The notes under the pieces were generated by a model, which did no database searches, was not told the DNA's origin, and saw only the letters and a list, made by a program, of their open reading frames with translations. From an uncultured Ectothiorhodospiraceae bacterium (GTDB lineage: Bacteria; Pseudomonadota; Gammaproteobacteria; UBA9214), in contig CAMYIO010000011.1 of the NCBI GenBank assembly GCA_947258515.1, forward strand, positions 1 through 48,662: 48,662 nt of DNA. The letters are read 5' to 3'. Shown here in pieces: positions 1 through 48,662 of this stretch. Position numbers and translations under genes: made by a program. Position 1 is the stretch's first letter; every line of letters begins with the position of its first letter.

Positions 1-20
1 CGGGGACGGCGCTCCTACAG
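1..20. repeat. REP-like palindromic element, cut by the window edge
   Basis: The first 20 bases differ at one position from bases 40881-40900 and share the gctcctaca core (reverse complement tgtaggagc) with the elements near 35.1 kb and 46.6 kb. It is the inner end of a REP-like intergenic repeat whose other half lies outside the window. It sits just after the stop codon of the neighbouring minus-strand gene. Confidence 0.6.
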
Positions 21-42
21 GTGTATTGCATCATCTCTCATC

Positions 43-2430
43 CTACTCCGCATACCGCGCGATACGGAAACCAAGGTCCGGGCGCGGCGTCCGGCTGTAG
101 TCACGGTAACTCAAACGCAACTCGGCGATCCCGCCCTGCCGCCAACTGGAATCGCGCACAACGTGATGGTCGCCACTCGCCGGACCGGCAGGATCGGTCA
201 CGCGTGTCTCTGCCATGCCGGGATAGACGGCATAATAATCATGAGTCCATTCCGCAACGTTGCCACCGAGGTCATAGAAGCCACTGGACGAGGCAGGAAA
301 ACTCCCGACCGGGGCCGCAACCCGGTAACCGTCATTATAGTCGGGCACGGTGTTGGCCAGTGTATCCGCGATACTGGCATCGGCAAAATTTCCGACCGTC
401 TGCGCTGGCGGATACTGACCTGCCCAGGGGTAACGTGCCTCCTCCTGGCGCCCCAGCCGGCGTGCCACATAGGCCCACTCGGCTTCCGTCGGCAATCGAT
501 AACCGCTGCTCATCGGGGACACCGCGAGCATCTTTCCGGCGCTTTCACGATAGGCGGGCGCCAGGTCCTGTTGCTTGCTTAACCAGTTGCAGTAGCGGGC
601 GGCATCATCCCAGCTGACATTCACCACCGGGTGGCTCACGGCATCCAGGGAGGCACCCTCCGCACTGCCGGAATCATGCGACGCTTTGAAGCGCCGGTAC
701 TCGCCATTCGTCACTTCTTTTTCCGACAGGTAAAACGATCGTTCCAGCTGTACCAGCCGCGCGCTCTCGTTGGCACGCCGGCCGGCCTCCCGGCGCGAGG
801 CCCCCATGCGAAAACTGCCGGTGGGTTTGACCAGGTGCAGGCGTTGCCCCGCCGCTGTCGTGCGTGTCGCTGGCATGCTGGCGGCCTTGCGGTCTGCTGT
901 CGCCTGCGCTTGTGTTTTCAGGGTGACGTCGACGTTCTTGCTGACGCCGGCACGCGGCGTCACCGTGACCTGCTGTGACAGGTAACCCGGTTTACTGAAT
1001 GCCAGGGTGTGCGGGCGTGTGCTTAACCGCAGCCGCCGTGTTGCCTCACCGGCCGGCTTGCCGTCTATCATCAGCGCTGCATCTGCCGGTCGCGTGGTCA
1101 CGAAGACAATCCCGTATTCCGCCGGCAAGGTGACCGCCAGATCCTGCGACTCGTCCGCTGCCAGTGTGACCGGCTTGTCGACCAACTGGTATCCCGGTTT
1201 GCTGAGTCGCACGATGTGTTGCTCAGTGGAGGCAAGCGACAGCGTTGCCGGGGTGGAGCCGTAAAAGACCCCCGCCACACTGATGGTCGCACCGGCCGGC
1301 TCACTGCTGATGGCCAGTCGTCCATCGGCAGGCGTCAGGACGATGGTTTCCAGCTGCATCGCCGTGCCCGCGGTAACGGCCTGCTGCATGGAGACCGTTT
1401 TATATTTCTGCAGCGCTACCTCGATTGCTCGTTCACCAGCCAGCACCTCGGTCAGCAGCGGTGTCACACCCTGCGGTACGCCGTCGATGCGCACCTCAGC
1501 GCCGGCCGGTTCACTGTGGATACGGACGTCGGCCCAGCCTGGCTGCAGGCGATAGGAAAACTGCTGTGCCTGGCCACGGCCGGTAACGTCCAGCTGCGCG
1601 CTCACCGGCAGGTAGCGATCGGTCTCGATGCGCAGTTGATGTGTCCCGGCCGCGACCTCCGTGATGCCATCGTCACCTGTCGGGAGCGGTGCCTCATCGA
1701 CAAACACACGGAAGTCGACGTCCGGCTCGAGCTGAAAATGAATTCGCCCGGGGAGTTCCTGCAGTGTCAAGACGAAGGTCTGCAGACCACCGCGCCTGAC
1801 CTCGATGTCTGCCTGCAGCGGCCGGTAGCCTTCCCGGCTGGCCTTTACCGTATAACGACCGGGTAAAGCCAGCCGTCGCATGCCTGTCTTGACCATTGGC
1901 GGAAAGCCATGAATGGATTGCCGCGCTGGCTCGGGATTGATCTCTACGGCGACCGGGGTTGCCAGCAAGACGAAGACCGAGGTCAGCAGCAACAGCACAA
2001 ACACGCCGAATACAGCCCAGCGCAACTTGCGATGAGTAGCGGGTAGCGGCTGGTGTGCGGTGGTTTCCGGAATCACCCGCGCGGACGGGGTAACGGCTGC
2101 GGCCAGTGGCTGTGTGCGGGTGGCAATGATGACCATGTCACCCTTCACCGTCCAGCTCATGACGCCTTCGCCGACCTGGACTTCATCGCCGGACTTCATC
2201 CAGCTCGAACCGCTCAGCCGTTCATGGTTATGGAACACCTGGCTGTTGTCATCGGCCGCCTGCACATAGACGTGTCCGTCGGATGTCGCGATGTAGGCCA
2301 CCCGCTGATCGGCGGGCACACCGGGCATCACGATATCGGCAGCTGCCTCACCACCGACACTCAACGGTAACGCCTGTTCATCCAGCTGGCGTTCGCCGCG
2401 CGCATCATGCACAAAAAAGAGGCGACTCAA
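43..2430 (-). CDS. PEGA-repeat membrane protein with C-terminal FGE/SUMF1-fold domain
   Basis: About 795 residues. Residues 1-110 look weakly FHA-like. One membrane segment lies near 143-165 (numbered from a possible TTG at 2445), so the long C-terminal part should be periplasmic. Three to four PEGA-type beta repeats cover about 170-510, with the recurring pattern SEPAGAEVRIDG. Residues 540-800 are an FGE-sulfatase/SUMF1 fold: RMGAS, YRLPTEAEWAYVAR, DLGGNVAEWTHDYY and LGFRIAR. Formylglycine-generating enzymes need a cysteine pair near the C-terminus; here that stretch reads VVRDSSWRQGG and has none, so enzyme activity as an FGE is unlikely and a binding role is more probable. I prefer the TTG at 2430, which follows GAGGAA and overlaps the upstream stop by four bases; the TTG at 2445 is the alternative. 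It is the last gene of a four-gene envelope cluster. Confidence 0.8.
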   Translation of the reverse strand: MSRLFFVHDARGERQLDEQALPLSVGGEAAADIVMPGVPADQRVAYIATSDGHVYVQAADDNSQVFHNHERLSGSSWMKSGDEVQVGEGVMSWTVKGDMVIIATRTQPLAAAVTPSARVIPETTAHQPLPATHRKLRWAVFGVFVLLLLTSVFVLLATPVAVEINPEPARQSIHGFPPMVKTGMRRLALPGRYTVKASREGYRPLQADIEVRRGGLQTFVLTLQELPGRIHFQLEPDVDFRVFVDEAPLPTGDDGITEVAAGTHQLRIETDRYLPVSAQLDVTGRGQAQQFSYRLQPGWADVRIHSEPAGAEVRIDGVPQGVTPLLTEVLAGERAIEVALQKYKTVSMQQAVTAGTAMQLETIVLTPADGRLAISSEPAGATISVAGVFYGSTPATLSLASTEQHIVRLSKPGYQLVDKPVTLAADESQDLAVTLPAEYGIVFVTTRPADAALMIDGKPAGEATRRLRLSTRPHTLAFSKPGYLSQQVTVTPRAGVSKNVDVTLKTQAQATADRKAASMPATRTTAAGQRLHLVKPTGSFRMGASRREAGRRANESARLVQLERSFYLSEKEVTNGEYRRFKASHDSGSAEGASLDAVSHPVVNVSWDDAARYCNWLSKQQDLAPAYRESAGKMLAVSPMSSGYRLPTEAEWAYVARRLGRQEEARYPWAGQYPPAQTVGNFADASIADTLANTVPDYNDGYRVAAPVGSFPASSSGFYDLGGNVAEWTHDYYAVYPGMAETRVTDPAGPASGDHHVVRDSSWRQGGIAELRLSYRDYSRTPRPDLGFRIARYAE

Positions 2431-3905
2431 ATCATTTCCTCGCAACGGACAGTCAGTGAAACAGCCTGTTCCCCGGGTGTCACCGCCAGCTGTTTACGGA
2501 TGTCACGGTAGCCGGCGCGCGATCCCACCACGGTGTAGGTGCCCGGTAACAACTCGAGCTGCTGGCGGGTGAAGGTACCCAGCTGACCGATATGGTAAAT
2601 CGAGATGTCGGTTTCCCCGTCCGAGAGCAGACTGACCGTTACCGGCGTGCTTGCCCCCGTCACCAGCCGTCGCAGCTCGGCAATCTTTTTCGCCAGTTTC
2701 GGTTCATCGGCCGGTGCCCTGCTGGTCGCTGACAACAAGGCCTCGGCATTCGCCAGCGGCTGTGCGTCGTAGAGCCGCCCGGGTTGTTCCAGGTAATGAT
2801 CAAACTGCCCGTTGATTTCCAGTCGTGTGTCTGCCTTTTCAAGACCGCTACGGGCAAAACCTGCCGCGGCATCGATTGCCAGCGCCTTCCTGTAGAGGTT
2901 GCTGGCGGCCTGCCAGTTCTCGGCCCGCACCTGCGTCGCCGCCTGGCGTTGCAGGTTGTTCAGGCGCGCCTGTTGACGTGCCTGCGCAAGGCGCTGCCGC
3001 GCGTCGATAACCGCCGTGTCTGACGCACGCAGGGTGCTCGCCTCCGCCAGGGCCTTTTCTGCATCACTCAGGCGGCCCTTGTCCAGCGCGGTTAACGCCC
3101 GTGTCATGGCATCCTGAAAGGCCTGCCTCTGCAGCGCTGCCGTCATGCGATTAAAGGCGAGGGTCGCTGGCCCGTACCCGGGATCGAGCAAGGCTGCCTG
3201 CTGGTAGGCCGCTTGTGCGGCGACGGGATCGCCATCCGTCTCGGCACGCTGCGCCGTTGCCATGTTCTCCAGTACCGCGGGGCGCGCACGCGACCGGGCC
3301 AGGCCAGAACGGGCGTCATCATTACCCTCGTCAATGGCAAGCGCCAGTTCAAACTGCCCGAGCGCCTCGTCAATCCGGTTTCCGGCAAGCGCCTGCCGTG
3401 CCGAGTCGAGTGCCGTGGCCAGACGCGTTGCACGTTCGTTCTCAAGCTGTGTCAGCCCCTGCAATGCCTGTTGATAGGCGCGCGCAGCTTCGCTGAACTG
3501 ACGCTGTGCGAGCAGGCGTGCAGCATTGCCTGCCACACGCTCCGACTGGCTCCATTCGGGTTCACCCCAGCGAGCGGCATGTTCGAGTTCCAGTTTTGCG
3601 CGCAATTGCAGATACGCCTGCATTGCCTGGTTCGCGGTATCGCGGGCCTCGCCCGCCGGCATGACAACAGGGTCTGCCGGTGGATTGACCGGTTGTGGTG
3701 ACTGGATCAGCGCGGGCAAGGCAAAGATAACGGCCAGGCCGAGAACCAGTACGGCTGCCAGCGCAACCCACAGCCAGAGATAATTACCTGCCCCGGTATG
3801 CCCCGGCCGGGTGCTGCCTGCCGGTGGCGAAAGCACGGGAGGAGGTGCTGCATCACGGGGTGGCTTGACAGGCATGACGACGACAGCCGCTTTATGAATC
3901 GCCAA
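2427..3905 (-). CDS. Membrane-anchored TPR-like protein with C-terminal PEGA-like domain
   Basis: 492 residues. A proline-rich cytoplasmic head of about 40 residues precedes one membrane helix at about 42-66. Residues 80-380 are alanine-rich helical repeats of the TPR type, for example the GNRIDEALGQFELALAID pattern. The last 70 residues resemble a PEGA domain (LPGTYTVVGSRAGYR). The product is probably a periplasmic scaffold tethered to the inner membrane. The assumed start is TTG at 3905, 14 bases inside the upstream lipoprotein gene; ATG at 3875 is an alternative and neither has a clear ribosome site. The shared PEGA theme and overlap with the next gene suggest that the two products work together. 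No specific function is recognised. Confidence 0.75.
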   Translation of the reverse strand: MAIHKAAVVVMPVKPPRDAAPPPVLSPPAGSTRPGHTGAGNYLWLWVALAAVLVLGLAVIFALPALIQSPQPVNPPADPVVMPAGEARDTANQAMQAYLQLRAKLELEHAARWGEPEWSQSERVAGNAARLLAQRQFSEAARAYQQALQGLTQLENERATRLATALDSARQALAGNRIDEALGQFELALAIDEGNDDARSGLARSRARPAVLENMATAQRAETDGDPVAAQAAYQQAALLDPGYGPATLAFNRMTAALQRQAFQDAMTRALTALDKGRLSDAEKALAEASTLRASDTAVIDARQRLAQARQQARLNNLQRQAATQVRAENWQAASNLYRKALAIDAAAGFARSGLEKADTRLEINGQFDHYLEQPGRLYDAQPLANAEALLSATSRAPADEPKLAKKIAELRRLVTGASTPVTVSLLSDGETDISIYHIGQLGTFTRQQLELLPGTYTVVGSRAGYRDIRKQLAVTPGEQAVSLTVRCEEMI

Positions 3906-5097
3906 AACCGGTTTCAGAAATATAGATGCGCTTTAACAAGGCCCGCCACTGGGCGTATTGTGCCTCGGCGGAACCGGTTAATTCATGGGTCTCGCCCTCT
4001 ACCTCGACCACCAGCGGACGGGCTTCCGAGGAGAAGGATTCATCCAGTTCGATAATGGCATCGCGGTGAATATCGGTTTCCGAGTCCTTGTCAAAACCGG
4101 TTTTAATGGCATAGGCCCCGCCGAGCACCAGGGTATCGCGCAATATAGATGAACTGTAGTTGCCGTTATTGGTTGTCTCCAGGGCAATTGCGCCGAGAAT
4201 GGCCGCCACACCGATGAGCTTGCGCTGCAGTGCATCACTTTTAATCTTGCGCAGCGCGACCGCTTCTTCACTGCGCGCCTCGCGCCACTCGTTGTAGGGC
4301 GTTTCCATCTCCTGGCAAAAGTTGTCGAAGTGGCCATTGAGCGTATCAATGAGGAGAAAATCACGGTCACGTATGGCGAGTACCCGCTGGTACATCAGAT
4401 CATCGGCAGCCGGCAGATGCACGATGGTATAGTGGCCCTTTTCATCACGCTGCAGATCACCTTCGAAGGCATCGGGTGACAAGTCAGCCGCAAAGCGCAG
4501 TTCCGCCACCTGGCGTATGGTGTTTATGTCCTTCGCGGTCAGCGCACGACGAAACTCTGCCAGGTCATTGGCGATGGTGTTGTAGAGCGACTGGAAGACA
4601 TCCTGAGTGGGCGGATTTCTGATCAGGCTACGGGCCTTGTACACCCCTTCGATGAGCTCCTGTTCATAGGCCTGGTTAAACCATTCACGACCGCTTGCAT
4701 CCAGTGCATTAATCCGTAACGCCAGCTGTTCACCGTCGGAGGCGATAATGGTGCCCTGCACCAGCAGCTCGGCGCCGGTGGTATCCTGCGGGACTACGCG
4801 CACCGCTCCCCAGTGGCCGGTCTTCTCCATGGTGGCGCGTAATTGCTCCGGTATGTAGCGTGCCTCGGCATCGCGTATATCCATGGACAGGCCCATGGCA
4901 TCGTCCTCATCTTCCGGCAGTTCTCCCGGATCAAACAGTTCAATCCAGACATCCAGCAGCTGGTTCTCGGGAACCTCTGCGACGGCCTTGTTCAACGGTA
5001 CCTGGCCTTTTACGTCGTGTGTCGGACCCAGTGTGCTGCAGCCCCCCAGCAGGGTGAATACAATCAACAGGGGTAACAGATAATAATATTTGCTCAT
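3892..5097 (-). CDS. Predicted lipoprotein of unknown function
   Basis: 401 residues. The N-terminus MSKYYYLLPLLIVFTLLGGC is a clear lipoprotein signal with the lipobox LGGC, so Cys20 should be acylated. The following aspartate-free sequence (STLG) would favour outer-membrane sorting. The mature part contains a region on stepwise premature ends of sequence families I cannot name, with a hydrophobic patch near 300-330 (GVAAILGAIALETT, then TLVLGGAYAIKTG) and an acidic C-terminal part. It lies between the secreted acidic protein and the TPR/PEGA protein in one minus-strand run, and its last 14 bases overlap the next gene. I do not recognise the family. Confidence 0.75.
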   Translation of the reverse strand: MSKYYYLLPLLIVFTLLGGCSTLGPTHDVKGQVPLNKAVAEVPENQLLDVWIELFDPGELPEDEDDAMGLSMDIRDAEARYIPEQLRATMEKTGHWGAVRVVPQDTTGAELLVQGTIIASDGEQLALRINALDASGREWFNQAYEQELIEGVYKARSLIRNPPTQDVFQSLYNTIANDLAEFRRALTAKDINTIRQVAELRFAADLSPDAFEGDLQRDEKGHYTIVHLPAADDLMYQRVLAIRDRDFLLIDTLNGHFDNFCQEMETPYNEWREARSEEAVALRKIKSDALQRKLIGVAAILGAIALETTNNGNYSSSILRDTLVLGGAYAIKTGFDKDSETDIHRDAIIELDESFSSEARPLVVEVEGETHELTGSAEAQYAQWRALLKRIYISETGFGDS

Positions 5098-5111
5098 TTC
5101 ATGCGTTCCGG

Positions 5112-5876
5112 TCAGGAAGTGCCTTGCTTGTACTTGCGATACTCTTCCCAGAGTTTTTTCTTCAGCTCCGGATCGGTCTCTTTCTCGGCCGCTTCACGCA
5201 GCTGGCGCGCCACGACGTCATCATCACTGCCATCCGGCGTGCCGGGCGGTGCGCTGCTCGCGGTTGATTGACGAGACCCCGGTCCCGCACCCTGACCATA
5301 CGTTGGCTCGCCACCCCGGGCGGATTCCGTTTCTCCGCTGTCATCAAATTCCCCGTCTTCGCTGCCGCTGCCGCTGCTTCCGCCATCGCCGCTGCCACCC
5401 CCCGATGCACTATCAGAACGCGGTGTCGCCGCCTTCACACGTTCCTGCTCACGCAACAGCATTTCGTCGAAGTCACCCAGACCGGCAAACAATTCCGCAT
5501 CCAGCGCGGCCGTTGCTTCCGCGCCGGTGCGCTCGGCTGTCTGGTCAATGGCCGCCGGCGCGATCAATGGCGGGGGATCTTCCGGGCAAGACAGGTCTGC
5601 CGGCACGGGCACAGCGTTGTTCGCCAGTGCCAGGCAGTCCTCAGCGACACGCCGGTGCAGCCCGGCCACGTAGGCCGCGTAGTCAGCCGCTTCATTACCG
5701 TTGAGGATGCCGCTCTGGCGGCGGCTGCGAAAATCGCTCTCGGCTGACACCATGGCGGCATGATCACTGCGCAGGCGCTCGAGCAATGCTTGCGTCGAGG
5801 CCGAGCCCATTGCCGCCAGTGGCAGCCCGGCAAGCAGTAATGCTGTTAATCCTGCTTGTATATATTTCTTTCTCAT
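5112..5876 (-). CDS. Secreted acidic, low-complexity hypothetical protein
   Basis: 254 residues from the ATG at 5876. This start gives a good Sec signal peptide (MRKKYIQAGLTALLLAGLPL, then AAMGSA); the longer frame to 5909 would put extra residues before it. Residues 20-110 are helical and carry three cysteines, which may pair in the periplasm. Residues 160-220 are a Gly/Ser/Glu/Asp-rich linker, and the tail (ELKKKLWEEYRKYKQ) is a charged helix. It is 49 bases after bioA and 14 bases before the lipoprotein gene, so it probably belongs to the same transcript as the envelope cluster. No family recognised. Confidence 0.65.
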   Translation of the reverse strand: MRKKYIQAGLTALLLAGLPLAAMGSASTQALLERLRSDHAAMVSAESDFRSRRQSGILNGNEAADYAAYVAGLHRRVAEDCLALANNAVPVPADLSCPEDPPPLIAPAAIDQTAERTGAEATAALDAELFAGLGDFDEMLLREQERVKAATPRSDSASGGGSGDGGSSGSGSEDGEFDDSGETESARGGEPTYGQGAGPGSRQSTASSAPPGTPDGSDDDVVARQLREAAEKETDPELKKKLWEEYRKYKQGTS

Positions 5877-5925
5877 AATTAATAAATGGATAGCATACCT
5901 TTCTTTCAAAATACTTTAAGTATTG

Positions 5926-7257
5926 TCACTGTTTCCCGCGGCTACCCCGGGAGAATCCCCGCTGAGTCCCGGTAATGATTGCCGTCACGGCAGCGGTCAA
6001 CGTGTCCAGGTCCTGTCTGTCAATGATATACGGTGGCATCAAATAGACCAATTTGCCAAAGGGCCGCACCCAGACACCCGCGTCGATAAATTGCCCCGTA
6101 ACAGCCTTCATATCCACCGCTGCACTCAGTTCAACCACGCCGATCGCCCCCAGCACCCTGACATCGGCGACCCCGGATAAGGTCCGGCAAGGTTCCAGTC
6201 CTTCGCGCAGGCCCTGCTCGATCGCCGCAACGCGTGCCTGCCACGGTGAGTCCAGCAACAACCCGACACTCGCCAGTGCGACCGCACAGGCGAGTGGATT
6301 GGCCATGAAGGTTGGACCATGCATGAGCACCCCGGGTTCACCGCGACTAATGGTGTCACTCACTGCCGCTGTCGTCAGGGTCGCCGCCAGTGACAGGTAG
6401 CCACCGGTCAGTGCCTTGCCCACGCACATGATGTCAGGCGCAATTGCGGCATGTTCACAGGCAAACAGTTTTCCGCTGCGTCCGAACCCGGTGGCGATTT
6501 CATCCAGGATCAGTAACACGCCATGCTCATCACACAGGGTGCGCACCCGTTTCAGGTAATCGGCGGAATAGAAATGCATGCCGCCCGCACCCTGTACAAC
6601 CGGTTCCATGATGAGCGCCGCGATGCGCGGACTGTTTTCCTGCAGCAGCCGTGCAAGGGGTTCGATGTCCCGATCACTGCAAGGATCTCCGAATCTGCAG
6701 CCCGGGGATGCTGCGAACAACTGCCGTGACAGCAGGCCGCTGTAAAGCGTGTGCATACCGGTGACCGGGTCACACACCGACATGGCGCCAAAAGTGTCGC
6801 CATGGTAACCACCACGGACAGTGAGAAACTGCTGCCTGTCCGGCCTGCCCCGCGCCTGCCAGTACTGCAGCGCCATCTTCATGGCCACTTCCACGGACAC
6901 CGAGCCGGAATCGCAGAAAAACACCGACTGCAGGGGCTCCGGTGTCAGCGCCACAAGCCGGCTTGCGAGCCCGACGGCGGCTGGATGCGTCAGGCCACCG
7001 AACATGACGTGCGCCATCTCGCCCAGTTGTGACTCGATGGCGGCATTCAATACCGGGTGATTGTAACCATGAATGGCACACCACCAGGAAGACATCCCGT
7101 CTATCAGTTGCCGGCCATCGGCCAGCGTCAGGCGTACACCCCGTGCGGAAACAACCGGATAGACCGATTGATCGCCACCCATCGCACTGTAGGGATGCCA
7201 GAGATGCGCACGGTCCTCGCGGACCAGTTCTTCATAGAATGCGTTGTTCGTGTTCAT
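5926..7257 (-). CDS. bioA: Adenosylmethionine-8-amino-7-oxononanoate aminotransferase
   Basis: About 443 residues, normal for BioA. The enzyme moves the amino group of S-adenosylmethionine to 8-amino-7-oxononanoate (KAPA) to make DAPA in biotin synthesis, using PLP in the cytoplasm. Visible signatures are [10 protein letters not shown] near the N-terminus, [14 protein letters not shown], the PLP-site region [58 protein letters not shown] and the lysine in [15 protein letters not shown]. Two ATGs (7272 and 7257) are possible; the second gives the usual N-terminus [11 protein letters not shown]. No other bio genes are present, and no BirA-type operator was found in the 170 bases upstream. It heads a minus-strand run of unrelated envelope genes. 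Confidence 0.95.
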
Positions 7258-7427
7258 TGTGTTTATTATCATCCGGAATCACGAATACAACCCGCGTTTA
7301 TATACACGGCCTCGATTTGGCGGCACAACAATGACTGTTGTCATGAATACCACTATTTAAATCTTACCAAACAATACGGCTAATGTTACGCTTCGGGTAA
7401 CTATCATTATCCGGCTCACGTTTAACC

Positions 7428-8039
7428 ATGTTTACACGTTACTTCCTGCTGTGCTGTACCTTGCTGCTGCTCCCGGCCTGCCAGACAACCGAGATCCTGA
7501 ATACCTGGCGTGATGAGCCGCAATCAGAAAAGTTCAGCAAGGTACTGGTCATTGCCGTACTCAAGGAACGTGTCTACCGGGATCTGCTTGAACAGAAACT
7601 GGTCACTGCGCTGATGGCGGAAGGCATCAACGCCGAGGCCGCCAGCAAGCTGTTTCCGGAGGCCGATGTCATGGATGAAGCCATGACAGACACGGCAATG
7701 AAACAGGCCGGCGCCGACAGCGTCATGGTGATACGCCTGGTCGATACCCGCAAGGAAGTTGTCTATACCCCCGGCACGACCTATGTACCCGGCGGGTACG
7801 GTGGACGCTACAGCATGGGTTATTACGGTTATTACGGCGGTGGCTATACAGTCGTCAGCACCCCCGGTTACTCAACCGAGTACAATATTTCCACCGCTGA
7901 AACCACCGTATTCAGCGCGGCAAGCAATAAACGTGTCTGGTCGACACTTACCGAAACAACGGAAACCTCCGTCAACTCTGCGATTGATTCCTACGTCAGG
8001 GTTATAGGCAAATCGGTCAAGGCCAGCGGACCGTTCTAG
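7428..8039 (+). CDS. DUF4136-like lipoprotein
   Basis: 203 residues. The signal MFTRYFLLCCTLLLLPAC ends in a lipobox-like LPAC, so Cys18 is the likely lipidated residue. Residues 30-100 form an alpha/beta domain starting with KFSKVLVIAVLKERVYRD, typical of small periplasmic lipoproteins of the DUF4136 kind. Residues 110-150 are rich in Gly and Tyr (repeats of YGGRYSMGYYGYYGG). It is divergent from bioA across 170 bases. The family assignment rests on pattern recognition only; the lipoprotein nature is clear. Confidence 0.75.
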   Translation: MFTRYFLLCCTLLLLPACQTTEILNTWRDEPQSEKFSKVLVIAVLKERVYRDLLEQKLVTALMAEGINAEAASKLFPEADVMDEAMTDTAMKQAGADSVMVIRLVDTRKEVVYTPGTTYVPGGYGGRYSMGYYGYYGGGYTVVSTPGYSTEYNISTAETTVFSAASNKRVWSTLTETTETSVNSAIDSYVRVIGKSVKASGPF

Positions 8040-8053
8040 GGAACGTCGATACC

Positions 8054-8073
8054 GCTGCCGGGGTCCGGGCAGC
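8054..8073 (+). terminator. Weak stem-loop after the lipoprotein gene
   Basis: GCTGCC and GGCAGC form a 6-base stem around an 8-base loop, 14 bases after the stop. There is no run of T, so intrinsic termination is doubtful. Confidence 0.25.
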
Positions 8074-8172
8074 TTGAGTCATCATTATCCTGCACTCAAT
8101 TAACACATGCCCCTGAAGTGATAAAATTACGGCTTGTACACAGGGGTCAATCAACACTATTCGAGGTTATCT

Positions 8173-8754
8173 ATGCAACGCTTACTGACACTTGTCACCC
8201 TTGCCCTGGCTGCAGCTGGCCCGGACATCCATGCAGCCGATTATGATGCGCAAGTTACCGCCAGCCGTGAAACCGTGCAGGAGTTCATGCAAACGCTGAA
8301 AAAGGAACTGCAGGCGGGTATGCAGGAGGGCGGCCCGGTGAATGCCGTCAGCGTTTGCAACCTGACAGCACCGGCCATCGCGAGTACCTACAGTGCCCGC
8401 AATGGCTGGGAGGTCGGGCGCACCAGTCTCAAGGTGCGCAACCCGGTTAATGCCCCCGATGCATGGGAGCGTTCGGTGCTGGAAACCTTCGAGGCGCGCA
8501 AGCGTGCCGGCGAAGATCCCGCGAAGATGGAATACTACGAGGTGGTTCGCCAGGATGGCGCCGGCAAATTGCGTTACATGAAGGCGATTCCGACCGCTGG
8601 TCTGTGCCTGGCCTGTCACGGCGAGCAGGTGGACTCAATCACAAAGACACGTCTTGAAACACTCTACCCGGATGACCAGGCACTGGGATACCGGGTCGGT
8701 GATATACGGGGTGCATTCACGATTACGCAGCCACTGGCAACGACAGGGAAATGA
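8173..8754 (+). CDS. Secreted DUF3365/Tll0287-like protein with one c-type heme motif
   Basis: 193 residues from the ATG at 8173, which follows the sequence cgaggtt; an upstream in-frame start at 8134 would add residues before the signal peptide. A Sec signal peptide (about 1-22, ending IHAAD) sends it to the periplasm. Residues 25-190 match the DUF3365 domain, with the pattern VNAVSVCNLTAPAIA, RTSLKVRNPVNAPDAWE and, at 145-149, CLACH, a heme c binding motif in the usual place for this family. Related proteins are thought to be redox or gas sensors or electron carriers. The hemerythrin-like gene follows 92 bases later, which fits an oxygen- or nitric-oxide-related role by inference. Confidence 0.85.
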   Translation: MQRLLTLVTLALAAAGPDIHAADYDAQVTASRETVQEFMQTLKKELQAGMQEGGPVNAVSVCNLTAPAIASTYSARNGWEVGRTSLKVRNPVNAPDAWERSVLETFEARKRAGEDPAKMEYYEVVRQDGAGKLRYMKAIPTAGLCLACHGEQVDSITKTRLETLYPDDQALGYRVGDIRGAFTITQPLATTGK

Positions 8755-8846
8755 ATTCGTTAACGGGACCTCATGCAGGGTCGTGTACTTTCATCCCCGG
8801 GAGTTGCAGCTGATGATGCAATACCCTGTAACCGGACGCGCGACCA

Positions 8847-9314
8847 ATGAACAGCACAGATAACTGGCTGGTGCATGAGCACTCGCTGTATGAAGACCTG
8901 CTTTCCGAATGCCACGATACGGTGGAAAACGAGGACTGGGAGAGCTTCAACCTGATATTCAGCCAGCTGGTTATGCACCTGAAGCGGCATATAGCACTGG
9001 AGGAAAAGGTGCTGTATCCCGCCTACGAATCAGCACCCCATGCGCCACAGGGCCCGACCACGGCACTGCGGGAAGAACATTCCACTATTATCCGTATGAT
9101 CCAGGACATGGCCCCGGTCATGAAGAGCAGGAACTCGGAACATTTACTCGAGTGCCTGGCGCATCTTGAAAACCAGATGATAAAGCACCATGAAAAGGAG
9201 GAGGACATTTTCCTGCCCATGGCGAGTCATATACTGAATGCCAGCCATGATGAACTATTACGCAAACTGAGTGAGTTCGATGTGTCGAAGGTAAAACGAA
9301 AGTGGGCTATTTGA
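8847..9314 (+). CDS. Hemerythrin-like HHE domain protein
   Basis: 155 residues, cytoplasmic, one four-helix bundle. The di-iron ligand pattern is visible: histidines in VHEHSLYEDLLSECHD, MHLKRHIALEEKVLYPAYE, LREEHSTIIRMI and MIKHHEKEEDIFLPMASH. Hemerythrin-like proteins bind O2 or NO, or act in iron and redox protection. The gene follows the heme c protein and is followed by a very small membrane-protein gene. No regulatory site could be seen in the 92-base upstream gap. Confidence 0.85.
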   Translation: MNSTDNWLVHEHSLYEDLLSECHDTVENEDWESFNLIFSQLVMHLKRHIALEEKVLYPAYESAPHAPQGPTTALREEHSTIIRMIQDMAPVMKSRNSEHLLECLAHLENQMIKHHEKEEDIFLPMASHILNASHDELLRKLSEFDVSKVKRKWAI

Positions 9315-9344
9315 AGAGGCCATTGAAAACAGCAGGAGGACGTG

Positions 9345-9479
9345 ATGGCTATACAAGTGCAGGATCAGCGGCATAAAGCGCGGCAAAAGACCCGGTTTGA
9401 TTATCTTCGCTTGTATGTTATCTACCCGTTGGTCTGGATTGTCGTCAGTGTAATTCTTTTTTACCTCGTCAAAATATAA
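9345..9479 (+). CDS. 44-residue single-pass membrane peptide
   Basis: The start ATG at 9345 has one of the best ribosome sites in the window (aggagg, about six bases upstream). The product begins MAIQVQDQRHKARQKTRFDY, a basic, cytoplasm-side head, and continues with one hydrophobic segment of about 20 residues (VIYPLVWIVVSVILFYLV) ending KI. It lies 30 bases after the hemerythrin-like gene and is likely co-transcribed. The positive head and single helix fit an inner-membrane peptide that could partner a larger protein. No family recognised. Confidence 0.6.
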   Translation: MAIQVQDQRHKARQKTRFDYLRLYVIYPLVWIVVSVILFYLVKI

Positions 9480-9510
9480 CGAATTAACTGAAAATAATCC
9501 TGTCCACAGT

Positions 9511-11952
9511 TTATGCCTGGCTGGGCGCCGGAAACAGCCACAGCGCCAGCGCATACAATGCCAGAGCGATGGCAATGACCGTGGTGAATCCCAGGTGAAT
9601 GGCCAACAGTGTCGCCAGTACGGCGCTGATCACGGAGGCACAACCGTTAATGGCCCAGGCCCACGGAATGAGATCGGGTGCGTGGTCCGCCAGCTGTGCG
9701 AGTCCCAGCGGGAACGGCATCCCCATGCAGAAGGCCAGCGGTGCGATCAGGGACGCACTGATGAGGATGCGTGCCACATCGGGCAAGGCAGCAAACTGCT
9801 CCAGCAGCGTGCCCAGCAACAGCAGGTACAGCGCGCCAAGCACGACAATAGCAGCGACGGCCCCGACCAGCAGCCTGCCGCGGTTACCCGGGGCGACACC
9901 TCCCAGCCAGGCACTGCCAAGCCCCGAGAACACCAGGAAACTGCTGAGCACCACTGCAATCGCGTACAGCGGGTGATGCAGAAACAGCAGGAATTTCTGG
10001 ATAAAGGCGATCTCGATGAACAGGAAGGCCAGCCCCAGGACAAGGAAATAGCCTGCCACCCTGGAGCGGCGTATGGCTTGACGCCCCGGACGGATGCGCC
10101 GCTGGTAAATCCAGATGGGCAACAGGATCAGCAACAGGCTGGCAAGCAACGCCTGTGCCAGCGTCGCCACCAGTACCAGGTAGCCGGCATCGGTCAGTGG
10201 TGCCCCGCCCCGCTCACGCAGCTGCAAAATCTCCTGCAGCGTCCGCCATTTAAAGAAGTGAAAAAAATGCGGCCGGTCATCGCTGGACGGTATCAGGTTG
10301 AATTTGTAGTCATCCAGAAAGCGCTCGCGCTGCTCACCGAGCAGTGCCACGGCGGCATCATGGAACCAGGCAGCGCGCAGACGGTTATAGCGGTTGCTCT
10401 CGCCCTGTGTGATGCCCGGGTACCAGGCCACATCAAAGGAGCGTGCGGTGCAAAATGTGCGTACGCGTTCAATGTCCGCGGCGCTTACGATGCCGTTCTT
10501 GATCAGCAGAGTACTGGTTTGCCAGCCGCGGATGAGTATCAGTTGCTGTCCCGGGTCATGGACACCGCTGGCGCGCAAGGCGTCGATGGCGGTGGCCAGC
10601 AGCTTCAGCGTGTCGCGGGGCGGCAGTTTTATCCAGCGCGTGATGGAGAGAAAACCGTCCGCTGCAAGTTTCTGCAGGAATTCACCCAGTGCCTCGGTCG
10701 TGTAGAGATGGTTTTCACTCAGTGCATACTGCCCCGAGGCCGAGGCACTGTAGGAATCCAGCAACGACACCTGGATGAGGTCGTAGTCACCCGCACTGCC
10801 GGCGACAAAACTGCGCGCCTCGGCAATGTGCAGGGTGACGCCCGGCATCTCGTAGAGGTGACCGGAAAAGTCCGCATAATCCGTGGTCATCAGGCGCGCG
10901 AACTGCGGATTCAGTTCCACGGCGTCGATGTGTGCCGCGTCATGGTAAAGGGCCTGCAGGACGTCGGAACCGCCACCGGCACCGAGCACCAGTCCGCGCC
11001 TGATCGGCCGCAGATGGTAAGGCAGTGCCGAGGTCAGCTGGTCGAGATAGGCGAGCGTCTGCGTGTCGCCGCTATACCGGTTGATGACAGACAGTCCGTC
11101 ACCGTCGGTAAACACGGCCAGTTGTGGTGGTGGTTCAGCGGTCGCATTGAGGCTCAGACCGGGGGCATGCCGCAGCGGGATTGTCGGGCTCTCCACCACA
11201 TTGAGCAGGCCCAGCGGGCTGGAACGTTGCGCGATCACACGCGTGTCCCTGACCAGCAGGGCCTGGCTGAGCCCCTTGTAGGGCGACATCTCCAGCGTGC
11301 GCCAGCTGCCGGGCATGAACAGCAGTGCGGCCAGCAGTGGCAGTATCAGCCAGACAACGACAGATCTCTGCCGCAACTCCCGGCTGCCAATCAATGCGGC
11401 GACGATCCCCAGCAGGCCGAGCGCCATCAATGCCTGCACAGGCAGGAGCACAAACAACAGTAACAGGATACCGATACTCCCCAGTCCCGCACCCAACAGA
11501 TCGGCCGCATAAATGCGCGACAGGCGCTCACGGTAGTAAACCAGTGCCAGGCCGATGGCGTTGGCAGCGAAGAAGAAGGGTACCGCCAGCAGCAGGTAGG
11601 TCGACAGCAACCAGAGACTCTGCCGGGGATCCCAGAGCACTTCCTCGGCATTGAAGGGTATGCGCTGCGCAAGCAGAAAGCAGGCAACCGATGTTACGGC
11701 GAACAAGACGAGATTAATGAGGTAACTGGCGGCGAAACGCTGCAACAGCTGTCGCTGCAGCAGCATCAGAAAGGCACCACTGACGCCGTAGCCGAGCAGC
11801 GCCAGACTGATCATCATGTAGGCAAAGTGGTGCCACTGGATAATCGAGAACAGGCGCATGAGCAGCACTTCATAGGCAAGTGCCGTACCCGAGACCAGCG
11901 CGATGGACAGCCAGGGTAACCGTGGCTGCTCTGTTGCAAGCGTCGTATTAAT
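9511..11952 (-). CDS. Membrane-embedded spermidine-synthase-like protein
   Basis: About 813 residues if translation starts at the ATT at 11952; the first GTG in frame (11868) would give 785 but cuts through the first membrane helix. Layout: six to seven N-terminal membrane helices (1-220), a SpeE-like Rossmann domain (about 300-480) with LVLGAGGGSDVLQAL, DAVELNPQFARLM and YDLIQVSLLDSYSAS, then a further helical bundle (about 590-810). Proteins of this kind contain the polyamine aminopropyltransferase fold, but their substrates are mostly unknown, so spermidine synthesis should not be assumed. The frame continues upstream through LPWLSIALVSGTALAYE, a typical first helix of the family, with GGGGAG placed five bases before ATT. 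It overlaps the pcm stop by three bases, consistent with coupling. Confidence 0.8.
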   Translation of the reverse strand: MNTTLATEQPRLPWLSIALVSGTALAYEVLLMRLFSIIQWHHFAYMMISLALLGYGVSGAFLMLLQRQLLQRFAASYLINLVLFAVTSVACFLLAQRIPFNAEEVLWDPRQSLWLLSTYLLLAVPFFFAANAIGLALVYYRERLSRIYAADLLGAGLGSIGILLLLFVLLPVQALMALGLLGIVAALIGSRELRQRSVVVWLILPLLAALLFMPGSWRTLEMSPYKGLSQALLVRDTRVIAQRSSPLGLLNVVESPTIPLRHAPGLSLNATAEPPPQLAVFTDGDGLSVINRYSGDTQTLAYLDQLTSALPYHLRPIRRGLVLGAGGGSDVLQALYHDAAHIDAVELNPQFARLMTTDYADFSGHLYEMPGVTLHIAEARSFVAGSAGDYDLIQVSLLDSYSASASGQYALSENHLYTTEALGEFLQKLAADGFLSITRWIKLPPRDTLKLLATAIDALRASGVHDPGQQLILIRGWQTSTLLIKNGIVSAADIERVRTFCTARSFDVAWYPGITQGESNRYNRLRAAWFHDAAVALLGEQRERFLDDYKFNLIPSSDDRPHFFHFFKWRTLQEILQLRERGGAPLTDAGYLVLVATLAQALLASLLLILLPIWIYQRRIRPGRQAIRRSRVAGYFLVLGLAFLFIEIAFIQKFLLFLHHPLYAIAVVLSSFLVFSGLGSAWLGGVAPGNRGRLLVGAVAAIVVLGALYLLLLGTLLEQFAALPDVARILISASLIAPLAFCMGMPFPLGLAQLADHAPDLIPWAWAINGCASVISAVLATLLAIHLGFTTVIAIALALYALALWLFPAPSQA

Positions 11953-12700
11953 CGTGCTCCCCGGTCAGTGGCACGAACTTGACGGGTAGAATTTGCCGGG
12001 TAATGACCTCCCCGTCCGCCTGTTTCTCGATCAGCAGCAGTTGCTGGGTAAGAAAACGGCTGCCGACCGGGATCACCATGCGTCCACCGGGTTTGAGTTG
12101 CGCCACCAGCGGTGGCGGCACGTGACTGGCAGCGGCCGTGACCACGATGGCATCGAAGGGGGCATGTTCTTCCCAGCCATAATAACCGTCGCCGATGCGC
12201 AGCGTGACATTGTCATAGCCCAGACGAGACAGCCGTTCGTCCGCCTCCGTGCCGAGCGCCTCGATGATTTCGATGCTGTAGACCCGCGCGGTGAGTTCGG
12301 CCAGGATGGCGGCCTGGTAGCCGGAGCCGGTACCGAGTTCCAGTACCTGGTCGCCTGCCCGTGGCTTGATCAGGTCACTCATCAGGGCAACGATGTAGGG
12401 CTGTGAAATCGTTTGCCCGTAACCGATAGGCAACGGCCGGTTGATGTAGGCCTTGTGGCGCACTTCAGCGGGAACGAACTCGTGCCGCGGCACCTTGCCG
12501 ATCGCCGCCATAACGCGCGGATCCAGCGCCTCCTTGTCGAGGTACAGACTGGTATCGCGTACATCCTGCTGGATTTCTTCAATAAGGTTCTGACGCGCCT
12601 GCGCATACTCGTCTGCCATTGCCACAGACGCGAGTGATAGCAGCATGACGCCACCACAGAACAACGTCCGCCTGGACACCCTCATAGTCATCCCCGCCAT
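11948..12700 (-). CDS. pcm: Exported protein-L-isoaspartate O-methyltransferase
   Basis: 250 residues. Pcm repairs isoaspartyl damage in proteins using S-adenosylmethionine. Visible signatures: VPRHEFVPAEVRHKAYINRP, PIGYGQTISQPYIVALM, SAM motif VLELGTGSGYQAAILAEL, and GYYGWEEHAPFDAIVVTAAA. Cytoplasmic Pcm is about 210 residues; the extra 30 here are a signal peptide (RVSRRTLFCGGVMLLSLASV, then AMADE). The SRRTLF part resembles a twin-arginine motif, though an ordinary Sec signal is also possible. The product would therefore act in the periplasm, where the source of SAM is unclear. ATG at 12691 or 12685 are alternative starts. It is translationally close to the downstream spermidine-synthase-like gene. 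Confidence 0.92.
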   Translation of the reverse strand: MAGMTMRVSRRTLFCGGVMLLSLASVAMADEYAQARQNLIEEIQQDVRDTSLYLDKEALDPRVMAAIGKVPRHEFVPAEVRHKAYINRPLPIGYGQTISQPYIVALMSDLIKPRAGDQVLELGTGSGYQAAILAELTARVYSIEIIEALGTEADERLSRLGYDNVTLRIGDGYYGWEEHAPFDAIVVTAAASHVPPPLVAQLKPGGRMVIPVGSRFLTQQLLLIEKQADGEVITRQILPVKFVPLTGEHD

Positions 12701-12801
12701 CTTCCGCTTGCCTGTATTTTAAGTGTAGCCGATGTGCCGCGAACAGGCAGGACTCGATACGGCCGTGTTTGCGTGGTGTCGGCGTTGGCATGTGCTAATG
12801 T

Positions 12802-14181
12802 ATGGGGACCATGTATAAAAAATTGCACATCCGGTTTCCATGGATGGCCCTGCTGGTGATGCTGGCCCTGGCACCGGCCTGGTACCCGCTCGCCAATGAT
12901 CGGGTTGCCGTGGTGCTGGATATTGACGGTGCGATCGGTCCTGCAACCGTGGATTATATAGAACGTGGCCTGGAAAAGGCGCGCCAGCAGAGTGCCGGTC
13001 TGGTCATCCTGCGCATGGATACGCCGGGCGGTCTGGATACTGCCATGCGTGACATCATCCAGGAAATCATGGTTTCAGGCGTCCCGGTGGCCACCTATGT
13101 AACTCCCGGTGGCGCGCGCGCCGCCAGCGCCGGTACCTATATCCTTTATGCCAGTCACATCTCCGCCATGGCACCCGCCACCAACCTCGGGGCCGCCACA
13201 CCGGTCGAAATTGGCGGTATCCCGGACAGCGATGAGCTGCTGAAAAAGAAACCGGGCGAAGAAGAGACTGCGCAAACGGACGACAGCAAGGATGCCATGG
13301 AGCGCAAGCGCATCAACGATGCCGTCGCCTATCTGCGCGGCCTGGCGCAGATGCGTGGACGCAATGTCGAATGGGCCGAACTTGCCGTACGCGAGGCCGC
13401 CAGCCTGCCGGCGGAAGAGGCACTTGCACAGGGTGTCATCGATATCATTGCCGCGGATGAGCGTGATTTGTTGACCCAGGCACATGGGCGTACGGTATCC
13501 GTTGCCGGTATCGAGCGGGTGCTCGATGTCAGGGACCTGCCACTGCTGGTGATTGAACCGGATTGGCGCAATCGCCTGTTGGCAGTGATTACCGATCCCA
13601 ATATTGCCTACATACTGATGCTCATAGGGATCTATGGGCTGTTTTTCGAATTTGCCAACCCGGGTTATGTATTGCCGGGCGTGGCCGGTGCCATCAGCCT
13701 GCTGCTGGCACTGTATGCTTTCCAGGTCCTGCCGGTGAACTACGCCGGCCTGGCACTGTTGTCGCTTGGCATCATCTTCATGCTGGCGGAGGCCTTCGTG
13801 CCGAGTTTCGGGGCGCTGGGTTTCGGCGGCGTGATCGCCTTTGTCATCGGCTCCATCATCCTGTTTGACAAGGAGGGCGCGGGCTATGCGGTGTCACTGC
13901 CGCTGATCTTTGCACTGTCCTTTATAACAGCCGGTTTTTTTCTGTTTATCGTCGGCGCCGCCATCAAGGCCCGCGAGCGACCGGTGGTCAGTGGCCGGGA
14001 AGAAATGCTGCATGCCAGCGGCGAGGTACTCGGCGATTTCGTGGGCAAGGGACGCATACGTATTCATGGTGAAGTCTGGAAGGCAGAGTCGGCAACACCG
14101 CTAAGGCAGGGTGACCAGGTGCAGGTCGTTGCCATTGATGGACTGGTACTGAAGGTACAACCGCACAATCAGGAGGTTTGA
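12802..14181 (+). CDS. nfeD: NfeD-type membrane-bound serine protease (ClpP class)
   Basis: 459 residues; long NfeD form. A signal or anchor ([17 protein letters not shown]) is followed by a periplasmic ClpP-like protease domain at about 30-230, with [19 protein letters not shown] and the nucleophile region [16 protein letters not shown]; the general-base lysine is probably in [12 protein letters not shown]. Four to five membrane helices follow (about 255-395), then a C-terminal OB-fold ([20 protein letters not shown]). NfeD proteins pair with SPFH proteins, and the slipin gene starts one base after this stop. ATG at 12811 is an alternative start. Together they should form a membrane protein-quality-control unit. 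Confidence 0.92.
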
Positions 14182-14182
14182 G

Positions 14183-14935
14183 ATGGCTATTCCAAGTGTA
14201 TTTGTCGCACTAATTGTTTTTGTTGCACTGCTTTTGTACACCTTCCGCGTCCTGCGGGAATACGAGCGCGGTGTCATTTTTACACTGGGTCGATTCTGGA
14301 AGGTCAAGGGGCCCGGCCTGATTATCGTCATCCCGGTCATTCAGCAGATAGTCAAGGTGGATCTGCGCACGGTGGTGATGGATGTCCCGAGCCAGGACGT
14401 GATATCGCGTGACAATGTCTCGGTAAAGGTCAACGCCGTGCTCTACTTTCGCGTCATCGATCCTGAGAAGGCCATCATCCAGGTGGAGGATTTCCTCGTC
14501 GCGACCAGCCAGCTGGCGCAGACCACGCTGCGCTCGGTGCTCGGTCAGCATGAACTCGATGACATGCTGGCGGAGCGCGAGAAGCTGAATGCCGATATCC
14601 AGAACCTGCTTGACCGGCAGACCGATGCCTGGGGCATCAAGGTTGCCAACGTCGAGATCAAGCACGTCGATATCGACGAGACCATGGTGCGCGCCATTGC
14701 CCGCCAGGCAGAGGCCGAGCGGGAACGGCGTGCCAAGGTGATTCACGCCGAGGGCGAGATGCAGGCGGCTACCAAACTGGTTGAAGCGGCGAGGATATTG
14801 AACGAGCAGCCGCAATCGCTGCAGCTGCGTTATCTGCAGACCCTGACGGAGATCGCCGGGGACAGAAGTTCCACCATCGTGTTTCCGTTGCCGCTGGACA
14901 GCATCGGCAAGATGTTCGGGCAGTCATCAGAGTAA
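14183..14935 (+). CDS. Slipin (stomatin/SPFH-domain protein)
   Basis: 250 residues. One N-terminal hydrophobic segment ([15 protein letters not shown]) anchors it to the inner membrane. The SPFH domain follows with [40 protein letters not shown] and the helix [19 protein letters not shown], then a coiled-coil region rich in Ala/Glu/Arg ([20 protein letters not shown]). Slipins assemble into large membrane-bound rings; their NfeD partners clip or bind their C-termini. The one-base spacing from nfeD and the clear aggagg site within the nfeD end show co-translation. Confidence 0.93.
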
Positions 14936-15101
14936 TAATCCCTCGCGATTCATTTATTCTGACAAGTAGATCGATTATTAGCAGCAGGATCTTTTCAGCA
15001 CCGTTGAGCAGCGGTCCGAGCGACAATCGCACCGGCGGTATGCTGCGCACGTGTTATCAGTCTATGTTATGCAAGCTGGGCGCCGAACCGGGGGAGCGGT
15101 A

Positions 15102-17405
15102 ATGACAGAAAAACCAGGCTACGAGGAACTGCAGCAACGCGTCCAGGAACTGGAAGCTATCACAGCAAAGCAGTTGAATCGGGAAAGCACCCTGGAGAAA
15201 CTGTTCAACCTCTCGCTGGATATGCTGTGCGTGGCTAATACTGACGGGTATTTTCAGCTTGTCAATGCGGCCTTCGAGACCACCCTGGGTTACTCCATGC
15301 AGGAATTGCTCGATACACCCTATCTCGAGTTCGTTCACCCTGATGACAAAACGGCAACCCTGGAAGCAGCACAGCAACTGCTGACAGGAGAACCGCTCAT
15401 CTGCTTTGAGAACCGCTATCGTTGCAAGGACGGCGCATACAAGTGGCTCGAATGGACTTGTACACCGGAGATCGACGGGGGACTCCTGTATGCCGTCGCC
15501 CGCAACATCAGCGCACATAACGCACTGCTGCAGGAACTGGCAAGCCAGCACGATCTGCTAAATAACATCCTGACCAATGTGCCTGCTTCCATATTCTGGA
15601 AGGACAGAAACTCGGTCTACCTTGGCGTAAATAACCGCTTTGCCCTCGATACCGGCCGCCGGGATCCGCAGGAAATTATCGGCAAAACAGACTATGACCT
15701 GGCCTGGACACGAGAACAGGCAGACTTCTACCGGGCATGTGACCGCCAGGTGCTGGACAGCGGCAAAGCGATGTTGAACATCGAGGAATCACAGCGACAG
15801 GCCGATGGCAAGGAAATACATCTGCTTACCAGCAAGGTGCCGCTGCTGGATGCAGCAGGACACGTCAGCGGGATGCTCGGCATTTATGTAGATATCAGCA
15901 AGCGCAAGCATGCTGAAGATACCCTGAGAAAAAGCGAGGCCCGGCTGCAAACCCTGTTTGACTCTGCCGCCGAGTTTATTTTCGTTATTGACCCCGAGGG
16001 CGAGATCCTCAAGGCCAATCGTCATAGCTACAAACAATCAGGTTATAAGGAAGACGAGGTGCTCGGTCACAATATCAAGGAATTCTTTTCCGAGGATTCC
16101 CGGGCTGTTTGTGACGGTAATTTCCCCGAACTCCGTGAGCAAGGCTACAACCGGGCAGACATCGAGTTTGTCTGCAAGGATGGGCATATTATCAATATGG
16201 AATGCTCAGCGACCGCCGTACCCGATGAACATGGCGAGTTCAGCTCGTTTCTGATTATTCAGCGTGACGTGACCGAACGTAAACGCGCCGCCACGGCCCT
16301 GGCGATCAGTGAAAGAAGATTTCGCGCCATCTTCAATTCTTCCTACCAGCTCATCGGCATCCTGGACGCCGAGGGCACGCTACTCGAGGCGAACAAAACC
16401 GCGCTGGATCTGGGCGGACTGAAGCAGGAAGATGTTGTCGGACGTCCGTTCTGGGAAACCTATTGGTGGCGCTACTCTACAGCTGTACAGGATCGGCTGA
16501 AAGCCGCCGTCAGGAAGGCTTCGCAGGGAATACCGGTCGGTTATGAAGAGGATGTGCTCGCAGCAGATCAAACTATCAGGACCATTGAATTTATCCTCCA
16601 GCCGGTATTAAACCCGCAGGGCGAAACGGTACTTATCATCCCGGAAGGAAGGGATATCACCGCTAAAAAGCGCGCCGAGGAAGAATTGCAACATCACCAG
16701 CAGGAAATAGCACATGTCATTCGGCTCAGCACCGCGGGGGAAATGGCCTCGGGTATGGCGCATGAATTAAATCAACCGTTAACTGCCTTGGTCAGTTATT
16801 GCGGGACAGCGATATCGCTGGTGGATTCACTGCCAGCGCCGCAACAACAACTCCGGGAGATACTGGAATGCGCCTCGGAGCAGGCGCAACGTGCCGGTGG
16901 CATCATCCGGCACCTCCGTGATTTTGTCAGCAAGGATAACAACTGTCTGCAGTCTCTTGAACTTGATCAGATCATCAAGGATCTCAACTTTCTCCTCAGT
17001 TCCGAGCTGAGCCATGCAGCAGCAAAACTGGAGTACCATCTTGAAGGTCAGGGTTGCCATATCATGATTAACAAGGTGCAGATCGAGCAGGTGCTGATCA
17101 ATCTGGTGAGGAACAGTGTTGAAGCCATACGTGAAGCGAATACAGATGGCGGAAAGGTGATCGTGGAAACACGCATCTTGAAGGATGGTTCTATGGAGGT
17201 AACCGTAGCCGATAACGGACCCGGTATAGCGGCGGACATGATCGACAAGATGTTCAATCCGTTCCAGACGAGCAAGGCATCAGGTATGGGGATGGGTTTG
17301 TCCATCAGCCGCTCGATAATCGAGGCGCATGGAGGAAAACTGTGGACAGACAAGCAACGCCGGCAGGGTGCATTATTCGGTTTCAGCCTTCCGGTGTGTA
17401 AATGA
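15102..17405 (+). CDS. Soluble multi-PAS sensor histidine kinase
   Basis: 767 residues from ATG 15102 (ggggag upstream); the frame runs to 15051 without better start. An N-terminal coiled coil (PGYEELQQRVQELEAI) precedes four PAS-type domains at about 33-138, 150-270, 280-395 and 405-522. HisKA is at 540-610 with the phospho-acceptor His554 in GEMASGMAHELNQPLTAL, a FixL-like H box. The HATPase domain covers 650-765 with NLVRNSVEAI, DNGPGI and GMGMGLSIS. No membrane helix is present, so it senses a cytoplasmic signal. The PAS ligand is not evident. No response-regulator gene lies beside it, so it is an orphan kinase here. Confidence 0.92.
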   Translation: MTEKPGYEELQQRVQELEAITAKQLNRESTLEKLFNLSLDMLCVANTDGYFQLVNAAFETTLGYSMQELLDTPYLEFVHPDDKTATLEAAQQLLTGEPLICFENRYRCKDGAYKWLEWTCTPEIDGGLLYAVARNISAHNALLQELASQHDLLNNILTNVPASIFWKDRNSVYLGVNNRFALDTGRRDPQEIIGKTDYDLAWTREQADFYRACDRQVLDSGKAMLNIEESQRQADGKEIHLLTSKVPLLDAAGHVSGMLGIYVDISKRKHAEDTLRKSEARLQTLFDSAAEFIFVIDPEGEILKANRHSYKQSGYKEDEVLGHNIKEFFSEDSRAVCDGNFPELREQGYNRADIEFVCKDGHIINMECSATAVPDEHGEFSSFLIIQRDVTERKRAATALAISERRFRAIFNSSYQLIGILDAEGTLLEANKTALDLGGLKQEDVVGRPFWETYWWRYSTAVQDRLKAAVRKASQGIPVGYEEDVLAADQTIRTIEFILQPVLNPQGETVLIIPEGRDITAKKRAEEELQHHQQEIAHVIRLSTAGEMASGMAHELNQPLTALVSYCGTAISLVDSLPAPQQQLREILECASEQAQRAGGIIRHLRDFVSKDNNCLQSLELDQIIKDLNFLLSSELSHAAAKLEYHLEGQGCHIMINKVQIEQVLINLVRNSVEAIREANTDGGKVIVETRILKDGSMEVTVADNGPGIAADMIDKMFNPFQTSKASGMGMGLSISRSIIEAHGGKLWTDKQRRQGALFGFSLPVCK

Positions 17406-17952
17406 GCGCCGCCGGCAACAGCATTTCCCCGACAGAATCAGGCTGAAGGTCTGGCTGGATTGACGGGTATCATCTTCTCCCTGTTCGTAGTTTCCACAAT
17501 ACCCCCGCTACACCCGAGCTGTTAAAGTCATTCCCGGGTTTTGAATTTGTCAGGGAATGGCATTCATGGATGACTGCCAGGGATGGCAACCCCTGTCTGG
17601 AAAAGCGATTGCACTGGTAAGGACCTGCATGGGGAGTTGGGGGGGGGGTGACACCGGTTGACGGGCGGGATGTCCGGATGCCGGTGGTATCCTAGCACAA
17701 GTGATAGCATCGCCCGACTTGATGGCACCTTTGCTGGAGGCGCATTACCTTTTTCAGCAAGTTCCGGACTTTTCTTGCTGAAATATAAATTATTTTTCTG
17801 GCTAACCCGGAGAGTTTCCCGTATAGTCATCACAGCTACAGATATTGTTATTGGTTGTTTTGGTTGTTCCCACCGTGTTACCCCCTGAATTCCTCGTTTC
17901 ATTACCTGTATGCAACACCCTAATTGTTTAATTTATTTCAGGTATAAGATAT
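17406..17952 (+). other. 547-base intergenic region with the likely cold-shock 5' leader
   Basis: No convincing gene was found. It holds a run of ten G at 17639-17648, a stretch of small inverted repeats near 17575-17601 (TGCCA/TGGCA and CCAGG/CCTG), and an AT-rich part from 17750 to the start of the cold-shock gene. Cold-shock genes of the CspA kind often carry leaders of 100-200 bases that fold according to temperature; the AT-rich 3' part may be such a leader. The promoter could not be placed with confidence. Confidence 0.4.
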
Positions 17953-18153
17953 ATGGCTACAGGTACAGTAAAGTGGTTTAACGAAGCCAAAGGTTTTGGT
18001 TTTATTTCTCAGGATGATGGTGGCGATGACGTATTCGTACATTTCAATGCCATCCAGGGCTCGGGTTTCAAAACCCTGAGTGAAGGCCAGGCGGTCAACT
18101 ACGAGGTAGAGAAAGGCCCTAAAGGCCTGCAGGCGAGCAACGTTACCGCCTGA
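17953..18153 (+). CDS. Cold-shock protein, CspA family
   Basis: 66 residues, the usual size. It forms a single OB fold that binds single-stranded RNA and DNA and melts mRNA structure. Both RNA-binding motifs are present: KGFGFI (RNP1) and VFVHFNAI (RNP2), after the typical start [14 protein letters not shown]. It is monocistronic, with a long AT-rich leader and a strong intrinsic terminator 30 bases after the stop. Confidence 0.97.
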
Positions 18154-18182
18154 GGAAGACCTCATCGGATAAACCGATACGA

Positions 18183-18211
18183 AGAACCCCGCTGCGGCGG
18201 GGTTCTTTTTT
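18183..18211 (+). terminator. Strong intrinsic terminator after the cold-shock gene
   Basis: A perfect 10-base stem (AGAACCCCGC with GCGGGGTTCT) closes a TGCG loop and is followed by five further T after the stem's last T. This is the clearest rho-independent terminator in the window and separates the cold-shock gene from the RRM gene. Confidence 0.95.
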
Positions 18212-18261
18212 GCTTTTTGGTCAAGCAAGTACAGCATCATATTCATGAAGGGGAAACAGCA

Positions 18262-18525
18262 ATGAAAAAACTATTTATTGGAAATTTGCCTCCCACTACC
18301 AGCGAAGAAGAACTGCAAAAGCTGTTTTCCGCGTTTGGCACAGTGCGCTCATCCAAACTCGTGACGGACGTTTTCTCCGGCCAGTGCAAGGGCTTTGGCT
18401 TTGTCGAGATGGAAGGCCATGAAGCCCGCGCCGCTATTGCCGGCCTGAATGGCAAAGACTTTAACGGCAGGCCAATGAAGGTTAACTATGAAGAACCCAG
18501 GGTCGCAGGACGCCGACGTCGTTAA
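18262..18525 (+). CDS. RRM-type RNA-binding protein
   Basis: 87 residues from ATG 18262, which follows aagggga; an in-frame start at 18217 gives a poor N-terminus. A single RRM is visible with RNP2 LFIGNL at the start and RNP1 KGFGFVEM in the middle, plus GLNGKDFNGRPMKVNYEEP. A basic tail (GRRRR) follows. Bacterial proteins of this size are often cold-induced in cyanobacteria and proteobacteria, and the location next to the cold-shock gene fits such a role by inference, although the terminator separates the transcripts. Confidence 0.93.
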   Translation: MKKLFIGNLPPTTSEEELQKLFSAFGTVRSSKLVTDVFSGQCKGFGFVEMEGHEARAAIAGLNGKDFNGRPMKVNYEEPRVAGRRRR

Positions 18526-18568
18526 CGACACGCTGGTTTAATTCAATGAATCAAGGCAGGGGCGCATC

Positions 18569-19051
18569 CTACTCTCTGCCTGTTGACGGCCATCTCGTGT
18601 AGGGATTGGTTATCAGGCTTGCATTGTAATAGCGTGGATCGTCGGTCACTTCTATTCCGATCCAATCAGGCAAAACGATGGCCTGGTCTTCCTTGTCAAG
18701 TTCCACTTCAGCGATAATCAGCCCCGCATTGTCGCCATCGAACTCATCGACTTCCCAGACAAACCCCTGGTGTTCAACCCGGTATCGGGTTTTTTCTATC
18801 AGGGGGCGCTCGCACAGCTTGTCGAGCATCTCGCTGGCATCAGCAGCCGGTATTTCATATTCGTACTCGGCTCGCGCGGCGCCGACAGTCATTCCCTTGA
18901 TAGTAAGATAGCCTTTATCCCGGACCAGCCTGACACGGACGCTGCGCCCGGGATCCGTGGAAAGGTAACCCTGCCGGTACGGGACGCCTGCCCCGAGCGC
19001 ACGCCAGCCATCCCCTCTGAGCAGAAATTTTCGTTCAATTTCCAGAGGCAT
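18569..19051 (-). CDS. CYTH-domain protein (triphosphate-tunnel type)
   Basis: 160 residues, a stand-alone CYTH domain. The N-terminal EIERKFLL is the ExExK metal/phosphate motif. Further tunnel residues appear in RQGYLSTDPGRSVRVRLVRDKGYLTIKG, YEYEIP, RYRVEHQGFVWEVDEFDG and IAEVELDKED. CYTH enzymes hydrolyse inorganic triphosphate or similar triphosphates; some make cyclic AMP. It starts inside the stop of the kinase-like gene upstream (TGATG overlap), so the two are translationally coupled. The pairing with a 2-phosphoglycerate-kinase-like protein suggests a shared phosphorylated substrate, which is inference. Confidence 0.9.
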   Translation of the reverse strand: MPLEIERKFLLRGDGWRALGAGVPYRQGYLSTDPGRSVRVRLVRDKGYLTIKGMTVGAARAEYEYEIPAADASEMLDKLCERPLIEKTRYRVEHQGFVWEVDEFDGDNAGLIIAEVELDKEDQAIVLPDWIGIEVTDDPRYYNASLITNPYTRWPSTGRE

Positions 19052-20241
19052 CAGTGCAGGTACCGCTCGTCACCGGGTTGCGGTGGAAAATGCTTCATCA
19101 ATACTCCAATAACAAGATCCAGGGCAGCACGCACGCTATCCTCGAGGAACCAGTTTTCAATAATGGGGATGCCGTTCCTGTCCGCTTCATCCAGCAGCCA
19201 GGATTGCAGTTCCCAGATGTCATCCAGGTTTTGCAGGTAGTGCGCGGCCCGGCGTTTGTGCTTTTCACGTCCGCGTCGTTCAAGCTGTTTGCTCAACAAC
19301 CCCTTTTTCATGGTAGCAAGCATGATGGGGATGACGATAGCCTCGCGTTTATCCTCCTTCAGGTTCATTTCCGCCGGTACCACATGGACACCTTCCAGGA
19401 TCAGGTGGTGCCGCTCCTCGATGGCGCGGTCTACGGTTGCATCCAGTGCCAGTTTCATGGCGGCAAACTGGGAAAGGAAACCGTTGATGACCGGACTTTC
19501 AATGTCCGGTTTGTTGCCGTCGACGGAGCCTGGCAGACCGCGCCACGCCTCAAAACTCGAATACTGCAGAGTCGGCATCATTTGCGGCGAGAGGTAGGAG
19601 CGGATGATCTCGCGCATCATGTCGGTGGACTGGTGACGGGAAACATCCAGCCGATAGGCCAGTTCGGATGAAAGCGTGCTCTTGCCGCTGCCGGTGGCAC
19701 CACCAATCAATATGATCAGGGGAATGCCGCTGTTCTCGAAGCGGCGCCATGACAGATAACGGTTGGCCGCTTGCGGCGAACAGTGTCCATGCAGGCAGCG
19801 GTAGATAACCCGTCGCAGGGCCTTGTGGTCAATCTCCTGATGGCCTGTTTTTCTCAAATTAGCCAGCACCCGTGTTGCACCCTGCATCGCCATCTCGGGC
19901 GAGATTGCACAGGTTTCCAGTGAATGCGCCAGTATGCCAACAGAAAACGGCGCACTGCGCGTCGGTGTGTGTACAATGAGGCCGGGTTTTTCGGGGGAGT
20001 CGGTCTCGTAGCGCCGGCATTTATCGCTACCGTGCTGTTTTTCCAGCAGTTTGGCCACCCTGCCCTTGAGATCGGCGCTGCTGATTTCCCGTTTGTCATG
20101 CAGTTCGTTTCTTACCGTTTGAGCCAGACCATAGGCCTCTTCAAAGGCAATGCCGGCGTTTACCAGTGACTGCACCAGGATCCCGCGCAGGAAAGGAGTC
20201 CGGTCACCGTCAGGTTCCTTGATAACGATTAACTTTGCCAT
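19051..20241 (-). CDS. 2-phosphoglycerate-kinase-like protein with ATP-cone-like domains
   Basis: 396 residues. The N-terminal 160 residues hold two copies of an ATP-cone-like helical module (IVIKEPDGDRTPFLRGILVQ; IVHTPTRSAPFSVGILAHSL), as in archaeal 2-phosphoglycerate kinases. The P-loop GGATGSGKS lies at about 180-188, followed by RHQSTDMMREIIRSYLSP and LILEGVHVVPAEMN. The archaeal enzyme makes 2,3-bisphosphoglycerate, the precursor of the cyclic form, in methanogens; the bacterial substrate is not known to me. It is the first gene of a pair with CYTH, joined by a one-base overlap. Other kinase substrates are possible. Confidence 0.8.
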   Translation of the reverse strand: MAKLIVIKEPDGDRTPFLRGILVQSLVNAGIAFEEAYGLAQTVRNELHDKREISSADLKGRVAKLLEKQHGSDKCRRYETDSPEKPGLIVHTPTRSAPFSVGILAHSLETCAISPEMAMQGATRVLANLRKTGHQEIDHKALRRVIYRCLHGHCSPQAANRYLSWRRFENSGIPLIILIGGATGSGKSTLSSELAYRLDVSRHQSTDMMREIIRSYLSPQMMPTLQYSSFEAWRGLPGSVDGNKPDIESPVINGFLSQFAAMKLALDATVDRAIEERHHLILEGVHVVPAEMNLKEDKREAIVIPIMLATMKKGLLSKQLERRGREKHKRRAAHYLQNLDDIWELQSWLLDEADRNGIPIIENWFLEDSVRAALDLVIGVLMKHFPPQPGDERYLH

Positions 20242-20286
20242 ATTTGCACATTACGGCCATCTGCTTGCCGCTGTAGAAAATAGCCG

Positions 20287-21111
20287 CTATTTTTCCGCCA
20301 CCAGGAAACAAACCCACCCCGGATCAGCATCACCCGTGGTCGCGGGTGAATACACACCAGAACCCTCACCGGTCTTCGGGTCGGTCTCCTCCCAGTACAC
20401 AGTCACCTTCGAGAAACCTGCCTCATCGAGTAGCTCGCGTAACTCCGGTAAACTCCACAGGCGCCACTCATAGGAAAATGCCTTTTTCATCTTTGACCCG
20501 TCAGGGAACCCGAAATGAATGTGGCAGCGCATTTTACCGTCTATCGGATTATAGCGGGCCTGCTCCCAGATATACTTGAAATCGTTGTATTTGGTCTTTT
20601 CCCTGATCTCCCGATGTGCGTCATAGCCGCCGTAAGCATCAAGAAACAAGATGCCGTCATCAGCCAGCGCCCCGTGGGCCTTGCGGAAGTAGCCACCCAG
20701 CTTCTCCCGCGTCATGAACAGCTGGTAACTGAAATTCATGGCCAGCACGACATCAAGCGGCTGGTCCGTCGTTACCCGGAACACGTCTTCCTGCAGCAGG
20801 CTGACGCGCAGGCGTGCTTCCGGTTTGAGGCGGGACAGGTTGTGTTTCCGGCCCCATGCCAGCACTTGCGGATCAATATCAACGCCGATGGCGGTATTCT
20901 CCTTGCTGCGCCTGACCCATTCACAACACATACTTGCAGTGCCGCAGAAATCCTCCCGAACATGCCTGGGACGCCGGCCACGCAACTTGCGGTAGGTATT
21001 GCTGACGAATTTATATTCAAAGGCGACATTCTGAACAGATTTTTCGTAGAGCACATGCCGGTCTGCAGTTTCCGCCATGCTCTTTCTTTTATGCTGCTGC
21101 TTTTTCTTCAT
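20287..21111 (-). CDS. Class I SAM-dependent methyltransferase
   Basis: 274 residues, cytoplasmic. A lysine-rich start (KKKQQHKRK) precedes a Rossmann methyltransferase: motif I region VREDFCGTASMCCEWVRRS, acidic loop GVDIDPQVLAWGRKH, DVVLAMNFSYQLFMTREKLGGY, and the later strand GSGVYSP near the end. The sequence looks like the ubiquinone/methyltransferase type-11/12 group, but the substrate cannot be read from it. It stands alone, 45 bases upstream of the 2-phosphoglycerate-kinase-like gene and in the same direction, so it could be the first gene of that transcript. Confidence 0.8.
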   Translation of the reverse strand: MKKKQQHKRKSMAETADRHVLYEKSVQNVAFEYKFVSNTYRKLRGRRPRHVREDFCGTASMCCEWVRRSKENTAIGVDIDPQVLAWGRKHNLSRLKPEARLRVSLLQEDVFRVTTDQPLDVVLAMNFSYQLFMTREKLGGYFRKAHGALADDGILFLDAYGGYDAHREIREKTKYNDFKYIWEQARYNPIDGKMRCHIHFGFPDGSKMKKAFSYEWRLWSLPELRELLDEAGFSKVTVYWEETDPKTGEGSGVYSPATTGDADPGWVCFLVAEK

Positions 21112-21240
21112 GATTCGATCCGGGATTCCATTACGGATATAGCCGCGGATTATTACACATTGATGGTCAACATGTTATTTATCCGGCGGGGTTGATAACG
21201 CAGCGACGCTGGATATTTTTCCCTGTGAGCAGCAGCCGGG

Positions 21241-21269
21241 GTGACAATTGAATCCGGACTTTCTATAAT
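21241..21269 (+). promoter_or_regulatory. Predicted sigma-70 promoter
   Basis: GTGACA at 21241-21246 and TATAAT at 21264-21269 are separated by exactly 17 bases. It points to the unknown gene at 21375, whose start is about 100 bases downstream. This is a good match to the vegetative consensus. Confidence 0.55.
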
Positions 21270-21374
21270 TCACTTAACGCTGCGGCCGTCTTCTCATTTA
21301 TAATTCCAATGACAGCGTAAGAGAACACGCCGTCGTGATCATGGCGTATAACTACAGGCGATGGGGGCATCCGC

Positions 21375-22409
21375 ATGAAACACTTTCTGGACAACCGGCT
21401 TCACGGACTGTGGGACAGCTTTCAGCATAACCGGCAGCAAAAAGCACTCAGGCTCAGCAGGATGGCCGATGTCCTCAATACACTAGAAAGTGTAGTGGAT
21501 GGTACGGACAGCAAAATACGGCTGGTACCCGGCTACAGGAAGAAACTGCAGAACTCTATTCAGTCCTCACTCGAGTTTGCAGAGGATCTCGTCAACCAGA
21601 TCCCGGCAAGTATTGAAGTCAGCCGCAGCACCTTCGCCACAGACCCGTATGTGAACGCCTTCTTTACCAATGTATCGGATTTGCATTCCATCTTCAGTCA
21701 CAGCTCCGAGATTCGGGATTTCATGGATGAATTCCATGACAACAGTGCGCAGTGCTGTGCCCTGCTGTGCATGGCACGCTCGGAGAAAACAGTCCTGGGG
21801 ATGGAACTGTCCGGCCATATGCTGAAAAAGGACGTCCTGCAGGTTGCCGTCAGTTTCTCGGATCACCGCATTTATTCACCGGCGCCAAGTGAGCCTGAAA
21901 CACGGGAAGGTCTCAAGCACTGCCTGCTCCAGGGCCTGGTGAGTAACGCACTGGAGCGTATCGGGCAACTCCGGCTCGCGAGCCACCATCTGCAAAGCCA
22001 GTACCAGATGCTGCACTCAAGACTCAGGCACCACCGGCAAAAATCCACGGCGGGGAAACAGGACGGTCGCGCGGATGAGAGGATCCTGCAGACCCTTGAG
22101 GAAACCCGCCGGGAACTTGTAGCAATCGAGGAAAAGTTACTGCATACACCGCTGGTGACACCACAGATAGTGCTGGAGCAGGTAGCAGATGTATTCAGCA
22201 AGCCGGATGAATTTGTCCGGCTCAGGAAGTCGTCACTCCGGCTCAACAAGATGGGCATCAAGATCAGTGAGGATTCCCCGCAGCCAGGCAATTTGCTCAA
22301 CCTGACCGAGGTCGTCATCGGAAATGAGCGGCCGCGCGTGGTCACGCTGGCAACCTTCCCGAAGAACGAGCTCATTCCCAGGACCGCGGTTTCGGACTTG
22401 CGCTGCTGA
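21375..22409 (+). CDS. Hypothetical helical protein of unknown function
   Basis: 344 residues, no signal peptide or membrane helix. The first 260 residues are mostly helical and rich in His, Arg and Gln, with SIEVSRSTFATDPYVNAFF near 80 and a coiled-coil stretch at about 200-250 (LRLASHHLQSQYQMLHSR). The end (LRKSSLRLNKMGIKISEDSP, then LTEVVIGNERPRVVTLATFP) looks like a small beta domain with an OB-like strand pattern. It is a single-gene unit with its own promoter, facing a small hypothetical gene. No family recognised. Confidence 0.7.
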   Translation: MKHFLDNRLHGLWDSFQHNRQQKALRLSRMADVLNTLESVVDGTDSKIRLVPGYRKKLQNSIQSSLEFAEDLVNQIPASIEVSRSTFATDPYVNAFFTNVSDLHSIFSHSSEIRDFMDEFHDNSAQCCALLCMARSEKTVLGMELSGHMLKKDVLQVAVSFSDHRIYSPAPSEPETREGLKHCLLQGLVSNALERIGQLRLASHHLQSQYQMLHSRLRHHRQKSTAGKQDGRADERILQTLEETRRELVAIEEKLLHTPLVTPQIVLEQVADVFSKPDEFVRLRKSSLRLNKMGIKISEDSPQPGNLLNLTEVVIGNERPRVVTLATFPKNELIPRTAVSDLRC

Positions 22410-22419
22410 TGCGCCACCC

Positions 22420-22439
22420 GGGTCTTTATGGACCCTTTT
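22420..22439. terminator. Short stem-loop between convergent genes
   Basis: GGGTC and GACCC form a 5-base stem with loop TTTATG, followed by TTTT on the plus strand. It sits between the ends of two convergent genes and overlaps the last codons of the minus-strand gene. Stability is modest. Confidence 0.4.
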
Positions 22440-22704
22440 CGTTATCAAGCCCCTTCTCGGTGATTGATTCGTAGAGGTGCACGACCTCCGCACAAAATGC
22501 CTGCCAGTCCGGATGCCGGTCTATCAAGTGCTTGCTCTGCTGGGCATCGTGTATCACCCTGTCGAGAAATTCTACATCCCCGTCGCTGAGCAACTTGCCA
22601 CGGTCCACTTTCTCCTTGAGAGCCTTTAGCCGCGGCAGTCTCTGCTTTTCGAATCGCTCGATAAGCGCCATAATAATGCCGTCATCATCTGAAGCTTCAG
22701 ACAT
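22426..22704 (-). CDS. Small helical hypothetical protein
   Basis: 92 residues from ATG 22704, which follows an aggagg site; an upstream in-frame start at 22719 is less well placed. The sequence is hydrophilic and helical: IMALIERFEKQRLPRLKALK, then KVDRGKLLSDGDVEFLDRVI and HLIDRHPDWQAFCAEVVHLY. No motif is evident. Its 3' end faces the unknown 344-residue gene, and it is divergent from nothing obvious; the CorC-type gene upstream of its position (22809) runs in the same direction, 104 bases away. Confidence 0.65.
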   Translation of the reverse strand: MSEASDDDGIIMALIERFEKQRLPRLKALKEKVDRGKLLSDGDVEFLDRVIHDAQQSKHLIDRHPDWQAFCAEVVHLYESITEKGLDNEKGP

Positions 22705-22808
22705 ACGCTCCTCCTGCACACGGCTTATCTTCTTATTGTGCTATCAACCGCTTGCATTCTATAGCATAGCACTCATACGCAGTGCCGACAGGCAGCCACC
22801 GGCATTAC

Positions 22809-24071
22809 TTATGCCGGCTCTACCCGCAATTTCACCACGGCCCGCTCGGTGGCCTCTGTCACAGTAAACTTGAAACCTGCTTCCTCAATGGACTCACCCT
22901 CGGCGGGAATATGACGCAGACGGGCCATCATCAGACCGCCAATGGTATGCGATTCCACGGCCGGCAAACTCGCACCCAGCACCACGTTGACTTCAGAAAT
23001 GGGCAAGCGTGCATCCATCAGGTAAGTCTCTTCATCCAGCATCTCGAAAATACGCTTGCGCCGCGGCAGGTATTCCTCGAAGTCATAACCGACATCAATT
23101 TCGCCGACCACTTCCTCGAGGATGTCTTCCATGGTAATCATGCCGATGGCCGAACCGAACTCGTTGACGACAATGGCCATGTGGTCATCGCGGTTACGCA
23201 GGACGGGCAGCAACTGGTCAATCGTCTGGTAGGGCGAGACATAGTGGGCTGGCTTGATGAGTTCCTCCAGGGGACGGTCCGGCAGTTCCGGGTCCATCAG
23301 GTCCCAGGTTGTCAGCGTCACAACGCCGACGATATTACTGATGTTCCGGCTGTAGACCGGCAGCCGGTTGTAGCCACGCCTGCGAACCAGTGTTATGGCA
23401 CTGCGGCTGTCGCGCCGGTTGCGGTTGATGGCGGTGATCTCGGCGACCGGTATCATGGCCTCGCCCACCGAGGTGTCCGCAAAGCGAATCGCGCGTTTGA
23501 TACGTGCACGATCAAAGACGTCGACATTGGCGGTGTGCTCGGCCATGTCCACCACCATGCGCATCTGTTCCCGGGTAATGAACACAGTCTGGTCTGATTT
23601 ACCACCGCCGGCGAGTCGCGCACAGAGCCGTGCGATGCGTGAAAAGATGAACACCAGGGGATAGAACACGATGGAGAATACCCGCAGCGGATACACGATC
23701 ACGGGTGCGATTTCGTTGGACTTCTGCTGGTAGACACTCTTGGGTACGATTTCACCCAGTATCAGAAACACTGGCGTGAACAGCAGTACCGCATACAGGT
23801 CACCGAGTTGTCCGAACGAGCGGATCATCAGCATGGTGCCCAGCGTCGTCAGGATAATGGTCGATATATTGGTCCCGACCAGTGTGGTACCAAGCAGCAC
23901 GTCCGGCGTCTGAAACAGTTTCAGCACCAGTTGTGCGCCGCGGTGCCCCTGGTTCGCCTGGTGATGTATCTTGAACTTGTCTGAATTGACCAGCGCGATC
24001 TCCGAGCCCGAGAAAAACCCCTTCAGCAACAGCAGCACCACCATTGTCAAAAATATAATCAATAAATCCAT
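22809..24071 (-). CDS. CorC/CNNM-family membrane protein (DUF21-CBS-CorC_HlyC)
   Basis: 420 residues. Three to four membrane helices of the DUF21 (CNNM) domain occupy about 1-180, with the signature KGFFSGSEIALVNSDKFKI and LGTTLVGTNISTIIL. A CBS pair lies at about 200-330 (GEAMIPVAEITAINR; VNEFGSAIGMITMEDILEEVVGE) and a CorC_HlyC domain at 340-420 (DARLPISEVNVVLGASLP). The family is linked to magnesium and cobalt efflux or to membrane and metal homeostasis. It follows a paralogue by 14 bases; both are probably one operon. Confidence 0.9.
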   Translation of the reverse strand: MDLLIIFLTMVVLLLLKGFFSGSEIALVNSDKFKIHHQANQGHRGAQLVLKLFQTPDVLLGTTLVGTNISTIILTTLGTMLMIRSFGQLGDLYAVLLFTPVFLILGEIVPKSVYQQKSNEIAPVIVYPLRVFSIVFYPLVFIFSRIARLCARLAGGGKSDQTVFITREQMRMVVDMAEHTANVDVFDRARIKRAIRFADTSVGEAMIPVAEITAINRNRRDSRSAITLVRRRGYNRLPVYSRNISNIVGVVTLTTWDLMDPELPDRPLEELIKPAHYVSPYQTIDQLLPVLRNRDDHMAIVVNEFGSAIGMITMEDILEEVVGEIDVGYDFEEYLPRRKRIFEMLDEETYLMDARLPISEVNVVLGASLPAVESHTIGGLMMARLRHIPAEGESIEEAGFKFTVTEATERAVVKLRVEPA

Positions 24072-24085
24072 GAGCGTACCCTCAT

Positions 24086-25645
24086 TCAGTAAGTCGCCTT
24101 GCGTTGCGGGTCCTGGCCGTCATCACCGGCATCCCGCGTGCTACTGTGATCATCCGTCGCATTGGTGCCGGCAACAGCCGCTTGATCGCCCTTGCCTGCT
24201 GCAACCTCGTCAAGCAGGGCTTCCGTCTCTGTGCTGTCATCGGCGGCCGCAGTCTCCGTCACCCCGGGTTCTTGCAGTGCCTCATCATCACTGCTTTCCT
24301 CGAGCTTGCCGCCACGATTGACCCGCACGCGGTGAATACGATGCTCGTCCATTTCCAGGATCGTTATAACGATATCCTCGATACCGATGCTGTCGCCGAT
24401 CATGGGCAGGCGGTCGAGGTGGCGGAACGCGACACCGCCGATGGTCGTCATGCGTGGATCCTCGATGCCGAAATTGGTCAGGTTATTGAAGTCAGTCAGC
24501 TTCATGTCACCGTCCACCTCGTAGGTGTCCTCGTCACGTTCGTGGTACAGCTCCTGCCCGTCGACATCACCGGAAATCTGGCCAAATATAAAGGTCAGCA
24601 CATCTTTCATGGTGACGAAACCCTCGACCCCGCCAAACTCGTTGAGGACAGCCGCGGCACGGGCGTTGTTGTCGGTAAAGAAGTCGAACATCTCATCGAC
24701 CTTCTTGGTGAGCGGCACCACCACCGGCGTATGCATGATGTCATCCGGTTGCAGTGTCGACTGGTCGGTAGCGTCGAGCACCAGCCGCAACACATCCTCG
24801 GCATGGACGAAGCCCACCAGGTTGTCACGGTGCGCCAGGAATACCGGGACCCGCGGATGCCGGAAGGTACGAAACTGTTCGATCATCTCCGGTACCGTCA
24901 TTTCGACGTTGAGAAATGCCGTGCGCGTCCGCGGGGTCATGATTTCGACGACTTCCGTATCGCCCGCCTCCAGCAGGTTGTAAATCAGGGCACGCTCGGT
25001 GGCATTGAGTTCCCCGTCCTTGGCAACCTCCTCCACCAGGGTACGGAATTCATCCAGGTGCAGGATATTCTCGGCGGCTTTTTCCTCGCCGACAATCAGC
25101 GTGGTAATGCGGTCGGCAATGCCGCGAATCACCCACACCAGTGGCGCCACCAGCCTGACCCAGAGACTCATGGGTGTGGCAACCAGTCCGGTACTGACAC
25201 GCACCGGGTTCGAGACCGAGATGGTTTTCGGCGTTACCTCGCCAAACAACAGCAACAGCGGGACCATCACCAGGATGCTGACCAGGGCGGCTCGCTCGAC
25301 GCCATACAGGACCACCAGTATTCCCGTCATGTTGGCAGCCGCCGCAATGTTGACCAGTTCATTGCCGCAGAGAATGGAGATAATCAGCCGCCGTGGCTGA
25401 TCCAGCAATTCATGCAGGGTCTCGGTATGGGGGTTACGTTCGCGGCGCAGCTTTTGCAGATCCAGCCGGGACAGGGAGAACAGCGCGGTTTCAGATCCGG
25501 AAAAGAAGGCCGAGCCGAATAACAGCAGCGCCTGAAAACACAGGCGGATGATCATGTCCGGCTCTGACAGGCGCGCGGTATCAAAGACGAAAAAGTCTTT
25601 CGTTGCCGCCCAGTAAATCGCCAGTTCCTGTATCAGACCATCCAT
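24086..25645 (-). CDS. CorC/CNNM-family membrane protein with an acidic C-terminal tail
   Basis: 519 residues. DUF21 domain at about 30-215 (SAFFSGSETALFSLSRLDLQ; LCGNELVNIAAAANMTGI), CBS pair at about 225-355 (VVEIMTPRTRTAFLNVEMTV; LNEFGGVEGFVTMKDVLTFI), CorC_HlyC domain at about 370-455. The last 60 residues are an acidic, disordered Ala/Asp/Thr tail, absent from the neighbouring paralogue. It is the upstream member of the pair with the 420-residue gene. Transport of a divalent cation is the likely role; the metal is unknown. Confidence 0.9.
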   Translation of the reverse strand: MDGLIQELAIYWAATKDFFVFDTARLSEPDMIIRLCFQALLLFGSAFFSGSETALFSLSRLDLQKLRRERNPHTETLHELLDQPRRLIISILCGNELVNIAAAANMTGILVVLYGVERAALVSILVMVPLLLLFGEVTPKTISVSNPVRVSTGLVATPMSLWVRLVAPLVWVIRGIADRITTLIVGEEKAAENILHLDEFRTLVEEVAKDGELNATERALIYNLLEAGDTEVVEIMTPRTRTAFLNVEMTVPEMIEQFRTFRHPRVPVFLAHRDNLVGFVHAEDVLRLVLDATDQSTLQPDDIMHTPVVVPLTKKVDEMFDFFTDNNARAAAVLNEFGGVEGFVTMKDVLTFIFGQISGDVDGQELYHERDEDTYEVDGDMKLTDFNNLTNFGIEDPRMTTIGGVAFRHLDRLPMIGDSIGIEDIVITILEMDEHRIHRVRVNRGGKLEESSDDEALQEPGVTETAAADDSTETEALLDEVAAGKGDQAAVAGTNATDDHSSTRDAGDDGQDPQRKATY

Positions 25646-25855
25646 AATATTGCTCGCCTTCGGGGAATTCAGGAAGAGGCCACCACCACAATGGATAAAT
25701 TATGGTGGATGACCCGGCTAATCCTTTCCAGGGGGATTAAGCTGCTATCAGTCCCGTTAGTGTGCCGCTGATCCGGTTTTCGGCCCACGAACTGCTTCCT
25801 TATTTGTCATTCAACCTGATACACTTAAAGGTAACCCTAACCAAGCAGTATAACA

Positions 25856-28110
25856 ATGCAAAAGACCAACGAAAATACGCCGGCAAGCACCACTACCCGC
25901 ACTGTGACGAAAAAACGCACGCCCGCCGCTGCAAAAGCAAACAGCGCTGCCCCGTCCAGCCAAAAAACCCCGGCAAGACGAACAAGAGCAAAACAGCCGC
26001 CGGCAATCAACCTGGATGACCCCGCTCTCTACCTTAACCGGGAACTGACCTGGCTGGAATTCAACCGCCGTGTCCTCGACATGGCCGCGGATGACGACAC
26101 GCCCCTGCTGGAACGCGTCAAGTTCCTCGCGATTGTCAGCACCAATCTTGATGAATTCTTCATGAAGCGTATCGGCGGTCTGAAACAACAGATCGCTGCC
26201 GGCATTCGCACGCCCTCTGTTGATGGCCGGACACCACTGGAACAACTGCTGGAAAGTCAGGCGGTGGTGCGCGACATCCACGTGGAGCAGAACCGTATTT
26301 ACGGCGAGCTGCTTGTGTTGCTGGAGGCTCGGGGAATACGGCTGAGCCAGTACGGCGATCTGAAAAAAGCGGAGCAGCAGCGACTGCGTGAGGATTTTAT
26401 TACCAATATCTTCCCCCTGTTGACGCCGCTGGCGATGGATCCCGGGCATCCCTTTCCCTTTATCTCCAACCTCGCCCTGAATCTGCTGGTTTCACTGCGC
26501 TACCCGGGCGGCAGCAACGCCCACTATTCACGTGTCAAGGTACCCAATCTCAAGGAGATTGCACCACGGTTTCTGCGCGTCGGTGACACCGATACCTATG
26601 TAAGGCTAGAGGACGTCATCACGCACAACATCGACCTGCTGTTCCCGTCGATGGAAATCATCACCTGTGAACTGTTCCGGGTTACCCGTAATGCCATCGT
26701 GGAAAGCGAGGAAGAAGAAGCGGACGACCTGCTGGCAATGATCGAAACCGAGCTGCGTGATCGCCATTTCGCACCCATTGTCCGCCTGCAGGTCGACAAG
26801 GACATGGACCGGACCCACAAGGGCATGCTGGCCGCGGAACTTGGACTGGATGAGGCTGCCGATGTCTTCGGGGTTGAAATGCTGATGGCGATGCGCGACC
26901 TGTTCGAGATCGCCGGCCTGGATTTTCCCGAGTTGCATGATCCGCCACACAAGCCGGTTGAGCATACCCGGCTGGTCCATGATCCCCGTAATATCTTTCA
27001 CATTATCCGTGAACGCGGCGCCCTGTTGATGCAGCACCCCTACGAATCCTTCACCACCAGCGTGGAACGCTTCCTGCGCACCGCCAGTGATGATCCCAAG
27101 GTGCTGGCCATCAAGATGACGCTGTATCGCACCTCGGAAGAAAGTTCCATTGTTGATTCCCTCGTCAATGCCGCGCGTAATGGCAAGCAGGTCGCGGTAC
27201 TCGTGGAACTCAAGGCACGTTTCGACAGGCCGGTATCCACGTCACCTACGGTGTCGTCGGCCTCAAGACGCACAGCAAGGTCATCCTCGTGGTGCGCAAG
27301 GATTACAATGGTCTGCGGCGCTATGCACATATCGGGACCGGCAACTATCATGCCGGAACCGCACGCCTGTACTGCGATCTCGGCATGCTCACCTGCGATA
27401 ATGATATCGCCCAGGATCTCACCGAGCTGTTCAATTACCTGACCGGTTACTCACAGCCCCCGAGGTATCGCAAGATACTGACCTCGCCGTACACCCTGAA
27501 AAAGGCCCTGCTGGAAAAAATTGACCGGGAAATCAAACAGCATAGCGCGGAGACACCGGGATTGATCCAGTTCAAGATGAATGCCCTGGAAGACGTGGAT
27601 ATCACCCGCGCCCTGTATCGTGCCTCCCAGGCGGGTGTCAAGGTAGACCTGATTGTCCGCGACACCTGCCGTCTGCGGCCCGGTATCCCCGGATTGACCG
27701 AAACCACACAGGTCATAGGCGTCATTGGCCGTTTCCTGGAACATGCACGCATCTATTACTTTCGAAACAAGGGAGAGGAAGAGTACTTCATTGGCTCCGC
27801 CGATCTCATGACGCGCAACCTGGAAAGCCGCGTCGAGGTCGTGACACCTGTCGAGGACCCGAAACTGCGGCAGGAACTGCGTCTGATCATCGATGTGCAG
27901 CTCTCCAGTCGCAAGGACGTCTGGGAAATGCAGTCAGACGGCAGCTATATCGAGCGCAAGGATACCACCGGCAAAAAGACACTCAGCTCACAGGAGACCT
28001 TCATCCAGCTGGCACAGAAACGCATGGCCGCGGCATCGAAACACCAGCAGGCCAGGCTGCGCAAGAAACTTCTGAACCATTTTCACAACCGACTGAAACA
28101 CAGAGACTAG
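25856..28110 (+). pseudogene. ppk: Polyphosphate kinase gene broken by an internal deletion/frameshift
   Basis: Two frames together encode nearly all of a Ppk1, which makes polyphosphate from ATP. Frame one runs from ATG 25856 to Asp457 (27226) with a Lys/Ala/Thr-rich head of about 55 residues, YLNRELTWLEFNRRVL, STNLDEFFMKRIGGL and LVELKARFD. The second frame takes over at 27229 with AGIHVTYGVVGLKTHSK, RYAHIGTGN, SADLMTRNLESRVEV and FLEHARIYYF, ending at 28110. In complete Ppk1 proteins about 13 residues separate RFD from AG-HV; here only two bases do, so about 37 bases are missing. The phospho-His region (GLKTHSK) lies in the unread frame. The remaining sequence is undamaged, so the event is recent, or an assembly error. 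The uspA-like gene follows 64 bases later. Confidence 0.9.
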
Positions 28111-28174
28111 AATTCCAGGCAGGTCATTACCGGACATTCCGGGAACTGGCCTTGTCTCCAATTGGAGTTAAAAA

Positions 28175-28657
28175 ATGAAAGAAAAGGGCAAAAACAAACC
28201 GATACTGGTCCCCGTTGATTTTTCACCGCATTCGGAAATCGCCTTGATGAATGCGGCCGAACTGGCGACCAAGCTGGAGAGCGACCTCGTTATACTGCAC
28301 GTTGTCCATGATCTGAACGAGGCACCGGGTTACTATTCCGTCAAGGGCAGAGGCAAGCAGCTGCGGCGCATGGAAGACGTGGCCGCCGAGATGCTGGAAG
28401 AATTTGTGCACAAGATGCAGAAAAAACATGACGCACTGCCTGCCCTTAAAGACGCCACCACCATGCTGGTTGTCGGGCTGCCGGTGAACCGCATAATGGA
28501 ATCGGCGAATAAAATCCATGCGCGCATGATTGTCATGGGCAGCCAGGGACGCACCGGGCTTGCACGTGCCATGCTGGGCTCCAAGGCGGAACAGGTCGTT
28601 CGCCTGGCCTCGGTGCCGGTCATGATCGTCAAGGATGAAAAGAAACCGGAATCCTGA
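28175..28657 (+). CDS. UspA-type universal stress protein
   Basis: 160 residues with a clear ribosome site (ggag) and the usual fold. It begins KNKPILVPVDFSPHSEIALM and carries the ATP-binding motif GSQGRTGLARAMLGSKAEQV, so it belongs to the ATP-binding subgroup. Such proteins act in stress survival, but no partner is fixed. It lies 64 bases after ppk and could be co-transcribed with it. Confidence 0.93.
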   Translation: MKEKGKNKPILVPVDFSPHSEIALMNAAELATKLESDLVILHVVHDLNEAPGYYSVKGRGKQLRRMEDVAAEMLEEFVHKMQKKHDALPALKDATTMLVVGLPVNRIMESANKIHARMIVMGSQGRTGLARAMLGSKAEQVVRLASVPVMIVKDEKKPES

Positions 28658-28666
28658 AACAACAGT

Positions 28667-28715
28667 AGCGGAAAGCGGCTGCTTTCATACAGCTTCCGGG
28701 TCCGCTGCCGTTTTT
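28667..28715 (+). terminator. Possible terminator after the uspA-like gene
   Basis: AGCGGA (28667-28672) can pair with TCCGCT (28701-28706) around an internal CTG/CAG pairing, with TTTTT following at 28711-28715. The stem is interrupted and the T-run starts a few bases later, so function is uncertain. Confidence 0.3.
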
Positions 28716-28755
28716 GTCTATAGTGCAAGGTACATCTTTCTCGAGGGAAACAACA

Positions 28756-30528
28756 ATGTATAGCAGCCTCTACATCAGCCTGTGTAGCAGCTTCCGTCTG
28801 GCATGTCAGGACAAATCTGTGCATCGATTTTTATTGCCGGCACTGGCCGCGCTGACCGCACTGGCGGTCACCCCGGCATTCGCCGCCGCATCCGGCGCCG
28901 ACAGTGACATCAACTGGTGGAACATGGCCATGTCACTGTTTGGCGGACTCGCCCTGTTCCTGTTCGGCATGGAGCAAATGGCGGATGCGCTGAAGGCGGT
29001 CGCCGGCGAGCGCATGAAGATCATTCTCGCGAAGCTCACTACCAACCGCTTCATGGGGGCGGCAACCGGCGCCTTCGTCACCGCCATTATCCAGTCCTCG
29101 TCCGTCACCACGGTGCTGGTCGTGGGTTTCATCACTGCCGGCCTGATGTCCATGGCACAGTCCATCGGCGTCATCATGGGTGCCAATATCGGCACCACCA
29201 TCACCGCCCAGATCGTTGCCTTCAAGGTGACCAAGGCGGCCCTGCTGATGGTGGCCGTGGGTTTCAGCATGCTGTTCTTCTCCAAGCAGGAAAAGATCAA
29301 GCAATATGGCGGCATGCTGATGGGACTGGGTCTGGTGTTCTTCGGCATGAGCGTCATGAGTGACGCCATGAAACCGCTGCGCAGCTACGAGCCGTTTCTC
29401 GACCTGATGGCTACCATGGAAAATCCGCTCATCGGCATCCTGGTGGCGGCCGCCTTTACCGGTCTGGTCCAGTCGTCCTCGGCGACCACCGGTATCGTCA
29501 TCGTCATGGCTACCCAGGGTTTTATTACCCTGCAGGCCGGTATCGCGCTGGCCTTCGGCGCCAATATCGGCACCTGTGTGACCGCCATGCTGGCCGCCAT
29601 CGGCAAACCCCGCGAGGCCGTCCGTGCCGCCGTGGTGCATGTGTTGTTCAATGTCTTCGGCGTGCTGCTGTGGGTTGCGTTTATTCCTCAACTGGCGGAA
29701 GTTGTTGCCGCGCTATCGCCCGCCCACCCGGAGTTGTCGGGCACCGACCGGCTGGCCGCCGAGGCGCCGCGGCAAATCGCCAATGCCCACACCATTTTCA
29801 ATATCGCGAACACGCTGATTTTCATAGGTTTTACCACCCAGTTTGCCCGCCTGGTGGAGAAACTGGTTCCGGATAAACCGGTAGAAGAGAAACTCATTAC
29901 CAGGCCGAAATATCTCGATGAAGAACTCCTCGAGACGCCGTCACTGGCGCTGGACCGGGCACGCCTTGAGATTGGTCACATGGGCAGCCGCGTCACGGTA
30001 ATGCTGCAGGATATCATGGATGCCGTCGTGAACGGTGACCGGGCGATGCTGAAAAAGATTGCAAACATCGACGACGAGGTCGATATCCTGCACGGCCACA
30101 TCATCACCTACCTGGGACGCATCAGCCAGAAAGCACTGACGGAACAACAGACCGAGGTGCTGATGAAACTCATGGGTGCTACCAATGACCTGGAGAATAT
30201 CGGCGACATTATCGAGACCGATCTCGTCTACCTCGGCAACGAGGGCATCGACAATCAGGTGGCAATCAGCAATGAAACCCGCGCGATGCTGGCCAAACTG
30301 CACGACGTCGTCTCGACCACAGCCGAACTGGCCATCGATGCGGTCATGGAAAATGATGAGCAGGCGGCGCAAGAGGTCATTGGCATGAAGGCCGACATCG
30401 GCCGCCTGATGGAGTCCGCGGCCATGCACGAAATCGACATCATCGAGAAACTGAAGCGCATCTATTACTTCTCCAAGCGCATGGCAAAGGCCGTCATGCC
30501 CGAGGAAGTACCGGAACGTGCTGCATAG
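28756..30528 (+). CDS. Na/Pi-cotransporter family protein with C-terminal PhoU-like domain
   Basis: 590 residues from ATG 28756 (cgaggga upstream). The first 55 residues include a hydrophobic stretch that may be a signal or extra helix. About eight membrane helices follow, containing both Na/Pi_cotrans repeats: ATGAFVTAIIQSSSVTTVLV and VAAAFTGLVQSSSATTGIVI, each with the QSSS sodium/phosphate signature, and the related GANIGTTITAQ and GANIGTCVTAML. Residues 385-580 form a PhoU-like helical domain (MLQDIMDAVVNGDRAMLKKI; ATNDLENIGDIIETDL). Similar proteins import phosphate with sodium, and the PhoU part probably regulates them. It adds a second phosphate uptake route beside pst. Confidence 0.92.
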   Translation: MYSSLYISLCSSFRLACQDKSVHRFLLPALAALTALAVTPAFAAASGADSDINWWNMAMSLFGGLALFLFGMEQMADALKAVAGERMKIILAKLTTNRFMGAATGAFVTAIIQSSSVTTVLVVGFITAGLMSMAQSIGVIMGANIGTTITAQIVAFKVTKAALLMVAVGFSMLFFSKQEKIKQYGGMLMGLGLVFFGMSVMSDAMKPLRSYEPFLDLMATMENPLIGILVAAAFTGLVQSSSATTGIVIVMATQGFITLQAGIALAFGANIGTCVTAMLAAIGKPREAVRAAVVHVLFNVFGVLLWVAFIPQLAEVVAALSPAHPELSGTDRLAAEAPRQIANAHTIFNIANTLIFIGFTTQFARLVEKLVPDKPVEEKLITRPKYLDEELLETPSLALDRARLEIGHMGSRVTVMLQDIMDAVVNGDRAMLKKIANIDDEVDILHGHIITYLGRISQKALTEQQTEVLMKLMGATNDLENIGDIIETDLVYLGNEGIDNQVAISNETRAMLAKLHDVVSTTAELAIDAVMENDEQAAQEVIGMKADIGRLMESAAMHEIDIIEKLKRIYYFSKRMAKAVMPEEVPERAA

Positions 30529-30540
30529 TCATGCCCATGC

Positions 30541-30560
30541 CGCCGGATAACTGTCCGGCG
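30541..30560. repeat. Small perfect inverted repeat after the Na/Pi gene
   Basis: CGCCGGA and TCCGGCG are perfect 7-base arms around a 6-base loop, 12 bases after the stop. There is no T-run. It may stall or protect transcript ends. Confidence 0.4.
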
Positions 30561-30646
30561 TGCAATTCATGCCGTGGCTAGAAGTCATTGCCGGGATGAC
30601 TTGTTAGATGTCTGGCCTGCGAGGCCGGGGTACCTATCCGGTATAC

Positions 30647-31357
30647 TCAGATGCCGATGACAGGACGGGGCGATTGCTCCGCGGCGGACTCCGGTTTTGA
30701 AGAAATCTTCGGCACGCCGCTAACAGCACGGGTAAAGGGTATTTCGATTATAGCGTCGCGCACAAATCCGGACGGCTTGCCCAGTTCGTCGTAGCCCACA
30801 CAGGTTTCTCCATCGAACAGAAAATCACCGATATAGCGGTGTGAGATCTTGTGCTTGAGATTGTCCGCGTAGTTCAGTCCGAGAAAATGGCTGACGAATC
30901 CCCTTATGACGCCGGCATGAGCAACTATCAGCACGGTACGCTGCGGATGTTTCTTTGCAAGGGATTCGAGAAAAGCGACGCTGCGCTGTTGCATCTGACG
31001 AAAACTTTCGCCTTCCGGGTGGACAAAATCCGGGTCTTTCTTGTATTGCGGATAATGTTCAGACACCCATTTTTTCTTCTTTTTGAACAGTTTTCCGTAG
31101 TTGACCTCATTCAGCGCCGCAGTATCGTTAATTATATGTATTCCAAAGCACTGGGCATGAAACATCGCTGTCTGCCTGGCCCGCTCCAGGTCGCTTGAGT
31201 AGACAGCATCGAAGATGATCCCGCGTTTCTTCAGCTGTGCACTGACATACTCGACATCAGCCCTCCAGCCACTGTCACGTGGCGAATCTCCCCAACCCAG
31301 AATCTCCTCAGCGGCATTAATCAGCGTTTTATAGTGCCTGGTAATTATCGCGCGCAT
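30647..31357 (-). CDS. Histidine phosphatase superfamily protein with RHY in place of RHG
   Basis: 236 residues. The fold signatures are IITRHYKT at the start, VYSSDLERARQTAMF, EGESFRQMQQRSVAFLESL and the second histidine in VLIVAHAGVIRGF. The usual RHG is replaced by RHYKT, which keeps the catalytic Arg and His but removes the glycine. The C-terminal 60 residues (HRYIGDFLFDGETCVGYDEL and a basic, Ser/Pro-rich tail) are additional. The substrate could be a phosphoprotein or a small phosphate ester. It is the first of three members of this superfamily within 4.5 kb. Upstream, 31358-31490 holds nothing recognisable. Confidence 0.85.
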   Translation of the reverse strand: MRAIITRHYKTLINAAEEILGWGDSPRDSGWRADVEYVSAQLKKRGIIFDAVYSSDLERARQTAMFHAQCFGIHIINDTAALNEVNYGKLFKKKKKWVSEHYPQYKKDPDFVHPEGESFRQMQQRSVAFLESLAKKHPQRTVLIVAHAGVIRGFVSHFLGLNYADNLKHKISHRYIGDFLFDGETCVGYDELGKPSGFVRDAIIEIPFTRAVSGVPKISSKPESAAEQSPRPVIGI

Positions 31358-31490
31358 GGGCGCTAATATAGCAACTTATGATGACTCTGTAAAAATTCCT
31401 CTCAACAATGTGTTGTAAGCCCCTGGTTTCATTCCCGGGAAAACATCTGGACGCTCTCAGCGACCACGCATCCGGGCAATGGTATCGATA

Positions 31491-31760
31491 TCATTTCACA
31501 GACAAGGACTTCTTTTTCTTATCGCTGTCATCTTCCAGCTGCCAGCTGATGCGGATATTGAAGCGGTTGCGATTGTCTTCCTGGGTAGCCGTCACCTTGA
31601 TGTCCAGCAAGCCCTCGGGCCGCATGACAATCTTTTCGTCCTCGTCACTGAAGGTGATTTTTCCCTTCGCTATACCACTGGTGATGGACTTGAGAATATC
31701 CTCAATGGATTTTGCATCCTGCAGCGACTGGTGGCGGAAGCTTCTTTTTCTACTTCTCAT
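31491..31760 (-). CDS. Amphi-Trp domain protein
   Basis: 89 residues. The body (SLQDAKSIEDILKSITSGIA, then KGKITFSDEDEKIVMRPEGL) and the strand NRFNIRISWQLEDD with the invariant tryptophan match the short amphi-Trp domain. In NCBIfam this domain is listed among the families that co-occur with the GAK system. It is small, cytoplasmic and acidic with a lysine-rich end. It lies 58 bases after the metallophosphoesterase gene in the same direction and may share its transcript. Confidence 0.75.
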   Translation of the reverse strand: MRSRKRSFRHQSLQDAKSIEDILKSITSGIAKGKITFSDEDEKIVMRPEGLLDIKVTATQEDNRNRFNIRISWQLEDDSDKKKKSLSVK

Positions 31761-31818
31761 ATTTTACAGACCCGTTGTAATCGTTACCTGCCAGGAAAAT
31801 GGCAGCTGGGGATGGCAC

Positions 31819-33153
31819 TTAATGGTTGATTGTTGCCGGTTCAAATACCTTGATATAAGGATAGTCGCTACTGATACCCATCACCAGTCCTTCGGGCCTG
31901 AAGATGGTAACCGCCGCCCCCACTCCTTCAAGCCCCTCTTTCTTCCTTGTGTTGCGATCCAGCGAGGTATCACATTCGAAATTGACGATGCCCTTCCTCA
32001 ACATGACCCGCTGTCCATGCAGCAGGTTACGATGACCATGAACGATGACATGTACCCCACTTTTCTTTCTGAGCAGCTTGACACCACGCCGGGTCAGGGG
32101 CATGTCTACCGGACGATACTTGGTACGAATAATATTCGCCAGGGGCCCGTAGTAGAATTCAAACGGGTCACTGTACATCTGCTTGTTGAATCGCCGGTTG
32201 ATATGTTTCATGCCTTTTTCACTGATCATCCTGGCGATTCGATCATCGATGCCGGCATGCACGAAAACAAAGGAACCTTCACGATATCCCAGTACCATGC
32301 GCTTGTAAAACCAGGCGTATTCACCCTTCGGCTGCAAAAACAGCTCCTGCCATTTTCGTGCAGCGGCGTACACCATACGGATGGAAAGCCCGACCTTGGC
32401 GCAACCCGCTTCAAATAATTTTATTTTCTTGCGTAACTTCTGCACCTCACGCTCGATGGTTGTTTCCGGCATCGCCCACACGGCCAGTTCCGGAAAGTCA
32501 CGGAACCAGCTTTTCGGGGGATAGAGCAGTCGCCGGCATTTACGGCTATCGGGCACACCGCGCAATGCATGCTTCCCCTGCAGGTAGCGATCACGGATCT
32601 CGGTCAGGAAAGGAACCATTTTTGGCCCCATGCGGATAAAAAAATGATCGGTCCGCGGATCCGGCTCCATGCCGACCGACTTTATGCCAATCAGCATGCG
32701 CACATCATGATTACCGGCCAGCAACTCAATATCCGCGCCGCGATCGATCAAACGGCGGACAACATCGAGCAAGCGCAGCGAACTCGGCCCCTTGTCGAAA
32801 CAATCGCCACCAATGATAAATCGCGCCTTGCGCCCTTGTTTGGTGAGTTTGAAATCCCTGTCACGCGGACCGGTCTTTTTTACGCCGCCGGAGGCGACCA
32901 GGGAGGCAAAAAAGGCATCGGCATCGGCATGCATATCCGAGATGAAATACAGGGTTCGTTTTGGCCATTTCCACGGTTCCTCACCGATCGCCTTGTGCAT
33001 TTCCTGTGCGTAGGCCGCACTGTGATAGGCATCTTTTTTAACGGAATGCTGTTTGCCCAGCATCCATACCTGTCCCTGATGCGGCAGTTTGGCCTTTATC
33101 CATGACTCACCCTTGTAATGCGGCAGGTATTTGCAGGTATTTTTGAGTTGCAT
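31819..33153 (-). CDS. Calcineurin-like metallophosphoesterase
   Basis: 444 residues from ATG 33153; the longer frame to 33225 runs into an inverted repeat and is not preferred. The five metal-binding blocks are seen in order: YFISDMHADADAFF, IIGGDCFDKGPSSLRLLDV, LLAGNHDVRML, FVFVHAGIDDRI and HVIVHGHRNLL. The spacing resembles serine/threonine phosphatases or symmetrical ApnA hydrolases rather than exonucleases. The N-terminal 80 residues (LPHYKGESWIKAKLPHQGQV) precede the catalytic part and have no match I know. It lies just upstream of the amphi-Trp gene. The substrate, protein or nucleotide, cannot be told. Confidence 0.85.
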   Translation of the reverse strand: MQLKNTCKYLPHYKGESWIKAKLPHQGQVWMLGKQHSVKKDAYHSAAYAQEMHKAIGEEPWKWPKRTLYFISDMHADADAFFASLVASGGVKKTGPRDRDFKLTKQGRKARFIIGGDCFDKGPSSLRLLDVVRRLIDRGADIELLAGNHDVRMLIGIKSVGMEPDPRTDHFFIRMGPKMVPFLTEIRDRYLQGKHALRGVPDSRKCRRLLYPPKSWFRDFPELAVWAMPETTIEREVQKLRKKIKLFEAGCAKVGLSIRMVYAAARKWQELFLQPKGEYAWFYKRMVLGYREGSFVFVHAGIDDRIARMISEKGMKHINRRFNKQMYSDPFEFYYGPLANIIRTKYRPVDMPLTRRGVKLLRKKSGVHVIVHGHRNLLHGQRVMLRKGIVNFECDTSLDRNTRKKEGLEGVGAAVTIFRPEGLVMGISSDYPYIKVFEPATINH

Positions 33154-33201
33154 GATCTGTTTCCGACTGATACTTAATTCAATCTGATAAAAAGCATATT
33201 C

Positions 33202-33280
33202 GCCACGGAATCCACGGAAGAACACGGAAAAAGTTCTATTAATGCATTTATATTTCAGTGTTTTCCGTGGATTCCGTGGC
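33202..33280. repeat. Imperfect inverted repeat of the ccacggaatccacgga kind
   Basis: Left arm gccacggaatccacgga at 33202-33218, with aacacggaaa after it, mirrors the right arm at 33258-33280 (gtgttttccgtgg followed by attccgtggc). The 40-base centre is AT-rich. Similar ccacgga arms are common between genes in many bacteria. It could be a bidirectional terminator or a mobile palindrome. Confidence 0.6.
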
Positions 33281-33333
33281 TATTAAAAAGTTCTGGCACT
33301 CACTATCCTGGTTCGATCGCGGTTGTTGTCAGT

Positions 33334-34035
33334 CTAGTCCGTGAAGTGACCGGACTCCGGGCGCACCTTCCATTCTCCATCGACATGGCGCCACTGCCCG
33401 CCGGGAAGATACTCGATCATGACCGGCCGGCAATGATACATGCTCAGTTTCCTGATTTGCCCGAACTCCAGTACCCCGAGATGCCAGGCGGCGTGACGGA
33501 AGGCCGCACCGTGACCGACGAAGAGTTTTATCCTGTCATGCTCGCCTGGCGCTAATGCAGACATGGATTGCGACAAATGAGCGGCCACCCGTTCACCGGC
33601 CTCCAGCAGGGATTCGGCGCCCTGCAAGGGCAGGCGGTAATGGCTGTCCGCCTTCCAGTCGGCGGGCGGATCGGACACCCTCGGATCCTGCTGCAACACG
33701 GCCTCGATCTGTGCTGTCGTGAGGTTGGCCAGGCAACCGACGCCCCTTTCAGCGAGTGCATCATAACTCTCGACCTGCGGTGCTGCCGCAGACCGTCCGG
33801 CAAGCCTGTCTGCTAAAATCACGGCCGTCTCCCAGGCGCGCAGCATCCGGGACGAATCGATGTGAGGTACCAGCGACCAGTCATTCCGGACCAGCACGTC
33901 ATGCATCTGCTGCGCCGCTTCCTGTGCCTGTGACTTTCCCTTGCTGTTGAGTGGCCAGGGCTGGTGGGCACTGGGGGTATGCGGCGACTGGTGATAGTCA
34001 CCATGCCGAATCAGCGCCGCAATCAGTCTGGCCAT
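33334..34035 (-). CDS. Histidine phosphatase superfamily protein (SixA/PgmB-like)
   Basis: 233 residues, with the complete RHG motif in LIAALIRHGDYHQSPH, then HIDSSRMLRAWETAVILADR and the second histidine in KLFVGHGAAFRHAAWHLGV. The substrate is unknown. It starts three bases after the stop of the histidine phosphatase/NUDIX fusion, so the two are translationally linked. The tandem arrangement suggests two dephosphorylation steps in one path, which is inference. Confidence 0.88.
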   Translation of the reverse strand: MARLIAALIRHGDYHQSPHTPSAHQPWPLNSKGKSQAQEAAQQMHDVLVRNDWSLVPHIDSSRMLRAWETAVILADRLAGRSAAAPQVESYDALAERGVGCLANLTTAQIEAVLQQDPRVSDPPADWKADSHYRLPLQGAESLLEAGERVAAHLSQSMSALAPGEHDRIKLFVGHGAAFRHAAWHLGVLEFGQIRKLSMYHCRPVMIEYLPGGQWRHVDGEWKVRPESGHFTD

Positions 34036-34038
34036 TAC

Positions 34039-35004
34039 TCAGAGTGACGCCGCGAGCTTCTGTACCAGCGGCCGCAGTTCTTTCTGTTTCAGCTCACTGG
34101 CGGCCTTTTCCGGACTCACCCACTGACGCCCGCGGTGGCTTTCCTCCCAGTCGTCTTCCGCGATGACGCGGGTTACCTTCATGGCGTAGACGGCCACGGT
34201 ACAGGTGGCACCCCATTTTTCACAGCTGTAGCTGCCGAGCGCAGTCTCCGCAATCTCGCCTTCGACACCGGCCTCTTCCAGCGCCTCCCTGGCGGCTGAT
34301 TCACGCGGAGACAGTCCCGGCTCCTTGATACCTTTCGGCACCACCAGGTGATGTTTCTTGCTGGACGCTATCACCAGTATTTCCATCTGCCCGTCACGCA
34401 CACGGTACGGAATTACGGATGACTGGGTGTAGTAGTAGGCGGGGCGGTCTCGCAGTTCCGTGCCGTCCGGCCCGGGGTAAGGAAATTTCTTCGGCAACAC
34501 TCCGGGGCGCGTGATGGAATCGAGACGGGCGCAGCCGGCTGTCAGGGTACCCCAGTTATCGGGCATCTGTAACCGCGCCAGTGTCGCTGTGGGCAGGAGT
34601 TTGCCGTCTTCAGCAACTTCTACAGGTTCATACGCCAACCACATGAGCAAGTCCTCCAGCCCCGGATTATGGCCCACCAGCATGACCCGACCCGCATCCG
34701 GCGGGCAGTCAGCAAGCACCTCGAGCAGTTCATTGGGCCCGGCCTCGTAAATACGCTCGTCCTTGAGGATACCCTGAGCGCCGTTACCCATCGCCTTGCA
34801 GGCCTTCTCGGCTGTCACCAGTGCACGTTCTGCCGGTGATGTGACAATGACATCAGGCACCATTTTCTGCTGCGCGATCCAGACTCCGATGCGCTGAGCA
34901 GATCGTTTGCCACGGTCCTTCAACGGGCGATAAAAGTCATCGACACCGACACTCCAGTCGGACTTGCCATGGCGAAGCAACAGCAGTTCACGTGTCATGT
35001 TCAT
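34039..35004 (-). CDS. SixA-like histidine phosphatase fused to a NUDIX hydrolase
   Basis: 321 residues. Residues 1-160 form a SixA-type phosphatase: LLLLRHGKSDWSVGVDDFYR, VTSPAERALVTAEK and VMLVGHNPGLEDLL. Residues 185-320 form a NUDIX domain with the full box, starting GIKEPGLSP and ending REALEEAGVEGE; YYYTQSSVIPYRVRDGQMEI precedes it. SixA proteins remove phosphate from phospho-histidine, while NUDIX enzymes cleave X-linked nucleoside diphosphates. The order phosphatase-NUDIX is the reverse of the mycobacterial MutT1 type. The likely substrate is a diphosphate or polyphosphate compound. The start at 35004 has GGGGACGAG upstream; codon three is also ATG. Confidence 0.9.
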   Translation of the reverse strand: MNMTRELLLLRHGKSDWSVGVDDFYRPLKDRGKRSAQRIGVWIAQQKMVPDVIVTSPAERALVTAEKACKAMGNGAQGILKDERIYEAGPNELLEVLADCPPDAGRVMLVGHNPGLEDLLMWLAYEPVEVAEDGKLLPTATLARLQMPDNWGTLTAGCARLDSITRPGVLPKKFPYPGPDGTELRDRPAYYYTQSSVIPYRVRDGQMEILVIASSKKHHLVVPKGIKEPGLSPRESAAREALEEAGVEGEIAETALGSYSCEKWGATCTVAVYAMKVTRVIAEDDWEESHRGRQWVSPEKAASELKQKELRPLVQKLAASL

Positions 35005-35076
35005 TGCATCTCGTCCCCTGTTGTCCAGAGCATTGTAATGATTCCTGTTGCAGGAGCCGTGTCACACCGTGATTCG

Positions 35077-35270
35077 CGGCGAGGACGCCGCTCCTACAAG
35101 CGCGATAGCTGCGATCAGCACCTCATCGCGGATGCGATCCACCCCTACACGTGCATCGATTGGCGCAGGAGCGCTTCGCAAGCGCGATAGCTGCGATCAG
35201 CACCTCATCGCGGATTCGATCCGCTCCTACACGTGCATCGATTGGCGTAGGAGCGGCGTCTCGCCGCGAT
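35077..35270. repeat. REP-like repeat cluster with two tandem 82-base units
   Basis: The region holds REP-like hairpins (gcggcgaggacgccgctcc; gtaggagcggcgtctcgccg) around two adjacent copies of an 82-base unit at 35101-35182 and 35183-35264, which differ at only a few positions. The unit contains cgcgatagctgcgatcagc and acgtgcatcgattggcg. An inverted copy of the same unit lies at 40768-40848. No coding frame is credible. The stretch 35005-35076 has no recognisable feature. Confidence 0.9.
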
Positions 35271-35292
35271 GCGTTCGAATACATCAAAACAG

Positions 35293-36381
35293 TCAGGCCA
35301 GCAACCCGGACAGGCAACGCTCTGCCAACGCTGAAAAATCTATCCGCCCCCTGGCAACATGGACCGCAACATTTTCAAGTGCCTGCAGGTAGGCCGCTTC
35401 ATCAAAGCCTGCCGTATCCTGCAGGAAGGAACCATCCGGATACTGGTAGAACGGTCCGGGTGATTTCATCAAGGCACCCAGCAGGTCCCGGTGTGCCGCC
35501 AGGTCCACCTGTTCAACGCTCAGTGCCTGGTCACTGTCACGCGACCAGTCCAGTATCAGGAAGGCCGCCAGCGGGGCCTCCGCCACAATCCGCCCGGGTC
35601 CGTAGACCCTGTCAATGTGGACGTCGTACTTTTCCTCGAGTTCCCAGAGCTCGGTAGCCGGTAACTGCAGCAAGGCCTCGCGTTGTGCGTCAGGAATGAG
35701 ACCGTGCAGCTTTTGATTATGAACGATGGTGCCGGGATTGATACGTGGCAGCTTCGGTATACCGCGCGCCATGATGTGGCCGGCATCGGCCTTCATGAAC
35801 AGGCGGTCATTGGTCAGGTAGGCGGTTTCGTCATTATCAAGCAGGTGCAGCATCAGGGTCGACTTGCCACCGCCGGAGAACCCGGCTATGCCAAGGCACT
35901 TGCCGCGGTGGACGAGCCCGGCGGCATGGCAGATCAACCAGCCGCGGTTTTGCAGCCAGTTCATGTACTGGGAATTGATGAAATTGATTACCTGGTTGTC
36001 ATATTGACGGCAGGGTCCGGCGGCAATGATATGACGCTCACTCTGCAGAAAGACCATACCGGTGCGTACCTTGCGGACCAGGCGTCCGTCCGGCAGGTCC
36101 ACGCAGGAGTCCTTGCGCCCGGTCTTGCCCGGCTCGCGTTTCCAGTCAATGAAGTCGATACCCAGCTCCGGCGCATCACGTTCTACAGCAATGATGTCGA
36201 CATCAGGCGTACCCGCATCGCTGACGACATGCGAGAAATAATCGCCAAGGCCTGCCAGCAACTCTGTGGAGTTGGAGCGCAGCCTCAGCCTGCAGCCACC
36301 AAGCGCAAGATACAGTTCGTCGGCGCACAGCGGCGCGTTGTCCAGCAATGCATTCGCGGCAGATTCTACTGTGTAATCCAT
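35293..36381 (-). CDS. HprK-related kinase B of the GAK-type cassette
   Basis: 362 residues. The P-loop of the HPr-kinase type is GFSGGGKST at about 167-175, preceded by GWLICHAAGLVHRGKCLGIA and followed by NDETAYLTNDRLFM and ARGIPKLPRINPGTI. Canonical HprK phosphorylates HPr on serine; this group has no PTS target in view. NCBIfam lists HprK-related kinase B with the GAK system. The N-terminal 140 residues (DSCVDLPDGRLVRKVRTGMV) fold differently from HprK. It is the last gene of a four-gene operon; the ATP-grasp gene ends 18 bases upstream. Confidence 0.88.
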   Translation of the reverse strand: MDYTVESAANALLDNAPLCADELYLALGGCRLRLRSNSTELLAGLGDYFSHVVSDAGTPDVDIIAVERDAPELGIDFIDWKREPGKTGRKDSCVDLPDGRLVRKVRTGMVFLQSERHIIAAGPCRQYDNQVINFINSQYMNWLQNRGWLICHAAGLVHRGKCLGIAGFSGGGKSTLMLHLLDNDETAYLTNDRLFMKADAGHIMARGIPKLPRINPGTIVHNQKLHGLIPDAQREALLQLPATELWELEEKYDVHIDRVYGPGRIVAEAPLAAFLILDWSRDSDQALSVEQVDLAAHRDLLGALMKSPGPFYQYPDGSFLQDTAGFDEAAYLQALENVAVHVARGRIDFSALAERCLSGLLA

Positions 36382-36399
36382 ATCATCCCCTTCCCGTGC

Positions 36400-37290
36400 T
36401 CAAGCTTTCAGTTGTCGCAGTACATGTTCTGTATACAGGCCGCCGGCATCGATACCGATGCCCTCGAGGGCGCCGCGGAAACCCCCAAAGGCCGATACCT
36501 CGAATACAATCGGGCCGCTGTGTGTTTCGGCAACATCCACGGTGGTGAAGTCCATGCCAAACAGTGCCTGGGCACGCTGCGCAAGTTCGATGACATCATC
36601 CGTCGGTGTATGCGCGGCATACTTGCCGCCACTGTGTATGGTCGTGTTCCAGGCATCGCCTTTGGACACCCGGGCATAGCTGCCAAGATATTCTCCATCG
36701 AGGAACACCATCCCCAGGTCCCGTCCCGGCAGCTCGATTTTCTGCTGGATATACATCATCGGATTGTCCGCCTTGAAGGCACGTATTTCACGCTCGATGC
36801 GGGCCTTTTTATGCGTTGAGTCGATCACACACATGCCACGGGCCTTGGTGGAGTAAAGCGGTTTAAAGACCGCGCTGCCAAAATCCTCCACGGCCGTGAA
36901 CGCCGCCCCGATATCCTCGGTGACACGGGTCGCCGGCATGGGGATGCCGGCGTTGCGCAGGGTGACCGTACAGCTGAGGCGGTCGATGAGACGCAGAATA
37001 TGCTCCGCACGGCTGAAGACGCGCACCCCGGCCTGCTCGGCGACACGCAGCAGTTCCAGCCGATCCAGGGTATTCGGGTTGTAGCTGGCACTGATCTTTT
37101 TCACAATCAGGGCATCCAGCTGGCACAGGTCCTGCTCCTGGAACAACAGCCGCTGCCGTTCCAGGTCGAGGCTCACCGCGGCCATGTCGATCACCAGACG
37201 GTAGCCGGTGCGTTGCTCGACGGCATCCGCGAGGGTCTCCGTCGACCATTTGCCGGGTATGCCGATGACTCCGATTTTGTATTCAGCCAA
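36400..37290 (-). CDS. GAK-type ATP-grasp ligase
   Basis: 296 residues from a TTG at 37290, which follows AAGGAG by seven bases and overlaps the upstream stop by eight; the earlier ATG (37314) lies deep in the upstream gene. The ATP-grasp fold shows KIGVIGIPGKWSTETLADAV, SRAEHILRLIDRLSCTVTLR, SAVFKPLYSTKARGM, YIQQKIELPGRDLGMVFLDG and VDVAETHSGPIVFEVSAFGG, related to RimK-type ligases. Such enzymes join a carboxylate to an amine through an acyl phosphate. NCBIfam has a family called GAK system ATP-grasp enzyme that this resembles. The substrate is unknown; partners are the neighbouring HprK-related kinase and the PhoU/APH fusion. Confidence 0.88.
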   Translation of the reverse strand: MAEYKIGVIGIPGKWSTETLADAVEQRTGYRLVIDMAAVSLDLERQRLLFQEQDLCQLDALIVKKISASYNPNTLDRLELLRVAEQAGVRVFSRAEHILRLIDRLSCTVTLRNAGIPMPATRVTEDIGAAFTAVEDFGSAVFKPLYSTKARGMCVIDSTHKKARIEREIRAFKADNPMMYIQQKIELPGRDLGMVFLDGEYLGSYARVSKGDAWNTTIHSGGKYAAHTPTDDVIELAQRAQALFGMDFTTVDVAETHSGPIVFEVSAFGGFRGALEGIGIDAGGLYTEHVLRQLKA

Positions 37291-38923
37291 TGAATATCTC
37301 CTTAACAGGTACACGAAACGATGCCGGGTCCTTCAGATCTGCAGCCAGCACCCGCTCGAGCAGGTAACGTGCACGCAGGAACATGGCGCGTGCCAGTGAC
37401 TTGTCGAGGATAAAGCGTGTCGAGGTTGCGAACGACCGCGCCAGTCCCAGGGCAAGACGCAGCTCAAAGGTCTTGTCACCCGACTTGCGGGCAAAGGCCG
37501 CGGCAAAGCGGTAGAACTCGCGTGTCGTCATCAGGATACGCTTGCGCAGCGGCGCGTCGAAAATCTGCAAGCGGTAATTGGATACCATGAAGACCGAGAC
37601 ATCCTGTACATAATCCATGTAGCGCGAGCGATGCAGGTCAATGAAATTGATCTTCTTCTCCAGCGGGTCGTAGATAATGTTGTCGACGTTGAAATCGCCA
37701 TGGATATAGACAGAAAATGGCGCCTTGATACCGGCTTCGAGGCGATGCGCCCGCTTCAGCAAGGCACCAAACGAAGGCAGGGTTGTGCCACAGATACGGG
37801 TGTCATCCTGCCGAAACTCGGGGTGGATGGTATACACCTCCTCGAGGCGTTTCGAGAGCTGCCGCATGTAGGCGGCGGACACCGGCTTGCGGGTATGCGT
37901 CTCGCGCCATACCTGCGTCAGCGTGCGGTTCAGCTGTTTCCGGGTCTCCCTGAGCAGGCGGGTCGGTTCGTGCAGTAATATCTGTTCGAATGTCAGTCCG
38001 GCCAGATGCTCTATCAATAACGAGGCCGACTGACCACGCTTGTGGTAAGACAGAATCCGTGGCGCCAGACCCGGAAATATCTCCTGCCAGTTGACCAGCC
38101 CCTTGCGTTCCTCCTGCAACTTGCGCTTCTTGCCGTCCTTGTAGATGGCTATATAACCCGTGTCTTCCTGCCCCGCCGCACTGATACCGGAAATGCCGCT
38201 GCCGGAGCGGGTTTCCGCGATCGTCTCGGCAACCAGCTCGGAGGCGTCACTGTTTATATCCAGCTGCTTCATGGAGGCACGCATGGACTGGTAGCGGTCG
38301 ATATTGATGGGCTGGCCCAGGTTGGCGGAGATAATGGCTTCGCTGATATTGTGCATGGCATCCCCCATCTGCTCGATGCCGTGCACCAGGAACAGCCCTG
38401 CGACCAGATCTTCCGTGTGTTTCCTGCGCTTCAGTCCCGCGGTATATTGTGCCACCAGCTTCTGTCTGACCTTGTCGAGGCGCGGTTTGATGCGGCCGAT
38501 CTTGAGGGCAAGGCGGGTGTCTTTTTGACTGATCGCCTGTTCGGTTCGATCAAGTCCCCGGGAGATGCGGCCAAGCATGAATTTACAACGGCCGGCGCCA
38601 GGGCAATGCCTGTTTTGCAACTGCAGCAGTTGCTGAATACATTCACGGCACAAACCGGTGATGCGTTCCAGGTCTGTCGCAATGGATTCAATGGCACGCA
38701 GTGACGCCGCATCCGCCCCGGATTCGGCGCTCTTGATGACCTGGTTGTGGCAGCTGTCGTGTATCCGCAGCATGAGATTATAGGCATAGCCGCTGCGGTC
38801 GAGGATACGCCGCGCAATGCTCGCAGAGGGCGTATCAAGATAGGACTGCAGGTTGGAGATCTGGGAGCCGACCTCGGCAGTCAGGAAACGGAGATTGTTG
38901 CGGATGTTCTTCGAGATTCTCAT
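37283..38923 (-). CDS. PhoU-like helical domain fused to an APH-type kinase domain
   Basis: 546 residues. The first 235 residues form a helical bundle with PhoU-like spacing (LFLVHGIEQMGDAMHNISEA; MLGRISRGLDRTEQAISQKD) and cysteines in DSCH, GLCREC and CPGAGRC, which may bind metal. From 255 there is an aminoglycoside-phosphotransferase/choline-kinase fold: SLLIEHLAGLTFEQILLHEP, Brenner motif HGDFNVDN at 408-415 and NFIDLHRSRYMDYVQDVSVF with the metal aspartate. It should phosphorylate a small molecule or protein. It starts in the stop of the NUDIX gene (TAATG) and its end overlaps the ATP-grasp start. I recall no described protein with this combination. Confidence 0.82.
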   Translation of the reverse strand: MRISKNIRNNLRFLTAEVGSQISNLQSYLDTPSASIARRILDRSGYAYNLMLRIHDSCHNQVIKSAESGADAASLRAIESIATDLERITGLCRECIQQLLQLQNRHCPGAGRCKFMLGRISRGLDRTEQAISQKDTRLALKIGRIKPRLDKVRQKLVAQYTAGLKRRKHTEDLVAGLFLVHGIEQMGDAMHNISEAIISANLGQPINIDRYQSMRASMKQLDINSDASELVAETIAETRSGSGISGISAAGQEDTGYIAIYKDGKKRKLQEERKGLVNWQEIFPGLAPRILSYHKRGQSASLLIEHLAGLTFEQILLHEPTRLLRETRKQLNRTLTQVWRETHTRKPVSAAYMRQLSKRLEEVYTIHPEFRQDDTRICGTTLPSFGALLKRAHRLEAGIKAPFSVYIHGDFNVDNIIYDPLEKKINFIDLHRSRYMDYVQDVSVFMVSNYRLQIFDAPLRKRILMTTREFYRFAAAFARKSGDKTFELRLALGLARSFATSTRFILDKSLARAMFLRARYLLERVLAADLKDPASFRVPVKEIFIG

Positions 38924-39396
38924 TACCAGTCGATGGTCCCGAGATAGACCGTGCCGGTGTTTTCCACTGAATTCACCAGGTACGGGGTCAGCGAGCCAGG
39001 ATTGAGCGGCATACCGGCAAGCTGGTCCAGCCCGGCCCAGACCACCTCGACCTGATGCTTGTCCGGGTGGTGGCCGTTTCTGGGCGCATAGTCACCGGGA
39101 ACGCTGCACTCGAACAGGAACTCGACAAGGTGACGGGTGCTTTGTGGGACCGTCTCTCGCGGTTTGAAATAGTCCGCCACGTAGACAAGATCGTGGATTT
39201 CCACGCGGGTACCGATTTCCTCCAGGCATTCACGGTTCAGTGCCTGTTCCAGGGTCTCTCCGATATCCTGGCCACCGCCCGGCAGTGCAAAGCGCTCACC
39301 CTGCTCATAACCGTCCTTGCGCAGCAACAGGATGTGGTTATCCCGCCGGATCAGCGCGCGGACTGCATTGCGAATCGGGGGAATGATCGGTTCCAT
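38923..39396 (-). CDS. NUDIX hydrolase
   Basis: 157 residues. The NUDIX box is complete: it starts GGGQDIGETLEQAL and ends NRECLEEIGTRVE, with the preceding DNHILLLRKDGYEQGERFAL. It should hydrolyse an X-linked nucleoside diphosphate. It is the first gene of the NUDIX, PhoU/APH, ATP-grasp, HprK-related operon; its stop TAA shares a base with the next ATG. No second domain is present. A promoter candidate lies 20-50 bases upstream. Confidence 0.93.
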   Translation of the reverse strand: MEPIIPPIRNAVRALIRRDNHILLLRKDGYEQGERFALPGGGQDIGETLEQALNRECLEEIGTRVEIHDLVYVADYFKPRETVPQSTRHLVEFLFECSVPGDYAPRNGHHPDKHQVEVVWAGLDQLAGMPLNPGSLTPYLVNSVENTGTVYLGTIDW

Positions 39397-39416
39397 TTGC
39401 CTGCCGTAGCGGTTGT

Positions 39417-39446
39417 TATATTGTAGACTGCAATCATACCAGTCAA
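39417..39446 (-). promoter_or_regulatory. Possible promoter of the NUDIX-GAK operon
   Basis: On the minus strand TTGACT (39446-39441) and AATATA (39422-39417) are spaced by 18 bases, 20 bases before the NUDIX start. TACAAT at a 15-base spacing is an alternative -10. It lies in the 117-base divergent gap shared with the CofD-like gene, so both directions could be controlled together. Confidence 0.4.
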
Positions 39447-39513
39447 ACGCCGGGTTTTATAATACCAGACGCTGTACCGGACTCACCCTGAAGCAACGTT
39501 ACGGACCTGAATC

Positions 39514-40716
39514 GTGCCAGCACCGACCACTGTAAGCATCACACACAGCGTACAATTACCCGACCGGGTAAAACTCAGCCGCTACCTGAAAGCCCCCGAA
39601 CTGGGGCCGCGCATCCTGTTTTTCAGCGGGGGTACGGCGCTCACCGACACCAGTCGCGTCATCAAGCGCTACACGCACAACTCCATACACCTGGTCACAC
39701 CCTTTGATTCAGGTGGCAGTTCGGCAAAGTTGCGGCAGGCCTTCGCCATGCCGTCTATCGGCGACCTGCGCAGCCGGCTGATAGCCCTCGCGGATGAAAA
39801 CATTACCGGTCATCCGGAGGTTTACGAGTTGTTTACCTATCGCTTTCCGGCAGATCAACCGGCGAGTGAGTTACTGGCGAGACTCGATCTGATGGCAAAG
39901 GGCAAAGACCCGCTGCTGGCGGCAATCTCCAATCCCATGCGACGGCTGATCCGCAACCAGCTGGGCTATTTCCGCGAGGCAATGCCGGATGATTTCGATC
40001 TGCGTGGCGCCAGCACCGGCAACCTGATTCTTGCCGGTGGCTACCTGAATAACCACAAGCACCTCGACCCGATCATTTTCCTGTTTTCCAAGCTCGTCAA
40101 CGTACAGGGTACGGTACTTGCCGTGGTGAATGATGACCTGCACCTGGCGGCGGATCTTGAGGACGGCCATTGCGTCACCGGCCAGCATCGGCTGACCGGC
40201 AAGGAAGTCGCGCCGCTGACGTCGCCCGTCAGCCGTCTGTTCCTGTCCAGCAATCCCGACAAGCCGGTACCCGCGAAGGCGGAAATGCGCAAAAAGTACC
40301 AGCGACTGGTACAGCAGGCAGAACTCATCTGCTACCCGCCCGGCAGCTTCTATACAAGTCTGGTGGCCAGTCTGTTGCCGACAGGCGTCTGCTCATCCAT
40401 CGCCGCCACCGATTGCCCGAAAGTCTACATTCCCAACCTTGGCAAGGATCCGGAGCAAATCGGCATGTCCCTGGAGCGTTGCGTACAGACCCTGCTCGAT
40501 TACCTGCATGCCGACAATACGCAGAAGACGCCCAACGGAAAGCTGCTGAATTTCGTGTTGATCGACAGCAAGCGGGGTAAGTATCCGTCGACAATATCCA
40601 GTCCCGTCATGCAGGAACTGGGAATCCGGGTCATCGATACGCAGCTGATCAGCCGGCAAAGCGCCCCTTACTATGATGCTGAACTGCTGGCTTCAACGCT
40701 GCTGTCGCTGACTTAG
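39514..40716 (+). CDS. GAK-type CofD-like protein
   Basis: 400 residues, starting at GTG 39514. The CofD-like Rossmann fold is recognised from RILFFSGGTALTDTSRVIKR, HLVTPFDSGGSSAKLRQAF, SIGDLRSRLIALAD, LRGASTGNLILAGGYLN and YPPGSFYTSLVASLLPTGV. CofD moves 2-phospholactate to a nucleotide in F420 biosynthesis, and the YvcK group of the same fold regulates metabolism; this version belongs to the family NCBIfam names GAK system CofD-like. No other F420 genes are present, so F420 making is not suggested. It is divergent from the NUDIX operon. Confidence 0.9.
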   Translation: MPAPTTVSITHSVQLPDRVKLSRYLKAPELGPRILFFSGGTALTDTSRVIKRYTHNSIHLVTPFDSGGSSAKLRQAFAMPSIGDLRSRLIALADENITGHPEVYELFTYRFPADQPASELLARLDLMAKGKDPLLAAISNPMRRLIRNQLGYFREAMPDDFDLRGASTGNLILAGGYLNNHKHLDPIIFLFSKLVNVQGTVLAVVNDDLHLAADLEDGHCVTGQHRLTGKEVAPLTSPVSRLFLSSNPDKPVPAKAEMRKKYQRLVQQAELICYPPGSFYTSLVASLLPTGVCSSIAATDCPKVYIPNLGKDPEQIGMSLERCVQTLLDYLHADNTQKTPNGKLLNFVLIDSKRGKYPSTISSPVMQELGIRVIDTQLISRQSAPYYDAELLASTLLSLT

Positions 40717-40767
40717 CCTGGACCCCGGCCCTCGCCAGGGTGACGAGTAATATTGCAAAAAATCTAT

Positions 40768-40900
40768 TGTAGGAGCGGATCGCATCCGCGATGAGGCGCT
40801 GATCGCAGCAATCGCGCTTGCGAAGCGCTCCTACGCCAATCGATGCACCTGCATGGGCAGCGTCGCACCATAATTCATGCCGGGGACGGCGCTCCTGCAG
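40768..40900. repeat. REP-like element and inverted copy of the 82-base unit
   Basis: Bases 40768-40848 match the 35.1-kb unit in the opposite direction, with gcgaagcgctcctacgcc reading as its complement. A separate REP half, cggggacggcgctcctgcag, lies at 40881-40900 and is nearly identical to window bases 1-20. The 236 bases between the CofD-like and CorC-type genes hold no credible gene. Confidence 0.85.
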
Positions 40901-40952
40901 CACTGATGTTGACGCGTGTGCCCTTCCAGCCTTGGCCCTGCGAATGTAGTTC

Positions 40953-42197
40953 TTAACCGGTCGGAGTGGCGGCAGGATGGCGTATATTGACCTTGTCGAT
41001 ACTGCGATCCGAGGCCTCGACAATCGTGACTTCCAGCTTGTCGATGATGAATGTTTCATCCCCGCTGGGAATATATTCGGTATGGCTCAGGATCCACAGG
41101 CTGACCGTATCGGTGGGTTTGCCCGGCAATTCCAGGTCGAAGAACTCCTCCACCACGCGCAGCTCGGTGCTGCCATCGACGACGATCTCGTGTCCTGAAA
41201 TACTATCGACATCGAGTGGCTTGTCGTCACTTTCATCATAGATCTCGCCGACCAGTTCCTCGAGCAGGTCTTCCAGCGAGACGATGCCGCGTACATCGCC
41301 GTACTCATCCACAACGATGGAAAATACCCGGTTACGCCGCCGCAAGGTCGCAAACAGATCATCGATGGCCTGGTACTGCGACACAAACAGCGGGGTGTGG
41401 GCGATATTCCCGAGAGGTTCCTGTAGCTGGCCGCCAGCGGACGCCCTGAGCAGGTCGCGCATGTACAGCACCCTGGTAAAGTTGTCGTTTTCGCCTGCAA
41501 ACAACGGGACTCGTGAATAACGTTCATGCGCCACCAGTGGCAGTGCCTCGGCAACTGTCAGCGTCCCGTCGAGGGAAAAGATCTTGCCCTTGGGTGTCAT
41601 GATGTCCCTGACTTTCAGGTCATTGAAGGCGAATACCCGTTCGATAATATTCCTTTCATGGTGTTCGATAGCGCCTTCCTCGACACCGTAGCCGAGCATG
41701 CCGATGAGTTCGGATTCGGTGATGGTGGGATCGGAGGTGCCCCCCGTCAGGTGATAAACCCAGGCGGTAAATTTACCGAAGAACCAGACCAGCGGAAAAA
41801 TCAGGCGCATGAATACCAGCAAGGGAGTGGCGATGAACAGTGATATGCGTTCGGAATAACGGGTCGCCAGGCTCTTCGGTGTGATTTCGCCAAACACCAG
41901 GATAAACAGGGTCAGCAGGCCGACGGCGATACCCGGTCCGGCACTGCCAAATTCACGGGTCGCCATGACGGTCGCCAGTGCCGAGGCCCCGATGTTGACG
42001 AGGTTATTGCCAATCAGGATCGTCGTAAGCATGGCGGAGGGATCTTTCTTCAGCTGGTACAGGGCGGATGCCCCGTGCCGACCCTCACTGACAAGTCCTT
42101 TGACCCGCGCCATGGACAGGGCCACCAGGGCCGTCTCGGAGCCGGAGAAAGTTCCCGAAAAGACCAGCAATACCAGCAATGCCGCGTACTCGTCCAC
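40953..42197 (-). CDS. Third CorC/CNNM-family membrane protein
   Basis: 414 residues, GTG start at 42197. DUF21 helices at about 1-175 with SGTFSGSETALVALSMARVK and ILIGNNLVNIGASALATV; CBS pair at about 185-320 (VRDIMTPKGKIFSLDGTLTV; VDEYGDVRGIVSLEDLLEEL); CorC_HlyC at 335-405. It differs from the two paralogues at 22.8-25.6 kb and has no long tail. A small membrane-peptide gene ends two bases before its start. It probably exports or senses a divalent cation. Confidence 0.9.
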   Translation of the reverse strand: MDEYAALLVLLVFSGTFSGSETALVALSMARVKGLVSEGRHGASALYQLKKDPSAMLTTILIGNNLVNIGASALATVMATREFGSAGPGIAVGLLTLFILVFGEITPKSLATRYSERISLFIATPLLVFMRLIFPLVWFFGKFTAWVYHLTGGTSDPTITESELIGMLGYGVEEGAIEHHERNIIERVFAFNDLKVRDIMTPKGKIFSLDGTLTVAEALPLVAHERYSRVPLFAGENDNFTRVLYMRDLLRASAGGQLQEPLGNIAHTPLFVSQYQAIDDLFATLRRRNRVFSIVVDEYGDVRGIVSLEDLLEELVGEIYDESDDKPLDVDSISGHEIVVDGSTELRVVEEFFDLELPGKPTDTVSLWILSHTEYIPSGDETFIIDKLEVTIVEASDRSIDKVNIRHPAATPTG

Positions 42198-42199
42198 TG

Positions 42200-42364
42200 T
42201 TACCCCGATACCCTCTCAGTGAAACCGGACTTCCTCGATGGCCCGGGTACATGATCTGCCTGTTTTATAAACGGCTTGATGGTGAAATCCTGACTGGAAA
42301 ATAATGCGGAGAGCACCAGCAGGACGCTAGAGAGCACGACTTCAATCCACAGCGTTGTATCCAC
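42200..42364 (-). CDS. 54-residue membrane peptide upstream of the CorC-type gene
   Basis: GTG start at 42364 with AAGGAG eight bases upstream. The product, VDTTLWIEVVLSSVLLVLSA followed by LFSSQDFTIKPFIKQADHVP and a basic, Ser/Gly-rich end, has one hydrophobic helix at its N-terminus. Its stop lies two bases before the CorC-type GTG, which points to translational coupling. I know of no family. It may act as a small partner or merely as a leader that sets translation of the transporter. Confidence 0.5.
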   Translation of the reverse strand: MDTTLWIEVVLSSVLLVLSALFSSQDFTIKPFIKQADHVPGPSRKSGFTERVSG

Positions 42365-42590
42365 CCGGAAGGCTCCTTAGGTTGTGATTCTCATGGCGGT
42401 ATTGCAAACCCGTTAATATTAATGACACAATAGCGAAATTCTCAATCAAAACATAACAATATTTCAGGTAACGGGTCTCAATAAATTATATGAGCACGGA
42501 TTCCGGGAGCACTCTGTCTAACAGGGCTGATTGCACAATGTCGATTGTACCGATTTTATCCCTGCCGGTGACGGTTACCGGAAACCCTGC

Positions 42591-44150
42591 GTGAGCACGT
42601 CCCAGGAATTTCTTCTCCCGTCCGAAATGGGGGCCGACGACCTGCTGGCCCGGGTAAGGCAGGAATTCCGGCATCACGCCGAACCACCCCGAATGCTGCA
42701 ACGCACCTGGTATGACAGTTTTGACTGGCGTCTGTATGCGAATAATTCCACCCTCGAAGACACCCGTGACGGCAACGAGCATACGCTGGTATGGCGCATC
42801 CTGAAGGGCAACCAGGGTGATGCCCGGCTGAAACTGAAGAAAGCACCGCGGTTTGCCTGGGACTTGCCGCAGGGGCACTTTCGCGAGCGTCTGGAACCGG
42901 TGCTGGAAATGCGCGAACTCTCACCAAAACTCAGAATCCGGTCGCGCGTCAACACCCTGCGCATTCTGAACAAGGATGAAAAGACGGTCGCCTGGGTTGT
43001 GGTCGAGGAAAATACACTGCCGCGGCAGAAGGGACTCCGCGCAGGTAAGCTTGATAACCGGGTCAGCGTCATTCAGGTCAGGGGCTTCCCGAAACCTTCA
43101 GTGGAAGTGGCTGAACTCCTGCAACAGCAGGGCCTGTCACCGGCACAGGGTGACCTGTTGCAGACCGCCCTGTCCATGTTCGGCGAAGCACCGGGCAGCT
43201 ACTCGTCCAAACTGAACCTGGAACTGGACCCAGCCATGCGTGCCGACGAGGCAAGCAAGCTCATCCTGCAGCGGCTGCTTGATATCATGATGCAAAACGA
43301 GGCGGGTACACGCATCGGTACCGACACCGAGTTTTTGCATGATTACCGCGTCGCGATCCGTCGCACCCGCTCGGCCCTGAGCCAGATCAAGGCGGTGTTC
43401 CCGAAACAGATCGTTGACCGTTACAAGACTGAATTTGCCTGGCTCGGACAGATAACCACCCCCAGCCGTGACCTGGATGTCTACCTGCTGACATTTGACA
43501 AATACCGCGATAGCCTGCCGGTCAGTATGCAGGCCGACATCGAACCACTGCGTGACTTCCTCATCAGGCACCAGAAGCTTGAAAACAGGGCCCTGGTCAA
43601 GGCAATGGATTCAGCGCGCTACCGCCGCATCATCACCAACTGGCGCAGTTTTCTGGAACAGCCGGTCAACGAGCGCAGCACGCTGAAGAACGCGGGCCGT
43701 CCCGTGCTGGAGGTTGCCTGCGCACGCATCTGGCGTATCTACCGGGTGGCCCTCAGGGAAGGTAACGCCATCAACGCGGAATCGCCGGCGGAAGCGCTCC
43801 ATGATCTGCGCAAGACCTGCAAGAAACTGCGCTATCTCATGGAGTTCTTCCAGAGCCTCTTCCCGAGCAGCGATATCAAGGAACTCATTCGGACACTCAA
43901 GTCATTGCAGGACAACCTGGGGGATTTTCAGGATTACGAGGTACAGGTGAGCACGCTGAAAGAATTCAGCCACCAGATGGTCGCCGAAGGACAGGTCCCC
44001 CCTGATACACTACTCGCCATGGGTATACTGATCGACGGTCTGGAACGACGCCAGCACCAGGCACGTGAAGAGTTTGCCGACCGCTACTCGGGGTTTTCAC
44101 AGCCACACAACCAGGAGCGCTTCAGGCAACTGTTCGCGTCAAGCCATTAG
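42591..44150 (+). CDS. Degenerate-CYTH/CHAD domain protein
   Basis: 519 residues from GTG 42591; a longer frame to TTG 42531 also exists. The first 190 residues resemble a CYTH domain without its ExExK start (QRTWYDSFDWRLYANNSTLE; LRIRSRVNTLRIL), so triphosphatase activity is doubtful. Residues 200-510 are a CHAD domain: the histidine-bearing helices FLHDYRVAIRRTRSALSQIK, TTPSRDLDVYLL and EALHDLRKTCKKLRYLMEFF. CHAD domains bind polyphosphate through basic residues and are common near polyphosphate genes. The ParA-like gene follows after 16 bases. A possible 18-codon leader (42538-42594) overlaps the start. Confidence 0.88.
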   Translation: MSTSQEFLLPSEMGADDLLARVRQEFRHHAEPPRMLQRTWYDSFDWRLYANNSTLEDTRDGNEHTLVWRILKGNQGDARLKLKKAPRFAWDLPQGHFRERLEPVLEMRELSPKLRIRSRVNTLRILNKDEKTVAWVVVEENTLPRQKGLRAGKLDNRVSVIQVRGFPKPSVEVAELLQQQGLSPAQGDLLQTALSMFGEAPGSYSSKLNLELDPAMRADEASKLILQRLLDIMMQNEAGTRIGTDTEFLHDYRVAIRRTRSALSQIKAVFPKQIVDRYKTEFAWLGQITTPSRDLDVYLLTFDKYRDSLPVSMQADIEPLRDFLIRHQKLENRALVKAMDSARYRRIITNWRSFLEQPVNERSTLKNAGRPVLEVACARIWRIYRVALREGNAINAESPAEALHDLRKTCKKLRYLMEFFQSLFPSSDIKELIRTLKSLQDNLGDFQDYEVQVSTLKEFSHQMVAEGQVPPDTLLAMGILIDGLERRQHQAREEFADRYSGFSQPHNQERFRQLFASSH

Positions 44151-44166
44151 CAAGGAAACCGCACGC

Positions 44167-44919
44167 TTGAAAGTCATCGCCACATACAATATCAAGGGGG
44201 GGGTTGGAAAAACGGCCACCGCTGTCAATCTTGCGTGGCTGGCGGCCCGTGAAGGCGCACCGACCCTTGTCTGGGACCTCGATCCACAGGGTGCCGCCAG
44301 TTACTACTACCGTATCAAACCGAAGATCAAGGGCGGCGGCAAGCGCCTGGTTCAGGGCAAGCGGGACCTGGATGGTTTTATTCGCGGCACCGATTATGAG
44401 CTCCTTGACCTGCTGCCGGCGGACTTTTCCTATCGCAACATGGACCTTTACCTGGAGCAGACGAAAAAACCCATACACCAGCTGCATAAACTGCTGAGAC
44501 CCTTCAGGAGCGAATATTATTATGTATTCCTGGACTGTCCTCCGAGTATTTCACTGGTATCGGAAAACATCTTTGATGCAGCCGACGTGGTGCTGGTACC
44601 GACCATACCCACCACCCTGTCGCTGCGCACCTATCAGCAGATCAAGAAGTTTTTCAAACTGCAGGAACTGGACACGGTGAAAGTAATGCCTTTTTTCTCC
44701 ATGGTCGACCGGCGCAAGCAACTGCATCGCTCCATCGTGGACACCCCGCCGGACTACATGGAAAACCTGCTGACAACACCCATTCCCTATGACAGTAACG
44801 TCGAGCGTATGGGCACCCACCGCACCCCGGTGGCTGATTTTGCCCCCAACAGCCGCTCCGCACGCAGTTATGAAGGTCTGTGGGAAGACATCAAGCAACA
44901 GTTATCCCGTCTTAAGTAA
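44167..44919 (+). CDS. ParA/MinD-type ATPase
   Basis: 250 residues from TTG 44167, seven bases after aaggaa; upstream in-frame starts at 44065 would lie inside the CHAD gene. The deviant Walker A is YNIKGGVGKTATAVNLAWLA, Walker B-like DLDPQGAASYYY and YVFLDCPPSIS. Such ATPases position chromosomes, plasmids or large assemblies. There is no parB-like gene. Its close coupling to the CHAD protein suggests that it could position polyphosphate granules, as discussed for other CHAD/ParA pairs; this is inference. No DNA-binding domain is present. Confidence 0.88.
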   Translation: MKVIATYNIKGGVGKTATAVNLAWLAAREGAPTLVWDLDPQGAASYYYRIKPKIKGGGKRLVQGKRDLDGFIRGTDYELLDLLPADFSYRNMDLYLEQTKKPIHQLHKLLRPFRSEYYYVFLDCPPSISLVSENIFDAADVVLVPTIPTTLSLRTYQQIKKFFKLQELDTVKVMPFFSMVDRRKQLHRSIVDTPPDYMENLLTTPIPYDSNVERMGTHRTPVADFAPNSRSARSYEGLWEDIKQQLSRLK

Positions 44920-44980
44920 ACCCTTGCCCTGCAGCGCCCACCCATGCCCGGGACTGCCTGACTCATCAGACCGTATTATA

Positions 44981-44994
44981 TTGATCCAGATCAA
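44981..44994. promoter_or_regulatory. Perfect FNR/Anr-type binding site
   Basis: TTGATCCAGATCAA has the exact FNR consensus TTGAT-N4-ATCAA. It lies about 100 bases before the helix-hairpin-helix gene and 62 bases after the ParA-like stop, in a non-coding gap. A promoter position was not fixed. It suggests control by oxygen level. Confidence 0.6.
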
Positions 44995-45094
44995 GAAAAC
45001 ATCACATAACAGCCATTAGGTATTGCTCCCGGACCTGTCTGGTGACAGCATCCCAGTTCTGTCATGTGCCTAAAAATCGGGGGAAGATAAGAAC

Positions 45095-45457
45095 ATGAAG
45101 CCTGCCATTATTGACATTCCAGGAATCGGACCAGCCGCCGCCGCCGCGCTGGGCGAGCACCGCATCAAGACACTTGCGAGCCTTGCGAGGGCACCTGTCG
45201 AGAAAATCACGGCCGTCCCCGGCTTTAGTGAAGCCCGCGCCCTCCGCGTCATCGCCGCCGCCGCCGACTTGCTCGCCACGTCAGCAACCAGCCAGGCAAC
45301 TGAAACCGAAACGGCCGCAGCAGGCAAACAGGTCAAGGCGGGCGGTAAAGGCAAGAAAGATAAAAAAGACAAGCGCAAGGACAAGAGCAAGAAAGGTAAA
45401 AAGGCCAAAGGCAAGAATAAGGGCAAGGGCAAGGGGAAAAAGAAAGACAAGCAATAG
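45095..45457 (+). CDS. Helix-hairpin-helix protein with a lysine-rich histone-like tail
   Basis: 120 residues. The first 60 residues hold one to two HhH units (IDIPGIGPAAAAALGEHRIK; ITAVPGFSEARALRVI) that bind DNA backbone without sequence preference. Residues 75-120 are a Lys/Gly repeat tail (KGKKDKKDKRKDKSKKGKKA), similar to histone H1-like or AlgP tails. It is likely a nucleoid or polyphosphate-binding protein; the poly-lysine tail would also bind polyanions. It is a single gene between the ParA-like gene and the pst locus, followed by a 34-base palindrome. Confidence 0.75.
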   Translation: MKPAIIDIPGIGPAAAAALGEHRIKTLASLARAPVEKITAVPGFSEARALRVIAAAADLLATSATSQATETETAAAGKQVKAGGKGKKDKKDKRKDKSKKGKKAKGKNKGKGKGKKKDKQ

Positions 45458-45469
45458 TCATGGCTCAAT

Positions 45470-45503
45470 AGATCTGCTCGCACCTGCAGGTGCGAGCAGA
45501 TCT
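45470..45503. repeat. Perfect 34-base palindrome
   Basis: The 17-base arms agatctgctcgcacctg and caggtgcgagcagatct are perfectly complementary with no loop. It begins 12 bases after the HhH stop. No T-run follows. It may be a protein-binding site, a cruciform or a transcription-blocking hairpin. Confidence 0.9.
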
Positions 45504-45519
45504 GCCCTCTCCCCGGAAA

Positions 45520-45537
45520 CCGTAACAAAACGGTAAC
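45520..45537 (+). promoter_or_regulatory. Possible Pho box before pstS
   Basis: CCGTAAC-AAAA-CGGTAAC has the PhoB layout of two 7-base repeats spaced by 4 bases. A TATAAT lies 5 bases downstream (45543-45548) and CTGTCAT occurs at 45552-45558. The repeats agree moderately with the CTGTCAT consensus, and the -10 is closer than usual, so the exact promoter is uncertain. It is 185 bases before the pstS start. Confidence 0.4.
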
Positions 45538-45722
45538 ATTTATATAATATTCTGTCATTTCTTTGGTGGAATACATCCTCATTCGTTCGCTGGATCCTCT
45601 CTCCACCAACAGTCGGCTCGCCTGAAACCGGTATCCGGTCGCGGCGAGACGCAACGCAGAAAAATACCGGGCGAAGACCGGCATTTAATATAGCTACAGA
45701 TACTCAACAGGAGTTCCAAGTT

Positions 45723-46595
45723 ATGAAGCTGAAACCGATTCTTTCCTCCACGCTGCTGGTCTCTGCCCTGCTGGTCACGATGGCCCCGCAGGCACGCACC
45801 CTGATTCAGAACAAGGGCTCGGATACCCTGGTTAATGTCGCCCAGGCCTGGGCTGAAGCCTATCCCGAGGTTAACCCCGACGTTGCCGTGGCAGTCTCTG
45901 GCGGCGGCTCCGGCACCGGTATTGCGTCCATGATCAATGGCACGGTGGATATTGCCAACGCCAGCCGCAGTATGAAGGACAAGGAAAAGGCGCTGGCGGA
46001 GAAGAACGGTCAGCACCCGGTCGAGCATGTCGTTGGTTATGATGCACTGGCGGTCTTCATTCACAAGGATAATCCGGTCAAAGTCATGACGCTGTCACAG
46101 TTGAAGGACATCTACGCCCGTGGTGCGAAGGTCAAAAAGTGGTCTGAAATGGGCATCACCGTACCGGGCTGCAAGGACGAGATCGTGGTCGTCAGCCGGC
46201 AGAACAACTCCGGCACCTATGCCTATTTCCAGAGTGCCGTGCTCGGCAAGGGCGGCAAGTATCGCCAGGGCACACTGGATATGCACGGTTCCAAGGATGT
46301 CGCTGACCTGGTCGAGAAGACCCCCTGCGCTATCGGTTACAGTGGCCTGGCCTACGCAACGGACCACCTGAAGATGGTTTGCATCGAAACAGAGGGCGCG
46401 GACGCCTGTGTAGCCCCGAGTGTTGAAACCGCCAGCGACCGCAGTTATCCGATTGCCCGTCCGCTGTTCATGTACACCGATGGTGAACCCCAGGGCGCGA
46501 TCAAGGAGTACATGGACTGGATCATGAGCGATGCCGGTCAATGTATCCTGGTGAAAAAAGGCTATGCCCCGGTACGCGCCGTGAAGTGCGACTAG
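45723..46595 (+). CDS. pstS: Phosphate ABC transporter substrate-binding protein
   Basis: 290 residues. The signal peptide (MKLKPILSSTLLVSALLVTM, then APQA) sends it to the periplasm. The phosphate-binding loops are seen in NKGSDTLVNVAQAWAEAYPE, SGGGSGTGIASMINGTVDIA and NNSGTYAYFQSAVLG. Start at ATG 45723 with a ggag site. It binds phosphate for the PstCAB transporter and is expected to be induced at low phosphate. The next gene is a PhoU-type fusion, then pstC; this order differs from the usual pstSCAB-phoU. Confidence 0.95.
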   Translation: MKLKPILSSTLLVSALLVTMAPQARTLIQNKGSDTLVNVAQAWAEAYPEVNPDVAVAVSGGGSGTGIASMINGTVDIANASRSMKDKEKALAEKNGQHPVEHVVGYDALAVFIHKDNPVKVMTLSQLKDIYARGAKVKKWSEMGITVPGCKDEIVVVSRQNNSGTYAYFQSAVLGKGGKYRQGTLDMHGSKDVADLVEKTPCAIGYSGLAYATDHLKMVCIETEGADACVAPSVETASDRSYPIARPLFMYTDGEPQGAIKEYMDWIMSDAGQCILVKKGYAPVRAVKCD

Positions 46596-46622
46596 GCCAC
46601 ATCGTGAGTACTGGCTCTGCAC

Positions 46623-46692
46623 TGTAGGAGCGGCGTCCTCGCCGCGATGCGTGGCATGAAAAAACAATCGCGCCGGGGACGACGCTCCTACA
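46623..46692. repeat. REP-like inverted pair
   Basis: The left arm tgtaggagcggcgtcctcg and the complementary right arm ending gacgctcctaca form a 26-base imperfect inverted repeat with an 18-base AT-rich centre. It is of the same kind as the elements near 1, 35.1 and 40.8 kb. It sits between pstS and the PhoU fusion gene. Confidence 0.85.
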
Positions 46693-46798
46693 CCAAGAGC
46701 TTTTCAATAACCTGGTACAACATGCCGGGTTTGGCCGCAAGGCCATAACCCGACATAAATACGAATATTTCTAAGGTGCAACCACGGGACGCTAGACA

Positions 46799-47884
46799 AT
46801 GAGTCACTACGAAGAACGTCTGGAAAGAGACTTGCTCGACATCCGTGAGCAGGTGGCCGGGATGGCCGGACTGGTGGAAACGGCGACCAAAAACGCCATG
46901 CATGCGCTGCAAACCGGTAACAACGAACTCGCAGCAGCGACCGTACTGGCAGACCATGTCATCAACCGCTCAATGAGACGGATTGACCAGTTATGTCATA
47001 AATTCATTGCGCTGCACCTGCCGAGTGCGGGGCATCTGCGAATGCTGTCCTCCGTGATCAGGGCGAACATCGAACTGGAACGGATTGGCGATTACGCCGT
47101 CACCATCGCGCGTGAGTCCTTACAACTGTCTACGCCACCGTCAGGTTCCATGTCCCATGAACTGGAACGTGTCGGTAGTGAGACGTATCTCATGCTAAGC
47201 CAGTCCATCAAGGCCTTCAACGAGCTCAATCCTGAAATGGCGAAAGGCACCATGATCATGGAAGAGCAGATGGAAAACGACCTGGACATCATTTATTCCG
47301 AATTGATGTCCAATGATGACCGCGATACGGTCAAGAACCTGCTGGCCATGTTCGCCGTATTTACCCAGTTGAAGCGCGTCGCCGACCAGGCCAAGAACCT
47401 CTGCGAGGAAACTGTATTCGCGGCCACCGGGGACACCAAGGCACCGAAGATTTACAACATCCTCTTCGTTGACGAGGACAACAGTTGCCAAGGCCAGATC
47501 GCCGAGGCCATTGCCCGCAAGAACTTTCCCGAAAGCGGCCGCTATATCAGCGCCGGGCGGCAACCTGCCGCAGCGCTGAATCCTGTCATGGTGGAATTTC
47601 TTGAGGGCCATGGCGTTAATCTTGCGGTCACCGCCAAACCCAAACCCGTTGATATGACCCCGCTGCAGCTGACCACACAGCACGTCATTGTCAGCCTGCA
47701 GGGACCGGTCAACTCCTACTTCGAGACGGTCCCCTTCCACACTACCCCGCTGGAGTGGGACGTCGGTCCTGCGCCGGAGAGCGGCGATGAAGCCGGCATT
47801 CAGCGCCTGGAAGAGATTTACCGTGACACGGCCGTTCGGATCCGTGACCTGATGGAAATCCTGCGCGGTGAGGGAGCATTCTGA
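46799..47884 (+). CDS. PhoU fused to a degenerate low-molecular-weight phosphatase domain
   Basis: 361 residues. Residues 1-212 are a normal two-repeat PhoU (ERLERDLLDIREQVAGMAGL; RANIELERIGDYAVTIARE; TQLKRVADQAKNLCEETVF). Residues 218-355 resemble the LMW-protein-tyrosine-phosphatase/ArsC fold (YNILFVDEDNSCQGQIAEAI, GHGVNL, EWDVGPAPESGDEA). The catalytic C-x5-R loop is changed: the first Cys is Asp225 and the Arg is Gln231, so the domain should not be a phosphatase but might bind phosphate. It lies between pstS and pstC; its stop is one base before the pstC ATG. It probably regulates the PstCAB/PhoR complex. Confidence 0.87.
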   Translation: MSHYEERLERDLLDIREQVAGMAGLVETATKNAMHALQTGNNELAAATVLADHVINRSMRRIDQLCHKFIALHLPSAGHLRMLSSVIRANIELERIGDYAVTIARESLQLSTPPSGSMSHELERVGSETYLMLSQSIKAFNELNPEMAKGTMIMEEQMENDLDIIYSELMSNDDRDTVKNLLAMFAVFTQLKRVADQAKNLCEETVFAATGDTKAPKIYNILFVDEDNSCQGQIAEAIARKNFPESGRYISAGRQPAAALNPVMVEFLEGHGVNLAVTAKPKPVDMTPLQLTTQHVIVSLQGPVNSYFETVPFHTTPLEWDVGPAPESGDEAGIQRLEEIYRDTAVRIRDLMEILRGEGAF

Positions 47885-47885
47885 G

Positions 47886-48662
47886 ATGCCTGGAGAGGAA
47901 CTAACGACGGCAGCCGATTTGTCGGCGGCATTCGATCGCCGCAACGCCGACTGGTATATCGACAAGCTGGTGCAGACGCTGGTATTCATTGGTGGCATCT
48001 CGGCCATCATCTTTGTCATCGCCATCTTTGCGTTCGTCACCAAGGAAGGTTTCGGCTTCCTTCTTGACCGCTTCGATTTCCAGGAGTTTTTTACCTCGCC
48101 CTACTGGTACCCGTCCGATGAGGATGCCCCGGAATACGGCATTCTGGCGTTGATTGCCGGCACCGCCAGTGTCACCGGACTGGCCATGCTGGTTGCCATC
48201 CCGTTTTCGCTGGGCACCGCTATTTTTATCGCCGAATTTGCCACTGGCAAGACCCGTGAGTCTCTCAAGGTGCTGGTGGAACTGCTGGCTGCCATCCCCT
48301 CGGTGGTCTGGGGCTTCATCGGTCTCACCATCATGAATCCGCTGATTATTGACCTGTTTGACGTCCCGGTGGGACTGAACGTGTTGAACGCCGGCATCAT
48401 ACTCGGACTGATGGCCGCGCCCATCATGACCTCTATCGCCGAGGATGCACTCAAGGCGGTCCCCGACCGCTACCGGGAAGCCGCCGAAGCCATGGGGGCC
48501 ACACGCTGGCAGGTCATTTATAAAACCGTACTGCCCGCGGCGAAGAATGGCCTGCTGGGCGCCGTGCTGCTCGGTGTCGGCCGGGGCTTCGGGGAAACCA
48601 TGGCCGTGCTGATGGCGACCGGGCACTCGGTCAATATCCCGGGCAGCGTATTCGATTCGGTG
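47886..48662 (+). CDS. pstC: Phosphate ABC transporter permease, partial
   Basis: The first 259 residues; the frame runs off the window end. It begins MPGEELTTAADLSAAFDRRN and has membrane helices LVFIGGISAIIFVIAIFAFV, SVTGLAMLVAIPFSLGTAIF and ELLAAIPSVVWGFIGLTI. The EAA motif EAAEAMGATRWQVIYKTVLP contacts the ATPase. A periplasmic part with SPYWYPSDEDAPEYG is typical of the PstC group. pstA and pstB should follow outside the window. Confidence 0.93.
   Translation, partial: MPGEELTTAADLSAAFDRRNADWYIDKLVQTLVFIGGISAIIFVIAIFAFVTKEGFGFLLDRFDFQEFFTSPYWYPSDEDAPEYGILALIAGTASVTGLAMLVAIPFSLGTAIFIAEFATGKTRESLKVLVELLAAIPSVVWGFIGLTIMNPLIIDLFDVPVGLNVLNAGIILGLMAAPIMTSIAEDALKAVPDRYREAAEAMGATRWQVIYKTVLPAAKNGLLGAVLLGVGRGFGETMAVLMATGHSVNIPGSVFDSV

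Follow-up and report, generated by a model that had tools for sequence, protein, structure and literature searches.

Gene content of the GAK locus

The window (the whole stretch of DNA that was analyzed, 48,662 nt) carries all four families of the NCBIfam GAK system between 31.5 and 40.7 kb, as an earlier note on this DNA had proposed. Each scored above its curated NCBIfam cutoff, with 64.5 bits against 31 for amphi-Trp (TIGR04354), 351.7 against 200 for HprK_rel_B (TIGR04355), 452.1 against 300 for grasp_GAK (TIGR04356), and 552.6 against 340 for CofD_rel_GAK (TIGR04357). Between them, Pfam assigns NUDIX, PhoU plus APH, His_Phos_1, His_Phos_1 plus NUDIX, and Metallophos domains. This agrees with the earlier assignment of a NUDIX enzyme, a PhoU/APH protein, two histidine phosphatases (one NUDIX fused), and a metallophosphoesterase at about these coordinates. 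The genes of the cassette, and one beside it, are the following:

30647-31357, (-), further histidine phosphatase (HisP1), PF00300
31491..31760, (-), amphi-Trp small protein, 89 aa, TIGR04354/PF20068 above cutoff
31819..33225, (-), metallophosphoesterase (MPE), calcineurin/PPP-like, 468 aa, PF00149
33334..34035, (-), histidine phosphatase HisP2, 233 aa, PF00300
34039..35004, (-), SixA-NUDIX fusion, 321 aa, Pfam His_Phos_1 and NUDIX, NUDIX half DIPP-like
35293..36381, (-), HprK-related kinase B (HprK-B), 362 aa, TIGR04355, PEPCK/HprK-fold P-loop kinase
36400..37314, (-), GAK-type ATP-grasp enzyme, 304 aa, TIGR04356
37283..38923, (-), PhoU-APH kinase fusion, 546 aa, PF01895 and PF01636
38923..39396, (-), NUDIX hydrolase, 157 aa, first gene of the cassette, PF00293
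39514..40716, (+), GAK-type CofD/YvcK-like protein, 400 aa, divergent from the cassette, TIGR04357

The ATP-grasp, HprK-type, and PhoU/APH genes do overlap or nearly touch, with a 32-nt overlap between the ATP-grasp and PhoU-APH genes (longest-start open reading frames) and an 18-nt gap between the HprK-B and ATP-grasp genes. The PhoU-APH and NUDIX genes overlap by 1 nt, and HisP2 and SixA-NUDIX are 3 nt apart. Unlike these tight neighbors, SixA-NUDIX and HprK-B are separated by 288 nt, and the CofD gene is divergent. HisP1, the third histidine phosphatase, was absent from the earlier note, as were the surrounding polyphosphate genes; it adjoins amphi-Trp in close relatives only. A search for defense-system genes with PADLOC gave a single weak NUDIX match and nothing else, and a role in anti-phage defense was dropped on that basis.

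The cassette sits inside a polyphosphate island that comprises genes for PPK1, a Na/Pi cotransporter, PhoU, a PstS-like protein, CYTH, CHAD, and ParA:

18569..19051, (-), CYTH-domain protein, PF01928 (67.5 bits)
25856..28110, (+), polyphosphate kinase PPK1, PF13089, PF02503, PF17941, and PF13090
28175..28657, (+), universal stress protein, PF00582
28714..30528, (+), Na/Pi cotransporter with C-terminal PhoU domain, PF02690 and PF01895
42531..44150, (+), CHAD protein, 539 aa, N-terminal half conserved, PF05235 (203 bits, cutoff 25.6)
44167..44919, (+), ParA-type ATPase (KGGVGKT), PF13614, start set at TTG 44167
45723..46595, (+), PstS-like phosphate-binding protein, PF12849
46799..47884, (+), PhoU protein with C-terminal LMW-phosphatase-like stretch, PF01895 (PF01451 slightly under cutoff)

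PPK1 is read as two overlapping open reading frames in different frames (25856-27442 and 27289-28110). Pho boxes showed no excess in the window, with 5 matches against 4.1 expected.

Conservation of the cassette

Almost every one of 93 related loci, from Gamma- and Alphaproteobacteria and one Planctomycetota species, carries these genes in one shared order, far beyond what chance would give. The order is CofD (divergent), NUDIX, PhoU-APH, ATP-grasp, HprK-B, SixA-NUDIX, HisP, MPE, and amphi-Trp. PhoU-APH, HprK-B, HisP, MPE, and amphi-Trp were each present in 92 to 100% of the loci with sufficient flanks, the PhoU-APH fusion in 52/52 flank-complete loci and amphi-Trp in 50/52. Genes for the two kinases (PhoU-APH and HprK-B) and the ATP-grasp enzyme are nearly always accompanied by those for HisP2, MPE, and amphi-Trp; SixA-NUDIX joins them in most loci. 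The SixA half was not found in one-third of the loci, and the stand-alone NUDIX gene was found in only half. GAK-type CofD was missing from 20 of the 53 GAK genomes; among the 33 that do encode it, 25 have it beside the cassette. By gene content, PhoU-APH, HisP2, and MPE are as constant as the members named by NCBIfam, with SixA-NUDIX and NUDIX frequent and CofD optional.

Co-occurrence in another phylum was sampled in Planctomycetota and was found in 2 of 199 genomes. In the second of these, the genes are arranged differently and CofD shares their strand, which argues for function over inherited synteny. The earlier note had asked whether the additional enzymes keep company with GAK genes elsewhere or in this genome only; they recur throughout the 93 loci, with PhoU-APH, HisP, and MPE nearly universal and SixA-NUDIX and NUDIX frequent. 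By this comparison, the NUDIX, PhoU-APH, and phosphatase genes are to be regarded as part of the GAK system and not as a local accident. Neighbor clustering revealed no further recurrent genes beside the cassette, the remaining neighbors forming small clusters or common families such as GGDEF/EAL proteins and ABC transporters.

Features of the cassette proteins

Alignments of relatives show essentially invariant catalytic residues in the kinase, the phosphatases, and the NUDIX enzymes. HGDxxxxN, D, and K of PhoU-APH were present in 84/84 sequences, the MPE metal motifs (D/H, GD..D, GNHD, H, and GH) in 62/62, RH, R, ER, and H of HisP2 in 79/79, and the RE..EE motif of the stand-alone NUDIX protein in 44/44. 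MPE also weakly matches symmetrical Ap4A hydrolase. In SixA-NUDIX, the NUDIX glutamates E240, E243, and E244 were present in 60/60 sequences and the SixA His in 55/60. An SS loop before the NUDIX box, found in 57/60, aligned with the SSR of diphosphoinositol polyphosphate phosphohydrolases (DIPPs) (PMC8064635), which are the best solved relatives of this half. The NUDIX half is closest to diphosphoinositol/polyphosphate hydrolases, and such an activity is putative. A yeast DIPP member cleaves polyphosphate (PMC8064635); DIPP-type enzymes act on dinucleotides too.

The ATP-grasp enzyme is RimK-like (PF08443), with its best sequence matches among solved structures in the RimK family, and its closest solved relatives are peptide ligases. 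In 88/88 GAK sequences, the Asn of the E-x-N motif is replaced by Ser and that of the RSN motif by Thr, whereas Asn was kept at the E-x-N and RSN/ITN positions in 16/16 RimK-family paralogues. The E-x-N Asn is presumably a metal ligand, and the metal site of the GAK enzyme thus appears to be altered. With both Asn residues missing, an ordinary amide ligase should not be assumed. The CofD-like protein scores on TIGR01826 (YvcK), and its solved relatives are all YvcK/UPF0052 proteins; on these grounds it resembles the YvcK subfamily rather than that of CofD 2-phospho-L-lactate transferase.

HprK-B carries a P-loop (GGGKS) and Asn191-Asp192 in 82/82 sequences; the latter may correspond to the Asp-Asp of the second HprK kinase motif, judged by spacing. 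Its fold rests on an AlphaFold model (pLDDT 95), since a sequence search of solved structures gave P-loop noise only. The model aligned with PEP carboxykinase (PEPCK) with a Z score of 17.1 over 301 residues and with HprK/P with a Z score of 14.9 over 137, so that HprK-B is predicted to be PEPCK-like over its whole length. For amphi-Trp, one helix and four strands are predicted (AlphaFold pLDDT 85). F8, H10, S12, P48, and W73 were invariant in a 52-sequence alignment, with H10 and S12 within the flexible N terminus of the model. Foldseek and VIA-align gave no convincing match for this model, the best being GnsA (Z 3.0 over 53 residues, root mean square deviation of 6.0). HPr was absent from these matches, which does not exclude an HPr-like phosphocarrier.

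Association with polyphosphate and phosphate genes

Phosphate storage genes lie near GAK genes in excess of expectation (Poisson, with genomes treated as independent, for a locus sample made up of the closest 80 of 496). Of 53 genomes, 14 have CHAD within 12 kb of GAK (0.34 expected), and its arrangement varies among them; at the same distance the Na/Pi cotransporter occurs in 8 (0.51 expected) and PPK1 in 5 (0.32 expected). On the ATP-grasp tree, the CHAD label switches at least 8 times, and well-supported branches force 3 of these changes. Among 278 nearest neighbors there were 10 CHAD proteins, 7 Na/Pi transporters, and 6 ParA proteins; the others were diverse, no single family accounting for more than 3 of 191. 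In 38 of the 53 GAK loci there was no CHAD gene within 20 kb, and in 48 no PPK1 gene. At the genome level, CHAD was not enriched with GAK (about 8/14 GAK-positive genomes versus 202/398 other genomes of the phylum). PPK1 or PPK2 was present in 52/53 GAK genomes, although PPK is common anyway (7 to 8 of 14 control genomes).

The ParA gene starts 16 nt past the CHAD stop codon, and the ParA proteins beside CHAD form a dedicated subfamily, scoring 279 to 444 bits versus at most 150 for other ParA proteins. The CHAD-ParA pair lies upstream or downstream of the cassette, on the same or the opposite strand, depending on the locus; away from GAK, it adjoins PPK1 in three loci. This ParA, which adjoins CHAD or PPK1, is a candidate polyphosphate-granule positioner; whether an ATPase has such a role is among the open questions of a 2025 review (PMC13052382). 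In the literature searched, no account of CHAD being linked to GAK genes and to a dedicated ParA turned up.

Proposed function and alternatives

The locus is best read as a write/erase phosphoryl cassette whose chemistry and target we infer. The polyphosphate and phosphate-uptake context is the strongest clue to the substrate. The kinases and the ATP-grasp enzyme would use ATP to make a phosphorylated or pyrophosphorylated product, possibly a small molecule, a modified polyphosphate end, or a modified protein, and the PhoU domain may tie its synthesis to phosphate status. HisP2, MPE, SixA-NUDIX, and NUDIX would strip the phosphates again, while amphi-Trp and the CofD/YvcK-like protein may bind or present the product. 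The outcome would tune the synthesis, mobilization, or placement of polyphosphate, which PPK makes and to which CHAD domains bind (PMC6537752). The earlier note had suggested a substrate that is made, attached, and removed. The partners are kept across classes into Planctomycetota and the catalytic residues are conserved, so the system can fairly be read as a make/remove cycle acting on phosphate-bearing groups; attachment by the ATP-grasp enzyme stays conjectural, given its two missing Asn residues. The excess of CHAD, PPK1, and Na/Pi cotransporter genes near GAK suggests a link to phosphate storage, and we give about an even chance that the GAK genes, the members with names, belong to a conserved, functionally coupled phosphoryl-transfer cassette serving polyphosphate or phosphate storage. 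Weighing against this are the many loci that lack CHAD or PPK1 within 20 kb, the lack of CHAD enrichment at the genome level, the wide occurrence of PPK in bacteria, the unremarkable Pho-box count, the peptide-ligase relatives of the ATP-grasp enzyme, and the action of DIPP-type enzymes on dinucleotides.

A nitrogen-PTS-like module, in which HprK-B phosphorylates the invariant Ser (or His) of amphi-Trp and SixA/HisP2 reverse this, as SixA does for NPr in Escherichia coli (PMC7948535), would suit the HprK-type core and a partner of about 90 aa, kept in 50/52 loci, with H10 and S12 in a flexible N terminus. We consider it unlikely: the amphi-Trp model resembles nothing well, S12 may merely cap the helix, HprK-B is closer to PEPCK (whole length, Z 17) than to HprK, the SixA half was not found in a third of the loci (SixA His in 55/60), and the ATP-grasp and NUDIX enzymes are left unexplained. 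Another alternative is F420-like cofactor-tail synthesis, in which the CofD-like protein would form a phosphodiester, the ATP-grasp enzyme would add an amino acid, and NUDIX/phosphatases would prepare or recycle the donor. The CofD and RimK/CofF/MptN-family similarities and the position of CofD beside the cassette fit this reading, yet this CofD is lacking from 20/53 GAK genomes and resembles YvcK, the ATP-grasp enzyme lacks the two Asn of paralogous ligases, and two kinases and several phosphatases go unexplained, making it rather improbable.

A house-cleaning role, in which stress nucleotides or damaged metabolites (Ap4A, ADP-ribose-like, or other NUDIX substrates) are cleared and kinases salvage the products, draws on the two NUDIX domains, the weak Ap4A hydrolase match of MPE, and the DIPP/Ap4A-type relatives of SixA-NUDIX. 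Neither the enrichment beside CHAD, PPK1, and Na/Pi transport nor the fusion of PhoU to the kinase would be expected from it, and the stand-alone NUDIX gene was found in just half of the loci; we hold it doubtful. That unrelated phosphate housekeeping genes clustered by accident is scarcely credible: many of the folds are commonplace whatever the genome, but the order is kept across classes, a rearranged yet complete set exists in Planctomycetota, and co-presence is near universal. Within the phosphate-storage reading, a bacterial counterpart of inositol-pyrophosphate control, with PhoU-APH, a PEPCK-fold kinase, and an ATP-grasp enzyme turned kinase building a highly phosphorylated, pyrophosphate-bearing soluble signal of phosphate status that sets polyphosphate storage, and HisP2, MPE, and DIPP-like SixA-NUDIX erasing it, is a long shot.

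Comparison with known systems

NCBIfam names the GAK families but assigns them no function, and no paper naming the system was found in the literature searched. All four families (TIGR04354 to TIGR04357) occur together here above cutoff, as in that definition, but NCBIfam names only these four, as hypothetical equivalogs, whereas PhoU-APH, HisP2, and MPE are equally constant. The likely gene set is now fixed, with constant and optional genes told apart. Polyphosphate/phosphate storage is a concrete pathway and the cassette occurs in culturable marine bacteria, among them Thalassospira, Cobetia, Halomonas eurihalina, Marinobacterium, and Roseibium; a conserved cassette inside a polyphosphate gene block makes its job testable, for example, by deletion.

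Eukaryotic inositol-pyrophosphate/polyphosphate control uses ATP-grasp kinases with histidine phosphatase domains and DIPP/Ddp1 NUDIX hydrolases and is linked to polyphosphate. The cassette shares with it an ATP-grasp enzyme, histidine phosphatases, a DIPP-type NUDIX domain (the DIPP similarity being one tested here), and a link to polyphosphate. In contrast, the cassette ATP-grasp enzyme is RimK-like by sequence, the other kinases are of the APH and PEPCK/HprK types, and the cassette showed no inositol enzyme. Mycobacterial MutT1 is also a fusion of NUDIX and histidine phosphatase domains, in the reverse order to SixA-NUDIX. MutT1 is without the polyphosphate-anchoring residues of Ddp1 (PMC8064635), whereas SixA-NUDIX has the DIPP-type SS loop. 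With HPr kinase/phosphorylase and the PTSNtr with SixA, the cassette shares the P-loop HprK core and the SixA domain (PMC7948535). Unlike those systems, it contains no recognized HPr homologue, and HprK-B aligns over its whole length to PEPCK. CHAD in clusters with polyphosphate enzymes, including PPK1, was already known (PMC6537752); what differs here is the GAK cassette and the linkage to a dedicated ParA.

Gene organization

The window is one complete contig from a draft genome of 3.59 Mb that is 98% complete. The description in the earlier note of nine genes at 31491 to 40716 was confirmed. All four GAK proteins (amphi-Trp, HprK-related kinase B [HprK-B], the ATP-grasp protein, and the CofD-like protein) passed the curated NCBIfam cut-offs, and genes for NUDIX, PhoU-APH, and SixA-NUDIX proteins, a histidine phosphatase (HisP2), and a metallophosphoesterase (MPE) lie between them. 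Eight genes are on the minus strand, overlapping or separated by short gaps in most cases, with 288 nt between HprK-B and SixA-NUDIX. CofD, whose product is YvcK-like, is divergent and lies 117 nt from NUDIX. The surroundings are as follows.

18569-21111: CYTH protein, ATP-cone plus kinase protein, methyltransferase-like protein
22809-25645 and 40953-42197: three CNNM/CorC-type transporter-like proteins, on both sides of the polyphosphate (polyP) and GAK genes
25856-28110: polyphosphate kinase PPK1, with a frameshift near 27.2 to 27.3 kb that leaves two overlapping frames
31491-40716: GAK cassette (eight genes on minus strand; CofD divergent)
42531-44919: CHAD and ParA pair, with ParA (44167-44919) beginning no more than 16 nt after CHAD

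Conservation of the cassette

Of 398 genomes sampled from the phylum, 13 had a GAK-type ATP-grasp scoring above its cut-off. A collection scan gave 496 relatives. The best 80 (61 to 88% identity), which come from Gamma- and Alphaproteobacteria and one planctomycete, Stieleria, were examined with as much as 10 kb of flank per side, together with the 13 regions from the phylum sample. The recurrent order in these loci is CofD (reversed), NUDIX, PhoU-APH, ATP-grasp, HprK-B, SixA-NUDIX, HisP2, MPE, and amphi-Trp. Among the 52 flank-complete loci, PhoU-APH (52), HprK-B (51), amphi-Trp (50), MPE (49), and HisP2 (48) were the most constant; SixA-NUDIX (35), NUDIX (26), and CofD (24) were less so, and these lower counts are minima because the window's own proteins served as queries. 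In a second genome of the Planctomycetota sample, HisP2, MPE, two amphi-Trp genes, PhoU-APH, ATP-grasp, HprK-B, and CofD follow one another on one strand, and the gene set is retained despite the changed order. This recurrence, together with the rearranged set, indicates that the enzymes the earlier note had called additional are core parts of the system. No publication naming the GAK system was found in a literature search.

Two amphi-Trp genes lie side by side within the rearranged cassette at L147:7261-8010 (Planctomycetota sample). Many carriers are symbionts of chemosynthetic animals (tubeworm, mussel, and lucinid clam) or other marine MAGs (loci L058, L060, L061, L064, L102, L112, and L114). 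At locus L052 (JABDRC010000298.1), recorded as "Halobacteria archaeon," the cassette is accompanied by CHAD-ParA, PstS, and PhoU, and its ATP-grasp is 80% identical to that of the window; this contig is most likely a misbinned gammaproteobacterial one.

Association with polyphosphate genes

The cassette sits among phosphate-storage genes, with PPK1, a universal stress protein, a Na/Pi cotransporter with PhoU, and another histidine phosphatase on one side and a CNNM protein, CHAD, ParA, a PstS-like protein, and PhoU, in that order, on the other; the CYTH protein and ATP-cone kinase lie upstream. Homologues of the methyltransferase-like protein adjoin PPK1 divergently in three loci (L130, L132, and L138). 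About 10 loci likewise have CNNM homologues upstream of the cassette; the CNNM/CorC-type proteins possibly handle Mg2+ for polyP. The single PPK1 and the single CHAD detected in the genome both lie in the window, and PPK2 proteins are located elsewhere. Unlike the window's PPK1, that of relatives is one uninterrupted frame; the frameshift may be an assembly error or a real break.

Within 12 kb of GAK genes in 53 whole genomes, CHAD occurred in 14 (0.34 expected), the Na/Pi cotransporter in 8 (0.51 expected), and PPK1 in 5 (0.32 expected), with expectations that ignore kinship. The CHAD label required at least 8 changes on the ATP-grasp tree, 3 of them forced by well-supported branches. CHAD-ParA was found on different sides of the cassette and in different orientations, and the other nearest neighbours were diverse. 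PPK1 or PPK2 was present in 52 of the 53 genomes, the exception comprising only 1.3 Mb of sequence. Against the link, most GAK loci had neither CHAD nor PPK1 nearby, and CHAD presence was not enriched in GAK-positive genomes. The GAK-polyP link is positional, not obligatory.

The ParA next to CHAD belongs to a sharply set-off subfamily (14 members in 29 genomes, 279 to 444 bits; all other ParA proteins, 150 bits or less). Twelve of the 14, including the window's own, adjoin CHAD (11) or PPK1 (1), the latter in a genome without a CHAD match; the remaining two have unrelated neighbours. CHAD and its dedicated ParA form a candidate pair for positioning polyP granules, resembling an adaptor/ATPase pair in which CHAD would be the granule binder. 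A recent review counts the positioning of such granules among the unresolved questions (PMC13052382).

Predicted activities and proposed cycle

Catalytic residues were kept in PhoU-APH (HGDxxxxN, metal Asp, and Lys; 84/84), MPE (metal motifs; 62/62), HisP2 (RH/R/ER/H; 79/79), stand-alone NUDIX (RE..EE; 44/44), and SixA-NUDIX (NUDIX Glu, 60/60; SixA His, 55/60). The GAK ATP-grasp retains Lys, Asp, and Glu, but in 88/88 sequences the Asn of E-x-N, a probable metal ligand in the superfamily, is replaced by Ser and that of the RSN/ITN motif by Thr; both Asn residues are present in each of the RimK-family paralogues compared (16/16). The protein is therefore expected to bind ATP without necessarily acting as an ordinary peptide ligase. 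The confident HprK-B model (pLDDT 95) matched ATP-dependent PEP carboxykinase along its entire length (Z 17.1, 301 residues, 4.3 Å) and HprK/P across its core (Z 14.9, 137 residues, 3.0 Å), and its second kinase motif is N-D in 82/82 sequences. The amphi-Trp model (pLDDT 85) comprises a helix and then four strands, with invariant F8, H10, and S12 in the N-terminal stretch; structure comparison gave no convincing fold match for it.

Two kinases and the unusual ATP-grasp would write a modification, two constant phosphatases and one or two NUDIX domains would erase it, and the PhoU domain fused to one kinase would tie the cycle to phosphate status. On these grounds, the cassette looks like a write/erase cycle. 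The polyP genes around it point to phosphate storage as the target of its output; the substrate is inferred, and the product may be a soluble pyrophosphorylated signal, modified polyP, or a modified protein, with amphi-Trp one candidate. The NUDIX half of SixA-NUDIX is closest to human diphosphoinositol polyphosphate phosphohydrolases (DIPPs), whose Ser-Ser loop it carries in 57/60 sequences. The yeast relative Ddp1 cleaves polyP, PP-InsP, and dinucleotides by means of a phosphate clamp, which is missing from MutT1 (PMC8064635).
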